A DNA stretch of 64,000 nucleotides from Sphingomonas radiodurans (lineage in GTDB: Bacteria > Pseudomonadota > Alphaproteobacteria > Sphingomonadales > Sphingomonadaceae): contig NZ_CP086594.1 of assembly GCF_020866845.1 (NCBI RefSeq), positions 1,984,001-2,048,000 of the forward strand. The letters are read 5' to 3'. The notes beneath the pieces were generated by a model. That model was not told where the DNA came from. It saw only the letters and a list, made by a program, of their open reading frames with translations, and did not search any database. Both the position numbers and the translations under genes were made by a program. The first letter of the stretch is position 1. Every line of letters begins with the position of its first letter. Below, piece by piece: positions 1 through 64,000 of this stretch.

Positions 1-722
1 TCTTCAACGATGGCGCAGGCGCCGCGGCGTGGGTGCCCGATCCGTGGCTGATGCCTGCCGCGGTGCTGACCGCGACCATCGGCTTCCTCGGCGTGCTGGG
101 CGCGCGCGCGATGCGGGAACAAGCGGCGTTTGCGCTGCTCGGATCGACCGGCACGCTGCTGCTGGCGATATCGTGCTGGACGCAGGCGACGACTGCTGCT
201 GGCCTGTTCTACCTCGTCCATTCGACGCTGGCGGGGGCGGCGCTGTTCCTGGTGGCGGACGTCACGCTGCGTCGCCGCGGGCAATATGGCGATGCGGTGG
301 TCGCCAGCCCGCGCTTCGCCGAGCAGCAAGCGACCGCGCTGCTGTTTCTCGGCGCGACCGTGGCAACCGTCGGCCTGCCGCCGCTGTCGGGCTTCGTCGG
401 CAAGCTGTTCGTGCTTCAGACGGTTGCCACGACCGCGGCATGGCCGCTGATCTGGGCGACCGTGCTGGGGACGACGCTGTTCGGCGTGATCGGCTTTGCG
501 CGCAGTGGCAGCGCGGTCTTCTGGAAGGATGCGCCCGAGGGCGATGCCGTGGTCTGCCCGGACAGGTCGCGCGCGGAGCTGATCGCCCCATGCGCACTGC
601 TGGCGGCGCTTGCGTTGCTGACGCTCGGGGCCGGTTGGGCAACCGCACAGGCACAGGCGACGGCGGCGCAATTGTTCGCGCCTCAGCGTTATCTGAGCGC
701 AGTGCTGGAAGAGGGGCGATGA
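1..722 (+). CDS. mrpD: Na+/H+ antiporter subunit D, C-terminal part (MrpD/MnhD/PhaD)
   Basis: The frame is open from base 3, so the gene begins outside the window and only about the last 239 residues are present. The protein is hydrophobic with several membrane helices. Stretches such as AGLFYLVHSTLAGAALFLVAD and LPPLSGFVGKLFVLQ match the C-terminal half of the MrpD/NuoM-like proton-translocating subunits. Members of this family act in the inner membrane as part of a hetero-oligomeric Na+(K+)/H+ antiporter used in pH and salt homeostasis. Its stop (TGA, 720-722) overlaps the ATG of mrpE at 719, and mrpF and mrpG follow, which fixes the identity by operon order. PhaD (K+ specific) is the same family, so the cation cannot be told from this fragment. 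Confidence 0.88.
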   Translation, partial: FNDGAGAAAWVPDPWLMPAAVLTATIGFLGVLGARAMREQAAFALLGSTGTLLLAISCWTQATTAAGLFYLVHSTLAGAALFLVADVTLRRRGQYGDAVVASPRFAEQQATALLFLGATVATVGLPPLSGFVGKLFVLQTVATTAAWPLIWATVLGTTLFGVIGFARSGSAVFWKDAPEGDAVVCPDRSRAELIAPCALLAALALLTLGAGWATAQAQATAAQLFAPQRYLSAVLEEGR

Positions 723-1210
723 TACGGTGGTTGTTGCCGCATCCCGCGCTGTCGGCGATGCTGCTCGTCGTATGGCTGTTGATGGCCAATACCATCACCG
801 TCGGCGGGTTCGTGGTCGGCACGATCCTGGGCGTGATCCTGCCCAAGTTCACCCAGCCGTTCTGGCCCGATCGTCCGCGGATCCGCTTCGGGCGTGCGCT
901 GATTGCGTATCTTGCGGTGGTGCTGTTCGATGTTCTCGTGGCGAACTTCCAGGTTGCTTGGCTGATCCTGTTCCGACGCAACCGGGATTTGCGATCGCGC
1001 TGGCTCGTCATCCCGATCGAGCTGACCACGCCCGAGGCGGTGACGATGCTGGCGGGAACGATCAGCCTGACGCCCGGGACGGTATCGTCCGACGTGTCGG
1101 CGGACGGACGCTATCTGCTCGTCCATGCGCTCGATGTGACTGACGAAGCCGCCGAGATCGCGCGTATCAAGGCGCGCTACGAGGCGCGGCTTCAGCAGGT
1201 TTTCATATGA
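719..1210 (+). CDS. mrpE: Na+/H+ antiporter subunit E (MrpE)
   Basis: This 163-residue protein starts at ATG 719, which overlaps the mrpD stop. It has two or three N-terminal membrane helices (about residues 10-40 and 55-80) and then a cytosolic C-terminal part. The segments MLAGTISLTPGTVS and LLVHALDV are hallmarks of the MrpE/MnhE family. MrpE is a small subunit of the Mrp antiporter needed for complex assembly or activity. A longer open frame runs upstream through mrpD in another frame; the family length and the start at MIRWLLPHP argue for 719. The stop overlaps the mrpF start, consistent with translational coupling. Confidence 0.9.
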   Translation: MIRWLLPHPALSAMLLVVWLLMANTITVGGFVVGTILGVILPKFTQPFWPDRPRIRFGRALIAYLAVVLFDVLVANFQVAWLILFRRNRDLRSRWLVIPIELTTPEAVTMLAGTISLTPGTVSSDVSADGRYLLVHALDVTDEAAEIARIKARYEARLQQVFI

Positions 1211-1476
1211 TCGAACTGTCGCTCCAGATCGCGTCGGTCGAGGTTGCGCTGGCGTTGCTGTTCAATGGCTGGCGACTGCTGAAGGGGCCGGCGCTGGGCG
1301 ATCGCATCGTCGCGCTCGACACGATGGTGATCAACGTGATCGCGCTGATCGTGCTGATCGGGATGTTGAGCGGCGGCGACACCTATTTCGAGGCCGCGCT
1401 GCTGCTGGCGATGGTCGGGTTCGTCAGCACGATCGCGTATTGCAAGTTCATCCTGCGCGGGGACATCGTCGAATGA
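1207..1476 (+). CDS. mrpF: Na+/H+ antiporter subunit F (MrpF)
   Basis: An 89-residue membrane protein with three predicted helices, the usual size for MrpF/MnhF/PhaF. The motif LKGPALGDRIVALDTM, just after the first helix, is typical of the family. It is a small integral-membrane subunit of the Mrp antiporter. The ATG at 1207 overlaps the mrpE stop and the stop (TGA 1474-1476) overlaps the mrpG start, so the four genes form one coupled unit. Confidence 0.92.
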   Translation: MIELSLQIASVEVALALLFNGWRLLKGPALGDRIVALDTMVINVIALIVLIGMLSGGDTYFEAALLLAMVGFVSTIAYCKFILRGDIVE

Positions 1477-1886
1477 GCGCGCTCGTCGATGCTCTCATCG
1501 CTGGCCTCGTGCTGCTTGGCGCCGGCTTCGTCCTGATCGGCAGCTGGGGGCTGGTGCGGCTGCCCTCGACGATGGAGCGGTTGCACGGCCCGACGAAGGC
1601 GACGACGCTGGGGCTGGGCGCGCTGTTGCTCGCGTCGGTGGTGTATTTCCAGGCGCGGCTCGGCATCTGGACCGCGCATGAGCTGCTGATCTCGCTGTTC
1701 CTGTTCATCACCGCGCCGATCTCGGCGAACATGATCGCCAAGGTGCACCTGCACCGGGTGCATACCGGCGCGATCAAGGAGCCGACCAGCATCGCGGGGG
1801 CACCGCCGAGTCCCCCTGAGGGGGGCGATTGGGCGACGTTCGAGGAACCACAGAAGGACACGCCCTCTTCCACCGCGAGTACCTGA
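1473..1886 (+). CDS. mrpG: Na+/H+ antiporter subunit G (MrpG)
   Basis: A 137-residue protein starting at ATG 1473 inside the mrpF stop (ATGA overlap). An open frame extends to 1440 but would add a charged leader unlike the family. Three helices follow; LIGSWGLVRLPSTMERLHGPTKA and LFITAPISANMIAKVH are characteristic of MrpG/MnhG. The C-terminal 30 residues are rich in Pro, Glu and Asp and are probably a variable tail. This is the last gene of the Mrp operon here; the next gene starts 75 bp downstream. Confidence 0.9.
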   Translation: MSALVDALIAGLVLLGAGFVLIGSWGLVRLPSTMERLHGPTKATTLGLGALLLASVVYFQARLGIWTAHELLISLFLFITAPISANMIAKVHLHRVHTGAIKEPTSIAGAPPSPPEGGDWATFEEPQKDTPSSTAST

Positions 1887-1961
1887 TGCCATCGCGTCGC
1901 GCGCTGCGATCGTCCCCCGGGGGGTGACATACCGGTGTTGGTTGAGTCATAGCCCGGTCGG

Positions 1962-3533
1962 ATGACTGACGCCCCCGCTGTCACCCAAGCGCGGCAACGC
2001 CTCGATCACCTTGCGCTATACCGCTGGTGGCGCCGATCGATCGTCGCGCCGGTCGATCACGAAGCGGTGGTCGCCCGCATCGTGGAGGAAAGCGGGTGGT
2101 CACCGCGCTACGCGTTCATGATCATGATGTCGGCAGGGATTGCAGTTCTCGGATTGCTGCTGTCGTCGCCGGCCGTCGTGATCGGCGCGATGCTGATCTC
2201 GCCATTGATGAGTCCAATCCTCGGCTTCGGGTTCAGCCTGGCGCTGTTCGATTCGGCGGAGCTGCGCCGTTCGCTCAAGGCCCTGGCGCTCGGCGCTGCC
2301 GCAGCGGTCGCGTTCACCGCGCTGATCGTGACGATCTCGCCATTACAGGCCCCCACGGCCGAAATCGTCGCGCGGACGCGGCCGAGCCTGTTTGACCTTG
2401 CCGTGGCGCTGTTCGCGGCGCTCGCGGGCAGTTTCGCCATCATCCGCGGCCGGGGCGAGACGATCGTCGGGGTGGCGATCGCGACTGCCTTGATGCCGCC
2501 GCTGGCGGTTGTCGGCTACGGTATCGCCACGCGCAACGTTCCCGTCGCGACTGGGGCGTTCGCGCTGTTCGTCACCAACTTCGTCACCATCGCGCTGTCC
2601 GCGACGGTGATGGCGCGCTTCTACGGCTTCGGCCATCATCTGTCGCGTCGGCAGAGCTGGGCGCAGTCGATCGGCTTGATCCTGGTCTTCGTAATCATGT
2701 CGGTGCCGCTCGGCATATCCTTGAACCGGATCGGGCGCGAGGCGGTAGCGGTCTCGCAGGTTCGATCGATGCTTGGAGAGCGGTATGGCGAGGATGCGCG
2801 CGTGACTCAGCTCGACCTCGATTTCGCGTCGACCCCGCTGGTGGTCCGGGCGGTCGTCATTACGCCGCGTGGCGCGATGCAGAAGACGCAGGCCGTTCAG
2901 GCGGCGCTGGGCGAAACACTCGGCCGGCCCGTTCGCCTCGACCTCGACCAGATCGTGCTGGAGGCGGGCGCCGGCGCGATCGACGCGCAGCGCGAGGAAT
3001 TGCGTCAGGCCGGCGAGAGCGGCGCAGCCGAGGCGGCGCGGTTGGGCAAGCTGGCGGCGATGATCGCACTCATCACCGGCATTGCCGCGGACGACGTGAC
3101 GATCGACCGCGATCATCGTCGCGCGACGGCCGCGGCACGCGTGCTGCCGGGCGCGACGATTGCGACCTACCGCACGCTGGAGGCGCGAGCGACCGAGGAG
3201 GCCGATGGCTGGGATGTGGCGATCGTTCCCCCGCAGGTGCCGCTGCCGATCATCGCCTTCGCCGACAACGTGGACATTCTGGACGATGCGGCGCGTGCGG
3301 CAGTGTTGACGTCCGCATGGGCTGCGCGCCGGTGGAACATGCCCGCGCTTGGCGTCCCCGGCTTACCGCAAGGAACCGTCCCCGACCGACCCGCGCTCAA
3401 CGAGCGCCGGGCACTCGCGATTGCGGCCTTGCTGCAGACGCAAGGGTTGGCAGCGGTTTCGGCGCCAGCAGCCGGCCAGCGGTTCGCACTCATTACTACC
3501 CTGTCGAACGCGACCGGCAGCTCGGGCAACTGA
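1962..3533 (+). CDS. DUF389 family membrane protein
   Basis: A 523-residue protein. Residues about 50-250 hold several membrane helices, including AVVIGAMLISPLMSPILG, the signature of the DUF389 (TIGR00341-like) family. Residues about 260-520 form a soluble, charged C-terminal region. The family is widespread and its function is not established. It follows the mrp operon after 75 bp in the same direction and is convergent with the DUF2254 gene, so co-transcription with mrp is possible but not shown. No key defect was seen. Confidence 0.8.
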   Translation: MTDAPAVTQARQRLDHLALYRWWRRSIVAPVDHEAVVARIVEESGWSPRYAFMIMMSAGIAVLGLLLSSPAVVIGAMLISPLMSPILGFGFSLALFDSAELRRSLKALALGAAAAVAFTALIVTISPLQAPTAEIVARTRPSLFDLAVALFAALAGSFAIIRGRGETIVGVAIATALMPPLAVVGYGIATRNVPVATGAFALFVTNFVTIALSATVMARFYGFGHHLSRRQSWAQSIGLILVFVIMSVPLGISLNRIGREAVAVSQVRSMLGERYGEDARVTQLDLDFASTPLVVRAVVITPRGAMQKTQAVQAALGETLGRPVRLDLDQIVLEAGAGAIDAQREELRQAGESGAAEAARLGKLAAMIALITGIAADDVTIDRDHRRATAAARVLPGATIATYRTLEARATEEADGWDVAIVPPQVPLPIIAFADNVDILDDAARAAVLTSAWAARRWNMPALGVPGLPQGTVPDRPALNERRALAIAALLQTQGLAAVSAPAAGQRFALITTLSNATGSSGN

Positions 3534-3565
3534 CGCCCCGGCAGCTTCCGGACGCCAGTATTCGA

Positions 3566-4821
3566 TCAGAGGGTGCCCGCCGCCGCGGTACGAAGGATGG
3601 CAAGATCGTCGTCGAAAGTCATGGCTGCCTCGGCGCGCGTCAATGCCGCTGCGGCATGGTGTCTTGCCGATGATTCGAACAGTCCTGGCGCATGCGTCGC
3701 GAGTGCAGCCAAGGTCGCCCGCAAGCGCAATTGCACCTCGATATTGCCGGCGCCGTCGCGTGCTATAGGCCGGAAAAAGTCGTCGAACAGCTCTTCGATC
3801 CTGAGCCCTGGCGCATGGACCCGCTCGTGAACACCGGCGTCGGATCCGCGCTCGTTGTCGGCCAGCGCGAACAACACGCGCTGGCCCGCGCCCAGGACAC
3901 GGATCGCGGTCCCCGGATCGTTCACTGCGGGTGATAATGCCCGGGATGCAATCTCCGATAGGACGATCAAGCCGAAGCGCGGGTCCTGCTCGAAGTCGCG
4001 GTCCGACTGGATCGTGAAGGCATCGACGATCTCTTTCCGGCAGTCATCGCCGACCTCGCCGACGATGTGTACGAGCGCGCGCTCGGGGAAAACGAACGCG
4101 CCGGGAAGCGGTGCGATATGGATCGTGAGGTTGTGGCGCTCGGCAAGCTGCGCCAACGCCGATGCATCGATGTGGACTATATAGCCCGACTTGGTGGTGA
4201 AACCCGCGGTGGCGGTGTTCGGAATGGTGACCGGCGGCTGCGCGCCGAGATGAGGCGCCTGCGCCCATGCCTCCATCGCCTCGCGGGCGACCTTTTCCAC
4301 TCGTTCGACCGTGTCCCGCACGCGCCCGAAGCTCGACAGATGCTGGATCCAGCGCAGTAGGGTGATGACGATGACGACCACGATCACGATCGTGGCGAAG
4401 AACAGGACGACGCGTCCTTCGGCGCCGTACAGTCCCGTCGTCAACGCGATGATGCCGACGATGCTGAACAGAAATGTCCCGACAAACGTCGAAAGCGCGT
4501 TTTGCGTGAACCGGTCATCGACAAGCAATGCGTCGCACGGGGGGTCACGGTGCTCGTCGCTGCGCTATAGGCAGTCACCGAGGCGGACAGGGCAAAGGTT
4601 GTTACCGCGAGCATGCTCGATGCCAGGATCGACAGGATGTTGTCGACCGCCTTGCCACCCACCCGCAGACTGAGTTCGTAAGGGATGAACGGGGCGATCC
4701 ACGCCGCCAGCAGCGCCGTCAGGACCGCTGCGATGCTGAAGAGCGACGCGCGGAACCAGATGCGCTTGGTTATCTGTCGAATGATGAAAAGGCTGCGCCC
4801 GGCCAGATAGCTACCCGTCAA
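3566..4821 (-). pseudogene. DUF2254 membrane protein, frameshifted
   Basis: Two overlapping minus-strand frames together make one DUF2254 protein. The first (TTG at 4821) gives the N-terminal membrane part, ending in the family-typical AYSAATSTVTPRAT. The second resumes with LLVDDRFTQNALSTFVGTFL and runs to 3566 with the soluble domain (KSGYIVHIDASALAQLAERH). The break lies at about 4526-4532, where the reading ATQLLVDD expected from the family becomes ATHCLSMTG, consistent with loss of a single base. It is either a real inactivating frameshift or a sequence error. DUF2254 proteins are predicted inner-membrane proteins of unknown function. Convergent with the DUF389 gene. Confidence 0.75.
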
Positions 4822-4917
4822 TGCATGTTCCCGGCCGTAATCGGGGGTAGCTCTACATCAGATTGCCGCCCACTGCGACTGCATGGCCGGCTTCTGGCAG
4901 CATGGTGTGGGTCAGGT

Positions 4918-4953
4918 AGAAAATACTGGGCCGGCAGCATTGCCGACCCAGTA
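4918..4953 (-). terminator. Rho-independent terminator after the GlsB-like gene
   Basis: On the minus strand a stem TACTGGG/CCCAGTA, continued by CGGCA/TGCCG after one mismatch and closed by a four-base loop, is followed at once by TTTT. It sits 14 bases past the stop of the GlsB-like gene, in the right orientation to end its transcript. Confidence 0.75.
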
Positions 4954-4966
4954 CCAGCTCTTTCGA

Positions 4967-5236
4967 TTAGCGCAGCGAACCGCGGCGAAAGAGATTGATG
5001 ATCGCGAGCAGCACGATCGCGCCGAGCAGCGACACCAGCACCGACTGGATAGAGATCGCGCCGCTCGTGATCGGCGCGCCGCCGATGAGTGGCGTCACGA
5101 TGAAGCCGGCGAGCAATGCGCCAACAATGCCGACGACGACGTTCAGAATGATGCCTTGTTGGCCATCGGTGCGCATAATCATGCTTGCGACCCAGCCGAT
5201 GAGGCCGCCGACAATAAGAAGGACGATGAGGCCCAT
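4967..5236 (-). CDS. GlsB/YeaQ/YmgE family stress-response membrane protein
   Basis: An 89-residue, very hydrophobic protein with three helices and glycine-rich packing. GLIGWVASMIMRTDGQQGI near the N-terminus and the GALLAGFIVTPLIG helix are typical of the transglycosylase-associated (GlsB/YeaQ/YmgE) family. Members are small inner-membrane proteins often induced under general stress; the exact function is not known. A preceding AGGAAA (minus strand, just before ATG 5236) is a good ribosome binding site. It is transcribed away from the PAS-LuxR gene and ends at a clear terminator. Confidence 0.87.
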   Translation of the reverse strand: MGLIVLLIVGGLIGWVASMIMRTDGQQGIILNVVVGIVGALLAGFIVTPLIGGAPITSGAISIQSVLVSLLGAIVLLAIINLFRRGSLR

Positions 5237-5394
5237 GGTTTTTCCTTTCGCGTGTTTGCTTGAAGTCTAAACCAGCGGAGCCGCTCGAATGTTCAGATCG
5301 GCGCTTGCGGCCCAGAGCTACCGTTGGTGCTGATGCACTAGACGGATTGGTATCGGGCCTTGGAACGCCTGGCCGCGTCAGGCGCTTGGCCTCA

Positions 5395-6876
5395 ATGTCT
5401 GACATGCTTTCGAGCCAAGGCCAGCTCACGCTCGGCCATCTGCAGCAATTGATGGCGCAGTTGCTCGATGGCGTGATCCTGATCGACCCGGCCGGGACGA
5501 TCCTGAGCGCCAACGAGTCAGCGCTTCGGATGCACGGCGTCCAACACGTCGAGCAGCTCGGCGGGACGGCCGAAGGCTATGCGCAGCGCTTCCTGCTGCG
5601 CACGGGCGATCATCGCGCGATGAAGCATCGCGACTATCCGTTATTCCGCCTGCTCGCGGGAGAAAGCTTTCCCGACCTGATCGTCGAGGTCGCACCCGCG
5701 AGTGACGGCGAGGTACGGTGGGTCCATCAGGTCCGTGATGTCGTGATGAATGTCGATGGCGGCGAGGCCGATTATCTGGCGCTCGTCATCACCGACGTGT
5801 CGCAGCGGTTCGATGCCGAGGTGCGGTTCAAGGCGATGTTCAACGCCAACCCCGCGCCTGCGATCGTAGTGCGCTTGCACGATCAGCGCATCGTTCAGGT
5901 GAACCCGGGGTTCAGCACGTTAACCGGGTTTGCCGCGGATGACTTGCTCGACAAGACGCTGTTCGGCCTCGACCTGCTCCACGGGCTTGCCGACCTGCGC
6001 GCGTTCCGGCGACACATCGAAAACGGGGAGGTCGTGTCGCAGACCGAAGCCGAGTTGCGCGTCGCCGACGGATCGAGGCGGCTTGTGCTGTTCGCCGCCC
6101 AGCCGATCGACGTCACCGCTGAAGACGCGCTCCTCTTCACCTTCGCGGACCTCGAGCCGCGGCGACAGGCCGAAAAGGCATTAGCGGCCAACGAGCAGCA
6201 TCTTCTGGCGATCTTCGAGATGGCCCCCGTCGCGATGATGGTCACGCGCAACGCCGATCACCGGATATCGGCGATCAATGCCGCCTTCCGGCAGCTGACC
6301 GGCCACGATGGCGCGGCCGTTGGGCAGACAGCCGATGAATTGAAGCTGTGGGATGGCGCCAAACAGCATGAAGCGCTCGAACGGATGCTCGCCGAACAGG
6401 GCGGTATCCGCGACGGCGATGGCAGAATCCTGTCGACAGCAGGCGCAGAGATCGATTGCCTCGTCTCAGCGGAGGCGATCAGCGTGGACGGCACGCCGTG
6501 CGTGCTCTGGGCCTTTCAGGACATCACCGAGCGCAAGCAGACCGAGCGTGAACTTGCCGACGCGATCGAAGCGGTGATGAAGGACACCAATTGGCTCAGC
6601 CATTCGATCCTCGACAAGCTGGCGACGCTTCGCCGACCCGAGGCTCGCGCGCCGGCGGTTGGGCTGAGCCCGCGGGAACGCGAGATCCTCGAACTGATCT
6701 GCGATGATCTGGACGACGGCGCGATTGCGGAGCGGTTGGCGCTATCGCGTAATACGGTGCGCAACCACGTCGCGCGGCTGTACGCCAAGATCGGCGTGAA
6801 CCGTCGTAGCGGCGCGGTGATCTGGGGCCGCGAGCGGGGGATGGGCACGAGGCGTGATCCAGGCGCCGCTTCGTAG
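5395..6876 (+). CDS. Triple-PAS sensor regulator with LuxR-type HTH output
   Basis: A 493-residue soluble protein with three successive PAS-like domains (about residues 12-125, 140-250 and 265-380) and a C-terminal LuxR/FixJ-type helix-turn-helix (about 420-480: LSPREREILELICDD, then AIAERLALSRNTVRNHV). The direct PAS-to-HTH arrangement, with no histidine kinase or receiver domain, suggests a one-component sensor that binds DNA. The ligand is not evident. The start is placed at ATG 5395 (MSDMLSSQGQLTLG); the frame is open to 5260, but that stretch is Arg-rich, lacks family character and covers the likely divergent promoter region of the GlsB gene. Convergent with arsH. Confidence 0.82.
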   Translation: MSDMLSSQGQLTLGHLQQLMAQLLDGVILIDPAGTILSANESALRMHGVQHVEQLGGTAEGYAQRFLLRTGDHRAMKHRDYPLFRLLAGESFPDLIVEVAPASDGEVRWVHQVRDVVMNVDGGEADYLALVITDVSQRFDAEVRFKAMFNANPAPAIVVRLHDQRIVQVNPGFSTLTGFAADDLLDKTLFGLDLLHGLADLRAFRRHIENGEVVSQTEAELRVADGSRRLVLFAAQPIDVTAEDALLFTFADLEPRRQAEKALAANEQHLLAIFEMAPVAMMVTRNADHRISAINAAFRQLTGHDGAAVGQTADELKLWDGAKQHEALERMLAEQGGIRDGDGRILSTAGAEIDCLVSAEAISVDGTPCVLWAFQDITERKQTERELADAIEAVMKDTNWLSHSILDKLATLRRPEARAPAVGLSPREREILELICDDLDDGAIAERLALSRNTVRNHVARLYAKIGVNRRSGAVIWGRERGMGTRRDPGAAS

Positions 6877-6905
6877 CGGCCGGCTGCCAATCGCGAAGGT
6901 GGCTG

Positions 6906-7673
6906 TTACTTGCTGTCGGTCGAGCGCCCAGGCTGGGGCGCAGTAGCGATGCTCGACAGGTCGTTGGCCGCATCGATGGGCGCGTTTGCCGCCTTCCGTT
7001 CGGAATAACGATCGACCAGCTGCGCGGTGTGTGGACGCAGCAGGATCGTGAAGCGCACCAGTTCCTCCATCACGTCGACGATCCGGTCGTAGTAACTTGA
7101 CGGCTTCATCCGGCCCGCGTCGTCGAACTCCTCGAATGCCTTGGCGACGCTCGACTGGTTCGGGATCGTCACCATCCGCATCCAGCGGCCGAGCACGCGC
7201 AACGTGTTCACGCTGTTGAACGATTGCGACCCGGCCGAAACCTGCATCACCGCGAGCGTGCGGCCCTGCGTCGGGCGCATCCCGCCCATCGCGAGCGGCA
7301 AGTGATCGATTTGAAGCTTCATGATGCCAGTGATCTGGCCATGGCGTTCGGGGCTGCACCACACATGCCCTTCGGACCACAAAGATAATTGGCGCAGTTC
7401 GTGGACGGCGGGGTGATCGTCGCCGCTCACCTGATCGGGCAGCGGCAGCGTGGACGGATCGAAAATGCGGGTTTCGCAGCCGAAGAACTGCAGCAGGCGG
7501 GCTGCTTCCTCGATGCAGAGGCGCGAATAGGACCGTTCCCGCAGCGAGCCGTAGAGCAGCAGGATGCGCGGCGGCGGGTCGGCTGCGCCCAACCCGAGCG
7601 CTGGACGGTGAAGCGCGTAGCGTCGATCAAGTGCGGGCAGATGGTCGGGATCGATAAGCGGGCGAAGCGGCAT
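6906..7673 (-). CDS. arsH: ArsH, NADPH-dependent FMN reductase / organoarsenical oxidase
   Basis: A 255-residue flavodoxin-fold protein. [11 protein letters not shown] near residue 38 is the phosphate-binding loop for FMN, and [20 protein letters not shown] together with [17 protein letters not shown] are strongly conserved ArsH segments. Family members are NADPH-FMN oxidoreductases reported to oxidise trivalent organoarsenicals and to protect cells from arsenic or oxidative stress. The ATG at 7673 overlaps the arsB stop (TAATG), so it is the last gene of the ars operon. Confidence 0.93.
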
Positions 7674-8956
7674 TACAGACTGAGCCTTAGGGCGAGCGCG
7701 GCAAGCGTCACCAACAAAACGGGGACCGTCAGCGTCGCACCGACCCTGAAGTAATACCCCCAGCCGATGCGGATGCCCTTCTGCCCCAGGACGTGCAGCC
7801 ACAGCAATGTGGCGAGCGAGCCGATCGGGGTGATCTTCGGGCCAAGATCACAGCCGATCACATTGGCGTAGATCATCGCTTCCCTCACCGCGCCCGTGGC
7901 CTGGGTCGCGTCGATCGACAACGCCCCGATCAGCACGGTCGGCATGTTGTTCATCACCGAAGACAGCAAGGCCGCGATGATCCCGGTGCCGAACGCCGCG
8001 CCCCATACGCCGCCCTGCGCGGTGCGATCGAGCAGCGCGGCGAGATAGTCGGTCAGCCCGGCGTTCCGCAGGCCGTAGACGACGAGGTACATGCCCAGCG
8101 AGAACAACACGATTTGCCACGGCGCGCCGGACAGCACCTTGCGCGTTTCGATGACGCGCCCGCGCCCCGCGACGACGAGCAACAGCGCAGCACCGGTCGC
8201 GGCGACGGCGCTGACGGGCACGCCGATCGGTTCGAGCAGGAAGAAGCCGGCGAGCAGGGCGGCGAGGACGACCCAGCCGGCCTTGAACGTGGCAGCGTCG
8301 CGGATCGCTGCGGCCGGAGCGCGCAGGTGCGCCACGTCGTAGCTCGCCGGTATGTCGCGCCGGAAGAACAGCAACAGCACGATAAGCGTCGCGGCGATCG
8401 AGGCCAGATCGACCGGCAGCATCACCGCGGCATAATCGGCAAAGCCGATCCGGAAGAAGTCGGCCGACACGATGTTGACGAGGTTCGACACGATCAGCGG
8501 CAGGCTGGCCGTGTCGGCGACGAACCCTGCCGCCATCACGAACGCGAGCGTTGCCTTGTCCTTGTATCCCAGCGCGCGCAGCATCGCGATGACGATCGGC
8601 GTCAGGATCAGCGCCGCGCCGTCATTGGCGAACAGCGCCGACACCGCCGCGCCCAGCAGCACGATCAGCACGAACAGCCGCCGCCCATGCCCGCCGCCCC
8701 AACGCGCAACGTGGAGCGCCGCCCATTCGAAGAACCCCGCCTCGTCCAGCAGCAGGCTGACGATGATGATCGCGACGAACGTCGCCGTCGCGTTCCAGAC
8801 GATGCCCCACACCACCGGCACGTCCGACAGCGAGACCACCCCGACAAGCAGCGCCACGACTGCCCCGCCGATCGCGCTCCAGCCGATGCCGAGCCCCCGC
8901 GGCTGCCAGATGACGAGCGCGATGGTGACGACGAAGATGGCGAACGCGAGCAACAT
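7673..8956 (-). CDS. arsB: Arsenite efflux permease ArsB
   Basis: A 427-residue polytopic membrane protein of the ArsB/NhaD superfamily with 11-12 helices. Motifs include [20 protein letters not shown] and [17 protein letters not shown]. ArsB extrudes As(III) and Sb(III), alone or with an ArsA ATPase; no arsA is present, so it probably works with the proton gradient. The start ATG overlaps the arsC stop (TGATG at 8954-8958) and its stop overlaps the arsH start. It is ArsB rather than the unrelated Acr3 carrier. Confidence 0.93.
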
Positions 8957-9384
8957 CAGGCGATGCGCTGGCCCGAGGCGTCCACCACCTGCTCACCGTC
9001 TTCCTTGGCGAACGCGCCCTGTTGCGGCTCGGGCAGCAGATCGAGCACGGCCTCGGACGGACGGCAAAGCTTCACCCCGAGCGGCGAGACGACGAGCGGG
9101 CGATTGATGAGGATCGGGTGCGCCATCATCGCGTCGAGCAGCGCATCGTCGGACAGCGCGGCGTCGGCCAAACCAAGCTCGGCGTAGGGCGTACCCTTCT
9201 CGCGCAGCAGATCGCGGGGGGCGATGCCGGCGCGCTCGATCAACTGGGCCAGCAGCGCGCGCGACGGCGGCGTTTTCAGATATTCGACAACGTGCGGTTC
9301 GATGCCGGCATTGCGGATCAGGCCGAGCGTATTGCGCGACGTGCCGCAGGCCGGATTGTGGTAGATCACGATATCGACGGTCAC
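8956..9384 (-). CDS. arsC: Arsenate reductase ArsC (glutaredoxin-dependent type)
   Basis: A 142-residue protein of the R773-type ArsC/Spx fold. The catalytic cysteine lies in [11 protein letters not shown] near the N-terminus, and the oxyanion-binding arginines are represented by INRPLVV and LCRPSE. It reduces As(V) to As(III) for export by ArsB, using glutathione and glutaredoxin. The start is taken as GTG 9384, preceded by AAGGA six bases upstream, just after the arsR stop at 9396; a longer frame to 9435 would run back into arsR. Confidence 0.93.
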
Positions 9385-9395
9385 GGCACGTCCTT

Positions 9396-9728
9396 TCAGC
9401 AGCAGGGGGCGAGTTCGGCGACAAGCGGCGCGCACAGCTCGGGTGAGCCGGCGCAGCAGTCGTTGACCAGGAACAGCATCAGCGTGCGCAAACCGTCCAG
9501 ATCGGCGCGGTAGATGATCGAGCGGCTGTGCCGTTCGGACCGGACGATCCCGGCGCGCGCGAGGATGCCGAGGTGCGCCGACATGGTGTTCTGCGGCACA
9601 TCAAGCTGCCGCGCGATCTCACCCGCCGCCATGCCGGTCGGCTCATGGCGCACCAGCAGGCGGAAGACGTCGAGCCGCGTGGCTTGCGCAAGCGCCCCCA
9701 AGGCAACGATCGCCGAATCGCTATCCAT
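9396..9728 (-). CDS. arsR: ArsR/SmtB-type arsenic-responsive repressor
   Basis: A 110-residue winged-helix protein. The recognition region is IARQLDVPQNTMSAHLGILARAGIV, and the beta-hairpin wing is RSERHSRSIIYRA. The classical ELCVCDL metal motif is absent. Instead the C-terminus is cysteine-rich (NDCCAGSPELC and a final CC), resembling ArsR proteins that bind As(III) at C-terminal cysteines. First gene of arsRCBH; it is expected to repress its own operon until arsenite or antimonite binds. Confidence 0.92.
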   Translation of the reverse strand: MDSDSAIVALGALAQATRLDVFRLLVRHEPTGMAAGEIARQLDVPQNTMSAHLGILARAGIVRSERHSRSIIYRADLDGLRTLMLFLVNDCCAGSPELCAPLVAELAPCC

Positions 9729-9730
9729 AT

Positions 9731-9746
9731 ATCCAGCATAACGGAT
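9731..9746 (-). promoter_or_regulatory. Candidate ArsR operator
   Basis: An imperfect dyad ATCC-N8-GGAT lies 3-18 bases upstream of the arsR start codon, overlapping the place where a promoter -10 (TATGCT on the minus strand) could sit. A position this close to the start would suit autorepression. Only the symmetry and position support it. Confidence 0.35.
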
Positions 9747-9994
9747 GGATGCGGTGATGCCAGAGCTTTGCTAGACCTCTGAGTCAGTGCTGAGCGGCGC
9801 GCAATCTAAGGTGCGCCTGCGACACCCACCTGGCGTTCTGTCGCTCCCGCCGGCGCGCGGGAATATGCCGTTGCGGCTTGGCACGGCCGATGTGGAGCGG
9901 CCGAGCCGAGACGCCTACTGGCGCGTGGACCCGCGGCCGCTCAGGTAATCGGGCCGAATCCATGTCCGTTTGCCGTAACGATCCCGCAACGCGG

Positions 9995-10330
9995 TCAGTC
10001 GAAGATGTCGAAGATCGAATTCCGCTTACGATAGCCTCCGCCATAGCTACCGCGCTCGCCCCGTTCGCCATACTCGCCGCGCTCACCGTATTCACCGCGT
10101 TCTCCGTGCGCGCCATAGCCGCCACCCCAGGGTTGCGGCGGGGGCGGGGCGTAGTGCGCGCCGGCCTGGGGCGGAGGCGCGGCGTTCTGGGCGCCCGCTG
10201 CCATCAGCTTTTCGAGCTCGCCCCGGTCCAGCCACACGCCGCGACAGGTGGGGCACATGTCGAATTGCACGCCCGCGCGGTCGACCGTCTGCATCGAGCT
10301 GTTGTCGTTGGGGCAGAGGAGTAGGGGCAT
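9995..10330 (-). CDS. Zinc-ribbon (zf-TFIIB) domain protein
   Basis: A 111-residue protein. The N-terminal 40 residues carry two CxxC-type zinc knuckles (LCPND...MCPTC) with the RGVWLDRGELEKLM sequence typical of zf-TFIIB proteins. The rest is a low-complexity tail rich in Gly, Tyr, Pro and charged residues with a repeated GERGEYGE unit, ending in SIFDIFD. It is probably a small cytosolic or membrane-associated protein; no function is established. AAAGGAAG precedes the ATG. Confidence 0.85.
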   Translation of the reverse strand: MPLLLCPNDNSSMQTVDRAGVQFDMCPTCRGVWLDRGELEKLMAAGAQNAAPPPQAGAHYAPPPPQPWGGGYGAHGERGEYGERGEYGERGERGSYGGGYRKRNSIFDIFD

Positions 10331-10465
10331 GGGCGCTTCCTTTCAGGCCAGGCGCGGCATTGCTACGATCGCCGGAGCAGACCTAGGCCGATGCTCGATC
10401 GCCCGCAAGAATGGGGTGGCTCGCAGCTACGAGCGGAATGGGCGTAGGGCCTCGGGAGACCAAGA

Positions 10466-11128
10466 TTGATCATCCAAGCCAATGTGTTGCGCCAGGAGGA
10501 TCTGCTCGCGATCCGGGAGGGGCTTTCCAGCGCGGCGTTCCGTGACGGGCGGGCGACGGCGGGCGCTGCGGCGGGCCGGGTGAAGGACAATGCGCAGGCC
10601 CGCGGCAACGATCCCGGCGTGATTGCGCTCGCCCGCCGGGTGCGGCTCGCGCTTGAGGCGCACCCTGTCGTCCGCAGCTGGGTGCGACCGGTTCGCTGGT
10701 CGCAGCCGATGTTCGCCCGATACGGCCCCGGCCAGCACTACGGCGCCCACACCGACGCCGCCTTTGTCTATAACGAGAGCGGACGACCGGTTCGCACCGA
10801 CATCAGCTTTACCCTCTTCCTGTCTGACCCGGGCGCGTACGACGGTGGTGAACTTTTGATCTCCGACCCGGCCGGGGATCGCCAATTCAGGCCCGCAGCA
10901 GGGTCGGCCATCTTCTACACGACGGGCCAGCTGCACTCGGTGACACCCGTCACCCGCGGCGAGCGGCTGGTTTGCGTCGGCTGGGTTCAAAGCCTGATCC
11001 GGCGTTCGGACCAGCGCGAACTCCTTAACGATCTCGAGCAGGTCCGAGACGAGATGGAGTCCGGCCACGGCTCGCTGCTGATGGACAAGGCGATTGGCAA
11101 TTTGCTCCGCATGTGGGGCGAAGACTGA
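10466..11128 (+). CDS. PKHD-type Fe(II)/2-oxoglutarate dioxygenase (PiuC-like)
   Basis: A 220-residue protein starting at TTG 10466, with GGGAG eight bases upstream. Iron ligands are visible as HTD (GQHYGAHTDAAF, about residue 93) and the distal His in GQLHSVTPV, followed by the 2-oxoglutarate-binding Arg in RGERLVCVGW. Length and motifs match the PiuC/YbiX family, often found beside TonB-dependent siderophore receptors. A receptor (16884) lies several genes away, so any link to iron uptake is only suggestive. Convergent with the GNAT-nitrilase gene. Confidence 0.88.
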   Translation: MIIQANVLRQEDLLAIREGLSSAAFRDGRATAGAAAGRVKDNAQARGNDPGVIALARRVRLALEAHPVVRSWVRPVRWSQPMFARYGPGQHYGAHTDAAFVYNESGRPVRTDISFTLFLSDPGAYDGGELLISDPAGDRQFRPAAGSAIFYTTGQLHSVTPVTRGERLVCVGWVQSLIRRSDQRELLNDLEQVRDEMESGHGSLLMDKAIGNLLRMWGED

Positions 11129-11161
11129 TCGCCCGATCCCCGAGAGTCCGGCATCTAGCCG

Positions 11162-12769
11162 TCAGCCCCCGCCGGGCGCCTTTGCTTTCGTCGGTGGGTG
11201 CGCCTGTGGCGCTGCGTCGCGCGGTGCGCCGGTTTTCCAGTCGATCCGATACAGATCAAAGCGCCGGTCCGCGAGGTTGCGCACCGTGCCTTCCGCACGC
11301 GCCCAGGTGAGATCCGCCAGATTGACGTCGGCGATCGTCAGCGTCTCGATATTCTCGCTCGCTTCGGCGGCAATCCCGTCACGCGCAAACGGGAAGTCGC
11401 ACGGCGTCAGGATGCAGGATTGCGCATATTGGATGTCCATATTGTCCACGCCGGGCAAGTTGCCGACATTGCCGGACAGGACGACGAAACACTGGTTCTC
11501 GATCGCCCGCGCCTGCGCGCAATAGCGCACGCGCATATAGCCCTGGCGATTGTCGGTGCAGAACGGAACGAAGATGATGCGGGCGCCCTCGTCGACCAGT
11601 CGGCGCGCCAGTTCGGGGAATTCGCTGTCGTAACAGATCAGGACGCCGACCGGCCCAATATCGGTCTGGATGACGTCGACCGAGCTGCCGCCCTTGATCT
11701 TCCACCAATAGGCCTCGTTGGGCGTGGGGTGGATCTTCTCCTGGGCGTGGACCGACCCGTCGCGTAGGCACACATACGCGACGTTCTGGATGCTGCCATC
11801 TTCGGTGCGGGTCGGGTGTGATCCGCCGACGATGTTGATGTTGTACCGCAGCGCCATGCGCGAAAGCTCGGCGACGATCGGTGCGCGATGCTCAGTCATG
11901 CGATCGATCGCTTCCATCGGCGACAGCGCGTGCGATTCGAACGAGAGCAGCGACATCGTGAAGAGTTCGGGAAACACGACGAAGTCGGAACGATAGTCCG
12001 CGGCGACGTCGACGAAATATTCGATGTTGTGGACGAACTCCTCGAAGTTCTTCACCGCCCGGGCCTGCAGCTGAACGGTCGCCAGGCGGACGCTCTCCAC
12101 ATCGCGCGGCACGCGGAACGCAGGGGGCTCGTTGGGGTCGACGTACGGGTTGCGCCACACCATGTGCGCTGCGAAGCCGTCGGACGGCTTGTCCGATGGC
12201 AGATATTGGCGAAGCGCCCCGATCGGCGTGAAGCCGTTCGCGAGCTGAAAGCCGATTACCTGGTCGCGCAATTCCCCGGCACGCACCCGCGCGATATAAT
12301 CTTCCGGCCCGGCCAGCTTCGATTTCACCCGCGCATAGCCTGGCATGCGGCCACCGAAGACGATGCCGCGAAGTCCCAGTCGCTCGGCGAGCACGCGACG
12401 CGCTTCGTACAGGCGCTTGCCGATGCGCAGGCCGCGATGACGCTCGTCGACGGCCATTTCGATGCCGTAGAGCCAGTCTCCGGTCGGATCGTGCCGGCTG
12501 CCGAAGCCGCCGCCGGTGATCGTCGCCCAGTCATGCGGCGCGAGCGCGACAGCCTCGTCGATGCGGGAGGAGGCGCAATAGCCCACGATCGCGGACTCGT
12601 AGACCGCGACGAACTGCCCCTCGGGGAAATTGTTGATCTGCCCGCTGATCTGCCCGCCGCTGTAATTCTCGATGCCGGGGTAAGCCCGGCTGATGAGGGT
12701 CAAGATCCCCGGGACGTCGGTTGGAACGGCAACGCGCACCTCGAGGGTGGCTGGGCTCTTTCTGGGCAC
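11162..12769 (-). CDS. GNAT acetyltransferase - carbon-nitrogen hydrolase fusion
   Basis: A 535-residue two-domain enzyme. Residues about 9-210 are a GNAT N-acetyltransferase (EMAVDERHRGLRIGKRLYEA holds the acetyl-CoA loop). Residues about 228-515 are a nitrilase-superfamily amidohydrolase with the E-K-C triad visible in VFPELF, QEKIHPTPNE and VLICYDSEFPE. Known fused proteins of this class have no firmly established substrate; an amide or amidine side reaction coupled to acetylation is conceivable. GTG 12769 is preceded by AGGAG six bases upstream. It stands alone and is transcribed away from the GGDEF-EAL gene. Confidence 0.88.
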   Translation of the reverse strand: MPRKSPATLEVRVAVPTDVPGILTLISRAYPGIENYSGGQISGQINNFPEGQFVAVYESAIVGYCASSRIDEAVALAPHDWATITGGGFGSRHDPTGDWLYGIEMAVDERHRGLRIGKRLYEARRVLAERLGLRGIVFGGRMPGYARVKSKLAGPEDYIARVRAGELRDQVIGFQLANGFTPIGALRQYLPSDKPSDGFAAHMVWRNPYVDPNEPPAFRVPRDVESVRLATVQLQARAVKNFEEFVHNIEYFVDVAADYRSDFVVFPELFTMSLLSFESHALSPMEAIDRMTEHRAPIVAELSRMALRYNINIVGGSHPTRTEDGSIQNVAYVCLRDGSVHAQEKIHPTPNEAYWWKIKGGSSVDVIQTDIGPVGVLICYDSEFPELARRLVDEGARIIFVPFCTDNRQGYMRVRYCAQARAIENQCFVVLSGNVGNLPGVDNMDIQYAQSCILTPCDFPFARDGIAAEASENIETLTIADVNLADLTWARAEGTVRNLADRRFDLYRIDWKTGAPRDAAPQAHPPTKAKAPGGG

Positions 12770-13150
12770 GATGGTCTCCTGAGCTGCTCACGACAACGCG
12801 CAGCGCTCGAATCGTATCAAGCTGGACGAACGGCGCTCCTTGGTCCGGCTGGCGCCCGATGCCAAGCGTCAGTGGCGGCGCCACGCAGATTGTTCGTATC
12901 GGGCGCTGACATCGTAGGTCCGGACGGGCTTCCCTCGCGCGGGGCCTCGACTTCCGGCACAAGTGCCGGATTGCTGACATTCTCCGCGAGTTCCAATCGC
13001 TTCGTCCTGATTGCGCATGGCGGCTGTCGATCTCCATCTGCCTGCGCGCGGCTTCATGCAGTGTTTACCTGTAAGCCATATCTGGCGGCGATCGCGGCGT
13101 TAAACTTTTGTCTTTGAGGACAAAGCGATGCGCGAGGAGTCGGAACCGGG
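12770..13150. other. Divergent intergenic region
   Basis: This 381-bp stretch separates the divergent GNAT-nitrilase and GGDEF-EAL genes and should hold both promoters. No convincing coding frame was found. One near-perfect palindrome, TCCGGCAC-AA-GTGCCGGA, lies at 12953-12970 and could be an operator or a small hairpin. A GAGGAG lies about 11 bases before the GGDEF-EAL start. Confidence 0.4.
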
Positions 13151-15427
13151 ATGCAGTATAATCCAGGCGTAAGCTGGTCCGCAGGCACCCCTGCCGTTCC
13201 TGTTCCGGTCGTAACCGACAACCGTATCCAGCAGCTGCTCGAAGCGACCCTTCAGGCAACGGCCTGTGGCGTTGCTGCCGTGTTTGCCGAGGATGGCGAC
13301 GGATATCAGCGGATCGGACATGCCGGCGATCCGCTCGCTGAACTGGTGGAGATCGTTCCCACTTCGGCGGCAACGAGGCTGCCATCGGGCGCGTTCCAGA
13401 TCGCGCCGGCCGCGGCTGGGGGAGGGCTGCGGGTGCAGGTCGGCGGGCGAGACCTGGAATGCTTCGCCGCGGCGGCTGCCTTCACGATCGCGAGCGGTAG
13501 GGTCGGTCTACTCGTCGTGGTGGACGAAACGTCGCACCGACATCTCAGCCCCGCGCAGGGTTATGTGCTGCAGGCCCAGGCCGCACACTGCCGGACGTTG
13601 CTGGAGCTTGCGGACGCCCACCGCTGCGCGCGCGACGAACGCGTAGCGGATGGCGTCGCGTCGGAGCGGCTTAGGCTCCTGGAATCGGTCGCCGTCCATG
13701 CTCGCGATTCGATCGTGATCACCGAGGCGGAGCCTTTGGACCTGCCCGGTCCGCGGATTCTGTTCTGCAACGCGGCGTTTACCCGCGCCACTGGCTATGC
13801 CGCGGAAGAGGTGCTCGGGAAGACACCCCGCATCCTGCAGGGCCCGGAAACCAGCGCAATCGCCCGCGCGAAGCTGCGCGAGGCCTTTGCATCGTGGCGC
13901 CCGGTCGAGGTCGAACTGGTCAATTATCGCAAGGACGGCACGCCGTTCTGGGTCGAGCTGAGCATCGTTCCCGTGGCGAACGAAGCTGGCTGGTTCACGC
14001 ATTGGGTGTCCGTCCAGCGCGAGATCACCGAGCGCAAGGCAGCCGAAGAACTCGCCATGCGCATGCGCGTGACGCAGATCGAAAACGAGATGCTCGCCAC
14101 GGAGATCCAGGAGCGCAAACGGGTCGAGGCGGAGCTGCTCTACGCGGCATTTCACGACAGCCTGACCCGCCTACGGAATCGCGCCTTCTTCATGGAACGG
14201 TTGAGCGGCGCGATCGAGCGACAAAGGGCGAATGCGGCCAATAGCTGCGCCGTGCTGTTTCTCGATCTCGACCGGTTCAAGGTCGTGAACGACAGCCTCG
14301 GCCATTCGGCGGGCGATACGCTGCTGAAGGAAATCGCGCGGCGGCTGAAGAGCTGTATGCGTCCGCAGGACACGTTGGCGCGCATCGGCGGTGACGAATT
14401 CGCTGTGCTCATCGAGGACGCAGCCGAGCTGGAAGCGGCCGCGGCGATCGCGGAGCGGATCATCGAGGCGATGCGGACGCCGGTGCGGCTGGGGCGTCAG
14501 GAGGTTTTTCCGGCCTGTAGCATCGGCATCGTCCAGTCGTCGCGGTACGATAATCCCCAGGTGCTGCTGCGCGATGCAGACATGGCCATGTACGAGGCCA
14601 AGCGCGCCGGTTACGGCAGCTACGCGGTCTTCAACGAAGTCATGCACGCTGACGCAGTCGCGAAGCTCGAGCTGCAGACGGACCTTCGGCTCGCGCTCGC
14701 CCGCGGCGAATTCGAGATCGTCTACCAGCCGATCATTCACCTCGCGAGCGGCCAGGCTTCCGGGTTCGAGGCGCTGCTTCGGTGGCGCCATCCGGTGCGC
14801 GGTCTGATCTCGCCTGCGGAGTTCATCGATGCGATCGAGGAGATCGGGCTCATCCGGCAAATCGACGGGTGGGTCCGGGTGGAGGCCTGCCGGCAGCTGA
14901 AGGCTTGGCAGGAGGCCTCGGGCCGACCCGATCTGCACATGAGCATCAATGCTTCCGCCACCGAATTCGCCGATCCGAATTTCGCGTCCGATCTTGCGGA
15001 CCTGCTGACGCGCTTCGACCTCGCACCATCCACGGTGCAGCTCGAGATTACGGAAGGTATCTTCCTGGATCCTACGGCGGGCGTGATCGGCACGGTGGAG
15101 CAATTACGGCACCTAGGTGTGCGGATCGCGCTGGACGATTTCGGCACCGGCTATTCGTCGCTCAGCTACATCAACCGCTACCCGATCGATACGATCAAGA
15201 TCGACCGTTCGTTCGTCATTGGCATGATCGCGAACGAGCGCACCTTCGCGGTCGTGGATCTGATCGTGAGCCTTGGGCGCAAACTGGATCTCGCGATCGT
15301 CGCCGAAGGGGTGGAGACGGCCGAACAGGCCGCAGCGCTTGCCGCCATCGGCTGTGGCTTCGGCCAGGGGTATCATTACGCCAGGCCAGCGCCGGCCGCC
15401 GTCGCGCAGGCGTTGTTGATCGGTTGA
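13151..15427 (+). CDS. PAS-GGDEF-EAL cyclic-di-GMP signalling protein
   Basis: A 758-residue cytosolic protein. Residues about 15-160 look like a degenerate GAF-like sensor. Residues about 190-300 are a PAS domain of the LOV-like subgroup (GKTPRILQGPETS, NYRKDGTPFW, HWVSVQREIT). A short coiled coil follows, then a GGDEF domain (about 330-490) with an intact RIGGDEFAVL active loop, then an EAL domain (about 505-755) with FEALLRWRHP, ALDDFGTGYSSLSY and AEGVET. Both catalytic domains look intact, so it could make or degrade c-di-GMP. The PAS lacks the photoactive cysteine of LOV domains, so blue-light adduct formation is unlikely. Confidence 0.92.
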   Translation: MQYNPGVSWSAGTPAVPVPVVTDNRIQQLLEATLQATACGVAAVFAEDGDGYQRIGHAGDPLAELVEIVPTSAATRLPSGAFQIAPAAAGGGLRVQVGGRDLECFAAAAAFTIASGRVGLLVVVDETSHRHLSPAQGYVLQAQAAHCRTLLELADAHRCARDERVADGVASERLRLLESVAVHARDSIVITEAEPLDLPGPRILFCNAAFTRATGYAAEEVLGKTPRILQGPETSAIARAKLREAFASWRPVEVELVNYRKDGTPFWVELSIVPVANEAGWFTHWVSVQREITERKAAEELAMRMRVTQIENEMLATEIQERKRVEAELLYAAFHDSLTRLRNRAFFMERLSGAIERQRANAANSCAVLFLDLDRFKVVNDSLGHSAGDTLLKEIARRLKSCMRPQDTLARIGGDEFAVLIEDAAELEAAAAIAERIIEAMRTPVRLGRQEVFPACSIGIVQSSRYDNPQVLLRDADMAMYEAKRAGYGSYAVFNEVMHADAVAKLELQTDLRLALARGEFEIVYQPIIHLASGQASGFEALLRWRHPVRGLISPAEFIDAIEEIGLIRQIDGWVRVEACRQLKAWQEASGRPDLHMSINASATEFADPNFASDLADLLTRFDLAPSTVQLEITEGIFLDPTAGVIGTVEQLRHLGVRIALDDFGTGYSSLSYINRYPIDTIKIDRSFVIGMIANERTFAVVDLIVSLGRKLDLAIVAEGVETAEQAAALAAIGCGFGQGYHYARPAPAAVAQALLIG

Positions 15428-15553
15428 TCCAAGGCTGGCGAAAGCCATCCCGGTCGTCGGATTTTGCAAGCGCGCGTATCGCTTTGTCATGAGGCTCGGG
15501 ATAGGCGAGCGCTGGAGCGCGCCTGGCCGCCGATCGGGATAAGAGAGATCATC

Positions 15554-16120
15554 ATGACATTGCTGGACACCCTCGTACCGACCTACGTGCAGATGCTGGG
15601 TGCGCTGTCAGCTTGGCTGGCCAAGGCCGAAGCGCAGCGGCCGGATGGTGGGGCGGAAGCGCTTCTCGCCGCGCGTCTGGCGCCGGACATGTTTCCATTA
15701 TCCACTCAGGTCCGCTTTGCTTGCGTGCAGGCGCAGGAAGGCGTGTGCAGGCTGCGCGGGGATGCGCTGCCGGCGTCAGTGACGGCGCTGCTGGACGAGG
15801 GGCGGAACGCGGCCGAGCGCCCAGGATCGATCGCGGACGCGCGGGCTAGGATTGCCGAGACGTTGGCGGTCGTGGCGGCCGCCGCCGCGGACGCGCCAGT
15901 AATTGACCCCGCGACGCCGATTGCGCATGCACTGCCGCAGGGCATGGTGTTCGACCTCACCGCCGAGCAATATGCGCGCGACTGGGCGCTGCCGCAATTC
16001 TACTTCCACATCATGACCGCCTATACGATCCTGCGGGCGCAAGGCGTCGAACTGGGCAAGGCGGACTATGTCGCGCACATGTTCGCCTATCTTCGCCCCG
16101 GGACGCTGCCTGCGCAATAA
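15554..16120 (+). CDS. DUF1993 family protein
   Basis: A 188-residue soluble protein whose length and helical layout match the DUF1993 family (TQVRFACVQAQEGVCRL; LPQFYFHIMTAYTILRAQG near the end). The family resembles DinB-like four-helix bundles; the biochemical role is unknown. The start is ATG 15554 with AAGAGAG upstream; an in-frame ATG at 15464 would add an Arg-rich leader. Convergent with the TetR gene. Confidence 0.82.
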   Translation: MTLLDTLVPTYVQMLGALSAWLAKAEAQRPDGGAEALLAARLAPDMFPLSTQVRFACVQAQEGVCRLRGDALPASVTALLDEGRNAAERPGSIADARARIAETLAVVAAAAADAPVIDPATPIAHALPQGMVFDLTAEQYARDWALPQFYFHIMTAYTILRAQGVELGKADYVAHMFAYLRPGTLPAQ

Positions 16121-16132
16121 CGCGCGACAGGC

Positions 16133-16747
16133 CTATGCGCTTTGCTCGACGGGCAGCACCAAGGCGATCAGCAGGCGGGCGGCTTCGGCCGGGGCCGGTG
16201 TCATCCCGCCTTCGATCCAGGCCAGCAGAAAGCCGCTGACCGCGCCGGACAGCATTGCGATCGTCAGCTTCGGATTGTGCCGCCGCGCCTCGGTCGTTGG
16301 ATAGGGCAGGGTAGCCGTTAGCTCCATCATCTGCTGGCGGAACAGCGTCGTCGCGTTCGCGCCGGCCGACCCGTCGAGCAGCGCGCGATAAAAGCCGGGG
16401 CGTTCCATGATGCGATGGAAGGCATAGCTGGTGATCTCCTGCACCGCCGCACGGGCATCCAGGCCTTGCGCCGCAAGCCGCCGCGCCAATGTGCGCTGCT
16501 CGGCAAGATCGTCGCCCAGCCGATCGATCAGCAGCGCGTTCACATCGGTGAAATGGCGATAGAAGGTCGGCCGTCCTACATCCGCTTCCTGCGCCAGCAG
16601 GCTGACCCCGATGTCCGAATACGGCATCCGCGCGATCAGGCGCTCGAGCGCGGCGTGCAAAGCGACACGCGTACGCCGCTGCCGCTGATCAAGCGACCCT
16701 TCCCCCTCTCCTGTCATTGCGTGGGTATCCACGCACGACCGTGACAT
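16133..16747 (-). CDS. TetR/AcrR family transcriptional regulator
   Basis: A 204-residue protein. The N-terminal helix-turn-helix is at about residues 25-70 (YSDIGVSLLAQEADVGRPTFYRHF), the TetR signature. The C-terminal ligand domain has no recognisable specificity. It is divergent from the TonB-dependent receptor at 16884, with 136 bp between them containing an inverted repeat. It therefore probably controls that receptor and itself. The ATG at residue 11 (16717) is an alternative start. Confidence 0.88.
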   Translation of the reverse strand: MSRSCVDTHAMTGEGEGSLDQRQRRTRVALHAALERLIARMPYSDIGVSLLAQEADVGRPTFYRHFTDVNALLIDRLGDDLAEQRTLARRLAAQGLDARAAVQEITSYAFHRIMERPGFYRALLDGSAGANATTLFRQQMMELTATLPYPTTEARRHNPKLTIAMLSGAVSGFLLAWIEGGMTPAPAEAARLLIALVLPVEQSA

Positions 16748-16797
16748 TGCAACAACACCGTCGCGACAGTGCCGCGCCGGACATAAAGAGACACTTG

Positions 16798-16819
16798 TAT
16801 CATAAAACGGCCGATGATA
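16798..16819. promoter_or_regulatory. Candidate TetR operator
   Basis: A perfect inverted repeat TATCAT-N10-ATGATA lies between the divergent tetR-like gene and the TonB receptor, 65 bases before the receptor start. Spacing and size fit a TetR-family dimer site, but no promoter was mapped. Confidence 0.4.
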
Positions 16820-16883
16820 GCGCCCGCCGCACTGTAAGGCTGGCCGCTCAACGAGCCCGCTTCACCGCTTAGGAGTGGAACGA

Positions 16884-19277
16884 ATGACTTTGAAGACCTG
16901 GGCTATCCTCGCATCGACCGCATCGATGCTGAGCGCCACCGCCGCCCTGGCCCAGAGCGCGCCGGCACCGACATCGGCACCTGCGACGCCGGCCGCTGCC
17001 GAGCAGGAGCAGGATGGCGTCGCACTCGGCGACATCATCGTCACAGCCCAGCGTCGCAGCGAGAACCTTCAGAACGTCCCGATCTCGATCACCGCAGCGA
17101 ATGCCGATGCACTGGCGACCGCGCGCGTCGAGAACATCTCGAACATCCAGGCGATCAGCCCCAGCATCAGCTTCCGCGTGACGAACATCGCGTCGTCGTC
17201 CGCCAACGTCATCATCCGCGGTCTCGGCACGACGGGCAACAGCCGCAGCTTCGAAGGCTCGGTCGGCGTGTTCATCGACGGCGTCTATCGCAGCCGTGCG
17301 GCGTCGGCGCTGCAGAACTTCCTCGACATCGACAATCTGCAGGTGCTGCGCGGCCCGCAGGGAACGCTGTTCGGCAAGAACACCACGGCCGGCGCGCTGC
17401 TGCTGACCTCGACGCTGCCCGATCCCAATCAGGTCTCGGGTCTGGTCGATCTCAGCTACTCCAACTATGATACCGTGCTGGCGCGCGCAGCGGTCGGCGT
17501 GCCGCTGACGGATACGCTGACGTTCCGGATTGCCGCGCTTTCCTCGACCCGCGACGGGTTCTTCACCGATGCCACGAGCGGCCGCCCACTCAACAACGAT
17601 GCCAGCCAGGCGGTGAAGGCGCAGCTTCGCTTCGAGCCGAGCAGCGCATTCTCGATCCGCCTGATCGGCGACTATTCCAACAGCGAAGGCAATTGCTGCT
17701 ACGCCACCGCCGACTTCGTCGATGGCCCGACGCAGCCGCTGGTCAATGCACTGACGCAGGCCAACGGGAAGGTTCTGCCGTCTCGCCGGCTGAGCGCATT
17801 CAGCCAGTCGCTCGATGCCACGAACCAGCAGCAGATTCAGGATTACGGCGGCACCGCGCTGATCTCGATCGGCGTCGGCGAGGGCGAAATCCGCTCGGTC
17901 TTCGCGCTGCGCAAGTTCACCGTGGGGCAGCGGGACGCCGATGCGGACTTCTCGGGCGCCAGCATCCTGAGCCTGGACGAAGATTTCTCCAGCCGCTTCA
18001 TCTCGCAGGAGCTGACGTACACCGGCAAAATCGAGGCGGTGAATGCCGACCTCGTGCTGGGCGGCTTCTTCTCGGACGAGAAGCTGGAAATGGCGCGTGA
18101 TCTCGCGTGGGGAACGCAGGCGCAGACGTACTGGAACACGCTGCTCGCCGGGCAGGGCGTGCCGGCGGGCACTGCCTCCGCCACGCCAGGCCGCGTCGCC
18201 ACGGAAGTGATGGGTGGACGCGCGCGCTCCTATGCCGCGTTCGGCCATCTCGATTTCGCGATCGGCAGCAAGTTCAACATCATCGCCGGCCTGCGCTATT
18301 CGATCGAAGAGAAGCAGGGCGACTTCCGCTACAGCTTCTACGATCCGCGGCCCAACGCGGTCTTCAAGCTGCTGGGCGTCTCGCCGGGCCCGGCCTATGA
18401 CGCCGAGATCCGCAACAAGGCGCTCAGCGGCACATTCGGCCTGCAATACCGCCCGGTCGACGACCTGATGATTTATGCGACGTACAATCGCGGCTTCAAG
18501 GCTGGCGGCGTCAACATCGATGCCAACGGCGCGGGCACGCTCCTGAACAACCCAGCCGAGTTCAATGCCTTGCCGGCAGCGGTGCGGGGGCTGGTCAGTG
18601 CCTTCAATGGCGGCGCGACCGTCGGGCAGCCGCAGAATCCGACCTATGAGCCGGAAACCGTCAACGCCTATGAAGTCGGTGCGAAGTTCGAGTATCTCGA
18701 TGGCCGCGCACGGACGAATGTCGCGCTGTTCTACTACGACATCTCCAACGTCCAGATTGCGCAGTTCGTCGGCCTTCAGTTCACCGTGCTCAACGCCAAT
18801 GCCGCGAAGGATTACGGTGTCGAGTTCGAAAACCTGTTCCAGCTGACCTCGGCACTCACGCTCGGCCTCGACGGCACATGGCTGCCGCATGCCAGCTACG
18901 AGGACGATGCCGGCATCGATCCGGTGCTGTCGGGTTCGCGCTTCCGCTTCGCGCCGAAGTTCCAGGGCAATGCGACGCTCAACCTCGATCAGCCGATCAC
19001 CGATGATCTCAATCTGACCGCACGCGTGCAATATCAGTATAGCGGGCGGCAGCTCATCAACACCGCTTCGCTGACCGAGCGTGGCGCGGTGAACATGATC
19101 AACGCCAATCTGGGCTTCAAGCTGAAGTCGGGGCTGAGCGTCGAGGGTTGGGCACAGAATGTGACCAACGAGATCTATCCGTCGCAGTCGTTCAACACGC
19201 CGCTGCAGACCGGCGACCAGAACGCCTATCTCGCGCCGCCGCGGACCTACGGCATCCGCCTGCGCGCGCAGTTCTGA
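16884..19277 (+). CDS. TonB-dependent receptor (siderophore/nutrient type)
   Basis: A 797-residue outer-membrane protein. It has a signal peptide (MTLKTWAILASTASML to ALAQ), a TonB box region with DIIVTAQRR, a plug domain (NVPISITAANADAL; VLRGPQGTLFGKNTTAGALL) and a 22-strand barrel ending in GIRLRAQF with a terminal Phe. This subtype (NTTAGALL) is abundant in sphingomonads; substrates range from siderophores to plant or aromatic compounds and cannot be read from the sequence. ATG 16884 has AGGAG eight bases upstream. A divergent TetR gene and an inverted repeat suggest local control. Confidence 0.93.
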   Translation: MTLKTWAILASTASMLSATAALAQSAPAPTSAPATPAAAEQEQDGVALGDIIVTAQRRSENLQNVPISITAANADALATARVENISNIQAISPSISFRVTNIASSSANVIIRGLGTTGNSRSFEGSVGVFIDGVYRSRAASALQNFLDIDNLQVLRGPQGTLFGKNTTAGALLLTSTLPDPNQVSGLVDLSYSNYDTVLARAAVGVPLTDTLTFRIAALSSTRDGFFTDATSGRPLNNDASQAVKAQLRFEPSSAFSIRLIGDYSNSEGNCCYATADFVDGPTQPLVNALTQANGKVLPSRRLSAFSQSLDATNQQQIQDYGGTALISIGVGEGEIRSVFALRKFTVGQRDADADFSGASILSLDEDFSSRFISQELTYTGKIEAVNADLVLGGFFSDEKLEMARDLAWGTQAQTYWNTLLAGQGVPAGTASATPGRVATEVMGGRARSYAAFGHLDFAIGSKFNIIAGLRYSIEEKQGDFRYSFYDPRPNAVFKLLGVSPGPAYDAEIRNKALSGTFGLQYRPVDDLMIYATYNRGFKAGGVNIDANGAGTLLNNPAEFNALPAAVRGLVSAFNGGATVGQPQNPTYEPETVNAYEVGAKFEYLDGRARTNVALFYYDISNVQIAQFVGLQFTVLNANAAKDYGVEFENLFQLTSALTLGLDGTWLPHASYEDDAGIDPVLSGSRFRFAPKFQGNATLNLDQPITDDLNLTARVQYQYSGRQLINTASLTERGAVNMINANLGFKLKSGLSVEGWAQNVTNEIYPSQSFNTPLQTGDQNAYLAPPRTYGIRLRAQF

Positions 19278-19302
19278 TCTGACAATTTGCTAATAATCTC
19301 GA

Positions 19303-19328
19303 CCAGCGCCGCGCAATCGCGGCGCTGG
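19303..19328. terminator. Bidirectional hairpin between convergent genes
   Basis: A perfect 11-bp stem (CCAGCGCCGCG/CGCGGCGCTGG) with a CAAT loop lies between the stop of the TonB receptor (+) and the end of the ferredoxin reductase gene (-). AT-rich stretches flank it on both sides, but there is no long T-run, so it is a plausible bidirectional terminator rather than a textbook one. Confidence 0.6.
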
Positions 19329-19364
19329 TGGGCAATAAAACTACGACCTGCGGGTCGCCGGTCG

Positions 19365-20216
19365 TTAGCCGACGAACGCCTTTTCGATCACATACCCGCC
19401 CGGCGCCGCGTTCGACCCTTCGGTCAGCCCCGCCTCTTCCAGAATCTCGGCCATCTCCTTGTTGAAGGCGAGCGAGCCGCAGATCATGAACCGATAATCC
19501 ATGTGATCTTCATCCGCGATCCCGAGCTCGGCGCGGAACTTGCCGCTGCGGATCAGGTCGGTAATCCGCCCCTTGCGGTGGAAATCCCCCTGCGTGACGG
19601 TCGGATAATAATGGAAGCGGTCCTTCAGCATCTCGCCGAAAATCTCGTCTTGGCGTATCTCTTCTTCCAGGAAGTCGCGATAGGCCAATTCCTCCGCTTG
19701 CCGCACGGTGTGCGTGACGACGATCTGCTCGAACCGCTCGTGCGTTTCGGGATCACGTAGCACCGACAGGAAGGGCGCGAGTCCTGTGCCCGTTCCCACC
19801 ATGCAGAGCCGCTTGCCGGGCGTCAGCGCGTCAATGACGAGCGTCCCCGTCGGCTTCCGGCCGAGGAAGATGTAATCACCTTCCTTCAGATACTGGAGCC
19901 GCGAGGTGAGGGCACCGTCGGTCACCTTGACCGAGAAGAACTCCAGATGCTCCTCCCAGCTGGGGCTCGCGATCGAATAGGCGCGTAACACTGGCCGCTC
20001 GTTCTCGCCCAGCAGGCCGATCATCACGAACTCGCCCGATCGGAAGCGGAAGCTCTGCGGCCGCTCGACACGGAAGCTGAACAGGCCGTGGGTCCAATGA
20101 TGGACCCAGGTCACCTTCACCAGCGCCAGACCCTTGGCTTCCGCCACATTCCGCAGCTCGCTCTCGGACAGGTTATTGCTAATCGACATGGAATCCATTG
20201 GTTCAATCGCCGTCAT
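19365..20216 (-). CDS. fpr: Ferredoxin--NADP(+) reductase
   Basis: A 283-residue flavoprotein. The FAD domain carries RAYSIASPSWEEHLEFFSVKV (RxYS motif) and the NADP domain carries LCMVGTGTGLAPFLSVLRDP and FMICGSLAFNKEM. It ends in YVIEKAFVG, the bacterial Fpr-type C-terminus. It transfers electrons between NADPH and ferredoxin/flavodoxin in the cytosol, for iron release or redox defence. Start codons at 20216, 20198 and 20189 are all possible; no clear Shine-Dalgarno separates them. Confidence 0.9.
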   Translation of the reverse strand: MTAIEPMDSMSISNNLSESELRNVAEAKGLALVKVTWVHHWTHGLFSFRVERPQSFRFRSGEFVMIGLLGENERPVLRAYSIASPSWEEHLEFFSVKVTDGALTSRLQYLKEGDYIFLGRKPTGTLVIDALTPGKRLCMVGTGTGLAPFLSVLRDPETHERFEQIVVTHTVRQAEELAYRDFLEEEIRQDEIFGEMLKDRFHYYPTVTQGDFHRKGRITDLIRSGKFRAELGIADEDHMDYRFMICGSLAFNKEMAEILEEAGLTEGSNAAPGGYVIEKAFVG

Positions 20217-20309
20217 TCGGGCAGCGAGCCCGGTAAGTGAGAGGATAAATCGCTGACGTCCTTACATAGCGTGCAAATCCGCGATCACTAGTGAAGAGCC
20301 ACTTGCCCC

Positions 20310-22277
20310 TCACCAAGCCGTGATTGCCACGCCGAGGCGGATGGTGCGTCCCGGTGCCGGCAGGCCGAGCTGCGGCACGACCAGGGTGTCGGTAATATTG
20401 TCGCCGCGCACGAACAGATCGACCCCGCCGTTGCCGACCGTCAGGCGCTGGCTCACCCGAAGGTTCAGCGATGCGGAGCGCGGCAGTGCGACCAGCACGC
20501 CATCGGCATCGGCGGAGAAGGCGCGGCCCACGTACTGCATCTCTGCCAGCGCACCGAAGCCCGATGGGGCGAGGTAATCGGCGAACAGCCGCGCGAGTGC
20601 GTCGGGCTTTTCGGCGAGGCGATCGCTCTGACCCGCGGCGACTTGCTTGCGCCGCGTGCGGCTGAGCGTGCCGCTGCCACCCAGCGACCAGCCGGCTGCT
20701 GGACGCCACTGCGCCGTGGCCTCGATCCCGAGCACGGTCGAGCCGGGCAAGTTGATGCGCTGTCGCAAGCGACCGACGTTGCGCTGGTCAATCGTGCCGT
20801 CGAGATCCTGCGCGAAGCCGGTCAGCGACAGCGTGGTAGAATCATCGTGCCACCTGGCGCCCAGTTCAGCGCTGACGATCCGCTCGGGCTGGAGATCGGG
20901 GTTGAGCAGGAAGCGATTCAGCACCTGGCCGAACAATTCACGCATCGTCGGCGCGCGCATCTTGCGCCCGAGGCTGGCATTCACCCGCCAGCTGTCGTCC
21001 GGTGTCCAAGCGAGTCCGACACGCCCGGTCCAGCCGCCGGCATCGACGATGCCCGGCTTGTCGCCGGTCTCAAGATACTCGACACGGTCGTAGCCGCCGC
21101 CAAGGTCGATGTTCAGTGCGTCGGTCGGCTGATTGGACAGGTCGAGCCCGAGGCTGACGTTGCGCTGGCGATAGTGAAGGAAGGCGGGCAACTGCACCGG
21201 CGCGATCCCGCCGACGAAGGTCGTGTCGCGCTGATCGTGCGTCGAATCCAGGACGTTCGCAGACGCAATCAGCCGCGCCGAGCCGAGCCGCTGCGTGAGC
21301 AGCGCGCGCGCGCCGACCGTGCGATCGCGGTCGACCTCCTGCGTGTCGCGCCGTTCGTAGGTGGCGCTGGTGTAGCTGTCGATCGTCTGGTTAAAGCGCT
21401 GATACCAGCCGATCAGGTCGAGCGCGGTGGTTGCGCCGAGGATCAGGCCCGCCTTGGCGGTGATCAGGCTGTGCTGGAGCGAGGGATAGCGCCAGAAACG
21501 TGCGCCAGCGGCGCGATCACTCTCGGGCGCGATGCCCTTTTCGGCATCGACGTGAAAGGCGGTGAGCGACAGGCGGTGGTCGCCGATCATCGTGCCGACG
21601 CGGCCGAAGACGCTGGCGAGTTCGCGATCGGTGTTGAGGCGGCGAGCGCCGACTTGCGAGAAGGGCAAAGCGGCATCATCGGCGACCGTCTCGCCATCAC
21701 GCGAGGCGTAGTTGCTGCCAATCAAGAACTCGGTCACTCCGGTGACGAACGGAGAATTTGCCTGAAGCTCGCGGATGCCTCCGCTGCCCACCATCGCGCG
21801 GGCTGTGGCTGACGCAGGGCGTGCCGGCGCGAAGCTGATAGCGCCGAGCGCGTTGACGCCGTAGCGTGGCGCCAGCGGCCCGGGCGCGACCAACGCGCTG
21901 CCCGCGAGCCCAGACGGCAACATGCTGAGATCGAGCCGATTGTCCCAGGGCACGTTGATCGCGGCGCCGTCGTAGAAGACCGCGACCTGGCGCTCGGCGG
22001 CGCTGCGGACGAACGCGATCGCCTCGCCGCGCGAATTGATCGGCACGTAGGTCGACGGCAGCCGCCGCACGATATCGTCGGCAGCGTTGGCACCGATCAG
22101 GTCGATCGCGCGAGCGTCGATCGAATGGCGCGTACCGGTGGGAAAGGGCGCGCGCGCGCCGGGCAGCGACACGACGATATCGCCGGTAGTGTCGGTTACC
22201 TGAGCGCGCGCCGGAGACGCTGCGACGCCGACTGCGAGCAGAATCGTACTCGCGCCGACAAGACAATGACAACGCAT
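20310..22277 (-). CDS. TonB-dependent receptor (BtuB/FecA-like, 655 aa)
   Basis: A 655-residue outer-membrane protein with a signal peptide ending near SPARAQ, a plug domain at about 30-150 (ANAADDIVRRLPSTYVPIN; GVNALGAISF) and a barrel in which SLGRKMRAPTMRELFGQVLN and DNITDTLVVPQLG are typical receptor motifs. The protein ends in AITAW with an aromatic terminus. It is smaller than its two neighbours and closer to BtuB-like cobalamin/metal receptors; the substrate is not inferable. It lies 65 bp after the BNR-propeller gene on the same strand, so co-transcription is likely. Confidence 0.88.
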   Translation of the reverse strand: MRCHCLVGASTILLAVGVAASPARAQVTDTTGDIVVSLPGARAPFPTGTRHSIDARAIDLIGANAADDIVRRLPSTYVPINSRGEAIAFVRSAAERQVAVFYDGAAINVPWDNRLDLSMLPSGLAGSALVAPGPLAPRYGVNALGAISFAPARPASATARAMVGSGGIRELQANSPFVTGVTEFLIGSNYASRDGETVADDAALPFSQVGARRLNTDRELASVFGRVGTMIGDHRLSLTAFHVDAEKGIAPESDRAAGARFWRYPSLQHSLITAKAGLILGATTALDLIGWYQRFNQTIDSYTSATYERRDTQEVDRDRTVGARALLTQRLGSARLIASANVLDSTHDQRDTTFVGGIAPVQLPAFLHYRQRNVSLGLDLSNQPTDALNIDLGGGYDRVEYLETGDKPGIVDAGGWTGRVGLAWTPDDSWRVNASLGRKMRAPTMRELFGQVLNRFLLNPDLQPERIVSAELGARWHDDSTTLSLTGFAQDLDGTIDQRNVGRLRQRINLPGSTVLGIEATAQWRPAAGWSLGGSGTLSRTRRKQVAAGQSDRLAEKPDALARLFADYLAPSGFGALAEMQYVGRAFSADADGVLVALPRSASLNLRVSQRLTVGNGGVDLFVRGDNITDTLVVPQLGLPAPGRTIRLGVAITAW

Positions 22278-22341
22278 ACTCTTTTACTCGTCGAGGTCGG
22301 GCGTGTCGGTGCCGACGCTAAGGCGCCGGCACCGCTAATCC

Positions 22342-25300
22342 TCAACTGTCGTCGCTTTCCTCTTCATCATCAGTCGTCACCGCAACGTCGAGCCGCGCAC
22401 CGTCAACGCCCTTGAGGAAGCGGCCGAGCTCGGCGGTGGTGACCGGGCCGAGCACGCGATCAAGCTCGGTCGTGATCGCGTCGATCTTGCCGCGGAGCTC
22501 GGTGTAGCGCTCGACCGTATCAGGCGGCAGCTTCTGATCCGCCGCATTCGTCTGGCTGTAGAGATAGGCGACGTGGGTTTGCAGTGCCGGCTTGCTGTAG
22601 CGGATCTTGGGCGTAATCAGCCGGTTGGCGATCGGCGCCAGTGCACTCGCGCGCGCCGAGTCGGGCGTGGTGGCGAGCGCGGTCTGCGCCTGCGTGAGCC
22701 GCGATACCGCCAGATTGGTATCGTTGACCAGCTTCAGTACGCGCACATTGTGATCGTACAGCGCCGTCAGATCGGCATTGGTGATGCCGCTGGCGAGGAC
22801 GCGCGGATCCTCGACGACCTCGAGCGGCTGGCGACTGGTGACGCCCCCTGCGGTCATCTCGACGGTGTAGCTGCCTGGGGGCACCATCGGCCCCGGTGGA
22901 TAACGCCGGCCCGCCGCCGGCGCGGCGCCGGCCGGTTCGCCCGACTGGCGCAGATCCCAGATGAAGCGGTGCATGCCGGGTGCGGCATCGAGCTTCGCGG
23001 GATAGGTCGGGCGATAACGGCCAAGGTCTTCGTCACCGCCGCCGCCGCCGCCGCCGGTTGCAGCGGGCCCTTCGCTGGTGAAGCTGCGCACGACCTCGCC
23101 GGCCGCGTTGCGGACGGTGAGCGTCACTGGCGTGGCCGGAGCCTTGTCGGCAAGGAAATAATCGATCTGCGCGCCGGGCAGGATATATTCCGGCCCCATG
23201 CTGGGGTCGGAGCCCTTGTCGCCGCTGGCGTTCACGCGGATCGCTGTCGCCGGCTTGTAGAGGCGGGTCGCATCCGCGGCGCCGGATTGCGGCAGCTGGC
23301 GCAGCACGCTCAGGTTGTCGAGCACGTAGAAGCCGCGCCCCTGCGTCGACAACACCATGTCGCCATGCGCGAGCCGAAGGTCAGTGACAGGTGTTGCCGG
23401 CAGGTTGAGCTGCAGGCTCTGCCACGCCGCGCCGTTATCGAAAGAGGCGTAGAGGCCGTATTCGGTGCCAGCGTAGAGCAGCCCCGGCCGCTCGGGATCC
23501 TCGCGAATGACGCGCGTCGGCTCGTCTGCAGCGATGCCGTTCTTGCCGTTCGTCAGCCGCGTCCATGATTTGCCATAGTCCGTCGTGCGATAGATGTAGG
23601 GCGCGAAATCCCCCATCAGATAGCGGTAGATCGCGGCATAGGCAGTGCCGGGATCGCGCACGCCCGGCTCGATATTCTGCACGCGCCCGCCCGGCGGCAG
23701 GCCCTTGGGCGTCACGTTCTGCCAGGACGCGCCATCATCCTGCGTTACGTGGATCAGGCCGTCGTTCGATCCAGCCCAGATCACGCCGGGCTTCAGCTTG
23801 CTTTCGCGGATCGCATAGACGGTGGAATAGACTTCCTCGCCGGTCGCATCGATCGTGATCGGGCTGCCCGAGGCATATTGCTTGTCGGCAGGCTTGGCGG
23901 TGAGATCGGGGCTGATCGCCTGCCACGTCACGCCGCCGTCGCGCGAGCGATGGACGAACTGCGAGCCGTAATAGACGGTATTCGCATCGACCGGCGAGAT
24001 CTCCATTGGAGCGACGCGCTGGAAACGGTAGCGCAGGTCCTTCGGATCGTTGCCGTATAGCGATTCACTGCCGATCCAGTAGCGTTCCTCGTTGCTGTTG
24101 GTCGCAAGCTTCAGCCGGCTGAACTGCCCCTTGCACGCGCCCCAAACCATCGATGGATCGCCCATCTTGGGGATGATCGGTCCGGTTTCGCAGCCCGGCC
24201 CAATGAGGTAATCCTGCCCGTTACCCAGCGACTGCGAGGGAACGATGACGGTCGTATTGTCCTGCTGCGCGCCATAGAGGCGGTACGGATACTGATCGTC
24301 CACCGCGACCTGGTAGAGTTCGGCGGTCGGCTGGTTCGCTTGCGTCGTCCAATTGTCGCCGCCATCGACCGAGACGTTGGCGCCGCCGTCATTGGCCTGG
24401 ATCATGATCTTCGAATCGCGCGGGTTCATCCACACGTCGTGGTTGTCGCCGTGCGGCACGGGGCGCGTCTTGAAGGTCTTGCCGCCGTCGACCGACTTGA
24501 ACCAGCCTTCGTTGCCGACGAACACGGTGTTGACGTCGGTCGGGTCAACGCCGAGCGTCGTATAGTAGAACGGACGAGTGACGAGCTTGCCGTCGCCGTT
24601 CACCAGCGTCCAGCTCGTACCGGCATCGTCCGAACGGTACAGGCCCTGGCCGGGCTTTGCCTCGATCAGCGCGTACAGCGAGTTGGGCGCCGAGGGCGTG
24701 ACGCCGATATTGGCGCGCCCGAACAGCCCGGTGGGCAAGCCGCCGCCCAGCTTCGTCCAGCTGTCGCCGCCATCGACCGACTTGTACACGCCGCCATCAT
24801 TGCTGCCCGAGATGATCGACCACGGCTGGCGCAGGCCGTGCCACATCGTGGCGTAGAGGATCGCGGGATTGTCGGCCTGGAACTCGACATCCGCCGCACC
24901 CAGCCGGTCGGTGAGGAAGAGCACCTTCTTCCACGTCTTGCCGCCGTCTCGCGTGCGATAGACGCCGCGGTCCTTGGTGTATTTGAACGGATCGCCGGTC
25001 GCGGCGACGAACACTTCGTCGGGGTTTGTCGGGTTCACGCGCACGGTGGCGATCTGGCCGACGTCGCGCAGCCCCATGAACGTCCAAGTCTTCGCGCCGT
25101 CGACCGACTTGTAGAGACCCTTGCCGATCGAGACGTTGCTGCGGATTTTGGACGATCCGGTGCCAGCGTAGACGATGTCGGGGTTGCTGTCCGCCACCGC
25201 AACTGCGCCGATCGAGCCGACCCGAATCTGGCCGTCAGTGGTGTTGACCCACTTGTGGCCGGCATCGGTGGTCTTCCACACGCCGCCGCCGACGGTGCCC

Positions 25301-25485
25301 ATGTAGAAGGTGCGCGGTTGCGAGGGGACGCCGGTAACGGTGGTGACACGACCGCCGCGCCATGGCCCAACGTGCCGGAACTTCATGCCCGACCATTGCG
25401 CCTTGTCGTAGCGCTGCGCCTCGGCGACGGTTCCAACGGTGGCAAGCAAGCCGCTCATCACGAGCAGCGCGAAAGACTTCCTCAT
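22342..25485 (-). CDS. Sortilin/BNR-repeat beta-propeller protein, exported
   Basis: A 1047-residue protein starting at ATG 25485 (AAAGGGG upstream), with a signal peptide (MRKSFALLVMSGLLATVGTV...EAQ). Residues about 30-730 hold many BNR/Asp-box repeats of the form S-x-D-x-G-x-T-W (KTTDAGHKW, KSVDGAKTW, RTRDGGKTW, RSRDGGVTW), as in Vps10/sortilin-type propellers. A C-terminal region (about 750-1040) has a beta-sandwich-like part and a helical tail. It is probably periplasmic or surface exposed. Family members are annotated as glycosyl-hydrolase-like, but no catalytic residues can be assigned. It sits between two TonB receptor genes, suggesting a shared uptake role. Confidence 0.87.
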   Translation of the reverse strand: MRKSFALLVMSGLLATVGTVAEAQRYDKAQWSGMKFRHVGPWRGGRVTTVTGVPSQPRTFYMGTVGGGVWKTTDAGHKWVNTTDGQIRVGSIGAVAVADSNPDIVYAGTGSSKIRSNVSIGKGLYKSVDGAKTWTFMGLRDVGQIATVRVNPTNPDEVFVAATGDPFKYTKDRGVYRTRDGGKTWKKVLFLTDRLGAADVEFQADNPAILYATMWHGLRQPWSIISGSNDGGVYKSVDGGDSWTKLGGGLPTGLFGRANIGVTPSAPNSLYALIEAKPGQGLYRSDDAGTSWTLVNGDGKLVTRPFYYTTLGVDPTDVNTVFVGNEGWFKSVDGGKTFKTRPVPHGDNHDVWMNPRDSKIMIQANDGGANVSVDGGDNWTTQANQPTAELYQVAVDDQYPYRLYGAQQDNTTVIVPSQSLGNGQDYLIGPGCETGPIIPKMGDPSMVWGACKGQFSRLKLATNSNEERYWIGSESLYGNDPKDLRYRFQRVAPMEISPVDANTVYYGSQFVHRSRDGGVTWQAISPDLTAKPADKQYASGSPITIDATGEEVYSTVYAIRESKLKPGVIWAGSNDGLIHVTQDDGASWQNVTPKGLPPGGRVQNIEPGVRDPGTAYAAIYRYLMGDFAPYIYRTTDYGKSWTRLTNGKNGIAADEPTRVIREDPERPGLLYAGTEYGLYASFDNGAAWQSLQLNLPATPVTDLRLAHGDMVLSTQGRGFYVLDNLSVLRQLPQSGAADATRLYKPATAIRVNASGDKGSDPSMGPEYILPGAQIDYFLADKAPATPVTLTVRNAAGEVVRSFTSEGPAATGGGGGGGDEDLGRYRPTYPAKLDAAPGMHRFIWDLRQSGEPAGAAPAAGRRYPPGPMVPPGSYTVEMTAGGVTSRQPLEVVEDPRVLASGITNADLTALYDHNVRVLKLVNDTNLAVSRLTQAQTALATTPDSARASALAPIANRLITPKIRYSKPALQTHVAYLYSQTNAADQKLPPDTVERYTELRGKIDAITTELDRVLGPVTTAELGRFLKGVDGARLDVAVTTDDEEESDDS

Positions 25486-25540
25486 CCCGGGCCCCTTTAT
25501 CATTCGACCTGCGAGCATTCCGCTTGATCGTTCGACGACG

Positions 25541-25565
25541 GCCGGGCTGACACTGTCAGCCCGGC
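25541..25565 (-). terminator. Strong hairpin after the large TonB receptor gene
   Basis: An 11-bp perfect stem (GCCGGGCTGAC/GTCAGCCCGGC) with a three-base loop lies 18 bases after the stop of the receptor at 25583 and 56 bases before the propeller gene start. There is no T-run after it. It may be a partial terminator or an mRNA-stabilising hairpin that lowers expression of the downstream genes. Confidence 0.5.
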
Positions 25566-25582
25566 CACCGCCTTGTTACACA

Positions 25583-28500
25583 TCACATATCGAAACGTAG
25601 GCCGATCCGGAATGTCCGGCCGAGATAATCGTAGAAGGTCTGGTTGATGCCCAGATCGACGTTGGACGTATCCGACGGTCCCTTGCCGACCGGAGCCGGA
25701 TCGCGGTTGAAGAGGTTCGCGACGCGGAAGAAGAGCTGGCTCTTCGTTTTGCCGATCGGCACGTCATAGGCGAAATAGGTATCGACATAGAAGGCGCCGC
25801 TGAGGTGGTTGTCGGCGATCGTGCGGTTGATCGTGTTCGAGGCCGGGCAATTGATCGCGCACTCGACCCACTGGTTGTTGTACACGCCCGCGCTGAAGCC
25901 GCGTCCGATCACCTGCATCGAGAACGGCTCGGCCGCATAACCCAGCGTCATGCGATAGGTGAATTTCGGAGGACCGCCGCCGCCGTTTTGACCGACCGTA
26001 TCGGTCGGTGCGTTGACGCCGTTCGATTCCGACGCTTCGAGATAACGCGTGGCGATGCCGCGGAAGCTCATCTTGCCGCCAAGCGATGGTGCGATGTCGG
26101 CGAGGTCGAACTGATAGCTCAGCTCGAAATCGAGGCCGCGTGCGCGCTGCTCGAGGAAGTTGTACGGGCTGTTGGCAATGAAATACTCGACAGCAGTGCC
26201 CGGCCCGGACGTGTTGTTGAAGCCGTTGGTGCCGTAAGCGATCGTTCGCGGGTTGGCGTCGGTGCCGATATTTGCCGACAGTCGCTCGCACAGGTCGAGC
26301 GTGCCGGTGAAGCAGCGATCGATGATTTCCTGTGGCCCGAGCGTGCCGATCGCCCCCTTGATCTTGATGTCGTAGTAATCGACCGACAGGCCGAGGCCCG
26401 GGATGAACGAGGGCCGATAGATGAGGCCCAGGCCCCAGGTGTCCGCCTTCTCGGGCTCGAGCGCGAGATTGCCCGTCACCGTCTGGGTATAGCGGATCGC
26501 TGCATTGCCCTGCCACGGATCGCCGATCGAATTGGTGTTCCGCGCGCCGCCCTGGAACAGTTCCGACAAGTTAGGCGCGCGGATGTCGCGCGAGCGCGTC
26601 ACGCGCAGGCGAAGATCGGGGATCGGCTGCCAGCTGAGCCCTGCCTTCCACGTAACGACGTCACCCGATTCGCTGTAGCTGGTGTACCGCGCCGCGCCGC
26701 TGAACTCGAACTCGAATGGCAGCGAGACGAGCGCCTCGCCATAGGCTTCGGTGACGGTGTATGATCCGAACGTCGGGGTGAAATTCCCCGAATACCAGCC
26801 CGCTGCGAATTCCGGCGGCACAAAGCCCGAGATCTGCTCCTCGCGGCTTTCGACGCCGAACGCGATGCCGATCGGCTTGAGCCAGGGATTGGTGATGCTG
26901 GTGCTGACGTTCAGTGCCGCAACATCCTGTTGCAGGCGTCGATCGCCATAAGGCTCGCCCATGATGTAATCGATCGCGGCCTGCGAATTGACCCCGATGC
27001 CCATGCGGTTGAAGGGAACGCAGCCTACCGCCAGCGGGTTGGTGCTACCGTCGCGAACGGAGCGGCAGACGATCTGACCGGCCGAGTTGAACACGGCATC
27101 CGCCGCTAGGTTGAGCTTGTCACGGTTGGCCGAGACAAGTGCTTCCTTCGCGTTGGTGATGCCGCGCTGATAATATCCGTCCCACTTCCAGTCGAGCGCA
27201 AGCAGATCGAACGATCCTTCGACGCCGACGAGATAACGCTGCACGTTGCGATCGTAATTGCTCTCGCGCGTCGGAATGTCCTGGTTCCACGTGCCCAGCG
27301 TGAAGCCGGCGCCGTTAAGCTGCGTCCGCAGCGCGGCCGGGATGAAGGCGTTGTCGCCCGCGATCACCACATTCGCCTTGTCGGTGTGGTACCCGCCCCA
27401 GCTACCCTGCTTGCTGCGGTTATACGACAGTTCGGTAAACAGCTGCAGATTGTCGGTCACGTCGAAGCTGAAACGGCCGAAGATGCTGGTCAAATTTTCT
27501 TCGGGCTGGATAGATGTGCCGTAATAATGCTGGCTGACCTGATAGTCGCCCCCGACCGTCCACGGCAGGTTGTTGAGGCGGTTGGCGCCATAATTATAGC
27601 GGTTCAACGTGCCGCCCGAGCCGAAATACGTTCCGCGAAGCGCGGCGGTGGTCGAGCCGGCGCCGTTCGCGGCAACCGTGCCCCGCGTGGAGGTGATGAT
27701 GCCGCCGCCGGTGGTGGTGTTCAGTCCCGAATTGAACGATTCCATATATTCGGGCTGGCCGTTGCCGGCGACATAGCGCGGGTTCTGGATCAGGTGGACG
27801 GCGCGGTTCTGCCATTCGCGTGCGCCAGCGCCATAGACGCCGCCGCGCTGGACGTAGTTGCCGCTGAGCAGCGCACGACCGCGACCATCGGCGAACTGCA
27901 CGCCGCCGGTCAGCGTCGCGCGATAGGAGACGTCGTCGCCGTACGTCGTCTCGCCGTAGCTGATTTCACCCTTCAGCCCGGTGTATTCGCGATCGAGGAT
28001 GAAGTTGACGACGCCGGCCACGGCGTCCGATCCATAGACTGACGCAGCACCACCGGTGACGACCTCGACGCTCTTCACCAGCCCCTGCGGAATGGTGTTG
28101 ACGTCGACCGTGCCGTTCGCGACCGAGCCGACCGAGCGATGCCCGTCGAGCAAGACGAGCGTACGGTTGGTGCCCAGCGAGCGCAGGTTGATCGTGTTGA
28201 TGCCGCCGTTGCCGCCGCTCAAGTTACGCTGCGTGTTCGATGGCGTCACGCTGCCTGCGACCGATGGAATCTGGTTGACGAAGTCGGCGACGTTGGCGGG
28301 TGCCGCGGCCTGGATATCCGCGAGGCCGATGACGGTGACCGGGGTCGGCGCGTCATAACCGTTGCGCACGATGCGCGAGCCGGTGACGGTGATCACGTCG
28401 TCCTCGCCGGTTGTTTCCGCTTGCTCGGGCGGCAATTCGGCTGGCGGCGTCAGCGTGGGAGAGGGCGATGGTGCCGCCGGGATGACTGCGGCATCCTGCG

Positions 28501-28672
28501 CGTAGGCGTTTGTCGCACCGGTGAGCAATAACGCGCCGAGCAATGCCTTGCGCGAGCCGACTGCGCCGGTGCGAACCGCTAGGCGGAGTGTCTCGCTGGT
28601 TACCTGCCGAACGGCTGTTTCAGAGGCGCTCGACGAAGATAGCGCGGGCAGGAATGATCGAAAGGCACGCAT
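25583..28672 (-). CDS. Large TonB-dependent receptor (1029 aa)
   Basis: An outer-membrane protein of 1029 residues. A long leader (about 57 residues) ends at GATNAYAQ. The TonB box region is DDVITVTGSRIVRNGYDAPTP, the plug has NLRSLGTNRTLVLLDGHR and GSDAVAGVVNFILDREY, and the barrel ends in GRTFRIGLRFDM. The plug type matches large sphingomonad/Caulobacter receptors often tied to peptide or carbohydrate uptake. It is the first gene of a minus-strand series, receptor - propeller protein - receptor - reductase. The leader is unusually long, so a later start is possible. Confidence 0.9.
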   Translation of the reverse strand: MRAFRSFLPALSSSSASETAVRQVTSETLRLAVRTGAVGSRKALLGALLLTGATNAYAQDAAVIPAAPSPSPTLTPPAELPPEQAETTGEDDVITVTGSRIVRNGYDAPTPVTVIGLADIQAAAPANVADFVNQIPSVAGSVTPSNTQRNLSGGNGGINTINLRSLGTNRTLVLLDGHRSVGSVANGTVDVNTIPQGLVKSVEVVTGGAASVYGSDAVAGVVNFILDREYTGLKGEISYGETTYGDDVSYRATLTGGVQFADGRGRALLSGNYVQRGGVYGAGAREWQNRAVHLIQNPRYVAGNGQPEYMESFNSGLNTTTGGGIITSTRGTVAANGAGSTTAALRGTYFGSGGTLNRYNYGANRLNNLPWTVGGDYQVSQHYYGTSIQPEENLTSIFGRFSFDVTDNLQLFTELSYNRSKQGSWGGYHTDKANVVIAGDNAFIPAALRTQLNGAGFTLGTWNQDIPTRESNYDRNVQRYLVGVEGSFDLLALDWKWDGYYQRGITNAKEALVSANRDKLNLAADAVFNSAGQIVCRSVRDGSTNPLAVGCVPFNRMGIGVNSQAAIDYIMGEPYGDRRLQQDVAALNVSTSITNPWLKPIGIAFGVESREEQISGFVPPEFAAGWYSGNFTPTFGSYTVTEAYGEALVSLPFEFEFSGAARYTSYSESGDVVTWKAGLSWQPIPDLRLRVTRSRDIRAPNLSELFQGGARNTNSIGDPWQGNAAIRYTQTVTGNLALEPEKADTWGLGLIYRPSFIPGLGLSVDYYDIKIKGAIGTLGPQEIIDRCFTGTLDLCERLSANIGTDANPRTIAYGTNGFNNTSGPGTAVEYFIANSPYNFLEQRARGLDFELSYQFDLADIAPSLGGKMSFRGIATRYLEASESNGVNAPTDTVGQNGGGGPPKFTYRMTLGYAAEPFSMQVIGRGFSAGVYNNQWVECAINCPASNTINRTIADNHLSGAFYVDTYFAYDVPIGKTKSQLFFRVANLFNRDPAPVGKGPSDTSNVDLGINQTFYDYLGRTFRIGLRFDM

Positions 28673-29095
28673 TATGACCCCCTATTGAACTAATCGCATC
28701 GCTCCTGTCGGAAGGGACTTTTCGCTTTATGGCGTTATTTTATTGCTCTCGGACGTGTTGTCGCGTCTCAAAAAGCCTTCCCTGTATGCCGACGCTATCA
28801 GTTGATTGCGCGTCGTCAAGCAGCCGCTAGATCTGGTTCCATGCTGATGCTTAGCGCGGCCATAAGGATCGGTTATGGGGTGGCCCGTGATCGAAGTGGC
28901 CCCGGCCAGATCGCTCCCCGCATTGACAAACAGGGTAGCAGCACGGATCAGAGCGAAACTAAGTGAATCGACTTAGCAGGCGGATGTGCCATTCCGCTGC
29001 CTGGAGGAGAGGGTGATAAGGCGGTTCGATCCGGGGCCTCGTCCTCGCCGAGCGGCACTGTCACCACCCTCGAGCATTCGGTTCGGAGGTCGTGC
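28673..29095. other. Divergent intergenic region with promoters
   Basis: This 423-bp region separates the large TonB receptor (-) from the luciferase-like oxidoreductase (+). No coding frame was found. A perfect -35 hexamer TTGACA lies at 28923-28928, followed after 17 bases by the weak -10 candidate GATCAG, both pointing at the + strand gene. GGAGG at 29085-29089 is its ribosome binding site. An AT-rich stretch at 28720-28745 could serve the receptor promoter. Confidence 0.4.
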
Positions 29096-30337
29096 ATGCC
29101 TAGAATGAAGTTCGGCGCTTTTCTTGCGCCCCACCACCCGATCGGCGAGCATCCGATGCTCCAGATGCGCAACGACATGCGCCTCGCCAAGCATATGGAC
29201 GAACTTGGCTTCGACGAATTCTGGGTCGGCGAGCATCACTCGACCGGCTGGGAGACGATCGCGTCCCCCGAGCTGTTCCTGGCCGCGGTCGGCGAACAGA
29301 CGCAGCGGATCCGGCTCGGCACTGGCGTGGTGTCGCTGCCGTATCATCACCCGTTCACCGTCGCGCAACGCATCGTCCAGCTCGATCACATGACGCGCGG
29401 GCGCGTGATCTTCGGCACCGGCCCGGGTGCGCTGCCCTCCGACGCCTATATGCTCGGCATCGATCCGATGACGCAGCGCGATCGGCAGGATGAGGCGATC
29501 GGCGTGATCCGGCGCTTGTTCGCGGGCGAGCGAGTCACGCACGAAAGCGAGTGGTTCACACTGCGCGACGCGCGGCTCCAACTGTTCCCGCTGCAGGAGG
29601 ACATGCCGTTCGTCGTCGCCTCGTCGATCAGCCCGTCGGGCATGACGCTGGCGGGGAAATACGGGATCGGCGCGCTCTCGATCGGGTCGAATTCGGAGGC
29701 CGGGCTGGCCGCGCTGCCGACGCAATGGGGCTTTGCGGAGCAGGCGGCGGCCAAATCGGGCAAGACGGTCGATCGCGCGAACTGGCGCGTGCTGATGTCG
29801 TGGCACATCGCCGAAACGCGCGAGGAAGCGCGCGAGCAGGCCGGCGCCGGGCTGATGAAATGGCACAATGAATATACTGTCGGCACGCTGATGCGGCCCG
29901 GTGCCAAGCCCTTCGACTCGCCCGATCACGCGGTCGACGAAACCGCCTTCGTCGATGGCGCGGCGGCAGTGATCGGCACGCCGGACGATCTGGTCGCGGC
30001 AATCCGCAAGCTATCTGCCTCGGCCGGCGGGTTCGGCACGGTGCTCGGCTTCGCACATGACTGGGCCAATCGCGAGAATACGCTGAAGAGCTGGGATCTG
30101 GTCGCGCGGTACGTGATCCCCGAAATCCACGGGATGCTCGAAGGCTATCGCACCTCGCGGCAGTACGTGGTCGACCATCGCGAATCGTTCGAACGCGCCG
30201 GCCAGGCAGTGCTGTCCAAGATCATGTCGCACGAAGGCGCCGTGGCAGCGCTCAAGGCCGGGCAAGAGGGCGGTGTCGCGATGCGATCGCCCAACGCCCC
30301 CGATCTCAACAAGGCGGCCGAGGCGATGAAAGGCTGA
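29096..30337 (+). CDS. LLM-class flavin-dependent monooxygenase (luciferase-like)
   Basis: A 413-residue enzyme with the bacterial-luciferase TIM-barrel fold. DEFWVGEHHSTGWETIASPE and RIRLGTGVVSLPYHHPF near the N-terminus and RVIFGTGPGALPSDAYMLG are typical. It most resembles limonene 1,2-monooxygenase/alkanal monooxygenase-like proteins, which use FMNH2 and O2. The C-terminal extension (about 330-413) is longer than in minimal members. It is followed 43 bp downstream by an acyl-CoA dehydrogenase in the same direction, suggesting joint catabolism of a terpenoid or aliphatic substrate; this is inference. Confidence 0.88.
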   Translation: MPRMKFGAFLAPHHPIGEHPMLQMRNDMRLAKHMDELGFDEFWVGEHHSTGWETIASPELFLAAVGEQTQRIRLGTGVVSLPYHHPFTVAQRIVQLDHMTRGRVIFGTGPGALPSDAYMLGIDPMTQRDRQDEAIGVIRRLFAGERVTHESEWFTLRDARLQLFPLQEDMPFVVASSISPSGMTLAGKYGIGALSIGSNSEAGLAALPTQWGFAEQAAAKSGKTVDRANWRVLMSWHIAETREEAREQAGAGLMKWHNEYTVGTLMRPGAKPFDSPDHAVDETAFVDGAAAVIGTPDDLVAAIRKLSASAGGFGTVLGFAHDWANRENTLKSWDLVARYVIPEIHGMLEGYRTSRQYVVDHRESFERAGQAVLSKIMSHEGAVAALKAGQEGGVAMRSPNAPDLNKAAEAMKG

Positions 30338-30380
30338 TCGCGCGGCGCCCGACAACGATACCCCAGGAAAAGGATGCCGC

Positions 30381-31616
30381 ATGTCGATCGATTTCGAGAT
30401 TCCCGCAGAAGCGAAGGCGATCCGCGCCAAGGTGCGCCAATGGGTGCACGACGAGTGCAAGCCGGCCGAACAGCGGCTGGTGGCGGGTGAGGACTATAAG
30501 ACCGTCCTGAACGAACTGCGCACAAAGGCGCGAGGGCAGGGGCTGTGGTGCCCATTCATCCCGACCGAACATGGCGGCATGGGGCTCGGCCCGCTCGCCA
30601 ACGCGCTGGTGCAGATGGAGCTCGGCGAAAGCCATCTCGGTGCGCTGTCGATGAACACGCAGGGGCCTGACGATGCAACGATGCTCACGCTGCTGACGCA
30701 CGGCACCGAGCACCAAAAGGAGAAGTACCTCAAGCCGCTGCTCAATGGCGACAAGCGCATCTGCTATTCGATGACCGAGAAGGCCGCCGGCGCCGACGCG
30801 ACGGGCATGCAGACCCGCGCGGTGAAGGACGGCAACGAGAATTACATCCTCAACGGCGAGAAGTGGTTCTCTTCCGCCGCCAGCGTCGCCGACATCGCGC
30901 TCGTCATGGCGATGACCGATCCCGATGCGCCGCGCCACCAGCGTTATTCGACCTTCATCGTCGAACTGCCAAACCCCGGTTACAAGATCATCCGCGATAT
31001 CGAGACGATGGCAGTCCACGGCCCGCTGACCGAGATCCTGGGTGGCGGCCATTCGGAAGTCGAGATCAAGGACCTAGTCGTGCCGGCGGAGGATCTGCTC
31101 GGCGGCGAAGGCAATGGCTTCAACATGGGGCAGCATCGCCTCGCCTACGGCCGCTTGCGCCACGGGATGCACAATGTCTCGATGGCGCAGCGTGCGCTCG
31201 ATCTGGCGACGGCGCATGTCGTGAAGCGCGAGACGTTCGGCAAGCTGCTGTCCGAGCGGCAAGGCGTCCAGTGGATGCTTGCCGATTGTGCGGCGGAGAT
31301 CTACAAGGCACGGCTGATGCTGCTCCACATCGCCTACAAGGCCGAGCGCGGCGAGGATCTGCGGCAGGAGAATTCGATCGCCAAGGTCTTCCTCGCCAAC
31401 ATGGTCCATCAGGTGGTCGATACCGCGATCCAGCTCCACGGCGCGCTTGGCTTCAGCCTCGATACCCCGCTCGCCGCTTGGTACACGCACATCCGCTCGC
31501 AGCGGCTGGTCGACGGGCCGGATGAGGTGCATCGCTGGACGGTGGGCCGCAACGTCATCAAGGCATTTCAGCGCGATGGCACCACCGCTGCGGCGTGCGG
31601 GGGCGACTTGCTTTAG
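30381..31616 (+). CDS. Acyl-CoA dehydrogenase
   Basis: A 411-residue FAD enzyme with the three-domain acyl-CoA dehydrogenase layout: N-terminal helical domain, middle beta domain (CYSMTEKAAGADATGMQT; NGEKWFSSAA) and C-terminal helical domain (LHGALGFSLDTPLAAWYTHIR). It catalyses alpha,beta-dehydrogenation of acyl-CoA and passes electrons to ETF. The length and C-terminal region resemble ACAD10/11- or FadE-like members with branched or unusual chains. It lies 43 bp after the LLM oxidoreductase, with AGGAAAAGGA before the ATG. Confidence 0.9.
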   Translation: MSIDFEIPAEAKAIRAKVRQWVHDECKPAEQRLVAGEDYKTVLNELRTKARGQGLWCPFIPTEHGGMGLGPLANALVQMELGESHLGALSMNTQGPDDATMLTLLTHGTEHQKEKYLKPLLNGDKRICYSMTEKAAGADATGMQTRAVKDGNENYILNGEKWFSSAASVADIALVMAMTDPDAPRHQRYSTFIVELPNPGYKIIRDIETMAVHGPLTEILGGGHSEVEIKDLVVPAEDLLGGEGNGFNMGQHRLAYGRLRHGMHNVSMAQRALDLATAHVVKRETFGKLLSERQGVQWMLADCAAEIYKARLMLLHIAYKAERGEDLRQENSIAKVFLANMVHQVVDTAIQLHGALGFSLDTPLAAWYTHIRSQRLVDGPDEVHRWTVGRNVIKAFQRDGTTAAACGGDLL

Positions 31617-31754
31617 GTTTGCACCGTCGGTCGCGCGTTGGGGAGAGCGCCACGTGCGCCCTTGCAATGCGCGACCTGCGCGCCATCTTTTGTGCAACGC
31701 AGCATAGACCGCGGCCCTCCGGCTCGGCTGAGCCAGTCGAACAAGGACGCTGCG

Positions 31755-32909
31755 ATGCCAAACCTCTCCGATACGATTTCCTTCCTCTCGCATCTGCAAG
31801 GCGTGATGGCTGGCGGCGCGACGCCTGCCGCGGCCGGCCGGCTGACCGAGCTTGAGGGGTTTGGCACCAACCCGGGCGCACTGCGGGCGAAGGTCTATGT
31901 ACCGGATGGGGTGGTAGAGCCGTCACCGCTGGTGGTCGTGCTGCATGGCTGCACGCAGACCGCCGACGGCTATGATGTCGGCTCGGGCTGGTCACAGCTG
32001 GCCGATCGGCACGGCCTCACCTTGCTGTTTCCTGAGCAGCAGCGGCAGAACAACCCCAATTTGTGCTTCAACTGGTTCTCGCCCGAGGATAGCCGGCGCG
32101 ATTCGGGCGAGGCGCTGTCGATCCGCCAGATGATCGGCGCGATGATGGCTCGGCATGCCATCGCAACGGACCGCGTGTTCGTCACTGGCCTGTCTGCGGG
32201 CGGCGCGATGGCGATGGTGATGCTGGCGACCTACCCGGAAGTGTTCGCTGGCGGCGCGATCATTGCCGGTCTGCCGTTCGGCTCCGCAAACACCGTGCCC
32301 CAGGCGCTCGAACGGATGCGTGGTCGCGGCGGGCCCGACTCGGCGGGGCTTACCGCATTGGTGCGCGGCGCATCGGATCATTCCGGCCCGTGGCCTACGC
32401 TATCGGTATGGCATGGCAGCGCGGACGCGACGGTCAGCCCCAAGGCCGCCGACGCGATCATCGATCAATGGCGCGCGCTGCACGGCGTCGGCAGTGAGCC
32501 GACTGAAACCACGACGGTGGCAGGCTATCCGCATCGACTGTGGCGCGATGCTGGCGGACGGGCAGTGATCGAGGATTACAGCATTACCGGCATGGCGCAT
32601 GGCACGCCGCTCGACACGATCGGCGTGGATGGCTGCGGCAAGAGCGGCGCGCACATGATCGAGGCCAAGATATCCTCGTCGGATCGCATCTGCAGCTTCT
32701 GGGGGCTGGCGAGTGACAGCGTCGCGGCTGCCGGCACTCCGTCCAAGCGCGCGCCCGTCGCGCGCGAGACAGTTGCCCCGGCCAAGTCCAGCGACAAACC
32801 CTCGGCGACCTTCCGCCCATTGCGGCCCACCATCACAGCCCCGGCTGCTGTTACCGGCGTCGGCAAGGTGATCGAGGATGCGCTGCGATCAGCCGGATTG
32901 ATGCGCTAG
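31755..32909 (+). CDS. PHB-depolymerase-type esterase
   Basis: A 384-residue alpha/beta-hydrolase of the esterase PHB family. The nucleophile elbow is VTGLSAGGAMAMVM, the oxyanion region is VVVLHGCTQTADGYD, and LSVWHGSADATVSP and GMAHGTPLD carry the likely Asp and His. A Pro/Ala-rich C-terminal tail (about 310-365) precedes a short helix. It hydrolyses polyhydroxyalkanoate or related esters such as feruloyl/acetyl esters. No signal peptide is seen from ATG 31755 (AAGGA eight bases upstream), so export is uncertain. Confidence 0.85.
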   Translation: MPNLSDTISFLSHLQGVMAGGATPAAAGRLTELEGFGTNPGALRAKVYVPDGVVEPSPLVVVLHGCTQTADGYDVGSGWSQLADRHGLTLLFPEQQRQNNPNLCFNWFSPEDSRRDSGEALSIRQMIGAMMARHAIATDRVFVTGLSAGGAMAMVMLATYPEVFAGGAIIAGLPFGSANTVPQALERMRGRGGPDSAGLTALVRGASDHSGPWPTLSVWHGSADATVSPKAADAIIDQWRALHGVGSEPTETTTVAGYPHRLWRDAGGRAVIEDYSITGMAHGTPLDTIGVDGCGKSGAHMIEAKISSSDRICSFWGLASDSVAAAGTPSKRAPVARETVAPAKSSDKPSATFRPLRPTITAPAAVTGVGKVIEDALRSAGLMR

Positions 32910-33004
32910 GCAAACCGCTACTCACCGGACCAGTGCGGAAACGACCTCGTCAACTCGGGAATGCCCATGTGCCTAGGCCACGCTTTAATGCGCCAGATGT
33001 GGGA

Positions 33005-33874
33005 TCAGCGCCCGTCGACGGCGTTCAGGATCGCCCGGCCATAAGCGGTTTTCTTGAAGCGCTCGCCGGCTGCGCGCGCCTCGTCCTCGCCGATAAAGCC
33101 CTGTAAATAAGCGATTTCCTCGAGGCAGGCGATCTGGATGCCCTGGCGGTGCTGGAGCGTTCGGACGAACTCGGATGCCTCGAGCAGGCTGTCGTGCGTC
33201 CCGGTATCGAGCCACGCATAGCCGCGGCCCATCTGTTCGACGTAGAGGTCGCCGGCCTCCATGTAGAGCCGGTTGAGATCGGTGATCTCCAGCTCGCCGC
33301 GTGGGCTTGGCTTGAGGTTGCGGGCGAAGTCGACGACGCGATTGTCGTAGAAATACATGCCGGTAACCGCATGGTGCGACTTGGGGTTGGTGGGCTTTTC
33401 CTCGAGGCTCAGCGCGCGGCCGTCAGCGGCCAGCTCGACCACGCCGTAGCGCTCGGGATCCTCGACGCGGTAGCTGAACACCGTCGCGCCGCTGGTGCGC
33501 GCAACGGCGCTCGCGAGCAGGTCGGTCAGATGCGCGCCGAAGAAGATGTTGTCGCCGAGCACCAGCGCCACGTTATCGTCACCAATGAAGTCTGCGCCGA
33601 TCGTGAACGCCTGCGCGAGGCCTTCGGGCTTGGGCTGTTCGGCGTAAGCGATCTGCAGCCCGAGCGCCGCACCGTCCCCGAACAAGCGCTGGTAATTGCC
33701 GATATATTCCGGGCTCGAGATGATCAGCACCTCGCGAATGCCGGCGAGCATCAGCACCGACAGCGGATAATAGATCATCGGCTTGTCGTAGACCGGCAGC
33801 AGCTGCTTGTTGACCGCGAGCGTTGCCGGGTGGAGCCGAGTGCCCGATCCGCCGGCGAGAATGATGCCCTTCAC
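33005..33874 (-). CDS. rfbA: Glucose-1-phosphate thymidylyltransferase RmlA
   Basis: A 289-residue nucleotidyltransferase starting at GTG 33874. [14 protein letters not shown] is the nucleotide-binding loop, [19 protein letters not shown] is the family signature, and [10 protein letters not shown] carries a catalytic Asp. It converts glucose-1-phosphate and dTTP to dTDP-glucose, the first step to dTDP-L-rhamnose. The start overlaps the rfbD stop by four bases (GTGA). It is the last gene of rfbCBDA, convergent with the esterase. Confidence 0.96.
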
Positions 33875-34764
33875 TTCTTGGCTCCGATCAGTTCGTCGAG
33901 GATGTCGCTTAGCGCGTCCTGCCACGCGCGCGGCTCGATGCCATAAGCGGCGCGGATCGCGGAATGGCTGAGCAGCGAATTGGCCGGGCGCTGCGCGGGC
34001 GTCGGATATTGGTCCGTCGTGATCGGGGTGACGTTGGCGAGCGGCCCGCCGCGGTCGCCCGACTGGCGGAAGATCTCGGCCGCAAAGCCTGCCCAGCTCG
34101 TCTCGCCGGCATTGCTGAAGTGGTACGTGCCGGTCGGCGCGTCCGCGTCCAGGGTCAGCCGCACGGTGATCGCCATCAGCGCAGCCGCCAGATCCGCCGC
34201 GCTGGTCGGCGAGCCGCGCTGGTCGGCGACGACGGTCAGCGTGTCGCGCTCGGCGCCGACGCGCAGCATCGTCTTGACGAAATTATTGCCATGCGCCGAC
34301 ACGACCCACGCGGTCCGCACGACCACATGGCGCGCGCCGCTGGTGCGCACCGCCAGTTCGCCGCCGAGCTTCGACGCGCCGTACACGCCAAGCGGGGCGA
34401 CTGGGTCAGTCACTTCCCACGCGCCGTGCTTGTCGCCCGCGAAGACATAGTCCGTCGAAACCTGCACCAGCGGGATGCCGGCCGCGGCGCACGCCGCGCC
34501 GAACGCCGCAGGCGCCATGGCGTTGACCGCCCAGGCGGTGACGAGGTCGCTCTCCGCCTTGTCGACCGCGGTATAGGCCGCGCCGTTGATCACTGCCGAC
34601 CAGGGGCGTTCCGCCACCTTGGCGGCGATCGCGGCGGTATCGGTGAGATCGAGATCGGCGACGTCGATCGCGACGACCTCATAGCCCGCCGGCCAGACGC
34701 AGCGCTGCAGCTCGGTGCCGAGCTGACCGTTCCCGCCCGTGACGAGGATCGCGTGAGTGCTCAT
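33871..34764 (-). CDS. rfbD: dTDP-4-dehydrorhamnose reductase RmlD
   Basis: A 297-residue short-chain dehydrogenase/reductase. [12 protein letters not shown] is the NADPH loop, [14 protein letters not shown] and YGASKLGGE carry the catalytic Thr/Tyr/Lys. It performs the last step to dTDP-L-rhamnose. The start is ATG 34764, which overlaps the rfbB stop (ATGA); a longer frame to 34818 would overlap rfbB with an Arg-rich leader. Confidence 0.96.
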
Positions 34765-35813
34765 GCCGCCACCCCGCGCCGCTGCGCCGCGCCACGCGCG
34801 ACGATCGGGCGCCACCAATCCTCATTGTCGAGATACCAGCGCACCGTCTTCTCGATCCCGGTCTCGAACGTCTCCTGCGGCCGCCAGCCGAGCTCGCGCT
34901 CGATGCGCGTGGCGTCGATCGCGTAGCGCTTGTCGTGCCCCGGCCGGTCGGCGACCGAGGTGATCTGGTTCGCGTAAGCCTTGCCGTCGGCGCGCGGGCG
35001 AAGCTGGTCGAGGATGCTGCAGATCGTGTGCACCACCTCGATGTTCTGCTTCTCGTTGAACCCGCCGACATTGTACGTCCGGCCGATCTCGCCACGCTCG
35101 AACACTGCCTGTAGCGCGCGGACGTGATCCTCGACGAACAGCCAGTCGCGCACCTGATCGCCCTTGCCGTAGACCGGCAGCGGCTCGCCATCCAACGCCT
35201 TGGCGATCATCAGCGGCACGAGCTTTTCGGGGAAGTGATACGGCCCGTAATTGTTCGAGCAATTGGTGATCAGCACCGGCAGTCCGAAGGTATGGCCCCA
35301 GGCGCTGACGAGATGGTCGGACCCGGCCTTCGACGCCGAATAGGGCGAGCGCGGATCGTATGGCGTGTCCTCGGTGAACAGCCCCGTATCGCCGAGCGAG
35401 CCATAAACCTCGTCGGTCGAGATATGGTGGAAGCGGAACGCCTGCTTGGCGTCACCCTCCAGCGACTGCCAATAGCTGCGCGCTTCGGCGAGCATCGTAT
35501 AGGTGCCCACGACATTGGTCTGGACGAACGCGCCAGGGCCGTCGATCGAGCGGTCGACGTGGCTCTCGGCCGCCAGATGCGTAATGACTTGCGGCTGGAA
35601 CTCGGTGATCGCGGCGCGGACCGCTTCGGCGTCGCAGATGTCGCCCTGGACAAAGCGATAGCGGTTCGACTGCGCCACGCGCTCTACGGTCGAGAGCGTG
35701 CCGGCATAGGTCAGCTTGTCGAAGTTGAGCACTTCATGGTCGGTGTTCTCGACCAGGTGGCGGACGAGCGCCGAGCCGATGAAGCCGGCCCCGCCGGTGA
35801 CGAAGATACGCAT
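34761..35813 (-). CDS. rfbB: dTDP-glucose 4,6-dehydratase RmlB
   Basis: A 350-residue extended SDR enzyme. [14 protein letters not shown] binds NAD+, [16 protein letters not shown] is the family signature, [12 protein letters not shown] carries the Thr-Asp-Glu triad and [12 protein letters not shown] the Tyr-x-x-x-Lys pair. It forms dTDP-4-keto-6-deoxyglucose. It lies 12 bp downstream of rfbC and overlaps rfbD. Confidence 0.96.
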
Positions 35814-35825
35814 GGGATCAGTCCT

Positions 35826-36386
35826 TCAGGCGAGCGGGGCGAGCGGATTGCCGTCATAGGCAAACGGGCTGTCGAGATCCGCGAGTGCGGGCTGCACCTT
35901 GTCCTTGTCGCTGAGTTCGGGCGTGGCGCCGGCGGGGATCGGCCAGTCGATGCCAGCGCTGTCCCAGCGGATGCCGCCGTCAGCCTCGGGCGCATAGGTG
36001 TCCGAGCATTTGTACGTCACTTCACAATCGGGTTCGAGCGTGACGAAGCCGTGCGCGAAGCCGATCGGGATGAACAGCTGGTGGCCGTTCTCCGCGGAAA
36101 GCTCGGCGCCGACCCATTGGCCATAGGTCGGCGAGCCGCGCCGCACGTCAACCGCAATGTCCCAGATCCGCCCGCGAATGCACCGGACGAGCTTGTCCTG
36201 CCCCCGCGGCGACGCCTGAAAATGCAGCCCGCGAAGCGTAAAGGCGGGGGTGGAAAGCGAGTGATTGTCCTGCACGAAGCGGCACGTGATCCCGAGCTTC
36301 GCGAACGCGGGCTCGGAATAGACCTCCGTGAACCAGCCACGGGCGTCGCCAAAGCGGCGGGGGCGGATGAGTTGGACGGGAGACAT
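35826..36386 (-). CDS. rfbC: dTDP-4-dehydrorhamnose 3,5-epimerase RmlC
   Basis: A 186-residue cupin-fold epimerase. RGLHFQ carries the catalytic His, and FVQDNHSLS, GQDKLVRCIRG and PIGFAHGFVTLE are typical. It is the first gene of rfbCBDA and is divergent from the sugar transferase at 36657. Order and length are normal. Rhamnose supply fits the DUF1972 glycosyltransferase later in the locus. Confidence 0.95.
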   Translation of the reverse strand: MSPVQLIRPRRFGDARGWFTEVYSEPAFAKLGITCRFVQDNHSLSTPAFTLRGLHFQASPRGQDKLVRCIRGRIWDIAVDVRRGSPTYGQWVGAELSAENGHQLFIPIGFAHGFVTLEPDCEVTYKCSDTYAPEADGGIRWDSAGIDWPIPAGATPELSDKDKVQPALADLDSPFAYDGNPLAPLA

Positions 36387-36656
36387 GGCTTTTGCCTATC
36401 TTTTGTAGTGGATCGTTGCAATTGGGCCGGAAAAAACCGGAACCATTGGGCCGCTGGGATCAGAGACAACGACGAGGAAATAGCACGAATTTTTCGTTCC
36501 AAAACGCCGAGATACATACCCGATCTGTCTCGGAGTTCGGCTTGGCTTCGGTATTCTGCTGGAGTAGGTCGGCTCATTGTGGGTCAGCCGATCAGTCGAT
36601 AATTTGGTTTGCATAAAAACTAGTTTTGCTGATGTGCCAAGTTGTGAAAGTGTAAA
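36387..36656. other. AT-rich divergent promoter region
   Basis: This 270-bp spacer lies between rfbC (-) and the sugar transferase (+) and is clearly more AT-rich than its surroundings. No coding frame is supported. It holds a 12-bp perfect palindrome (36616-36627) close to the sugar transferase start and should contain promoters for both halves of the polysaccharide locus. Confidence 0.45.
36616..36627. promoter_or_regulatory. Palindrome AAAACTAGTTTT upstream of the sugar transferase
   Basis: A perfect 12-bp palindrome lies 29 bases before the ATG of the initiating sugar transferase gene. Its place suits an operator or a promoter-proximal site. Short AT palindromes arise by chance in AT-rich DNA, so support is weak. 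Confidence 0.25.
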
Positions 36657-37904
36657 ATGCTGAAGAGAATTCGATACCAAATAAGCGCCGGCTTGCTGAT
36701 TGGTGTTGTTATTCCGGTTGTAATTCGTCAGTCGATTTTTGGACTGCCGTTCTACGTAACCACTCAATTTGCAACTATATTAGGTAGTGCGATAGCAATC
36801 ATACTTGGATATATAGGATATCGCAGGATGTTGCTATTCCCCGGAATATCGTCGGGAGGGTATGTCATAACGTATTTGACAATAACATTTTCGGCGCTCG
36901 TTCTGATAATGTTTGTTTTACGCCTGGACTATAGCAGGCTTCAGGTAGCAAGTTGTTACACATTGTCTGTAGCAACACTTCTATTCATTCATTTGAAGTT
37001 CGAAAGATCAAGAGAATTCCTATTCTCCTATGTTCCCGGTGGGTTGGTAGAGGACTTGCCGCGCCTGCCGCACGTGCGCTGGCACCGTATAGAGACGCCG
37101 GAAATGGTTCTAAAAGGGGAAGATGCGGTTGTCGTCGACCTGCATGCTGACCATGATCCCCGATGGGAAAGCGCAATAGCCAAGTGGGTTCTTGCGGGAA
37201 TTCCGTTATATGATGCTAGGCTGGCCAAAGAACAGCTGACCGGACGCGTAGAAATAAATCACCTTTATGAAAACACCTTGGGATCATTAAATCCGAACAA
37301 TGTTTTGCTGAAGATGAAATCGGTGGTAGACTTTTTTATGGCTGCGCTCCTTATCATAATATTTATGCCTTTTATGGCGGTAATTGCTGCCATGATAAAG
37401 ATAGACTCCAAAGGTCCGGCAATATTCAAGCAAAAGAGGATGGGTTTTCGAGCAAGTCCCTTCACGGTTTACAAGTTCCGGACCATGTTTGTCGCGAGCG
37501 AGACACACGACGTGGAGACCTTGCGCCAAAGCGCGATGACCAAGGATGGCGATGTCAGGATTACCAAATTTGGTCGTCTCTTGCGGCGAACCAGGTTGGA
37601 CGAGCTTCCGCAACTGTTCAACATTCTGAAGGGTGATATGAGCCTTATTGGCCCAAGGCCAGAGGCAGTGGCGTTAAGCGAATGGTATGAAAGTCAGATA
37701 CCGTTCTATCATTATCGTCATATCATCAAGCCAGGACTGACGGGCTGGGCCCAAGTCAACCAAGGGCACGTGACTGACGTGACAGATGTGCGTGAGAAGC
37801 TAAATCTGGACTTCTATTACGTAAAAAACTATTCAATCTGGTTGGATATGCTTATTGCACTGCGCACAATAGCGATTGTATTCACTGGTATTGGCGCGCG
37901 CTAA
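36657..37904 (+). CDS. Polyprenyl-phosphate sugar-1-phosphate transferase
   Basis: A 415-residue membrane enzyme. Four N-terminal helices (about residues 8-25, 33-52, 64-86 and 92-110) are followed by a cytosolic domain, a further helix (about 222-245) and the bacterial sugar transferase domain with RASPFTVYKFRTM, RRTRLDELPQLFNILKGDM and SLIGPRPE. This is the WcaJ/PssY-like initiating enzyme that loads the first sugar phosphate onto undecaprenyl phosphate. The first 700 bases are markedly AT-rich, with rare codons compared with neighbouring genes, suggesting transfer from a lower-GC source. The donor sugar cannot be inferred. Confidence 0.92.
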   Translation: MLKRIRYQISAGLLIGVVIPVVIRQSIFGLPFYVTTQFATILGSAIAIILGYIGYRRMLLFPGISSGGYVITYLTITFSALVLIMFVLRLDYSRLQVASCYTLSVATLLFIHLKFERSREFLFSYVPGGLVEDLPRLPHVRWHRIETPEMVLKGEDAVVVDLHADHDPRWESAIAKWVLAGIPLYDARLAKEQLTGRVEINHLYENTLGSLNPNNVLLKMKSVVDFFMAALLIIIFMPFMAVIAAMIKIDSKGPAIFKQKRMGFRASPFTVYKFRTMFVASETHDVETLRQSAMTKDGDVRITKFGRLLRRTRLDELPQLFNILKGDMSLIGPRPEAVALSEWYESQIPFYHYRHIIKPGLTGWAQVNQGHVTDVTDVREKLNLDFYYVKNYSIWLDMLIALRTIAIVFTGIGAR

Positions 37905-37989
37905 GCCGCATGGGAATACGTATACCGGGCAACGTATGACGCATACGGAAACGGGGCACTGCCGGACCGCACAAAACGGCCCCTGATGC

Positions 37990-38003
37990 GTATTACGTAA
38001 TAC
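37990..38003. promoter_or_regulatory. 14-bp palindrome upstream of gmd
   Basis: GTATTACGTAATAC is a perfect palindrome 43 bases before the gmd start. The same 142-bp spacer also contains ATACGTAT. It is a candidate regulator site for the GDP-sugar genes; no matching regulator is known here. Confidence 0.35.
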
Positions 38004-38046
38004 CTAATGCACGTGTTGACTGTGCAGCAAGACGAAAGAGGAAAGA

Positions 38047-39114
38047 ATGACGACGAGTAAGACGGCACTAATCACGGGTATTACTGGACAAGACGGTGCC
38101 TATCTCGCCGAACTGCTGCTGGCGAAAGGTTATGAGGTTCATGGGCTGAAGCGGCGCTCATCATCGTTCAACACTGGGCGGATCGAACATATCTACCAAG
38201 ACCCGCACGAGCAGAACGCGCGCTTTCACCTGCATTTTGGCGACCTGACGGATTCGACCAACCTCATTCGCCTGGTGCAGCAGATCAAGCCCGATGAGAT
38301 TTACAACCTTGCTGCCCAGAGCCATGTCGCGGTGAGCTTTGAGACGCCTGAATATACCGCCAATGCTGATGGAATTGGCACGCTTCGACTGCTAGAGGCG
38401 ATCCGTATCCTTGGCATGGAGAAGACATGTCGTTTCTACCAGGCGTCGACTTCGGAGCTATACGGCTTGGTTCAGGAAGTGCCGCAGCGCGAGACAACCC
38501 CCTTTTATCCGCGTTCGCCTTATGCCGCGGCGAAGCTGTACGCATATTGGATTACCGTCAATTACCGCGAAGCGTACGGCATGCATGCCAGCAACGGCAT
38601 TCTGTTCAACCATGAGAGTCCGCTGCGTGGCGAAACCTTCGTTACGCGCAAGATTACGCGCGCGGCGGCGGCGATTTCGCTCGGCCGCCAGGAAATGTTG
38701 TATTTGGGCAATTTAGACGCCCAGCGTGACTGGGGCCATGCCCGCGAATATGTCGAAGGCATGTGGCGCATCGTCCAGGCCGACATCGCAGACGACTTCG
38801 TGCTGGCAACTGGTGAGACGACGCGGGTTCGCACGTTTGTCGAATGGGCGTTTGAGGACGCCGGCATCAACCTGCGCTGGGATGGCGAAGGCGTTGACGA
38901 GAGAGGCTATTGCCAGGAGACTGGCCGATTACTGGTGGCGATCGACCCGCGCTATTTCCGTCCGACCGAAGTTGAGCTGCTAATCGGCGACCCAAGCAAA
39001 GCACGTGAAAAACTGGGCTGGACGCATCAAACCAGCCCGCGCAATCTGGCCCGCGAAATGGTACAAGCAGATCTGAAAATCATGCGCGATGCGCCAATCG
39101 GGAAGGGCGCCTGA
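38047..39114 (+). CDS. gmd: GDP-mannose 4,6-dehydratase
   Basis: A 355-residue SDR enzyme. [15 protein letters not shown] is the NADP-binding loop, [18 protein letters not shown] is a Gmd signature, and [11 protein letters not shown] with [14 protein letters not shown] carry the catalytic Thr/Ser, Glu, Tyr and Lys. It makes GDP-4-keto-6-deoxy-D-mannose, the common precursor of GDP-L-fucose, GDP-colitose and GDP-perosamine. AGAGGAAAG precedes the ATG. No manB or manC lies in the window, so GDP-mannose must be supplied from elsewhere. Confidence 0.95.
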
Positions 39115-39165
39115 CTGAACTGCCGGCTCGGTGCGCGAGCGGTCGTCAGTCAGGCGAATGACATC

Positions 39166-40128
39166 ATGAACGGCAGCAACGGGGTCGTAGGCACGGGCCG
39201 GCGACGAGTGTGGATTACTGGTGGTAACGGCATGGTTGGGCGCAACCTGCGCGAACATCCGCGTGCAGCGGAATGGGATATCCTTGCCCCGTCACGTCGC
39301 GATCTCGATCTTGCCGATCGCCGGGCGGTCGGTAACTTCGCGCGCGACGTGCGGGTTGACCTGGTGATCCATGCCGCGGGGCAGGTAGGAGGTATCCAGG
39401 CGAACATGGCCGATCCGGTCGGCTTCCTTGTCAATAATCTCGACATAGGTCGCAACGTTATCATGGGTGCTTTCGAGGCCGGTATTCCTGCACTCATTAA
39501 CCTGGCTAGTTCGTGTATGTATCCGCGCGGTCGCAACCATGCGCTGCGCGAAAGCGACATAATGTCCGGCGAGCTAGAACCGACCAACGAGGGCTATGCT
39601 CTGGCTAAGATCGTCTCGACCCGGCTGTGCGACTATATCGCGCGCACCCAGCCCGATGCAGCCTATCGTACTATAATTCCGTGTAATTTATACGGGTGGC
39701 ACGACAAGTTCGATCCGAAGGCCTCCCATTTGGTCCCCGCGATCATCGCGAAGGTCAGCGCGGCGGTTGCCGAGGGGCAGGGCGAGGTCGAAATCTGGGG
39801 CGACGGTACTGCGCGACGCGAGTTTATGTATGCCGCCGATGCAGCTGACGCGATCTGGCGCGGTGCAGAACATCCCGCCGCGCTGCCGCAGTTGATGAAT
39901 ATCGGCATCGGCGACGATCACACCATTCTCGAGTATTACGAAGCGGTTGCCCGAACGCTTGGGTGGAAAGGCAATTTTCGTTTCGATTTGACCCGCCCCG
40001 TGGGCATGCAGCGCAAGTTGAGCGACGTTTCCCTGCAACGCGCCTGGGGCTGGACATCGCCCACGTCGCTGCAGGACGGCATCACCGCCACCATTCAATT
40101 CTATCAGCAGCAGGCACAAGCATCATGA
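39166..40128 (+). CDS. GDP-4-keto-6-deoxymannose epimerase/reductase (Fcl/ColC-like)
   Basis: A 320-residue SDR enzyme. ITGGNGMVGRNL binds NADPH, NLASSCMYPR carries the Ser and the Cys proposed as an epimerase acid/base, EGYALAKI holds Tyr-x-x-x-Lys, and NLYGWHDKF keeps the second epimerase residue His. In Fcl this gives GDP-L-fucose; in the related ColC it gives GDP-L-colitose from the 3-deoxy intermediate. The overlap of its stop with the ColD-like gene (ATGA) favours ColC, but fucose synthesis is not excluded. Confidence 0.88.
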   Translation: MNGSNGVVGTGRRRVWITGGNGMVGRNLREHPRAAEWDILAPSRRDLDLADRRAVGNFARDVRVDLVIHAAGQVGGIQANMADPVGFLVNNLDIGRNVIMGAFEAGIPALINLASSCMYPRGRNHALRESDIMSGELEPTNEGYALAKIVSTRLCDYIARTQPDAAYRTIIPCNLYGWHDKFDPKASHLVPAIIAKVSAAVAEGQGEVEIWGDGTARREFMYAADAADAIWRGAEHPAALPQLMNIGIGDDHTILEYYEAVARTLGWKGNFRFDLTRPVGMQRKLSDVSLQRAWGWTSPTSLQDGITATIQFYQQQAQAS

Positions 40129-41300
40129 ACAAGCGGTTCCCACTCGCCACGACCTCATGGGACGAGGCAGAATATCAGGCGATGCAGGACGTCATTGCCT
40201 CTGGCCAGTTCTCAATGGGGCCGAAGGTAAAGGCCTTTGAGGAAGCCTTTGCCGCCTACACCGGCACGCGCTATGCGGTGATGTGCAATTCGGGATCGTC
40301 GGCCAACCTGCTGATGATCGCAGCGCTGCGCTTTACTAAGAACTCGGCGCTGCGTCTTGACAAAGGCGACGAGGTGCTGGTGCCCGCGGTGTCGTGGAGC
40401 ACGACGTACAGCCCGCTCGAACAATATGGCCTGCACGTTCGCTTCGTAGATATCGACTTGGCGACGCTAAATTTTGATCTGGTTGCGCTGGAAGCTGCTA
40501 TTACACCGCGAACGCGGGCGATTTTCTGCGTCAACCTGCTGGGGAATCCCAACGACTTCGCCGCGATCCGCGTGCTGGCCGACAAGCACAGCCTAATTGT
40601 GCTTGAAGATAATTGCGAATCGATGGGTGCCGAATTCGCGGGTCGTAAGACCGGCTCGTTCGGGGCGATGGGCAGCCAGAGCTGCTTCTTCTCGCACCAT
40701 ATCTCGACAATGGAAGGTGGACTTGTCACCACCGATGTCGAAGAACTCTATCACCTGATGCTGTCGCTGCGTGCGCATGGCTGGACCCGGCAGTTGCCAA
40801 TCGATAATCAGGTGGTCGGACGAAAGGGTGGCGATGCGTTCGAGGAATCGTTCCGTTTTGTACTGCCGGGTTACAATCTGCGCCCGCTGGAACTGTCGGG
40901 TGCGATTGGCATTCATCAGATCGCTAAGTTGCCGCGCCTGATCGAGGAACGCCGGCGTAACGGCGCACTCTTGCAACAGCATCTGTCTAATCATCCCGAC
41001 CTGATCATCCAGCAGGAAATCGGCAAGAGCAGCTGGTTTGGCTTCAGTCTGGTCATCCGTCCTGGAAGCGCAATGACGCGGGCAACGCTGATGCAGCAGC
41101 TTGAAGCGCTAGGGTTCGAATATCGCCCGATCGTCAGCGGGAACTTTGCTCGCAAAGAAGTAGTGCGTTATTTTGACCATAGCATATGCGGCAATCTGTC
41201 CAACGCCGACCACATCGACGGCAATGGCCTTTTCATTGGCAATCACCATTACCCGATCGACGAAGCGATCGAGGCGCTAAAAACAATCGCGGCAAACTAA
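40125..41300 (+). CDS. colD: ColD-like GDP-4-keto-6-deoxymannose 3-dehydratase
   Basis: A 391-residue PLP-dependent protein of the DegT/DnrJ/EryC1 fold. CNSGSSANLLMIAAL binds the cofactor phosphate and LEDNCESMGAEF the pyridine ring. Where sugar aminotransferases carry the Schiff-base lysine, this protein has His (SHHISTMEGG, residues 190-199, His191 by simple alignment). That replacement is the hallmark of ColD, which removes the C3 hydroxyl of GDP-4-keto-6-deoxymannose. An ordinary aminotransferase (perosamine synthase) role is therefore unlikely. The ATG at 40125 overlaps the stop of the Fcl/ColC-like gene; the frame open to 39963 is inside that gene. Confidence 0.85.
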   Translation: MNKRFPLATTSWDEAEYQAMQDVIASGQFSMGPKVKAFEEAFAAYTGTRYAVMCNSGSSANLLMIAALRFTKNSALRLDKGDEVLVPAVSWSTTYSPLEQYGLHVRFVDIDLATLNFDLVALEAAITPRTRAIFCVNLLGNPNDFAAIRVLADKHSLIVLEDNCESMGAEFAGRKTGSFGAMGSQSCFFSHHISTMEGGLVTTDVEELYHLMLSLRAHGWTRQLPIDNQVVGRKGGDAFEESFRFVLPGYNLRPLELSGAIGIHQIAKLPRLIEERRRNGALLQQHLSNHPDLIIQQEIGKSSWFGFSLVIRPGSAMTRATLMQQLEALGFEYRPIVSGNFARKEVVRYFDHSICGNLSNADHIDGNGLFIGNHHYPIDEAIEALKTIAAN

Positions 41301-41374
41301 TCCGCAAGCGGCGGGGTAGGCTGCCATACGCGCTCCTGTTTAGTCGTTTGCACCGCCTCAGCGTCCATTGGTAA

Positions 41375-41702
41375 GCGACTGTGCGCCCTGTACCGTCCGG
41401 CAATTGAAGGTTTCTGCGGGCGTATAGTCTTCGATCCTGGAGACTGCCCGCTCCATGTACACGCCGGCCAGCGTGCCTTCTGATGCGGCATCGAACATTG
41501 TTGCCTGGTCCGGGTGTTAAACGACGAACCGAATCGCCCGAAGGGAAAGGGCCTGTATCAGGACGTGAATGCCGGTCGGAGATTTGGTCAGCGCCACAAG
41601 TTTAGACAATCCGCGATCTGCACCCGGTTGAGCCAATGGTAATATCTGTAGGCGGCTTTTCCGCACTTATCGTTCAATCGCGAGATTTCTGATGGAGCCC
41701 CC
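41375..41702 (-). pseudogene. Remnant of a beta-helix lyase-like gene
   Basis: The minus strand here is recognisably similar to the 3' part of the beta-helix gene at 45130-46296, aligning with about 45160-45485. For example RIEDYTPAET matches RIEDYTPVET, and the segment reading GSIRNLAIE in the intact gene is also recognisable. The remnant has frameshifts and no intact frame. It is a diverged paralogue rather than a fresh duplicate. Its upstream end is cut by an IS5-type remnant starting near 41708. Confidence 0.65.
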
Positions 41703-41707
41703 GAAAC

Positions 41708-42068
41708 ATCGTGCTGTCGATCATGTCGTTGCTGCCGTCGCGCTCGATCACCGCGGCCAGCGCCTACAGCTTGGCCCGACCACGCCCGTCATTTTCCAGC
41801 GCCAGCAGCGGTGGAACGCTGTTCCACTTGCCACACTCGTCCGGCAAACGTTGCCACTGCGCACCCGTCCGGGCGATGCACATCATGCCTTCGAATATCG
41901 ACGGTTGTCCCGCGCAGGGCGGCAGCCCCGGCCTCGCTCTGCTGGCAACAGCGCGCGCATGAGCTCCCATTTTGCGTCTGACAACCCGATCCTCTCACCC
42001 AACACTGCCTCCAAGTAGCAGCCTTGAATCAACCGCAGATCACCTCGGCAACCTATGCCCACGTAACC
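41708..42068 (-). mobile_element. IS5-type remnant (5' half)
   Basis: The sequence is homologous to the right-hand half of the IS element at 61362-62209: the same CTTGAATCAACCGCAG near the end, a related terminal repeat and a shared transposase segment (FEGMMCIARTGAQW; DECGKWNSV). The transposase 3' half is missing and the element is fused to the beta-helix remnant. It keeps the Trp codon TGG that is a stop in the other copy. The terminal TA at 42069-42070 abuts the neighbouring oxygenase stop. Confidence 0.7.
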
Positions 42069-42865
42069 TAGCGTTGTGCACGACGAGCGGTTCGGCTGCC
42101 GAGCAGCTTCTGTTTGGTGATCACGAGTGGATTAAGGACCGTTGCAAGGGCGCGTTTGAGGCGGCTTTGGGGTATCCACGTCGTGCTTGCGTATTCCACA
42201 TCCCTGGTGCCGTCGTCGATTGTATAGGCATAAGCCGCAATCGATGTTCGGAAGCGGTCGCTCGGAAAACGGATCGGCTTATAGCCATGCAGCGTGTGGC
42301 GCTTGGTCAGCATGATCACGGCACGGTTTTCGACCGGAGAGATCGACGCCTTTTCGCCCGTTTCCGCATGCTGCAAATCTAGGCACCCGCCCCAGGATTC
42401 CTCGTAATCCTTGTTGAGGTAAAGCAGGATGTTCAATTCGCGAATCCATTCTTTTTTCAGTGGATGTCGCGTGAAATCCGCATGCATTTCAAGGAACGAC
42501 CCTTTCCCTCCTTGATGAAGTCCGCCGCCCGTGAAGCTGGGGTCTACGAACAGATCCATGCTGACAATACGCGATAGAGCCAAGCGGAAACGGTCAGAAA
42601 GAAGTTCTTCGCGAATAACGCGAGTAGATCCACTTATATGCTCAATTCTTGGGTTCTCTATCTTATTTTTTGCAAAAAGAAAATCAGAAGAACTCTCTTT
42701 TGTGGAAGCCGTTTTGAAAAAACCCTCCTTGCGAATTGTGTTTAGTCCATCTCTGGTCAGAAAACCATCTATAACAAGGTGTTCAAAAGGCGATGCATCA
42801 CGATACTGTAACCGCAGTCTCTCAATATTGTCTTCAATATAATTGAAATCGATAAAGCTATTCAT
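42068..42865 (-). CDS. 2-oxoglutarate/Fe(II) oxygenase superfamily protein
   Basis: A 265-residue protein with the double-stranded beta-helix oxygenase motifs: MHADFTRHP (His-x-Asp iron ligands, about residue 127), TLHGYKPIRFP (distal His) and FRTSIAAYAY (2-oxoglutarate Arg). RELNILLYLNKDYEESWGG is shared by prolyl-4-hydroxylase-like enzymes in polysaccharide clusters. The substrate is unknown; hydroxylation of a surface glycan or protein is possible. The 5' third is AT-rich. The stop codon TAG is built at the junction with the IS remnant, so the native C-terminus may have been longer. Confidence 0.8.
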   Translation of the reverse strand: MNSFIDFNYIEDNIERLRLQYRDASPFEHLVIDGFLTRDGLNTIRKEGFFKTASTKESSSDFLFAKNKIENPRIEHISGSTRVIREELLSDRFRLALSRIVSMDLFVDPSFTGGGLHQGGKGSFLEMHADFTRHPLKKEWIRELNILLYLNKDYEESWGGCLDLQHAETGEKASISPVENRAVIMLTKRHTLHGYKPIRFPSDRFRTSIAAYAYTIDDGTRDVEYASTTWIPQSRLKRALATVLNPLVITKQKLLGSRTARRAQR

Positions 42866-42954
42866 TTGCTACCCATTTCCGTTTCGCCAACAGCGTTGCT
42901 GTCTGCGATTTAGTATGCTGATAATGGTTGCTTTAGTGATTTGCAACTGATCCG

Positions 42955-43019
42955 CGTGGTCACAGGGCAATCAGAGCAATGTTGAGGCGAGAGACGAAGC
43001 CGATGTAGGACTTGACCTG
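42955..43019 (-). mobile_element. Fragment of an IS5-family transposase end
   Basis: About 65 bases on the minus strand encode VKSYIGFVSRLNIALIAL and a stop (42960-42962). This resembles the C-terminus of IS5-family transposases (compare ESYLGFVTLASAKLW at 61359-61967). The rest of the element is gone and the IS3-type element begins at about 43020. Confidence 0.5.
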
Positions 43020-43098
43020 TGACGTCCCCCCTGTCTTTTCATCCGGATTGAGTGAGAGTTTTCTGGCCCTTTGAAGCCTACGGGTGAGGAGCTGGGAC

Positions 43099-43357
43099 AT
43101 GAAGAAGTCGAGGTATACGGAAGAGCAGATCGCGTTTGCGCTGAAGCAGGCGGAGACGGGAACGCCGGTAGCCGAGGGCATCCGCGGGATGGGCGTGTCG
43201 GAGCAGACGTTCTACCGCTGGAAGAAGGTGTATGGCGGGCTCGGCGTGGGCGAGCTGCGACGGGTAAAGCAGCTCGAGGACGAGAACCGCAAGCTGAAGC
43301 AGCTCGTCGCCGACCTGAGCCTGGACAAGCACATCCTGCAGGACGTTCTGTCAAAAA
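43099..43357 (+). pseudogene. IS3-family OrfA, cut off
   Basis: ATG 43099 with GAGGAG upstream begins a protein typical of IS3 OrfA: an HTH (KSRYTEEQIAFALKQAETG; MGVSEQTFYRWKKVYGG) and a leucine-zipper-like coiled coil (RVKQLEDENRKLKQLVADLS). It is interrupted at LQDVLSK, exactly where an A-rich frameshift site links OrfA to OrfB in this family. Confidence 0.85.
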
Positions 43358-44172
43358 TAGTATGGTCCGCCCCCGTCTGGCAAGCGTGAGATGTGGTTGG
43401 CGGCACAGTCTGCGTAAATGTATCCGGCCTGTGTGTGGGACATCTCGATCCGTGGCCATGATGGGATACGCGTCACGATCGGCATTTCAAGCTGGTCCAG
43501 CCTTTGACGGGTGCGTTTTTGGCCAGGCTTCGATCGTGTCACCATCGACTGTTTGCCATCACTCCTCTCGCTGCAGACCTCTTCGTGCGGGTGCCCGGCT
43601 CAGGCGGCGATCGGCACGGATGGCCGATACTCTTCCTGCCGGGCCAGCACCGCCCAACTGATGCGTACTATTTTGTTCGCCAGCGCTACGACGGCGACGT
43701 TCTTGGGGTTCGCGTCTCGAGCTGATCGAGTCAGGAGCCGAGGCCGCGATCACGCTTCATGTGCATGCTCGCTGATCTGGCGCCGTGAATGAAAAGCCGG
43801 CGCAATGAGCCGTTGCCACGCTTCGACATGCCGAGCAGCGTCTGCTTGCCGCCGGTGGAGTGGTGGCGTGGAACAAGGCCGAGCCACGCGGCGAGATCGC
43901 GACCGCGCTTGAAGCCGGTGCCATCGTCAACTGCGGCGACCAGCGCCGTGGCGACCAGCGGCCCAACGCCGGGGATGGCGAGCAGGCGTCGGCAGCCGGC
44001 GTCAGCGGCCGCGATCGTCTCGATCTCCTTGATCACCGCAGCGATGTCGGTGTAAAGACGTCTACTAATATCGATGCCGACTACCGCTGCCTCTGTCATG
44101 ACGGTCCTCCTTTAGTGAAGGCAGTCAGGATGCTCCTGATCGCGCCGCTCCGTAAGGGGCGGACCATCCCAC
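43358..44172 (-). mobile_element. IS110-type element with internal deletion
   Basis: An insertion of about 815 bp inside the IS3 element. Near its ends lie perfect 12-bp inverted repeats ATGGTCCGCCCC (43362-43373) and GGGGCGGACCAT (44156-44167), a few bases in from the junctions, resembling the subterminal repeats of the IS1111 group of IS110. Removing it rejoins the IS3 reading through TCAAAAA and AAGCTCTG. The transposase inside is internally deleted and broken. Confidence 0.65.
43600..44099 (-). pseudogene. IS110-family transposase, degenerate
   Basis: AAAGGAGG before ATG 44099 and the N-terminus MTEAAVVGIDIS (first Asp of the DEDD domain) are normal. The protein then jumps at about residue 13 into the C-terminal transposase_20 domain (IPGVGPLVATALVAAVDDG; RDLAAWLGLVPRHHSTGGK), so most of the DEDD catalytic domain (roughly 150-200 residues) is deleted. 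A TGA at 43731-43733 replaces an expected Trp codon. A frameshift follows before NPKNVAVVALANKIVR and the true stop at 43600. Confidence 0.75.
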
Positions 44173-45015
44173 AAGCTCTGACGCCTGGGCGACGGCGCAA
44201 GATCGTCGCGCACGTCCAGGCGTGCCATGGCGTCAGCGAACGCCGCAGTTGCCTGGCGCTGGGCATCGACCGATCGTCGGTGCGCTACATATCACATCGG
44301 CCGGATCAGGCGCCGCTTATGCTGCGCATCCGTGATCTGGCGGCGACGCGGACGCGGTACGGTTACTTCAGGATCTACATCCTGCTGCGCAGGGAAGGTT
44401 GGCTGGTGAACCACAAACGCGTCTATCGGCTTTACCGGGATGATGGACTGAGCCTTCGGCTTAAGAAGCCCGGACGCAACGTCAGCGCCGCTAACCGCGA
44501 CCGGCAGCCAGCGACCGCACCGGCAAACGAGATGTGGTCGATGGACTTCGTCTCCGACGCGCTGTTCGATGGCCAGCGGCTGCGGGCGCTGACGGTGGTC
44601 GACGCGTTCACGCGCGAGGCGCTGGCGATCAGTCGACCAGGGCATCAAGGGTGAGCAGGTGGTCGAAGCAATGACGCGGATCACGCTGTCACGCGCGGCG
44701 CCCCGGACCATCCGGGTGGACAATGGGCCGGAGTTCATCTCAAAGGCATTCGTCGACCGCTGGGCCTGCGACAACGGCGTCACACTGGACTTCAGCCGTC
44801 CGGGAAAGCCGACGGACAATGCCTTCGTGGGGTCGTTCAACGGCCGCCTGCGGGACGAGTGCCTGAACACGCACTGGTTCCTTTCGCTGGAGGACGACCG
44901 AGTCAAGGTCGAGGCTTGGCGGAGGGATTACAACGAGAGCCGTCCTGACACATCACTTGGCTGGATGACGCCGGTCGAATATGCTGCTGCCGCGGCCAAG
45001 ATCGCGGCCGAATGA
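44173..45015 (+). pseudogene. IS3-family OrfB (integrase core), frameshifted
   Basis: The catalytic rve domain is read in two frames. The first gives ALTPGRRRKIVAHVQACHG, the HTH_21 region and MWSMDFVSDALFDGQ with the first catalytic Asp. After a one-base loss at about 44630-44637, the second gives IRVDNGPEFISKAF (second Asp), TLDFSRPGKPTDNAFVGSFN (catalytic Glu region) and the end at 45015. Separation from OrfA plus this frameshift make it inactive. Confidence 0.82.
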
Positions 45016-45129
45016 ACGGCGGAAACTCACCCTCAGGCTGGATGAGAAACGAAGGTACCATCAGTGCTCACACTAGCTGTTGTGCGTGGCCAGTGCAATT
45101 GCGTTTGCGCGTGATATTGCCGGTGCATG

Positions 45130-46296
45130 CTATTTGGAGCGCACCGGACGGGTGACAGCTTGGGCAGCCTGCACAACCCAGCGATCAAGCGTCTCAACTG
45201 GCGTGTAATCTTCGATTCTGGTTGCTGACTGGTCCACGTAGACACCGGTCAGTGTGCCTTCGGAAGCGGCATCAAAGATCACCGCGCGGTCAGGCTGAGG
45301 AGCGACCAACCGGATTGCGCGGAGCGAAAGCCCTTGCCCGATAACGCGCACGCCGATCAGGCATTTGCGGCGATCAACGCCTATCAGGTTGAGGCATTCT
45401 GCGATCTGCACCTGATTGAGCTGGATCGCGATGTCGGAAGGTGGCTTTTCTGCGGTGATCGTTTCAATCGCGAGATTCCTGATAGATCCCCCAGGCGACG
45501 AGAAATAGCAGCATCCGTCCGCGGTCAGATTAGTGAAATTGGAGTAGTTGGAATGGATCCAATAGGCATAGGCGCCTGATCGCACATGGGTAACTTCAAG
45601 ATCGCGAAAGCTGTTGTAGGTGACATCCTCGAACCCGGCATCGCAATAGAAACCGTAGCGGGTCACATGGCCGGTCACCGAGATGTTTTCGAAACATGAG
45701 CGATACACGACGCCCGCCAGCGAGACGCCCGTGCCGGTGCTGACAATATGGATGTCGCGCAAGGTCGTCTGGTGGATCGCAGCGCCATTGCCCGCCGTCG
45801 ACAGGCGGATGCCGTCGCACGGATCGTCCGGTACCGCGGCAAGCAGTCGGATGCCGGAAAGCGCGAACCCCATGATCGAATCTGTCGTTTTTGCCTCAAC
45901 GTGGATGACCGGCCGGCCCTTGCCCGATGCCGCCAGAATAACGCTGCGCTCGATCCCGTCGCCTTCGATCCGGATGCCGCGATTGATCGTTAGCGTGCGG
46001 GTGATCCGATAGCGGCCCGCCGGGATGCGCAGCCTGCGACCCTGCTCGGAGGCGGTGCGGATCGCGCGTTCGAAGGCCGCGGTATCGTCGGCATTGCCGT
46101 TACCGCGTGCACCGAACTGGGTAACCAGTATATCGCCGGATTCCGCCGATGGCGCGGCAGGGCCGTCCAGCGCCTGAGCCGCACCCGGTGCGGCTACGCC
46201 CGTAGCCAGGATCTTGATGGCGTTGCGGCGGGATGTTTGGTTCAACAAGGGTTTTTCCCATTTCCAGATAAGCGAGCTGGTATGACGCACGGGCAC
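45130..46296 (-). CDS. Right-handed beta-helix (pectate-lyase-like) exported protein
   Basis: A 388-residue protein with a Tat-type signal (TSRRNAIKILATGVAAPGAAQA). VTQFGARGNGNADDTAAFERAI is the start of the pectate_lyase_3/GH28-related fold, followed by parallel beta-helix rungs (IRIEGDGIERSVILAASG; TTLRDIHIVSTGTGVSL). Proteins of this type in polysaccharide loci are often lyases or hydrolases for the polymer; catalytic residues are not clear here. GTG 46296 is the longest start, but TTG 46248 just before the Tat motif is possible. A decayed paralogue lies at 41375-41702. Confidence 0.75.
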   Translation of the reverse strand: MPVRHTSSLIWKWEKPLLNQTSRRNAIKILATGVAAPGAAQALDGPAAPSAESGDILVTQFGARGNGNADDTAAFERAIRTASEQGRRLRIPAGRYRITRTLTINRGIRIEGDGIERSVILAASGKGRPVIHVEAKTTDSIMGFALSGIRLLAAVPDDPCDGIRLSTAGNGAAIHQTTLRDIHIVSTGTGVSLAGVVYRSCFENISVTGHVTRYGFYCDAGFEDVTYNSFRDLEVTHVRSGAYAYWIHSNYSNFTNLTADGCCYFSSPGGSIRNLAIETITAEKPPSDIAIQLNQVQIAECLNLIGVDRRKCLIGVRVIGQGLSLRAIRLVAPQPDRAVIFDAASEGTLTGVYVDQSATRIEDYTPVETLDRWVVQAAQAVTRPVRSK

Positions 46297-46531
46297 CTGT
46301 CAGGGTCCCGACAAGAGAGGTGGCACATTGGCCGTATCCGACGGCGCTTGCAATTGACGCTACTAGGCCGGGGCGGTAGCAGCACGCGCGATGCAGGGTC
46401 ATTGCAGCCTTGCCGATGAATTCGTTGGGCTTTCACCATCGGCGACAAACGCAGGACATGAACATGAAACTAACCGACATGCGTTTGCGGTGTGTCGATA
46501 CGACAATGTTCGGTTGTCGGGAGATGATGCT

Positions 46532-47275
46532 GTGAATCACGTCGTGGTGCGCACGCACGGCGGCTTGGGCAATCAGATATTCCAGCTTCTCTATGCCCGG
46601 CTTTACGCCGATCGGATCGGCGCGCCGCTCTATGATGTGCACGACCTCCGTTACGCGCACGGCTTCACCCGCAGCGTCGAGATCGGCCGCGCGCCGGCCC
46701 CGTCGCGCTTGCGGCAGGCGGTATCGTCTGTGCGTCTGCCTAAGCTTCTCACGCGCGCGGGGCTGCGCCGAGATCGTGTCTCGCTCTTTGGCACCACCTA
46801 TCTCGACGGTTATTTTCAGCGGCCCGACAATTATGCCGATTTTGGCAACGCGGCGCTGCGCCGGGAATTGCAGCGGCTGCGTGAGGAGCTGCGCGTGTCA
46901 AGCCATCCGACGCGGGCGCTCGGCATGCACCTGCGGCTTGGCGATTTCTTCAGCTCCGATGCTGCCGTCACCGCCCATCTGAACGAGCGGCTGGGGCGCC
47001 TTGGCCCCGATATCGGGATCGTGACCAACGAAGAGGAACGGCTGCGCACGCCTCTGGTCGCGGAGGTCCTGGCGGCCAAGCGCGCCTGGATCGTGCCAAC
47101 GGGCGACATGACGCCGGAGGACGTGCTGCGTACCCTCGCCTCGTTCCGGCGCATGGACGGCAATGACAGTACGCTGTTGTTCTGGGCGTCGGCTCTTTCA
47201 GGTATGGAGTGCAATTACAAGAACCCCGAACTGCGGGCCCTGCGCGAGCGGTTCCTTCAAGTGCTAATGGGCTGA
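46532..47275 (+). CDS. GT11-family alpha-1,2-fucosyltransferase-like glycosyltransferase
   Basis: A 247-residue protein starting at GTG 46532 (GGGAG eight bases before). RTHGGLGNQIFQLLYARLYA is the N-terminal hallmark of family GT11, and GMHLRLGDFF corresponds to the donor-binding HxRRGD motif with a Leu in place of the second Arg. The C-terminal part (VTNEEERLR; LLFWASALSG) fits the family. It would transfer fucose, or a related GDP-deoxyhexose such as colitose, to the growing repeat. The frame is open to 46391, but that leader has no family match. It is shorter than typical GT11 members (about 290). Confidence 0.82.
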   Translation: MNHVVVRTHGGLGNQIFQLLYARLYADRIGAPLYDVHDLRYAHGFTRSVEIGRAPAPSRLRQAVSSVRLPKLLTRAGLRRDRVSLFGTTYLDGYFQRPDNYADFGNAALRRELQRLREELRVSSHPTRALGMHLRLGDFFSSDAAVTAHLNERLGRLGPDIGIVTNEEERLRTPLVAEVLAAKRAWIVPTGDMTPEDVLRTLASFRRMDGNDSTLLFWASALSGMECNYKNPELRALRERFLQVLMG

Positions 47276-47286
47276 GAGCATTCTTA

Positions 47287-48306
47287 ATGTCTGACGCCCG
47301 GCCTCACGTGAACATTCTCCATTCTTATGGTCACGCCCTGTTCGGATCCCATTTTGATCCTGTGCGGGATGGGTTCGATGTCGTGGAAAATGACACCCGC
47401 GACCGCTTATGGGATCTGGTCATCGTCTTTGAAGCGATCACGGCCCCGCAACGATTGCGCGTGCGTGGTGGCCGGGTCGTCTTCATATCCGGCGAGCCGC
47501 CCGAAATCGGAAATCATGGCAAGGCGTTCCTGCGGCAGGTCGATGCGGTGTTTTGCGCAGGCGCCTGCCCGAGGTTGGGGCCGGGGCAGCAAGTGTCGGG
47601 CGAGCAGCATTTTAACAATTGGCATTTCGGGTACAGCCGGGACACCGGTTATCGCCACGGCCACGAGTTTATCCGCGATCTGCTGCCCCCGGCCAAGACA
47701 CAGATGCTATCGACGGTGACTTCGAACCTGAATTACCTGCCGATGCACATCAAGCGTCGCGCGCTGGTTGACCGCCTGGCGCGCGATTATGCGGGCAGAT
47801 TGGATATATTCGGCCGGCCGCATCGCTACGTTGAATACAAGGAAGATGCCATTCTTCCTTACCGCTTCCATCTGTGTGTCGAGAATTGCGCGGTGCCCGA
47901 TCTGTGGACCGAAAAGATCGCGGACGCGCTGCTGGGCTATGCCGTGCCGGTTTATGCGGGATGCCCGAATATCGATCGCTATTTTCCCGGCGCGACGATC
48001 GCGATCGATCTCGACGATTATGCCAGCACGCGCCGGACGATCGATGCCATTCTTTCGGACGGCGAAGCGATCTATCGCGAACGCCTGGCGGCGGTGATTG
48101 AGGCTCGCAAGCAATTGATCGAGCGATATGACATTTCGGCGCTGGTCGGTACGATGCTGCAGGCGCCGGCCGGGACCATGGTTCGCGACATCGTCTTGCG
48201 GCCCGAGGCATCATTCTCGATGGCGGGCCTTCGCGATCTTGCGGCGCGTACGCGTCGCAAGGCGATGACGCTGCTGTGGCGGCGAAGGATCGCCCGGCAT
48301 GGCTGA
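47287..48306 (+). CDS. GT10-family alpha-1,3-fucosyltransferase-like glycosyltransferase
   Basis: A 339-residue protein. The GT10 signature is visible as YRFHLCVENCAVPDLWTEK followed by ALLGYAVPVYAGCPNIDRYFP (about residues 200-240), covering the GDP-fucose-binding Glu and Lys. The N-terminal half has the poorly conserved acceptor domain (VVFISGEPPEIG). It would add an alpha-1,3-linked fucose or similar GDP-sugar. It starts 11 bp after the GT11 gene and ends overlapping the GT2 gene. A GT11 plus GT10 pair is the classic set for doubly fucosylated (Lewis-like) structures. Confidence 0.88.
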   Translation: MSDARPHVNILHSYGHALFGSHFDPVRDGFDVVENDTRDRLWDLVIVFEAITAPQRLRVRGGRVVFISGEPPEIGNHGKAFLRQVDAVFCAGACPRLGPGQQVSGEQHFNNWHFGYSRDTGYRHGHEFIRDLLPPAKTQMLSTVTSNLNYLPMHIKRRALVDRLARDYAGRLDIFGRPHRYVEYKEDAILPYRFHLCVENCAVPDLWTEKIADALLGYAVPVYAGCPNIDRYFPGATIAIDLDDYASTRRTIDAILSDGEAIYRERLAAVIEARKQLIERYDISALVGTMLQAPAGTMVRDIVLRPEASFSMAGLRDLAARTRRKAMTLLWRRRIARHG

Positions 48307-49279
48307 TCTGGAGTCCTGCATGGCTGCCCCGATCCTGTCGCTCATCGTCCCGGTCTATGGGGTTGAGGATTATGTAGGCGCTTGCCTGGATAGTATCCTG
48401 AAAGCGCCCGGGTTCGCCAACCAATGCGAGCTGATCGTCATTGACGACGGTTCAAAGGACGGCAGCATGGACATTGTCGAGCAGCGCTGCCGCGGGATCG
48501 CCAATGTCACGATCGTCCGGCAGGCGAATGCGGGATTGGGCGCTGCCCGCAATACCGGCATCGCCCATGCGCAAGGGCGCTATCTGTGGTTTGTCGACAG
48601 CGACGACGAGATCTGTGGCGATGCCATCGTCCAGCTGACGGATTGCATCGTGCGCCACGGCCCTGATGTGATCGCCTTCGAATTCGAGACGATTGGTGGC
48701 TCGCTTGATCGCTCCCCATATCTTCCCATTTATGACCAGATCGTTGATCCGGTGCGATTCATGGCCTCCGGCCGTCCGCCCAGTCCCGTTCAATTCTACG
48801 CCTTTGCCCGCGCGCTGATCGCGCGGACCGGACACGCGTTCGCGCCGGGTATCTATCACGAAGATGCGTTGTTCACGCCGCTCGCGCTGGTACAGGCCGG
48901 CTCGCTCGTTCGCCTGAGTACCGCATGTTATCGCTATCGGCTGCGTGAGGGGTCGATCATGTCGCTCAGCCGTCCCGAAAAGCATCTGGCTGACATGCTG
49001 TCCATTTCGGAGGTTCTCGGCGCCCACGCCAATCGGGCGCCGACCGGCAGTGCACAGCAACAGGCGCTCGCCCGGGAGGTAGGTTTTGCGCTCGCCGCTG
49101 CGCGGCACTATGCCGCGCGGACCAGCCGGCGCGATCGTTGCCAGGCGGCGTCCTTCTCCCGGATGCTATCCGCCGGCGCGCGATGGTGGCACTATTTTCC
49201 TCTCCGCGTACTGATCAACTATGCCCGTCTGCTTGGTCTGGCGGCTCTCCCGACTTCCCTCGGAAGTGGCCGGAAATGA
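48299..49279 (+). CDS. GT2-family glycosyltransferase
   Basis: A 326-residue GT-A fold protein. LSLIVPVYGVEDYVGACLDSI and CELIVIDDGSKDGS form the nucleotide-binding part and LWFVDSDDEICGD the metal-binding DxD region. The C-terminus has a helix but no clear membrane span. ATG 48299 overlaps the GT10 stop; ATG 48320 is an alternative. Donor and linkage are unknown. Its stop overlaps the polymerase start (ATGA). Confidence 0.9.
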   Translation: MADLESCMAAPILSLIVPVYGVEDYVGACLDSILKAPGFANQCELIVIDDGSKDGSMDIVEQRCRGIANVTIVRQANAGLGAARNTGIAHAQGRYLWFVDSDDEICGDAIVQLTDCIVRHGPDVIAFEFETIGGSLDRSPYLPIYDQIVDPVRFMASGRPPSPVQFYAFARALIARTGHAFAPGIYHEDALFTPLALVQAGSLVRLSTACYRYRLREGSIMSLSRPEKHLADMLSISEVLGAHANRAPTGSAQQQALAREVGFALAAARHYAARTSRRDRCQAASFSRMLSAGARWWHYFPLRVLINYARLLGLAALPTSLGSGRK

Positions 49280-50400
49280 CACTGGCATTTATTGTTTATC
49301 TGGGGCTGATGCTGGCGCTGACAACCGTGTGGGCCATGCCGACGCGCAAAATGGCGCTTGGTGTGGCGGAAACCGGACATGCCGCAACACAGGCAGCATG
49401 GATCTCGGTTACCTTGTTCACACTGGTGATTGGCGGTCGGTATAATGTGGGTGGAGACTATTTTGGGTACATCGATTATTATCGGTGGACTTCGCTAGAT
49501 ACGGGGATCAACGAAGTTGTATTTGAACCTGGATTTTTGTTGCTGATCCAGTTTTTGAAGCTTTTCGGATTGCCCGATCGCTCCATTATCGTGGCAAGCA
49601 GCTTCATACAGATTGCTTTGTTTTCGCTGTGGCTGCGAAAGCATCCGCAAATCGCGCCTTTTGCGGTGTTTTCCTTTATCGCGTTAGTTTTGCTGGATGT
49701 GAACAACATCGTCAGGCAGGGGATTGCCTTTTTCGCTATTCTGCTGGCGATTTCAGCTATCGCGGAGCGGCGCTGGTTGGCGTTCTTCGCGTGGGGGCTG
49801 TTTGCCTACCTGTTTCACCGCAGCGCCCTGATCATTTTTCCGATCGGCATTGCCCTGCGCTGGCTGCCGCTGCCGAAGGTTCAATTGCAGATCGCGGCGC
49901 TGCTGTTTTCATACGTATTTATCGGCTTGTTCTTTAACCAGATTGTTGGCCTGTTTACGCTGATGACGTCACTAATCGGATATGACAGCTATTCCGACAT
50001 CAGCCGGGCCGACCTGGCTTTTTCACAGCAAGGTTCGTCATTAAATCTAGGCATCTATCTGTGGCCCATCGTGGACTTTGTTATCATATGTTATTCGAAC
50101 AAAGTTGCAAGGCACTATGAGGTTATGAACTATCGGCTGTATCATACATTTTATCTGGTAGCAGCCCTTCTGCAACCTGTGGCAAACGCTTGGGATTTTC
50201 TTCCTTTTGCGCGCGGGCTGTTCTATTTCGTGGCGATGCGATCGATATGTGTTGGCTTCGTTTTGCATTTCTGCCTGATGGTATCGCGCAAGCCGCGCGA
50301 TATCGTGGCCGGGTCAGGCATCGGTGCGGTCTTCCTGCTCTGGCTTATCATCGCGGTTTCGCGAGGAGCGGCGTGGAGCGCTCCTTATCAGTTTTCCTGA
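49276..50400 (+). CDS. EpsG-like polysaccharide polymerase (Wzy)
   Basis: A 374-residue inner-membrane protein with about ten helices. RYNVGGDYFGYIDYYRW in the first large loop is the EpsG-family mark, and LFHRSALIIFPIG fits the same family. Its role would be polymerisation of lipid-linked repeat units in the periplasm. Coding is somewhat more AT-rich than its neighbours, common for Wzy genes. It sits between GT2 and GT4 genes within the Wzx/Wzy locus. Confidence 0.82.
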   Translation: MTLAFIVYLGLMLALTTVWAMPTRKMALGVAETGHAATQAAWISVTLFTLVIGGRYNVGGDYFGYIDYYRWTSLDTGINEVVFEPGFLLLIQFLKLFGLPDRSIIVASSFIQIALFSLWLRKHPQIAPFAVFSFIALVLLDVNNIVRQGIAFFAILLAISAIAERRWLAFFAWGLFAYLFHRSALIIFPIGIALRWLPLPKVQLQIAALLFSYVFIGLFFNQIVGLFTLMTSLIGYDSYSDISRADLAFSQQGSSLNLGIYLWPIVDFVIICYSNKVARHYEVMNYRLYHTFYLVAALLQPVANAWDFLPFARGLFYFVAMRSICVGFVLHFCLMVSRKPRDIVAGSGIGAVFLLWLIIAVSRGAAWSAPYQFS

Positions 50401-50407
50401 GAGCGTT

Positions 50408-51694
50408 ATGTCCGAACGCCTGCGTGTCCTGGTGCTCGCTTATATGGTTTCGCCTGTCCGCGGCTCGGAATTTGCCGTCGCGTGGAATTATGTCGAAACC
50501 ATGCGAGCGCATTGTGACCTGACCGTTCTGTACGGCTCTGCCGGCCCGCACATGGGCGATGTTACCGACTTCCCGACCCCCAGTTTCGTTGACCGGCATG
50601 TGCCCGGGGACGTGACGTTTCATTTCGTGCCCGAGCCGCCATTGGCGCGGCGCCTGAATGCGCTCAACCGGCGCGGCATCCTGACGTACAGCTTCTATCT
50701 TGCCTATCGGATCTGGCACCGCGCAGCCCTCGCCGAGGCGAAGCGCCTGATCACGCAGGGCGAGTACGACGTCATCCATTACGTAGGCCCGATCGGCTAT
50801 CGCGAACCAGGCTATCTTTGGACCTTGCCGCTTCCCTATGTGTGGGGCCCGATCGGGGGCGCGACCAGCTTCCCCTGGCGGCTGCGCAGCGCATTGCCCG
50901 GCAGGGGGCAGCTTCGGCTGATTGCCCGCACGCTGGGCAATGCATTTCAGCTTCGCTTCAGCGGCCGAGTGACCAAGGCGTTGCGCCGCGCCGACGTTCT
51001 GTTCACCGCCACCACGGAGAACCAGGCAATCTTCGAGCGCCTGAAGAATGTGCCGTCGCGCTACCTCCCGGAGAACGGGATCGAGGGGACGATTACCCTC
51101 GACGACAGCAAATTCCCCGCCCGGCCGATCCGGATCCTGTGGATTGGCTCGCTTGAAGCGCGCAAGGGGCTGATCCTGCTGATCGAGGCGATCGGGATGT
51201 TGCGCGATCCGCAGCAGATCCGTGTCGATGTGCTGGGCAACGGGCCGCTGCGCGACAGCCTGATCGCGCGCGCCGCGGCGCTGGGGGTGGGGGAGCAATT
51301 CCATTGGCACGGCCATGTCCCGCGCAGCGAGGTGCTCGACCTGCTCGATCGCAGCCACCTGCACGTGATCACCGGCCTCAACGAAGCGAACACGACCTCG
51401 ATTTGGGAAGCGCTTGGCCACGGCGTGCCGGTGCTGACGCTGGATCATTGCGGCATGCATGACGTGGTCGCGCCTGCTTATGGTATCCGCATTCCCGTCA
51501 CCGACATGCAAGGGTGCAGCCGCGATATCGCCGCCGCGCTCGAGGCGCTGGTCGCGGCGCCCGAGCGGCTCGAGGCAATGGCGCGCGCCTGCGCTGCCGA
51601 GTGCGACCGCTTCCGCATCGTCCATCGATCCTGCACGTTCCTTGATGCTTACAAGGCCGCGATCGCGCGGCACCGTGCGAGGATCGCTGGTTGA
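50408..51694 (+). CDS. GT4-family glycosyltransferase
   Basis: A 428-residue GT-B fold protein starting at ATG 50408, eight bases after the polymerase stop. The C-terminal nucleotide-sugar domain has RILWIGSLEARKGLILLIEAI, VDVLGNGPLRDSL and TSIWEALGHGVPVLTLD (the E-x7-E region). The N-terminal part (AYMVSPVRGSEFAVAWNY) matches the same group. Donor unknown. The stop overlaps the TTG start of the flippase. Confidence 0.9.
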   Translation: MSERLRVLVLAYMVSPVRGSEFAVAWNYVETMRAHCDLTVLYGSAGPHMGDVTDFPTPSFVDRHVPGDVTFHFVPEPPLARRLNALNRRGILTYSFYLAYRIWHRAALAEAKRLITQGEYDVIHYVGPIGYREPGYLWTLPLPYVWGPIGGATSFPWRLRSALPGRGQLRLIARTLGNAFQLRFSGRVTKALRRADVLFTATTENQAIFERLKNVPSRYLPENGIEGTITLDDSKFPARPIRILWIGSLEARKGLILLIEAIGMLRDPQQIRVDVLGNGPLRDSLIARAAALGVGEQFHWHGHVPRSEVLDLLDRSHLHVITGLNEANTTSIWEALGHGVPVLTLDHCGMHDVVAPAYGIRIPVTDMQGCSRDIAAALEALVAAPERLEAMARACAAECDRFRIVHRSCTFLDAYKAAIARHRARIAG

Positions 51695-53196
51695 GGCTGC
51701 AGTGGAATTTTGTCGGCCTCTTGGGCGCCCGTGGTGCCAAGCTGACGTTGGGGCTGGCGATGATGTTCGTCTACGCCCGCATCTTTGGCGCCAGCGCGAC
51801 CTATGACGCCTGGATCTGGGCATTGGGCATCGTGAATGCGGCCGGAATGCTGCTGTTTGGGCCGATCACCGAGACGATCCGCGCCAGCTATGCCAGCATC
51901 GACAGCCGCGAGGGGCGAGCGGCGGCCGAGCAATATATCGCCACCATCGCCGTGATCATGATCGGCGGGGCGATCCTGGTCGCCGGGGCCGCGGCGTTGA
52001 CTTTGCCGCTCTTGGCGGCGGGCTTGGCGCCGCAGCAATCGGGGCAAGAGCCGGCCGCGACCTTCTTTCTCTATGCGCTGGCGCCCTCCTTGGCCCTGTC
52101 ACAGGTGGTAGCGGTCTTGACCGCTCACCTAAATTGCCACAGCCGGATCTATGCGCCGGAGATCGCGGGCACGGTTGGCGGCTGCATCGGCCTTGGCTTC
52201 ATTGTCGCCTTTCCGCAGCTTCCGGCCACCTGGCTGTTGCCGGGCAGCTATTATATTGCGCTGTTCATGCCGCTGCTGGTGGGGGCATCGTTCTGGCCAC
52301 AGCTCGTGCGCGTGCTGTGGCACCTTGAAGGATCGGCGTTCCGCCGTCATGCCCGCGAGGCGCTCGGCTTCTCGATGCCGCTCCTGCTGCCCTATGCGCT
52401 TGGCCAGGCGGGCGGGGTGGTGGAGCGCCAATATGCGCTGCTGGCGGGGACCGGCGCCCTGTCGATCCTGAGCTATGCCTTTTTTGCGCGCAACACCGTG
52501 CAGGCGGTCTTCACGGCTGCGCTTTCGGCGCTGGCGGTGCCCGCGCTGGCGCGCGCGTGGGATGCGGAGGATACCGGGCCGTTCCGTGCGACGCTGGCCC
52601 ATTGGGCGCACCAGTGCCTGATGCTGGTGACGATCGGCATGGTGACGCTGTTCGGCCTGTCGGACACGATACCGCCGCTGCTGTTCGGCGATAACATCAC
52701 GGCTGGGCAGCAATCGCTGCTGAGCGAGCTGCTGCGCTTCTATGCCGTTGCGATTGTCACCGTCGTTCTATATCTCATGGGGGGATCTGCCCTTCTGGCA
52801 GCCCGACGTGGTAAAACTTATGCAGCGCTGGGCACGCTCGCGAGCCTAATCGCCCTGGCGCTGCTGCTGATATTGTTTCCGGTGATCGGCATCATCGCAA
52901 TTCCAATCGGCTTGGCGATCAGCCACGCACTGGCAGCGGGCCTGATGTTTCGCGCAATCGACCCGGCTGATGGTTGGCAAATCCTGCGCGATGCCGGTCT
53001 CCGGATCCTGGTGATTGTCGCGGCAGGATCTGCGCTTCGCGGTGCTGACACAGTGCTTTCTGCCGAATTCGGTCTTCTGGAACGCTTGGTGGCCGGCAGT
53101 GGGCTTGCGATGCTTCTGGGTGGGTTGTGGTGGCTGGCCGAGCATTGGCTGGGCCGCGACACAATGCGCTCCACGCCGACGAATCAGGTCTTTTGA
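51691..53196 (+). CDS. Lipid-linked oligosaccharide flippase (Wzx/MurJ-like)
   Basis: A 501-residue membrane protein of the MOP exporter superfamily with about 13-14 helices. ALGFSMPLLLPYALGQAGGVVERQY and ILSYAFFARNTVQAVFTAALSALA recall MurJ/MviN-type proteins. In this setting it should flip undecaprenyl-linked repeats to the periplasm. It starts at TTG 51691 within the GT4 stop. A cell-wall lipid II flippase role is less likely given the locus. Confidence 0.83.
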   Translation: MRLQWNFVGLLGARGAKLTLGLAMMFVYARIFGASATYDAWIWALGIVNAAGMLLFGPITETIRASYASIDSREGRAAAEQYIATIAVIMIGGAILVAGAAALTLPLLAAGLAPQQSGQEPAATFFLYALAPSLALSQVVAVLTAHLNCHSRIYAPEIAGTVGGCIGLGFIVAFPQLPATWLLPGSYYIALFMPLLVGASFWPQLVRVLWHLEGSAFRRHAREALGFSMPLLLPYALGQAGGVVERQYALLAGTGALSILSYAFFARNTVQAVFTAALSALAVPALARAWDAEDTGPFRATLAHWAHQCLMLVTIGMVTLFGLSDTIPPLLFGDNITAGQQSLLSELLRFYAVAIVTVVLYLMGGSALLAARRGKTYAALGTLASLIALALLLILFPVIGIIAIPIGLAISHALAAGLMFRAIDPADGWQILRDAGLRILVIVAAGSALRGADTVLSAEFGLLERLVAGSGLAMLLGGLWWLAEHWLGRDTMRSTPTNQVF

Positions 53197-54239
53197 TGAA
53201 AATGCTGCTACTCAATACCTTTGATGCTTATGCCGGATCACAGCGTATCGGCCGGGACATGGTCCGGCTGCTTGCTGCGGCTGGCCATGACGTTCAGGTC
53301 AGGTTGGGATTTGGCGGCGGGGGGTTCCTCAGAGACTTGTCGGAAACGAGGACCGACGTGGGGATCAGCAATGTGGCGATCCGCAAATTGCTTTATCCGT
53401 TATGGGCCTTGCTGGTCAGCCTGCCGGTTGCGATCGCCGCGCTGCGCGGGCGGATCATCTGGGCCAATGCGGTCTATGCAACGCTGCCGGCGCTGCTGGC
53501 AGCGTTGCTTTGCCCACACCGGGTGGCCGTGCATCTGCACGAGGCAACGTTCCCCAAGCTGTTCATGATGATCCTGCGGCTGATGGTGTGGCGCGGCGTG
53601 CTCATTATCTGCGTTTCATCGGATCACGCCGCCCGCATCGGCTTGCCGGCGACGGTCTTGTACAATCCTGTGTCGTTGTCCCATCGCGATGCACCTTCGG
53701 CGTGCGATCGCCTGCTGTTCGTCGGGACGACGCAGCCGATTAAGGGCTTCGCGCTGTTCGTGGCAGTGTGCGACAAGCTGGAGGCTCTGCCGCTTCGCAA
53801 GACGGCCTATCTGTCAGACGAAGCGCGGCATGATCGAACCCTGGTGGCGCGCGCACGGCAAGCGGGCATCGACGTTGTCTTTGGGGAATCCCGTCCAGAG
53901 GTGCTGTACCGGGATGGTTTCCTGCTTCTACAGACCACGGACTCGGCGCTTTGGACTGAGACATTCTCGCTTGTTGCAGTTGAAGCGATGGCGCGGCTGG
54001 TCCCCGTCGCAGGCACTGGCACCACCGTGCTTCCCGAGGTCCTGGGCGAGGCGCTGGCCTTTAATGCGCCGTCGCGCGATCCGAGGGAGATCGCGGATGC
54101 CATCCGCTCGCTCCACGCCAACCCTGCCCAGCACGCCGCGCTGCGCTCTGCCTGCGCTTCCCATCGGGGGGTCTTTTCGGAATGCGCCTTTCTGAACAGG
54201 CTTGAGAATATTGTTCTTATGGGTGGGCGCCAATCATGA
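53196..54239 (+). CDS. GT4-family glycosyltransferase
   Basis: A 347-residue GT-B protein starting at ATG 53196 in a TGATG overlap with the flippase stop. The N-terminal half has a hydrophobic stretch (ALLVSLPVAIAALRG) that may lie on the membrane. The C-terminal half has RLLFVGTTQPIKGFALFVAV and TETFSLVAVEAMARLVPVAG with the conserved Glu residues. It overlaps the next gene by four bases. Donor unknown. Confidence 0.85.
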   Translation: MKMLLLNTFDAYAGSQRIGRDMVRLLAAAGHDVQVRLGFGGGGFLRDLSETRTDVGISNVAIRKLLYPLWALLVSLPVAIAALRGRIIWANAVYATLPALLAALLCPHRVAVHLHEATFPKLFMMILRLMVWRGVLIICVSSDHAARIGLPATVLYNPVSLSHRDAPSACDRLLFVGTTQPIKGFALFVAVCDKLEALPLRKTAYLSDEARHDRTLVARARQAGIDVVFGESRPEVLYRDGFLLLQTTDSALWTETFSLVAVEAMARLVPVAGTGTTVLPEVLGEALAFNAPSRDPREIADAIRSLHANPAQHAALRSACASHRGVFSECAFLNRLENIVLMGGRQS

Positions 54240-55315
54240 CATCGGCAAAGGCCATCCCCCTCGTCGGCACGGTGGGCGTTCCTGCCCGTTACGGCGGGTT
54301 CGAGACACTGGCCGAGCAGTTGTGCCGCCACGTCCCCGCCACGGATGTGCAGTTCATCATCTATTGCGAGCGCAGCGCCTATGACAAGGACGAGCGCAGC
54401 CCCGATTTCTACAGACATCGGCGCATTTTTCTGCCGCTGCGCGCCAATGGCCTGGCGAGCATGCTCTATGATGCATTGGCGTTGATCGATGCCGTGTTCA
54501 GGCGGAAGGCCGAGCAGGTTTTCATCTTCGGCTATTCCGGTGCCTGGATCCTGCCGGTCCTGAAGCTCGCAAGGCCGCGGGTTCGGTACATGGTGAACGT
54601 TGATGGCATGGAGTGGCGTCGCGACAAATTTTCAATCGCCGCGCGGCAGCTGCTGAAGGCGCTGGAATGGTGTGCGGCGCGCTCGGCATCGGTTGTCATC
54701 GCCGACAATGATGCCCTCGCCGATCTTTTCCGTGAGCGATATGGCAGGGAGCCGGTCGTGATCGCTTATGGCGGCGACCACACCGTGTTGCCTGCTCCGC
54801 GGGCTGTATCGGAAACAACGCTGAAGGGGCATTATCTGGCGGTCGCCAGGATCGAGCCCGAGAACAACACCGAGGCAATCATTCAGGGGTGCATCGCTGC
54901 CAATGTGCCGCTGGTCTTCATCGGCAATTGGAAGGCCAATTCTTATGGCATGGCGTTGCGCGAGCGGTACGGCGATTCTGGCGGGATCACGCTTCTTGAT
55001 CCCATTTATGACCAGACGGATCTGGCGCCGTGGCGGGCGGGTGCGATCGGCTACATTCATGGCCATAGCGTTGGCGGGACCAACCCCTCGCTGGTGGAGG
55101 CGCTGTTCCATACCGGGCGGATGGTCAGCTTCGATTGCACATTCAATCGGGCGACGCTGTCGGGCGCGGGCAGCTATTTCACCGACGCCGATAGTCTTGC
55201 CGCGCTCCTGCGCGATGGCCTGACGCCGATCGAGAATAGCGAACTGGAAAAACTGCGGGGGACCTATCGCTGGGATGCGATTGCCGCGCGCTATCTGGGA
55301 TTGCTGAAGCAATGA
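54236..55315 (+). CDS. DUF1972 glycosyltransferase, probable rhamnosyltransferase
   Basis: A 359-residue GT4-like protein. GTVGVPARYGGFETLAEQL is the DUF1972 signature seen in WchF/Cps2T-type beta-1,4-rhamnosyltransferases, and HGHSVGGTNPSLVEAL is the donor-binding part. With rmlCBDA in the same locus, dTDP-rhamnose is a reasonable donor. It is the last + strand glycosyltransferase, convergent with the small secreted protein. Confidence 0.83.
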   Translation: MTSAKAIPLVGTVGVPARYGGFETLAEQLCRHVPATDVQFIIYCERSAYDKDERSPDFYRHRRIFLPLRANGLASMLYDALALIDAVFRRKAEQVFIFGYSGAWILPVLKLARPRVRYMVNVDGMEWRRDKFSIAARQLLKALEWCAARSASVVIADNDALADLFRERYGREPVVIAYGGDHTVLPAPRAVSETTLKGHYLAVARIEPENNTEAIIQGCIAANVPLVFIGNWKANSYGMALRERYGDSGGITLLDPIYDQTDLAPWRAGAIGYIHGHSVGGTNPSLVEALFHTGRMVSFDCTFNRATLSGAGSYFTDADSLAALLRDGLTPIENSELEKLRGTYRWDAIAARYLGLLKQ

Positions 55316-55348
55316 CGTGCAGGGTGGCCGGCCATGGGGCAGGCGTGA

Positions 55349-55711
55349 TCAGCGCCTCGACCGGCCGCTAGCGCTGACCTGATCCTCCGCCGTGACAAAC
55401 GCAGAACGGGCATCGCCCACGGGATCGTAATTCCGATCGATACGATTGCGCAGCCGGGCCTGAACGCGATTGTTGATTCGGTTGTTAATGCGAGCCATCG
55501 GCTCAGTTCCGGTCACGCGCGCGGCATCTTCACGCGTCTGGCGCTGACCGATCTTGCCGGTATTCGTCTGGGGCGCCCGGACCCAGGTGTCGTCGATCGG
55601 CGGCGGCGTGGGGCGGTCGATCTCCGGTGTGGGATCACGCACCTGGGCCGCCGAAGGTGTGCCGGTGAGCATTACGAAAGTTAGCAGAACCGGAAGCGAA
55701 CTGCGCATCAT
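55349..55711 (-). CDS. Small secreted protein of unknown function
   Basis: A 120-residue protein with a signal peptide (MMRSSLPVLLTFVMLTGTPSAAQ). The mature part is hydrophilic, Pro/Asp-rich at first, then Arg/Asn-rich (INNRINNRVQARLRNRIDRNYD). The family is not recognised. Its start overlaps the stop of the TPR gene (TGATGATG), so translation is coupled. A periplasmic helper for polymer export or assembly is possible but unproven. Confidence 0.7.
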   Translation of the reverse strand: MMRSSLPVLLTFVMLTGTPSAAQVRDPTPEIDRPTPPPIDDTWVRAPQTNTGKIGQRQTREDAARVTGTEPMARINNRINNRVQARLRNRIDRNYDPVGDARSAFVTAEDQVSASGRSRR

Positions 55712-56952
55712 CACCCGCCTGCAGCCGGAATAAGTGTCACGGTTTGAATCTGTCCCGTCACACCGCCAATTGCGGACGATGGCCGCGCAACCAGGCGAAG
55801 CAACTGTGCCGGACAAGCGCCGCTGACGGACAGTTCACCGCTAAAACGCCCGTTGTTCTCCGTCGATGAAGGAAGCTCAACCCGACCTAATTCCCGCCCG
55901 TCGCGACAGACAAGCTGCCAATAAGGCAAGTCTCGGGCTGTTTGTTCAATTCCGCCACTAGTCCCCTGGAGAAGGTAGCGGCCGGGTGGTAGCAACTGTA
56001 ACTGCTGAAGCACAATTCCGCCGACTGTTGAGGCCGCCGCAAAATCGAACAGTCCGCCTTTGCGATTGGCTTGGATTGTCGCAGTCACGCCGGTCTCGTT
56101 CATCACGGGCATCCAATCAAATACCGACGGGGTTTCCAGATTGGCAGTGAAACGCGGATCACGCGATCGACGTCGATCAACATCCGAGCGAAACGACTGA
56201 TAATAGTTCCACGCTTCGCTGAGCGCGCCCCGATCGACCAGTGCGTTGACCACGACCGATTGAGCCTCAGGTGGAACGGCAACGCCGCGCCGCGACAAGC
56301 GTCTGAACAGATCTGCGCTGGCTTCCGGATTAATGCTGGAGTTTGCGAGATGGCTGGTGAACCCAAGGCTCCAGGGCGGTCGCGCAGCGAGCGTATCGGT
56401 TAATTCCTTGCGGATCACCGGATCTGCCACTGCAAGCGTCAGTACGGGGAATAGGAGGTCGGACCCCACACGCGCCGTGCGCAACGCAATGTCGTAATGA
56501 CGCAGCGCGCCTGCAATATCGTTGCGCGCAACGGCATCCTCGATCAGCCACAATTGCGTACCCAGTTCGCGCCGGGAGAGTGCATCCGAATGCGCAAATA
56601 GCTGACGGGCGCGGTTCACGTCGCCTTGTAACAACGTGTTCAATCCCAACGCAGTGAGCGCCGGCCCCGCGAGCGGCTCGTCGTAAAGTGCCTGTCGTGC
56701 GAGCCGCGTTGCCCTAGCGCGTTGCCCAGTGTTCGGATTGCCCGTCATCAGCCGTTCGACCAGTCGTGCCGCCACGCGTCCGTCACGTGGAGCGAGTGCA
56801 TACGCCTGCTCGGGATTCGACCGGTACATGGCAAAGGCGATCGTGCGCGTCAGCGAAATATAGCCGATCCACAAAGCGGTAATCGCCAGGGCCCCTCGCA
56901 GCGCCCATTCACGTCCCGAGCGCTTGCGGCGTATAGGGCGCAGCTTGGCCAT
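55711..56952 (-). CDS. Membrane-anchored TPR protein in the export operon
   Basis: A 413-residue protein with one N-terminal helix (about 18-42) after an Arg-rich cytosolic start, then TPR-like helical repeats (about 45-260: ARATRLARQALYDEPLAGPALTALG; DVNRARQLFAHSDALS), and a C-terminal beta-rich domain (GGIVLQQLQLLPPGRYLLQGTSGG). It probably faces the periplasm. It lies between Wzc and the small secreted protein with overlapping ends, indicating a role in polysaccharide assembly or secretion. No catalytic motif is seen. Confidence 0.7.
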   Translation of the reverse strand: MAKLRPIRRKRSGREWALRGALAITALWIGYISLTRTIAFAMYRSNPEQAYALAPRDGRVAARLVERLMTGNPNTGQRARATRLARQALYDEPLAGPALTALGLNTLLQGDVNRARQLFAHSDALSRRELGTQLWLIEDAVARNDIAGALRHYDIALRTARVGSDLLFPVLTLAVADPVIRKELTDTLAARPPWSLGFTSHLANSSINPEASADLFRRLSRRGVAVPPEAQSVVVNALVDRGALSEAWNYYQSFRSDVDRRRSRDPRFTANLETPSVFDWMPVMNETGVTATIQANRKGGLFDFAAASTVGGIVLQQLQLLPPGRYLLQGTSGGIEQTARDLPYWQLVCRDGRELGRVELPSSTENNGRFSGELSVSGACPAQLLRLVARPSSAIGGVTGQIQTVTLIPAAGG

Positions 56953-59159
56953 CAGCTGCCCTTGTTGGTCTTTTCGCGCCCGTAGCCATAGCCGTAATCA
57001 TAGCCATAGCCGAAATGCGCCTTGCGCGCCTCAAACTTGGTCAGCACGCCGCCAAGGATATGGGCATTTGCGCCAAGCAGTCGCTGCAGCGCCGTTTTGA
57101 CGAGGCTCGAGCGGATTCCGTGAGACTCGACGGCATAAACAACGCCTTCAACCTGGCTTGCGATCAGCGGAGCGTCGGCCAGGCCCATCACTGGCGGGCT
57201 GTCGATCACGACATGCTCGTAGGTTTCGAGCAAGCGCTGAAGCAGCAGCTTGAGGCGCGGGCCCGTTAGTAGTTCGGCGGCATTGGGTGGGATTGGGCCC
57301 GCGGACATGGCGGTGAAGCCAAGGTCGCGCATTTCGAACGTCAACTGGCTGATGTCGTCATTTCCAGCAAGGAAGTTGCTGAGGCCGCGATCGTGATCCA
57401 CCCCGCCCAAATGGTGGATCGAGGGCGAGCGCATGTCGCCATCTACAAGGATTGCCCGTTTGCCCGAGCGCGCGAGCATCGTCGCTACCGCCAGCGCCGT
57501 GGTCGACTTGCCTTCCGCCGGTCGGGTCGATGTAACTGCCAGCGAGCGCGGGACGCCATGCTGGGTCGTGAAGCCGAGGCTGGTCTGAATAGCCAGATAC
57601 GCATCGACCAACTCAGATTTGCGGTCAAGCAGGGCCTCACGTGGCTCCACACCTTCGACCTTGGGCACCGAGCCAAGCAGCGGCAGCCCGAGCCGGCGCT
57701 CAACCTCACCCGGATCGGCGATCGCCTCGTCCATCTGCTCAAGCGCGAACGCCAAGGCCGCACCGATAACCAGACCCGCTACAAGCGAGACGAACAGATT
57801 GATAAGAAGCTTGGGGCTTGACGGTGCCTTGGGCACGTCCGCGGGGTCAACAATCGCGATATTGTTGACCCCGACACCGCCCGCTACGCCGATTTCCTTG
57901 AACCGTTGGAGCAGACCGTCATAGAGGGCGCGGTTCGTGTCCACCTCTTGCTGATAGATATTATACTGGATGCTGCGGCGACGCAGGTCGAGATAGTTTG
58001 ATTTCAGCCGCTCAACCTGCCGGCGCAGCGCATTTTCGTTCTCGGCTGCTTGGCGATAGTCGGCCTGTACCGAGCCAGACACCCGATTTTCTTCAAGGGT
58101 AATTGACCGGTCGAGCTGGTTAATCTGCGACTGGATCGCGCGTGCTGGCGGATATTCGGGTTCAAACTGAACCATTAACCGCTGGAATTCAGCCGCAAGC
58201 TCGGCGCGGCGCTGGCGCAGCGAATTGATGGCCTGATTGCGAAGCGCTTCGTTTGACTGGCCGCTCCGGCCGGCCTCGCGGGAGCGCGCTTCGGCTCCGA
58301 TGCGGTCAGCGGTCGCTTGCGACAACGCGGTGTTCAGCGAGGCAAGCTCATCGGCGACAATCGAGCGCTCAGAGGTTGAATTTTCGCCATTACCCTGGCT
58401 CGGCAGATTGATGATGCGCTGCTGCTCAGCATAGGTTACAAGCTGGCGCTGCGTTTCATCGAGCCGGTCTTTGACCTGACCTAGTTCGCGTTGAAGGAGA
58501 TTACGACCGTAAGACGTTGCCTGAACCTTGCGCTCTAGGTTCGTCTGTATGAAGTTTTCCGCCCAAGCATTCGAGACCTTCTGCGAGAAGCCCGCGTCGG
58601 GGCTAGTGAAGTGAATTTCAACAAGTCGCGACAGGCGGGTCGGGTCAATTCCGACATGTTTGAGCAGGATCTCGCCGGCGATACGCTGGCGCTCCTTGCG
58701 GCCATTAGCCGCGTATCGCCCGCTAATCTCCTGAAAAGCGGGATCGTCTTGATTGATGCCGAAACGCTCGAAGAACGTCTTATCGTCAATTAGACGAAGC
58801 TGGGTGGCAACACGCTCGGCCAGCACGCGCGAACGCAGCAAACCATATTGTGTCTGGTAAAACTCTTGGTCTGCAACACTGGTCTCGCGCTCGACACCTT
58901 GAAAATTTGTGACCTGGCTCGATTCCCGTGAAATCTCGATTGCTGAGGTGGCAGTGTATTTGGGGGTCATCAACAACGTGATGATGAGCCCGAGAATAAA
59001 ACAGGCCGCTGTGACGCCGAAAATGACATAGCGCCAGCGCAGGGCGATGCGCAGATATTGCCGAATGATTGGCATTTTGTCGCCCCCTGGAGAACCGACC
59101 ACGCCCGGCGTGGTCGGCAAGGCGCCGGAATTGGGTGCGGTACTAACGAAATGCATCAA
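56952..59159 (-). CDS. wzc: Polysaccharide co-polymerase / tyrosine autokinase (Wzc-like)
   Basis: A 735-residue inner-membrane protein. A Wzz domain with a first helix (about 42-67) is followed by periplasmic coiled coils (about 190-420), GNVR-like sequence, a second helix (about 455-478) and a cytosolic BY-kinase with Walker A STRPAEGKSTTAL, Walker A' ILVDGDMRSP and Walker B VVIDSPPV. A tyrosine-rich tail (HFGYGYDYGYGYGRE) is the autophosphorylation site. It controls chain length and export with the Wza partner 8 bp upstream. In sphingan loci the two halves are often separate genes; here they are fused. Confidence 0.95.
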   Translation of the reverse strand: MMHFVSTAPNSGALPTTPGVVGSPGGDKMPIIRQYLRIALRWRYVIFGVTAACFILGLIITLLMTPKYTATSAIEISRESSQVTNFQGVERETSVADQEFYQTQYGLLRSRVLAERVATQLRLIDDKTFFERFGINQDDPAFQEISGRYAANGRKERQRIAGEILLKHVGIDPTRLSRLVEIHFTSPDAGFSQKVSNAWAENFIQTNLERKVQATSYGRNLLQRELGQVKDRLDETQRQLVTYAEQQRIINLPSQGNGENSTSERSIVADELASLNTALSQATADRIGAEARSREAGRSGQSNEALRNQAINSLRQRRAELAAEFQRLMVQFEPEYPPARAIQSQINQLDRSITLEENRVSGSVQADYRQAAENENALRRQVERLKSNYLDLRRRSIQYNIYQQEVDTNRALYDGLLQRFKEIGVAGGVGVNNIAIVDPADVPKAPSSPKLLINLFVSLVAGLVIGAALAFALEQMDEAIADPGEVERRLGLPLLGSVPKVEGVEPREALLDRKSELVDAYLAIQTSLGFTTQHGVPRSLAVTSTRPAEGKSTTALAVATMLARSGKRAILVDGDMRSPSIHHLGGVDHDRGLSNFLAGNDDISQLTFEMRDLGFTAMSAGPIPPNAAELLTGPRLKLLLQRLLETYEHVVIDSPPVMGLADAPLIASQVEGVVYAVESHGIRSSLVKTALQRLLGANAHILGGVLTKFEARKAHFGYGYDYGYGYGREKTNKGS

Positions 59160-59166
59160 AGGCGCC

Positions 59167-59877
59167 TTATTGGAGCACGGCGATTAAGGGCGCCGCAAGA
59201 ACCGGCGATAGCGCGACAAGGTCACGGAACAGGCGGCGTTGCGGTGAGTCTCCCACGATGATCACGTCATTGGCGTAGACGGCAGGATCATCATAAGCCC
59301 CGCGGCGAATAGCGGCTATGTTGTAAAGGCCTGCCATGCGGCGGCTCTCGACGGTGCGCAGGATGACGACATCTTCCTGCCGGGCAAATTCAGTGAGGCC
59401 CTTGGCTGAGGCGACCACGCGCATCAGCGTCATCTGATTGGTAACCGGATAAAGACCAGGTTCAACGACCGAACCGTCGATCGTCACAACCTGACTGACC
59501 GAGCTCTTGATATTCACCGTCACCTGCGGATCGCGGACGTAGCGTGCCTGAAGAGCGGTCTCGATAGCACTCGCCAATTCCGCGGCCGTTTTGCCGCGCG
59601 CGTCAATGGTGCCGGCAAGCGGCATGGCAATGCGCCCGCTGGCATCAACCTGCATCTCGCGATCAAGATCAGGAATGCCGAACACGCTTACCTCAATCGT
59701 GTCGAGCGGGCCAATCAGGGCGGGCCGATCGGCTGCTGTAAGATCGCTGCGGTCAGGGGGGGGTAGCTCGGCGCTGTCGGGAACAACGGTGAGGCTGCCG
59801 TTAGAGCGGATTGGCTCGTAAGAGGCGCAGCTGGTTCCAAGCAGCGCAAGGCACAGAACAGGAAATGGGAGGCGCAT
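59167..59877 (-). CDS. wza: Polysaccharide export outer-membrane lipoprotein (Wza-like)
   Basis: A 236-residue protein with a lipobox signal (MRLPFPVLCLALLGTSCASY). The Poly_export domain (about 55-135: IGPLDTIEVSVFGIPDLDREMQ; QVDASGRIAMPLAGTI) precedes one SLBB domain (VTIDGSVVEPGLYPV; TLMRVVASAKGL). It would form the outer-membrane channel with Wzc. ATG 59877 is chosen because it gives a clean lipoprotein signal; a frame to TTG 59937 would overlap the ligase gene. Confidence 0.92.
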   Translation of the reverse strand: MRLPFPVLCLALLGTSCASYEPIRSNGSLTVVPDSAELPPPDRSDLTAADRPALIGPLDTIEVSVFGIPDLDREMQVDASGRIAMPLAGTIDARGKTAAELASAIETALQARYVRDPQVTVNIKSSVSQVVTIDGSVVEPGLYPVTNQMTLMRVVASAKGLTEFARQEDVVILRTVESRRMAGLYNIAAIRRGAYDDPAVYANDVIIVGDSPQRRLFRDLVALSPVLAAPLIAVLQ

Positions 59878-59918
59878 GCGCGTGGATAGTCCGCAGATAT
59901 CGTGAGAATGTGGCTGCT

Positions 59919-61301
59919 CTATAGGTTTGTCGGGCAATCCGGTAAAGTAGCCTGCGGCTTAGCGACATTGCCCCGCGCCAGCCAGAGGGCGGCGACAACC
60001 AGAAGAGCCATTATCGTCGGCGTGCGTGCCGGGTAATCGGTGATGCTTGCGACCAGAACAAGCAAAATCATCGTTGAGCCGAGCCGAGAAAGAACAATGC
60101 GATCGGTCTCTGGCGCCTGCCAGATCCGGATCGTCACGACAAACCACCATATAACGCCGACCACGAGCAGAGCAATGCCAGCGAGCCCGCCGTCCAGCGC
60201 GATGCCCAAGTAATCGTTATGCGCCTGGTTGAAGTACGTCAGCTTCAGTAGATCGAACGGTTCATGAATACGAAAAATCGGGTCAAAGCCGCCAAAGCCG
60301 GATCCGAATGGCATATAGCTCACAATCATCGACAAAACTGTTGGAAGTGCGCGTGATCGCATATCCTCGCCGCCTTCTGATTCGATCAGCCGATCAATGG
60401 ACTGAGCGCGATCGGCGAGGAAGCTGAGCGCTACGAAGCCGCCGACTACCAAAACGGCGAAAGCTATCAGCGCCGGAAATACCCAGCCGGGCGCGCGTCG
60501 CAGGCGACGCCGGATGCGCCGGCCGACCAGCAGGGCCGCCATGGCCAACGCCAGCACGCCCAACAAGGCACCAGCGCGCGACCCAGTAGCGAGAATGGTC
60601 AGCACGAATAAAAGCACAAGACCGCCCGCCAAAGGCCCGCGCCAGCGCAGCGCGTCCAGATCCATGAACGCCCAGACCGGAGCGATCACGCACCCCATCG
60701 CCAACATGAGCGCGAAATGATTGCGATTGGCGAAAATGCTGCTGACGACGCCGGGCGTGTCATTAAGAAACGGGCTGTTGAAACCGGCGCCTGAAAACTG
60801 CATCAGGCCAAGCAGCGTGGCCGCGGCAATCATGCCGAGCAAAATCGTCGGTAGCCATCGACTGACACGGTCATTCGCCTGGGTGAGTAAAACAAGCATC
60901 GTTACCGGCACGATCAGCGAGGCAAGTGCATTGGTCGTCGCCCCGGGCGTCATCGTCCAAGGTCGCCATGGCGACGCCTCGCCCGGGATCAGGAGAACTT
61001 CTCTGCCTGGAAGCGCTTGCCACCAGGTGGGCGGCAGCGGGATCAACTGAATAAGGGGCAGGACGATGGTGGCCGCTAGCAGTATGGCCACGGGACGTCC
61101 TTGCGCCAGCGACGGTCGAGTGCCCCCAAGAATGGAAGCGATCAGGATAGCCCAACAACCCGCCCGGACGATCACTTGCCCTATGGCGTCCCCGCGCGAG
61201 GCTCCACCGGCAATCCACAGCAATGCAACCATTGCAGCGACAAGGACCAGGGAAAGGTCGGGTCGAAAAGATGACCGTCGGGCCGAATGCATATGAACCA
61301 T
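59919..61301 (-). CDS. O-antigen ligase/polymerase family membrane protein (Wzy_C)
   Basis: A 460-residue protein with about 12 helices. The large periplasmic loop with FGSGFGGFDPIFRIHEP and NQAHNDYLGIALDGGLAGI is the Wzy_C signature. It would ligate or polymerise undecaprenyl-linked glycans. It is the first gene of the minus-strand export operon (ligase, wza, wzc, TPR, secreted protein). A separate EpsG-type polymerase is present, so a ligase or second polymerase role is open. ATG 61292 is an alternative start. Confidence 0.85.
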   Translation of the reverse strand: MVHMHSARRSSFRPDLSLVLVAAMVALLWIAGGASRGDAIGQVIVRAGCWAILIASILGGTRPSLAQGRPVAILLAATIVLPLIQLIPLPPTWWQALPGREVLLIPGEASPWRPWTMTPGATTNALASLIVPVTMLVLLTQANDRVSRWLPTILLGMIAAATLLGLMQFSGAGFNSPFLNDTPGVVSSIFANRNHFALMLAMGCVIAPVWAFMDLDALRWRGPLAGGLVLLFVLTILATGSRAGALLGVLALAMAALLVGRRIRRRLRRAPGWVFPALIAFAVLVVGGFVALSFLADRAQSIDRLIESEGGEDMRSRALPTVLSMIVSYMPFGSGFGGFDPIFRIHEPFDLLKLTYFNQAHNDYLGIALDGGLAGIALLVVGVIWWFVVTIRIWQAPETDRIVLSRLGSTMILLVLVASITDYPARTPTIMALLVVAALWLARGNVAKPQATLPDCPTNL

Positions 61302-61358
61302 CGGCGCGCTGTTATCCGATCGCGGCTATTTTAAAAATAGCATGGTGGTTCGTATCTA

Positions 61359-62173
61359 TTAGGCATCGTGGACAAAGGGTATCCACAGCTTTGCTGATGC
61401 GAGGGTGACGAAGCCGAGGTAGGATTCTGCGGTTTTGTCATAGCGGGTGGCGACGCGCCGCCAGTTCTTGAGCTTGCTGAACAGGCGCTCGATAAGATTG
61501 CGCCAGCGGTACTTCTGCCGGTCGTGCGGGATGGGCGTGCGACGGTTGCTCCTGGCGGGGATCACCGCCTCGACATCGGCCTTGGCGAGCGTCTCGCGGA
61601 TGGAGTCTGCATCATAGCCCTTGTCCGCGAGCAGCGCTTCGACCCGCTCGGCCAGCATGCAAAACAACGGCCCGAAGCCTTGCACGTCGTGCGCCTGGCC
61701 GGGCGTCAGGACAAAGCAGAGCGGCCGTCCCTGTCCGTCGCACCGCGCGTGGAGCTTGGTGGTGAACCCGCCACGCGATCTGCCGAGCGCCTGGGTGTCC
61801 TGATCCCCTTTTTTAGTCCGACGGCGCAATGGTGCGCCCGGACTACCGTGCTGTCGATCATGTCGGCGGTCGTGTCGCGCTCCACTGCCTCGGCGAGGCT
61901 CTCCAGCATGGCATCGAATACGCCAGTCTCGAGCCATCGCCGGTAGCGACGGAAGACGCTGTTTCATTTGCCGTACTCGTCAGGCAGGTGTCGCCACTGC
62001 GCTCCAGTCCGCGCCATCCACATCATGCCCTCAAAATACGGTCGGTTGTCACCAGCAGGGCGACATCCCCTGCCACACTCGGCCGGCAGCAACGGCCCAA
62101 TCAGAGCCCACTCGTCATCCGACACCCCGATCCGCTCGCCCAACGCCGCCTCCAAAAGACAGCCTTGAATCAA
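61359..62173 (-). pseudogene. IS5/IS427-type transposase with nonsense mutation
   Basis: The first frame begins MIQGCLLEAALGERIGVSDD and carries WALIGPLLPAE and MMWMARTGAQWRHLPDEYGK. It then meets TGA at 61962-61964, where the related remnant at 41.9 kb reads TGG (Trp). The same frame continues with NSVFRRYRRWLETG and STVVRAHHCAVG (catalytic Asp region). At CTAAAAAAGGGG (about 61802-61813, minus strand) a -1 shift on A-AAA-AAG leads into KKGDQDTQALGRSRGGFT and the rest of the DDE domain, ending in IPFVHDA. Programmed frameshifting is usual for this IS group; the nonsense codon is not. Confidence 0.82.
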
Positions 62174-62209
62174 CCGCAGAGTCGCTCGTCAACCTTTGTC
62201 CACCATACC
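61362..62209 (-). mobile_element. IS5-family element, IS427-type, with intact ends
   Basis: An 848-bp element with terminal inverted repeats: GGCATCGTGGACAAAGG at 61362 and GGTATGGTGGACAAAGG read inward from 62209. A TA dinucleotide flanks both ends (61360-61361 and 62210-62211), the probable target duplication. The transposase is in two frames joined by a slippery site. The stop codon TAA of the transposase is completed by the flanking TA. A nonsense codon in the first frame suggests the copy cannot move on its own. Confidence 0.82.
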
Positions 62210-62211
62210 TA

Positions 62212-62503
62212 GGCCAGCATCTCACGCATTCATTCACCTGGTACGATCGAAAGACCACGCCAGATGCAATGCGAGCATGACGTTACAGGAATGGCCATCG
62301 TCATGGAGCATGGAAGGACATCAGCAAGCGGCGTTTAGATGATAATGTCCATGATCGCATGAGAAACCCATTCTGCTGAGGAAGATGGCGGCGCGCAGGT
62401 AATGCCTGTCCCGTGCGAAAGCCGCACCTCAACGCCGCAGAAAAAGACCCAGCCTGCGAAACAGGCTCTGGACGTTCACAGGTTCGCCGTAGAACGACGG
62501 CGC
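62212..62503. other. Intergenic region right of the IS element
   Basis: This 292-bp stretch contains no supported coding frame. A small hairpin, AGCCTG-CGAAA-CAGGCT (62451-62467), is followed on the minus strand by GGGTCTTTTT, so it could end transcripts entering from the right. It should also hold the promoter of the membrane protein that starts at 62504. Confidence 0.35.
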
Positions 62504-64000
62504 ATGAATAGCGTAAGGATCATCTCGCCGGAGCGAGCACTGGCATATGTGGCGATCGTCCTCGCGGTCGTCCTCGCCGCGCTCGCGGTGCCCAAGGAAA
62601 TGATCATCACGCGCTGGTATTTCCTGCATCAGGATGCCCTTGCCGGCATCGTGATGGCGGGATTGCTGCTGCTGGCGATCCGTCGGAAGCTACCACGCAC
62701 GGACTGGATCGCCGCGCCGCGCACCGCTCGCGTGCTGCTCGCGTCGCTGCTTCTCGCGCTGCTGCTGTGGGTGGGTACGTATACGCTGATGGCCGATTAT
62801 GCCCTCACGCGCGACGAGTTGATGGTCGAATTCGATCGCGCGATCTTCGCGGCCGGCACCATGTCGTTGCCCCTCCCCGCCGCCTGGGCGGGATATGCCG
62901 TGGCGCTCGTGCCGGCGTTCCTCCTCGACGTTCCAGCCAATGCGCTGCTGGTGTCGGCCTATATGCCAGTGAATGCGGCAATGCGAGCGGCGTTCGGGTT
63001 GGTGCTCGATCCGGCGTTGATGAACCCGCTGCTCGCGGCGGCCGGGCTGCTCCTGCTGCATCGCATCGCCCGCCGCCTGTTCCCCGATTGTGTCGGGGCG
63101 CAATGGGTGGCGCTGGCGGGCTATATGCTGTCGGCGCAAGTGCTGGTCACCGCGATGACGCCGTATGCGATGACGGCGCATCTGGTGTTCGATCTCGCCT
63201 GGCTCGCGCTGTTCCTGCGCGATCGGTGGTGGTCGCACGTCCTGGCGATGGCGATCGGCGTGGCCGCGATCGGATTGCACCAAGTGGTGTTCCACCCCTT
63301 GTTCGCCGGCCCGTTCATCCTGCTGCTGCTCGCCGAGCGGCGGTGGCGCCTGTTTGGCATTTATGCGCTCGTCTATGCCGCCGCGCTCCTGTTCTGGATC
63401 AGCTGGCCGCAGATCGTGGTCGCGGCGGGCGGTGTGCCGGCGGGCGGCAGCACCGCCGGGGGCGGCTCGTTCCTGATCGATCGCGTGCTGCCGCTACTGC
63501 GCGATCGCGATCCGCGAACGATCGCGTTGATGCTGCACAACATGCTGCGCGCAGTCACGTGGAACGCGGCGTTCGTCCTGCCCTTCGTCATCTTGGCGGT
63601 GCCGGCGATCCGGCGCCGCGAGGGCATGGCGCTGCCGCTCGCCGCCGGCGTGGTGTTGACGCTGGTCGCGATGGCGGTGCTCCTGCCCTTTCAGGGGCAT
63701 GGCTGGGGCTATCGCTATGTGCACGGGCTGCTCGGCAACGCCATGCTGCTGGCCGGCTACGGCTATCGCGAACTCGCCCGCCGCGATGCCCCCCGCGCCG
63801 CTGGTCTCGCGCTGCTGCTGGGGCTCGGCACGCTGCCGATCGTCGCCTGGCTGCTGGCGACCAGCCATGGGTTCGTCGCGCCTTATGCCCGGCTGACACA
63901 CGTGATCGAGCGCCAGCGCAGCGATTTCGTCATCGTCGACACCGAGCCACCATCGAGCGCGATCGACCAGGTCCGCAATCGACCCGACCTCGGGAACCGC
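62504..64000 (+). CDS. Polytopic GT-C-like membrane protein, cut by the window edge
   Basis: The + strand is open from ATG 62504 (MNSVRIISPERALAYV) for 499 codons to the last base without a stop, so the gene continues beyond the window. About 10-11 hydrophobic helices are visible. An acidic loop after an early helix (LTRDELMVEFDRAIFAAG, about residues 105-122) and the overall plan resemble GT-C glycosyltransferases or related EPS membrane enzymes. The family assignment is tentative. Codon use and GC match the genome. Several long minus-strand frames here are only shadows of this gene. Confidence 0.7.
   Translation, partial: MNSVRIISPERALAYVAIVLAVVLAALAVPKEMIITRWYFLHQDALAGIVMAGLLLLAIRRKLPRTDWIAAPRTARVLLASLLLALLLWVGTYTLMADYALTRDELMVEFDRAIFAAGTMSLPLPAAWAGYAVALVPAFLLDVPANALLVSAYMPVNAAMRAAFGLVLDPALMNPLLAAAGLLLLHRIARRLFPDCVGAQWVALAGYMLSAQVLVTAMTPYAMTAHLVFDLAWLALFLRDRWWSHVLAMAIGVAAIGLHQVVFHPLFAGPFILLLLAERRWRLFGIYALVYAAALLFWISWPQIVVAAGGVPAGGSTAGGGSFLIDRVLPLLRDRDPRTIALMLHNMLRAVTWNAAFVLPFVILAVPAIRRREGMALPLAAGVVLTLVAMAVLLPFQGHGWGYRYVHGLLGNAMLLAGYGYRELARRDAPRAAGLALLLGLGTLPIVAWLLATSHGFVAPYARLTHVIERQRSDFVIVDTEPPSSAIDQVRNRPDLGNR

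Follow-up and report, generated by a model that had tools for sequence, protein, structure and literature searches.

Two adjoining genes in the window, i.e. the whole 64,000-nucleotide stretch of Sphingomonas radiodurans DNA analysed here, probably encode late-acting glycosyltransferases of a Wzx/Wzy-type locus that add L-colitose from GDP-L-colitose to the repeat unit. The product is most likely a Wzx/Wzy-type, rhamnose-containing exopolysaccharide with one or two colitose side residues, which on the best reading of the sequences would be added by a GT10-family enzyme and probably also by a relative of family GT11. The genome seems capable of making colitose, not fucose, and the pair therefore probably attaches colitose. 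In the proposed route, Gmd, ColC and ColD would provide GDP-L-colitose as the sole detected GDP-deoxyhexose branch, with ColC forming hardly any GDP-fucose, or none, inside the cell. It would then be the GT10 enzyme and the GT11 relative that use GDP-colitose, and not the GT2 or GT4 enzymes; two colitose residues may be added per repeat. The genes of the locus are given below; the closest cluster elsewhere is L007, a contig of the Sphingomonas sp. 67-36 MAG (genome G923).

33005 to 36386, minus strand: rmlA, rmlD, rmlB and rmlC, dTDP-rhamnose supply (TIGR01207, TIGR01214, TIGR01181 and TIGR01221, all above cut-off).
36657 to 37904, plus strand: initiating polyprenyl-phosphate hexose-1-phosphate transferase of the WcaJ/EPS type (TIGR03025, 298.6 bits; cut-off 295.55).
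38047 to 39114, plus strand: gmd, GDP-mannose 4,6-dehydratase (TIGR01472, 607 bits; cut-off 415); single match in the genome at E 1e-20.
39166 to 40128, plus strand: GDP-colitose synthase of the colC type (epimerase/reductase); the genome has no other strong Fcl/ColC-like match.
40134 to 41300, plus strand: colD, GDP-4-keto-6-deoxymannose 3-dehydratase (480 bits to the E. coli ColD/WbdK structure 2gms); single match in the genome at E 1e-20.
45130 to 46296, minus strand: pectate-lyase-like (right-handed helix) protein (PF12708, E 5.9e-16), found at the same place in L007 (7917 to 9350).
46532 to 47275, plus strand: divergent, compact GT11-like glycosyltransferase of 247 aa with GGLGNQIFQ, HLRLGDF and DSTLLFW, lacking the usual C-terminal part.
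47287 to 48306, plus strand: GT10-family glycosyltransferase (PF00852, E 3.3e-9; PDB GT10 matches; dN/dS 0.15 against L007).
48299 to 49279, plus strand: GT2 glycosyltransferase (PF00535, E 6.3e-28), overlapping the end of the GT10 gene by 8 bases.
49258 to 50400, plus strand: EpsG/Wzy-type polymerase (PF14897, E 1.3e-31).
50408 to 51694, plus strand: GT4-type glycosyltransferase (weak family matches, EpsH/EpsE-like, E about 1e-14).
51691 to 53196, plus strand: Wzx/MurJ-type flippase (TIGR01695, E 1.1e-18, below cut-off).
53190 to 54239, plus strand: GT4-type glycosyltransferase (weak matches, E 7e-8).
54236 to 55315, plus strand: Cps2T-like (rhamnosyl) GT4 glycosyltransferase (NF046071, E 6.5e-46, below cut-off).

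With an export and tyrosine-kinase gene set that also lies in the locus on the minus strand, the gene content looks like that of a complete Wzx/Wzy-type exopolysaccharide cluster. The order in L007 matches that of the window, running from gmd, colC and colD over the pectate-lyase-like gene to GT11, GT10, GT2, EpsG, GT4, Wzx and two further GT4 genes, and G923 has a single strong match for GMD, for ColD and for ColC. Between colD and the pectate-lyase-like gene, the window additionally contains a 2OG-Fe(II) oxygenase-like gene (minus strand) and pieces of an IS3 transposase (42068 to 45015). This segment looks like an insertion, since L007 has neither the oxygenase-like gene nor the IS3 pieces there. 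The pectate-lyase-like protein is itself a candidate for an enzyme acting on the same exopolysaccharide.

The choice of donor sugar could be narrowed. The preliminary description had pointed to a single GDP-deoxyhexose branch that includes ColD, and this holds throughout the closed, one-contig genome of 3,678,193 bases (3.68 Mb), in which GMD and ColD have single matches. ColD is closest to the ColD structures and carries the His that replaces the aminotransferase Lys, FFSHHISTMEGG; the role of this active-site His is described in PMC8987622. The adjoining reductase reaches 280 bits against the Fcl equivalog, whose cut-off is 500. In a tree of 17 proteins (including the long-branched fragment L099 of unsure placement), it groups with its L007 counterpart, the enzyme of genome G694, the ColC proteins of E. 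coli O55 and O111, and L065 from a contig end (98/99 support); the ten Fcl-type proteins, WcaG among them, fall outside this clade. The next-best ColC-like proteins of the genome are 25-26% identical (E 7e-9 or weaker), the first of them at 26% with E 7e-9; Fcl-type proteins from other genomes match at E 1e-53 or better. Thus, the closed genome has no strong match for a separate Fcl besides ColC. A ManC-type mannose-1-phosphate guanylyltransferase is encoded outside the cluster (G000:C1:711445-712479).

These data bear directly on the possibility that the two enzymes are fucosyltransferases, served by a bifunctional ColC that would additionally convert the GMD product to GDP-fucose, so that the polymer would be a mixed one or a fucose polymer. 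GT10 and GT11 are both families of fucosyltransferases, and ColC, an Fcl homologue, reaches 215 bits against an E. coli GDP-fucose synthase structure. Yet the reductase belongs to the ColC clade and scores below the Fcl equivalog cut-off, colD starts 5 bases behind colC in an order kept in both species, and neither genome has a match to PF07959, the family of GDP-fucose salvage, which makes fucose transfer distinctly unlikely. The earlier choice of colitose, fucose or both is hence shifted toward colitose, given that ColC is the one strong Fcl-like match and that a salvage gene was not found. The genome appears to make GDP-colitose without a separate GDP-fucose enzyme, and GDP-colitose is the best candidate donor; GDP-fucose would be possible only if ColC also made it.

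Donors of the GDP-L-fucose type are characteristic of both families, GT10 and GT11. This background, together with the col branch as the only detected route of the genome, argues against a scenario in which the GT2 or a GT4 enzyme transfers colitose and the GT10/GT11 pair handles other sugars. The annotated colitose cluster of E. coli O111 does fit such a scenario, as it contains a GT2, a GT4 and an unnamed glycosyltransferase only, with no GT10 or GT11 gene named, whereas WbgN, the enzyme for α-1,2-linked colitose in the E. coli O55 O-antigen, is a GT11 colitosyltransferase. Transfer of colitose by a GT2 or GT4 enzyme of the window is accordingly very improbable. WbgN is also among the closest known systems, being a GT11 homologue amid gmd, colC-like and colD-like genes. 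Its resemblance to the GT11 relative of the window is limited, with 23% identity over 175 aa, 290 versus 247 aa, and HIRRGDY versus HLRLGDF, and unlike in the window, no GT10 is named in the O55 region stretches examined.

According to PMC11987014, whose authors stress substrate supply, WbgN and human FUT2 (GT11) each use GDP-colitose, GDP-fucose and GDP-L-galactose; the use of GDP-fucose by WbgN is repeated in PMC12723683. Two genomes of one family may help to separate supply from specificity. In the one-contig genome G694, GT11, GT10 and gmd-colC-colD occur at scattered places with no Fcl match other than ColC, while G869 carries an Fcl 63% identical to WcaG and has no ColD match. The GT11 and GT10 enzymes of the two genomes are 56% and 55% identical, respectively. 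If colitose transfer by the pair holds true, these enzymes, about 55% identical and from genomes with ColC/ColD and with Fcl, respectively, would offer a clean test of donor supply versus specificity.

Within the pair itself, both ORFs lie on the plus strand and are separated by 11 bases. The first (247 aa) has a GTG start, and the second (339 aa) has a possible longer GTG start at 47209. The GT10 assignment is clear, with 37.1 bits for the C-terminal domain in PF00852 (cut-off 23.9), and the PDB matches are all solved fucosyltransferases of the GT10 type (E about 1e-5). The other protein has no Pfam match at 1e-3, none in NCBIfam and no PDB match at E<=1. At a loose threshold, PF01531 is the only family returned, at 15.1 bits and thus below the cut-off of 23.9, as is the L007 ortholog with 22.6; WbgN scores 125.9. 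However, a GT11 profile built from 14 sequences (13 of the 15 class-survey PF01531 matches and WbgN, with the window protein left out) gives it 34 bits, or 33 for the longer ORF. With the same profile, 2000 shuffles stayed at or below 3.9 bits, and among the 403 window ORFs the runner-up scored 1.9. An hhalign comparison with the window protein yielded a probability of 98.6 over 206 columns. Because the profile score far exceeds those of the shuffles and other ORFs, and in view of the hhalign result, the protein is, on sequence grounds, a real but remote GT11 relative. Hence, the proposed adjacency stands, as does the GT10 half, while the GT11 half of the preliminary description has to be reduced to a remote relative below the PF01531 cut-off.

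Of the canonical features, the first-half motifs GGLGNQxFQ and HxRxGD are retained. The usual HxRRGD is replaced by HLRLGDF, also in the L007 ortholog, and NSSFSWWGAW is absent together with the C-terminal region: DSTLLFWAS aligns there, and the protein ends soon after. In the GT11 tree, no branch is longer than the one it shares with L007, and it is, as judged from this divergence, too far removed for the α-1,2 linkage to be carried over. The α-1,2 and α-1,3 linkages and the Lewis-like product raised in the preliminary description are conjectural for the pair, as sequence does not reveal them. Two AlphaFold models, built from alignments with 2 and 3 sequences, had mean pLDDT values of 50.7 and 45.9, too low for pocket inspection.

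With the second Arg, the C-terminal part and most of NSSFSWWGAW gone, the GT11 relative might use another donor or acceptor. In this case, GT10 alone would be the colitosyltransferase, and the GT11 relative would have moved to, for example, GDP-mannose or to a different acceptor role. The missed PF01531 cut-off, the replacement of HxRRGD and NSSFSWW by HLRLGDF and DSTLLFW, the reduced length relative to WbgN and the long branch shared with L007 are all consistent with such a shift. Against it stand the retained GGLGNQxFQ and HxRxGD motifs, purifying selection, the persistence of the gene beside GT10 and the col genes in both species, and the occurrence of motifs without the second Arg in ordinary GT11s, so that this alternative receives a minor, albeit real, share of the probability. 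Compared with L007, the GT11 relatives are 60% and the GT10 enzymes 67% identical, and both genes are under purifying selection. The dN/dS of the GT11 gene is 0.24, a rough value, as synonymous changes come close to saturating (dS 1.3); on this basis, the idea of a decayed gene or pseudogene was rejected. For both enzymes of the pair, transfer of colitose remains the favored reading.

HLRLGDF had also been proposed as a sign of a changed donor. This idea did not survive comparison, as the colitosyltransferase WbgN keeps HIRRGDY, while HxRL and HxRI occur in GT11s of Fcl-bearing genomes in which no ColD was found. The survey covered a small sample of 19 GT11s (14 of the 15 class-survey matches, four from GT10-neighbourhood stretches and WbgN); the window GT11 was left out, and L034 was excluded for having no HxRxxD in frame. 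HxRR is present in 14 of the 19 and missing from L026, L029, L030, L031 and L033, and among the 14 class-survey GT11s, five lack the second Arg. The GT11s of G620 and G729 read HVRLGDF, HVRLGDL and HVRIGDF; their Fcl proteins are best matched by WcaG, and no His-type ColD was found. G798, which also has a non-RR GT11, shows no Fcl at E 1e-20, and its DegT protein (28-31% identical) gave no His motif in a pattern search. Conversely, the GT11 of the ColD-bearing G694 reads HVRRGDY, and O55 with WbgN is the other genome combining RR with ColD. On this survey, the notion that the motif tracks the donor was rejected. G683 is a counter-case: its HLRLGDY GT11 lies directly beside a ColD-type enzyme (L053/L044, G683:C1; 46% identical to the window ColD), yet the genome also has two Fcl-like proteins.

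The adjacency of GT10 and GT11 is in itself ordinary, because such pairs recur elsewhere in Alphaproteobacteria. The two genes are neighbors in G1183, G1213, G1239 and on a plasmid of Neorhizobium galegae, and G772 and G832 resemble the window in having both families together. G772 contains one GT11 and three GT10s with gmd and fcl; its cluster encodes an Fcl 54% identical to WcaG and shows no ColD match, whereas the window instead has ColC and ColD. In G832, both parts are joined in a natural fusion of 876 residues, in which the GT10-like part precedes the GT11 domain (L041, G832:C25, ORF 8583-11210, minus strand). In a search of 150 relatives, the GT11 query hit the genome it came from and, over 82 aa with 31% identity (E 2.6e-4), G016; of 397 genomes in the family sample, 3 gave a match to the GT10 query, and of 398 in the phylum sample, 12 matched a GT10 profile. 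Within the stretches examined, a GT11 lies near GT10 in four of these twelve, own genome included, with the L119-L121 stretches stopping near GT10 at a contig end. The plasmid search returned no GT11 match and a single GT10 match, in Neorhizobium galegae.

Chemically, WbgN and the Vibrio cholerae O139 and Aeromonas trota polymers come closest; according to PMC8386440 and PMC3210612, these polymers carry two colitose residues in a Gal/GlcNAc tetrasaccharide. Conceivably, the pair could assemble a doubly colitosylated, Lewis-b/y-shaped exopolysaccharide by means of a colitose-dedicated GT10 and a compact GT11 lineage that adapted to GDP-colitose and dropped the canonical donor motifs, a more far-reaching proposal that we consider unlikely. 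Attachment of colitose by the pair would in itself go modestly, and testably, beyond what known enzymes do. If correct, it would extend colitose, known mainly from enteric and Vibrio O-antigens and capsules, to the exopolysaccharide of a Sphingomonas relative, and the GT10 would become a candidate for colitose transfer. Apart from a review containing both words (PMC3210612), the open-licence literature yielded no report of colitose in Sphingomonas, nor did a GT10 colitosyltransferase turn up in it, both being weak evidence of absence.

ColD-like enzymes also occur in other settings. In L017 (G317:C1:1987000-2006000), two tandem GT10 genes lie next to gmd and to a ColD-like enzyme that carries SHHI; this genome has no ColC/Fcl match at E 1e-20 and possibly makes a different GDP-3,6-dideoxyhexose. 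Furthermore, ColD-type enzymes of about 50% identity are found beside an epimerase-like ORF in the alphaproteobacterial loci L077, L080, L084 and L087, with an Fcl-like ORF nearby in the latter three and, in L077, L080 and L084, a neighbor that by eye resembles a thiamine-dependent dehydrogenase subunit. These four loci may make another, possibly branched, deoxysugar.
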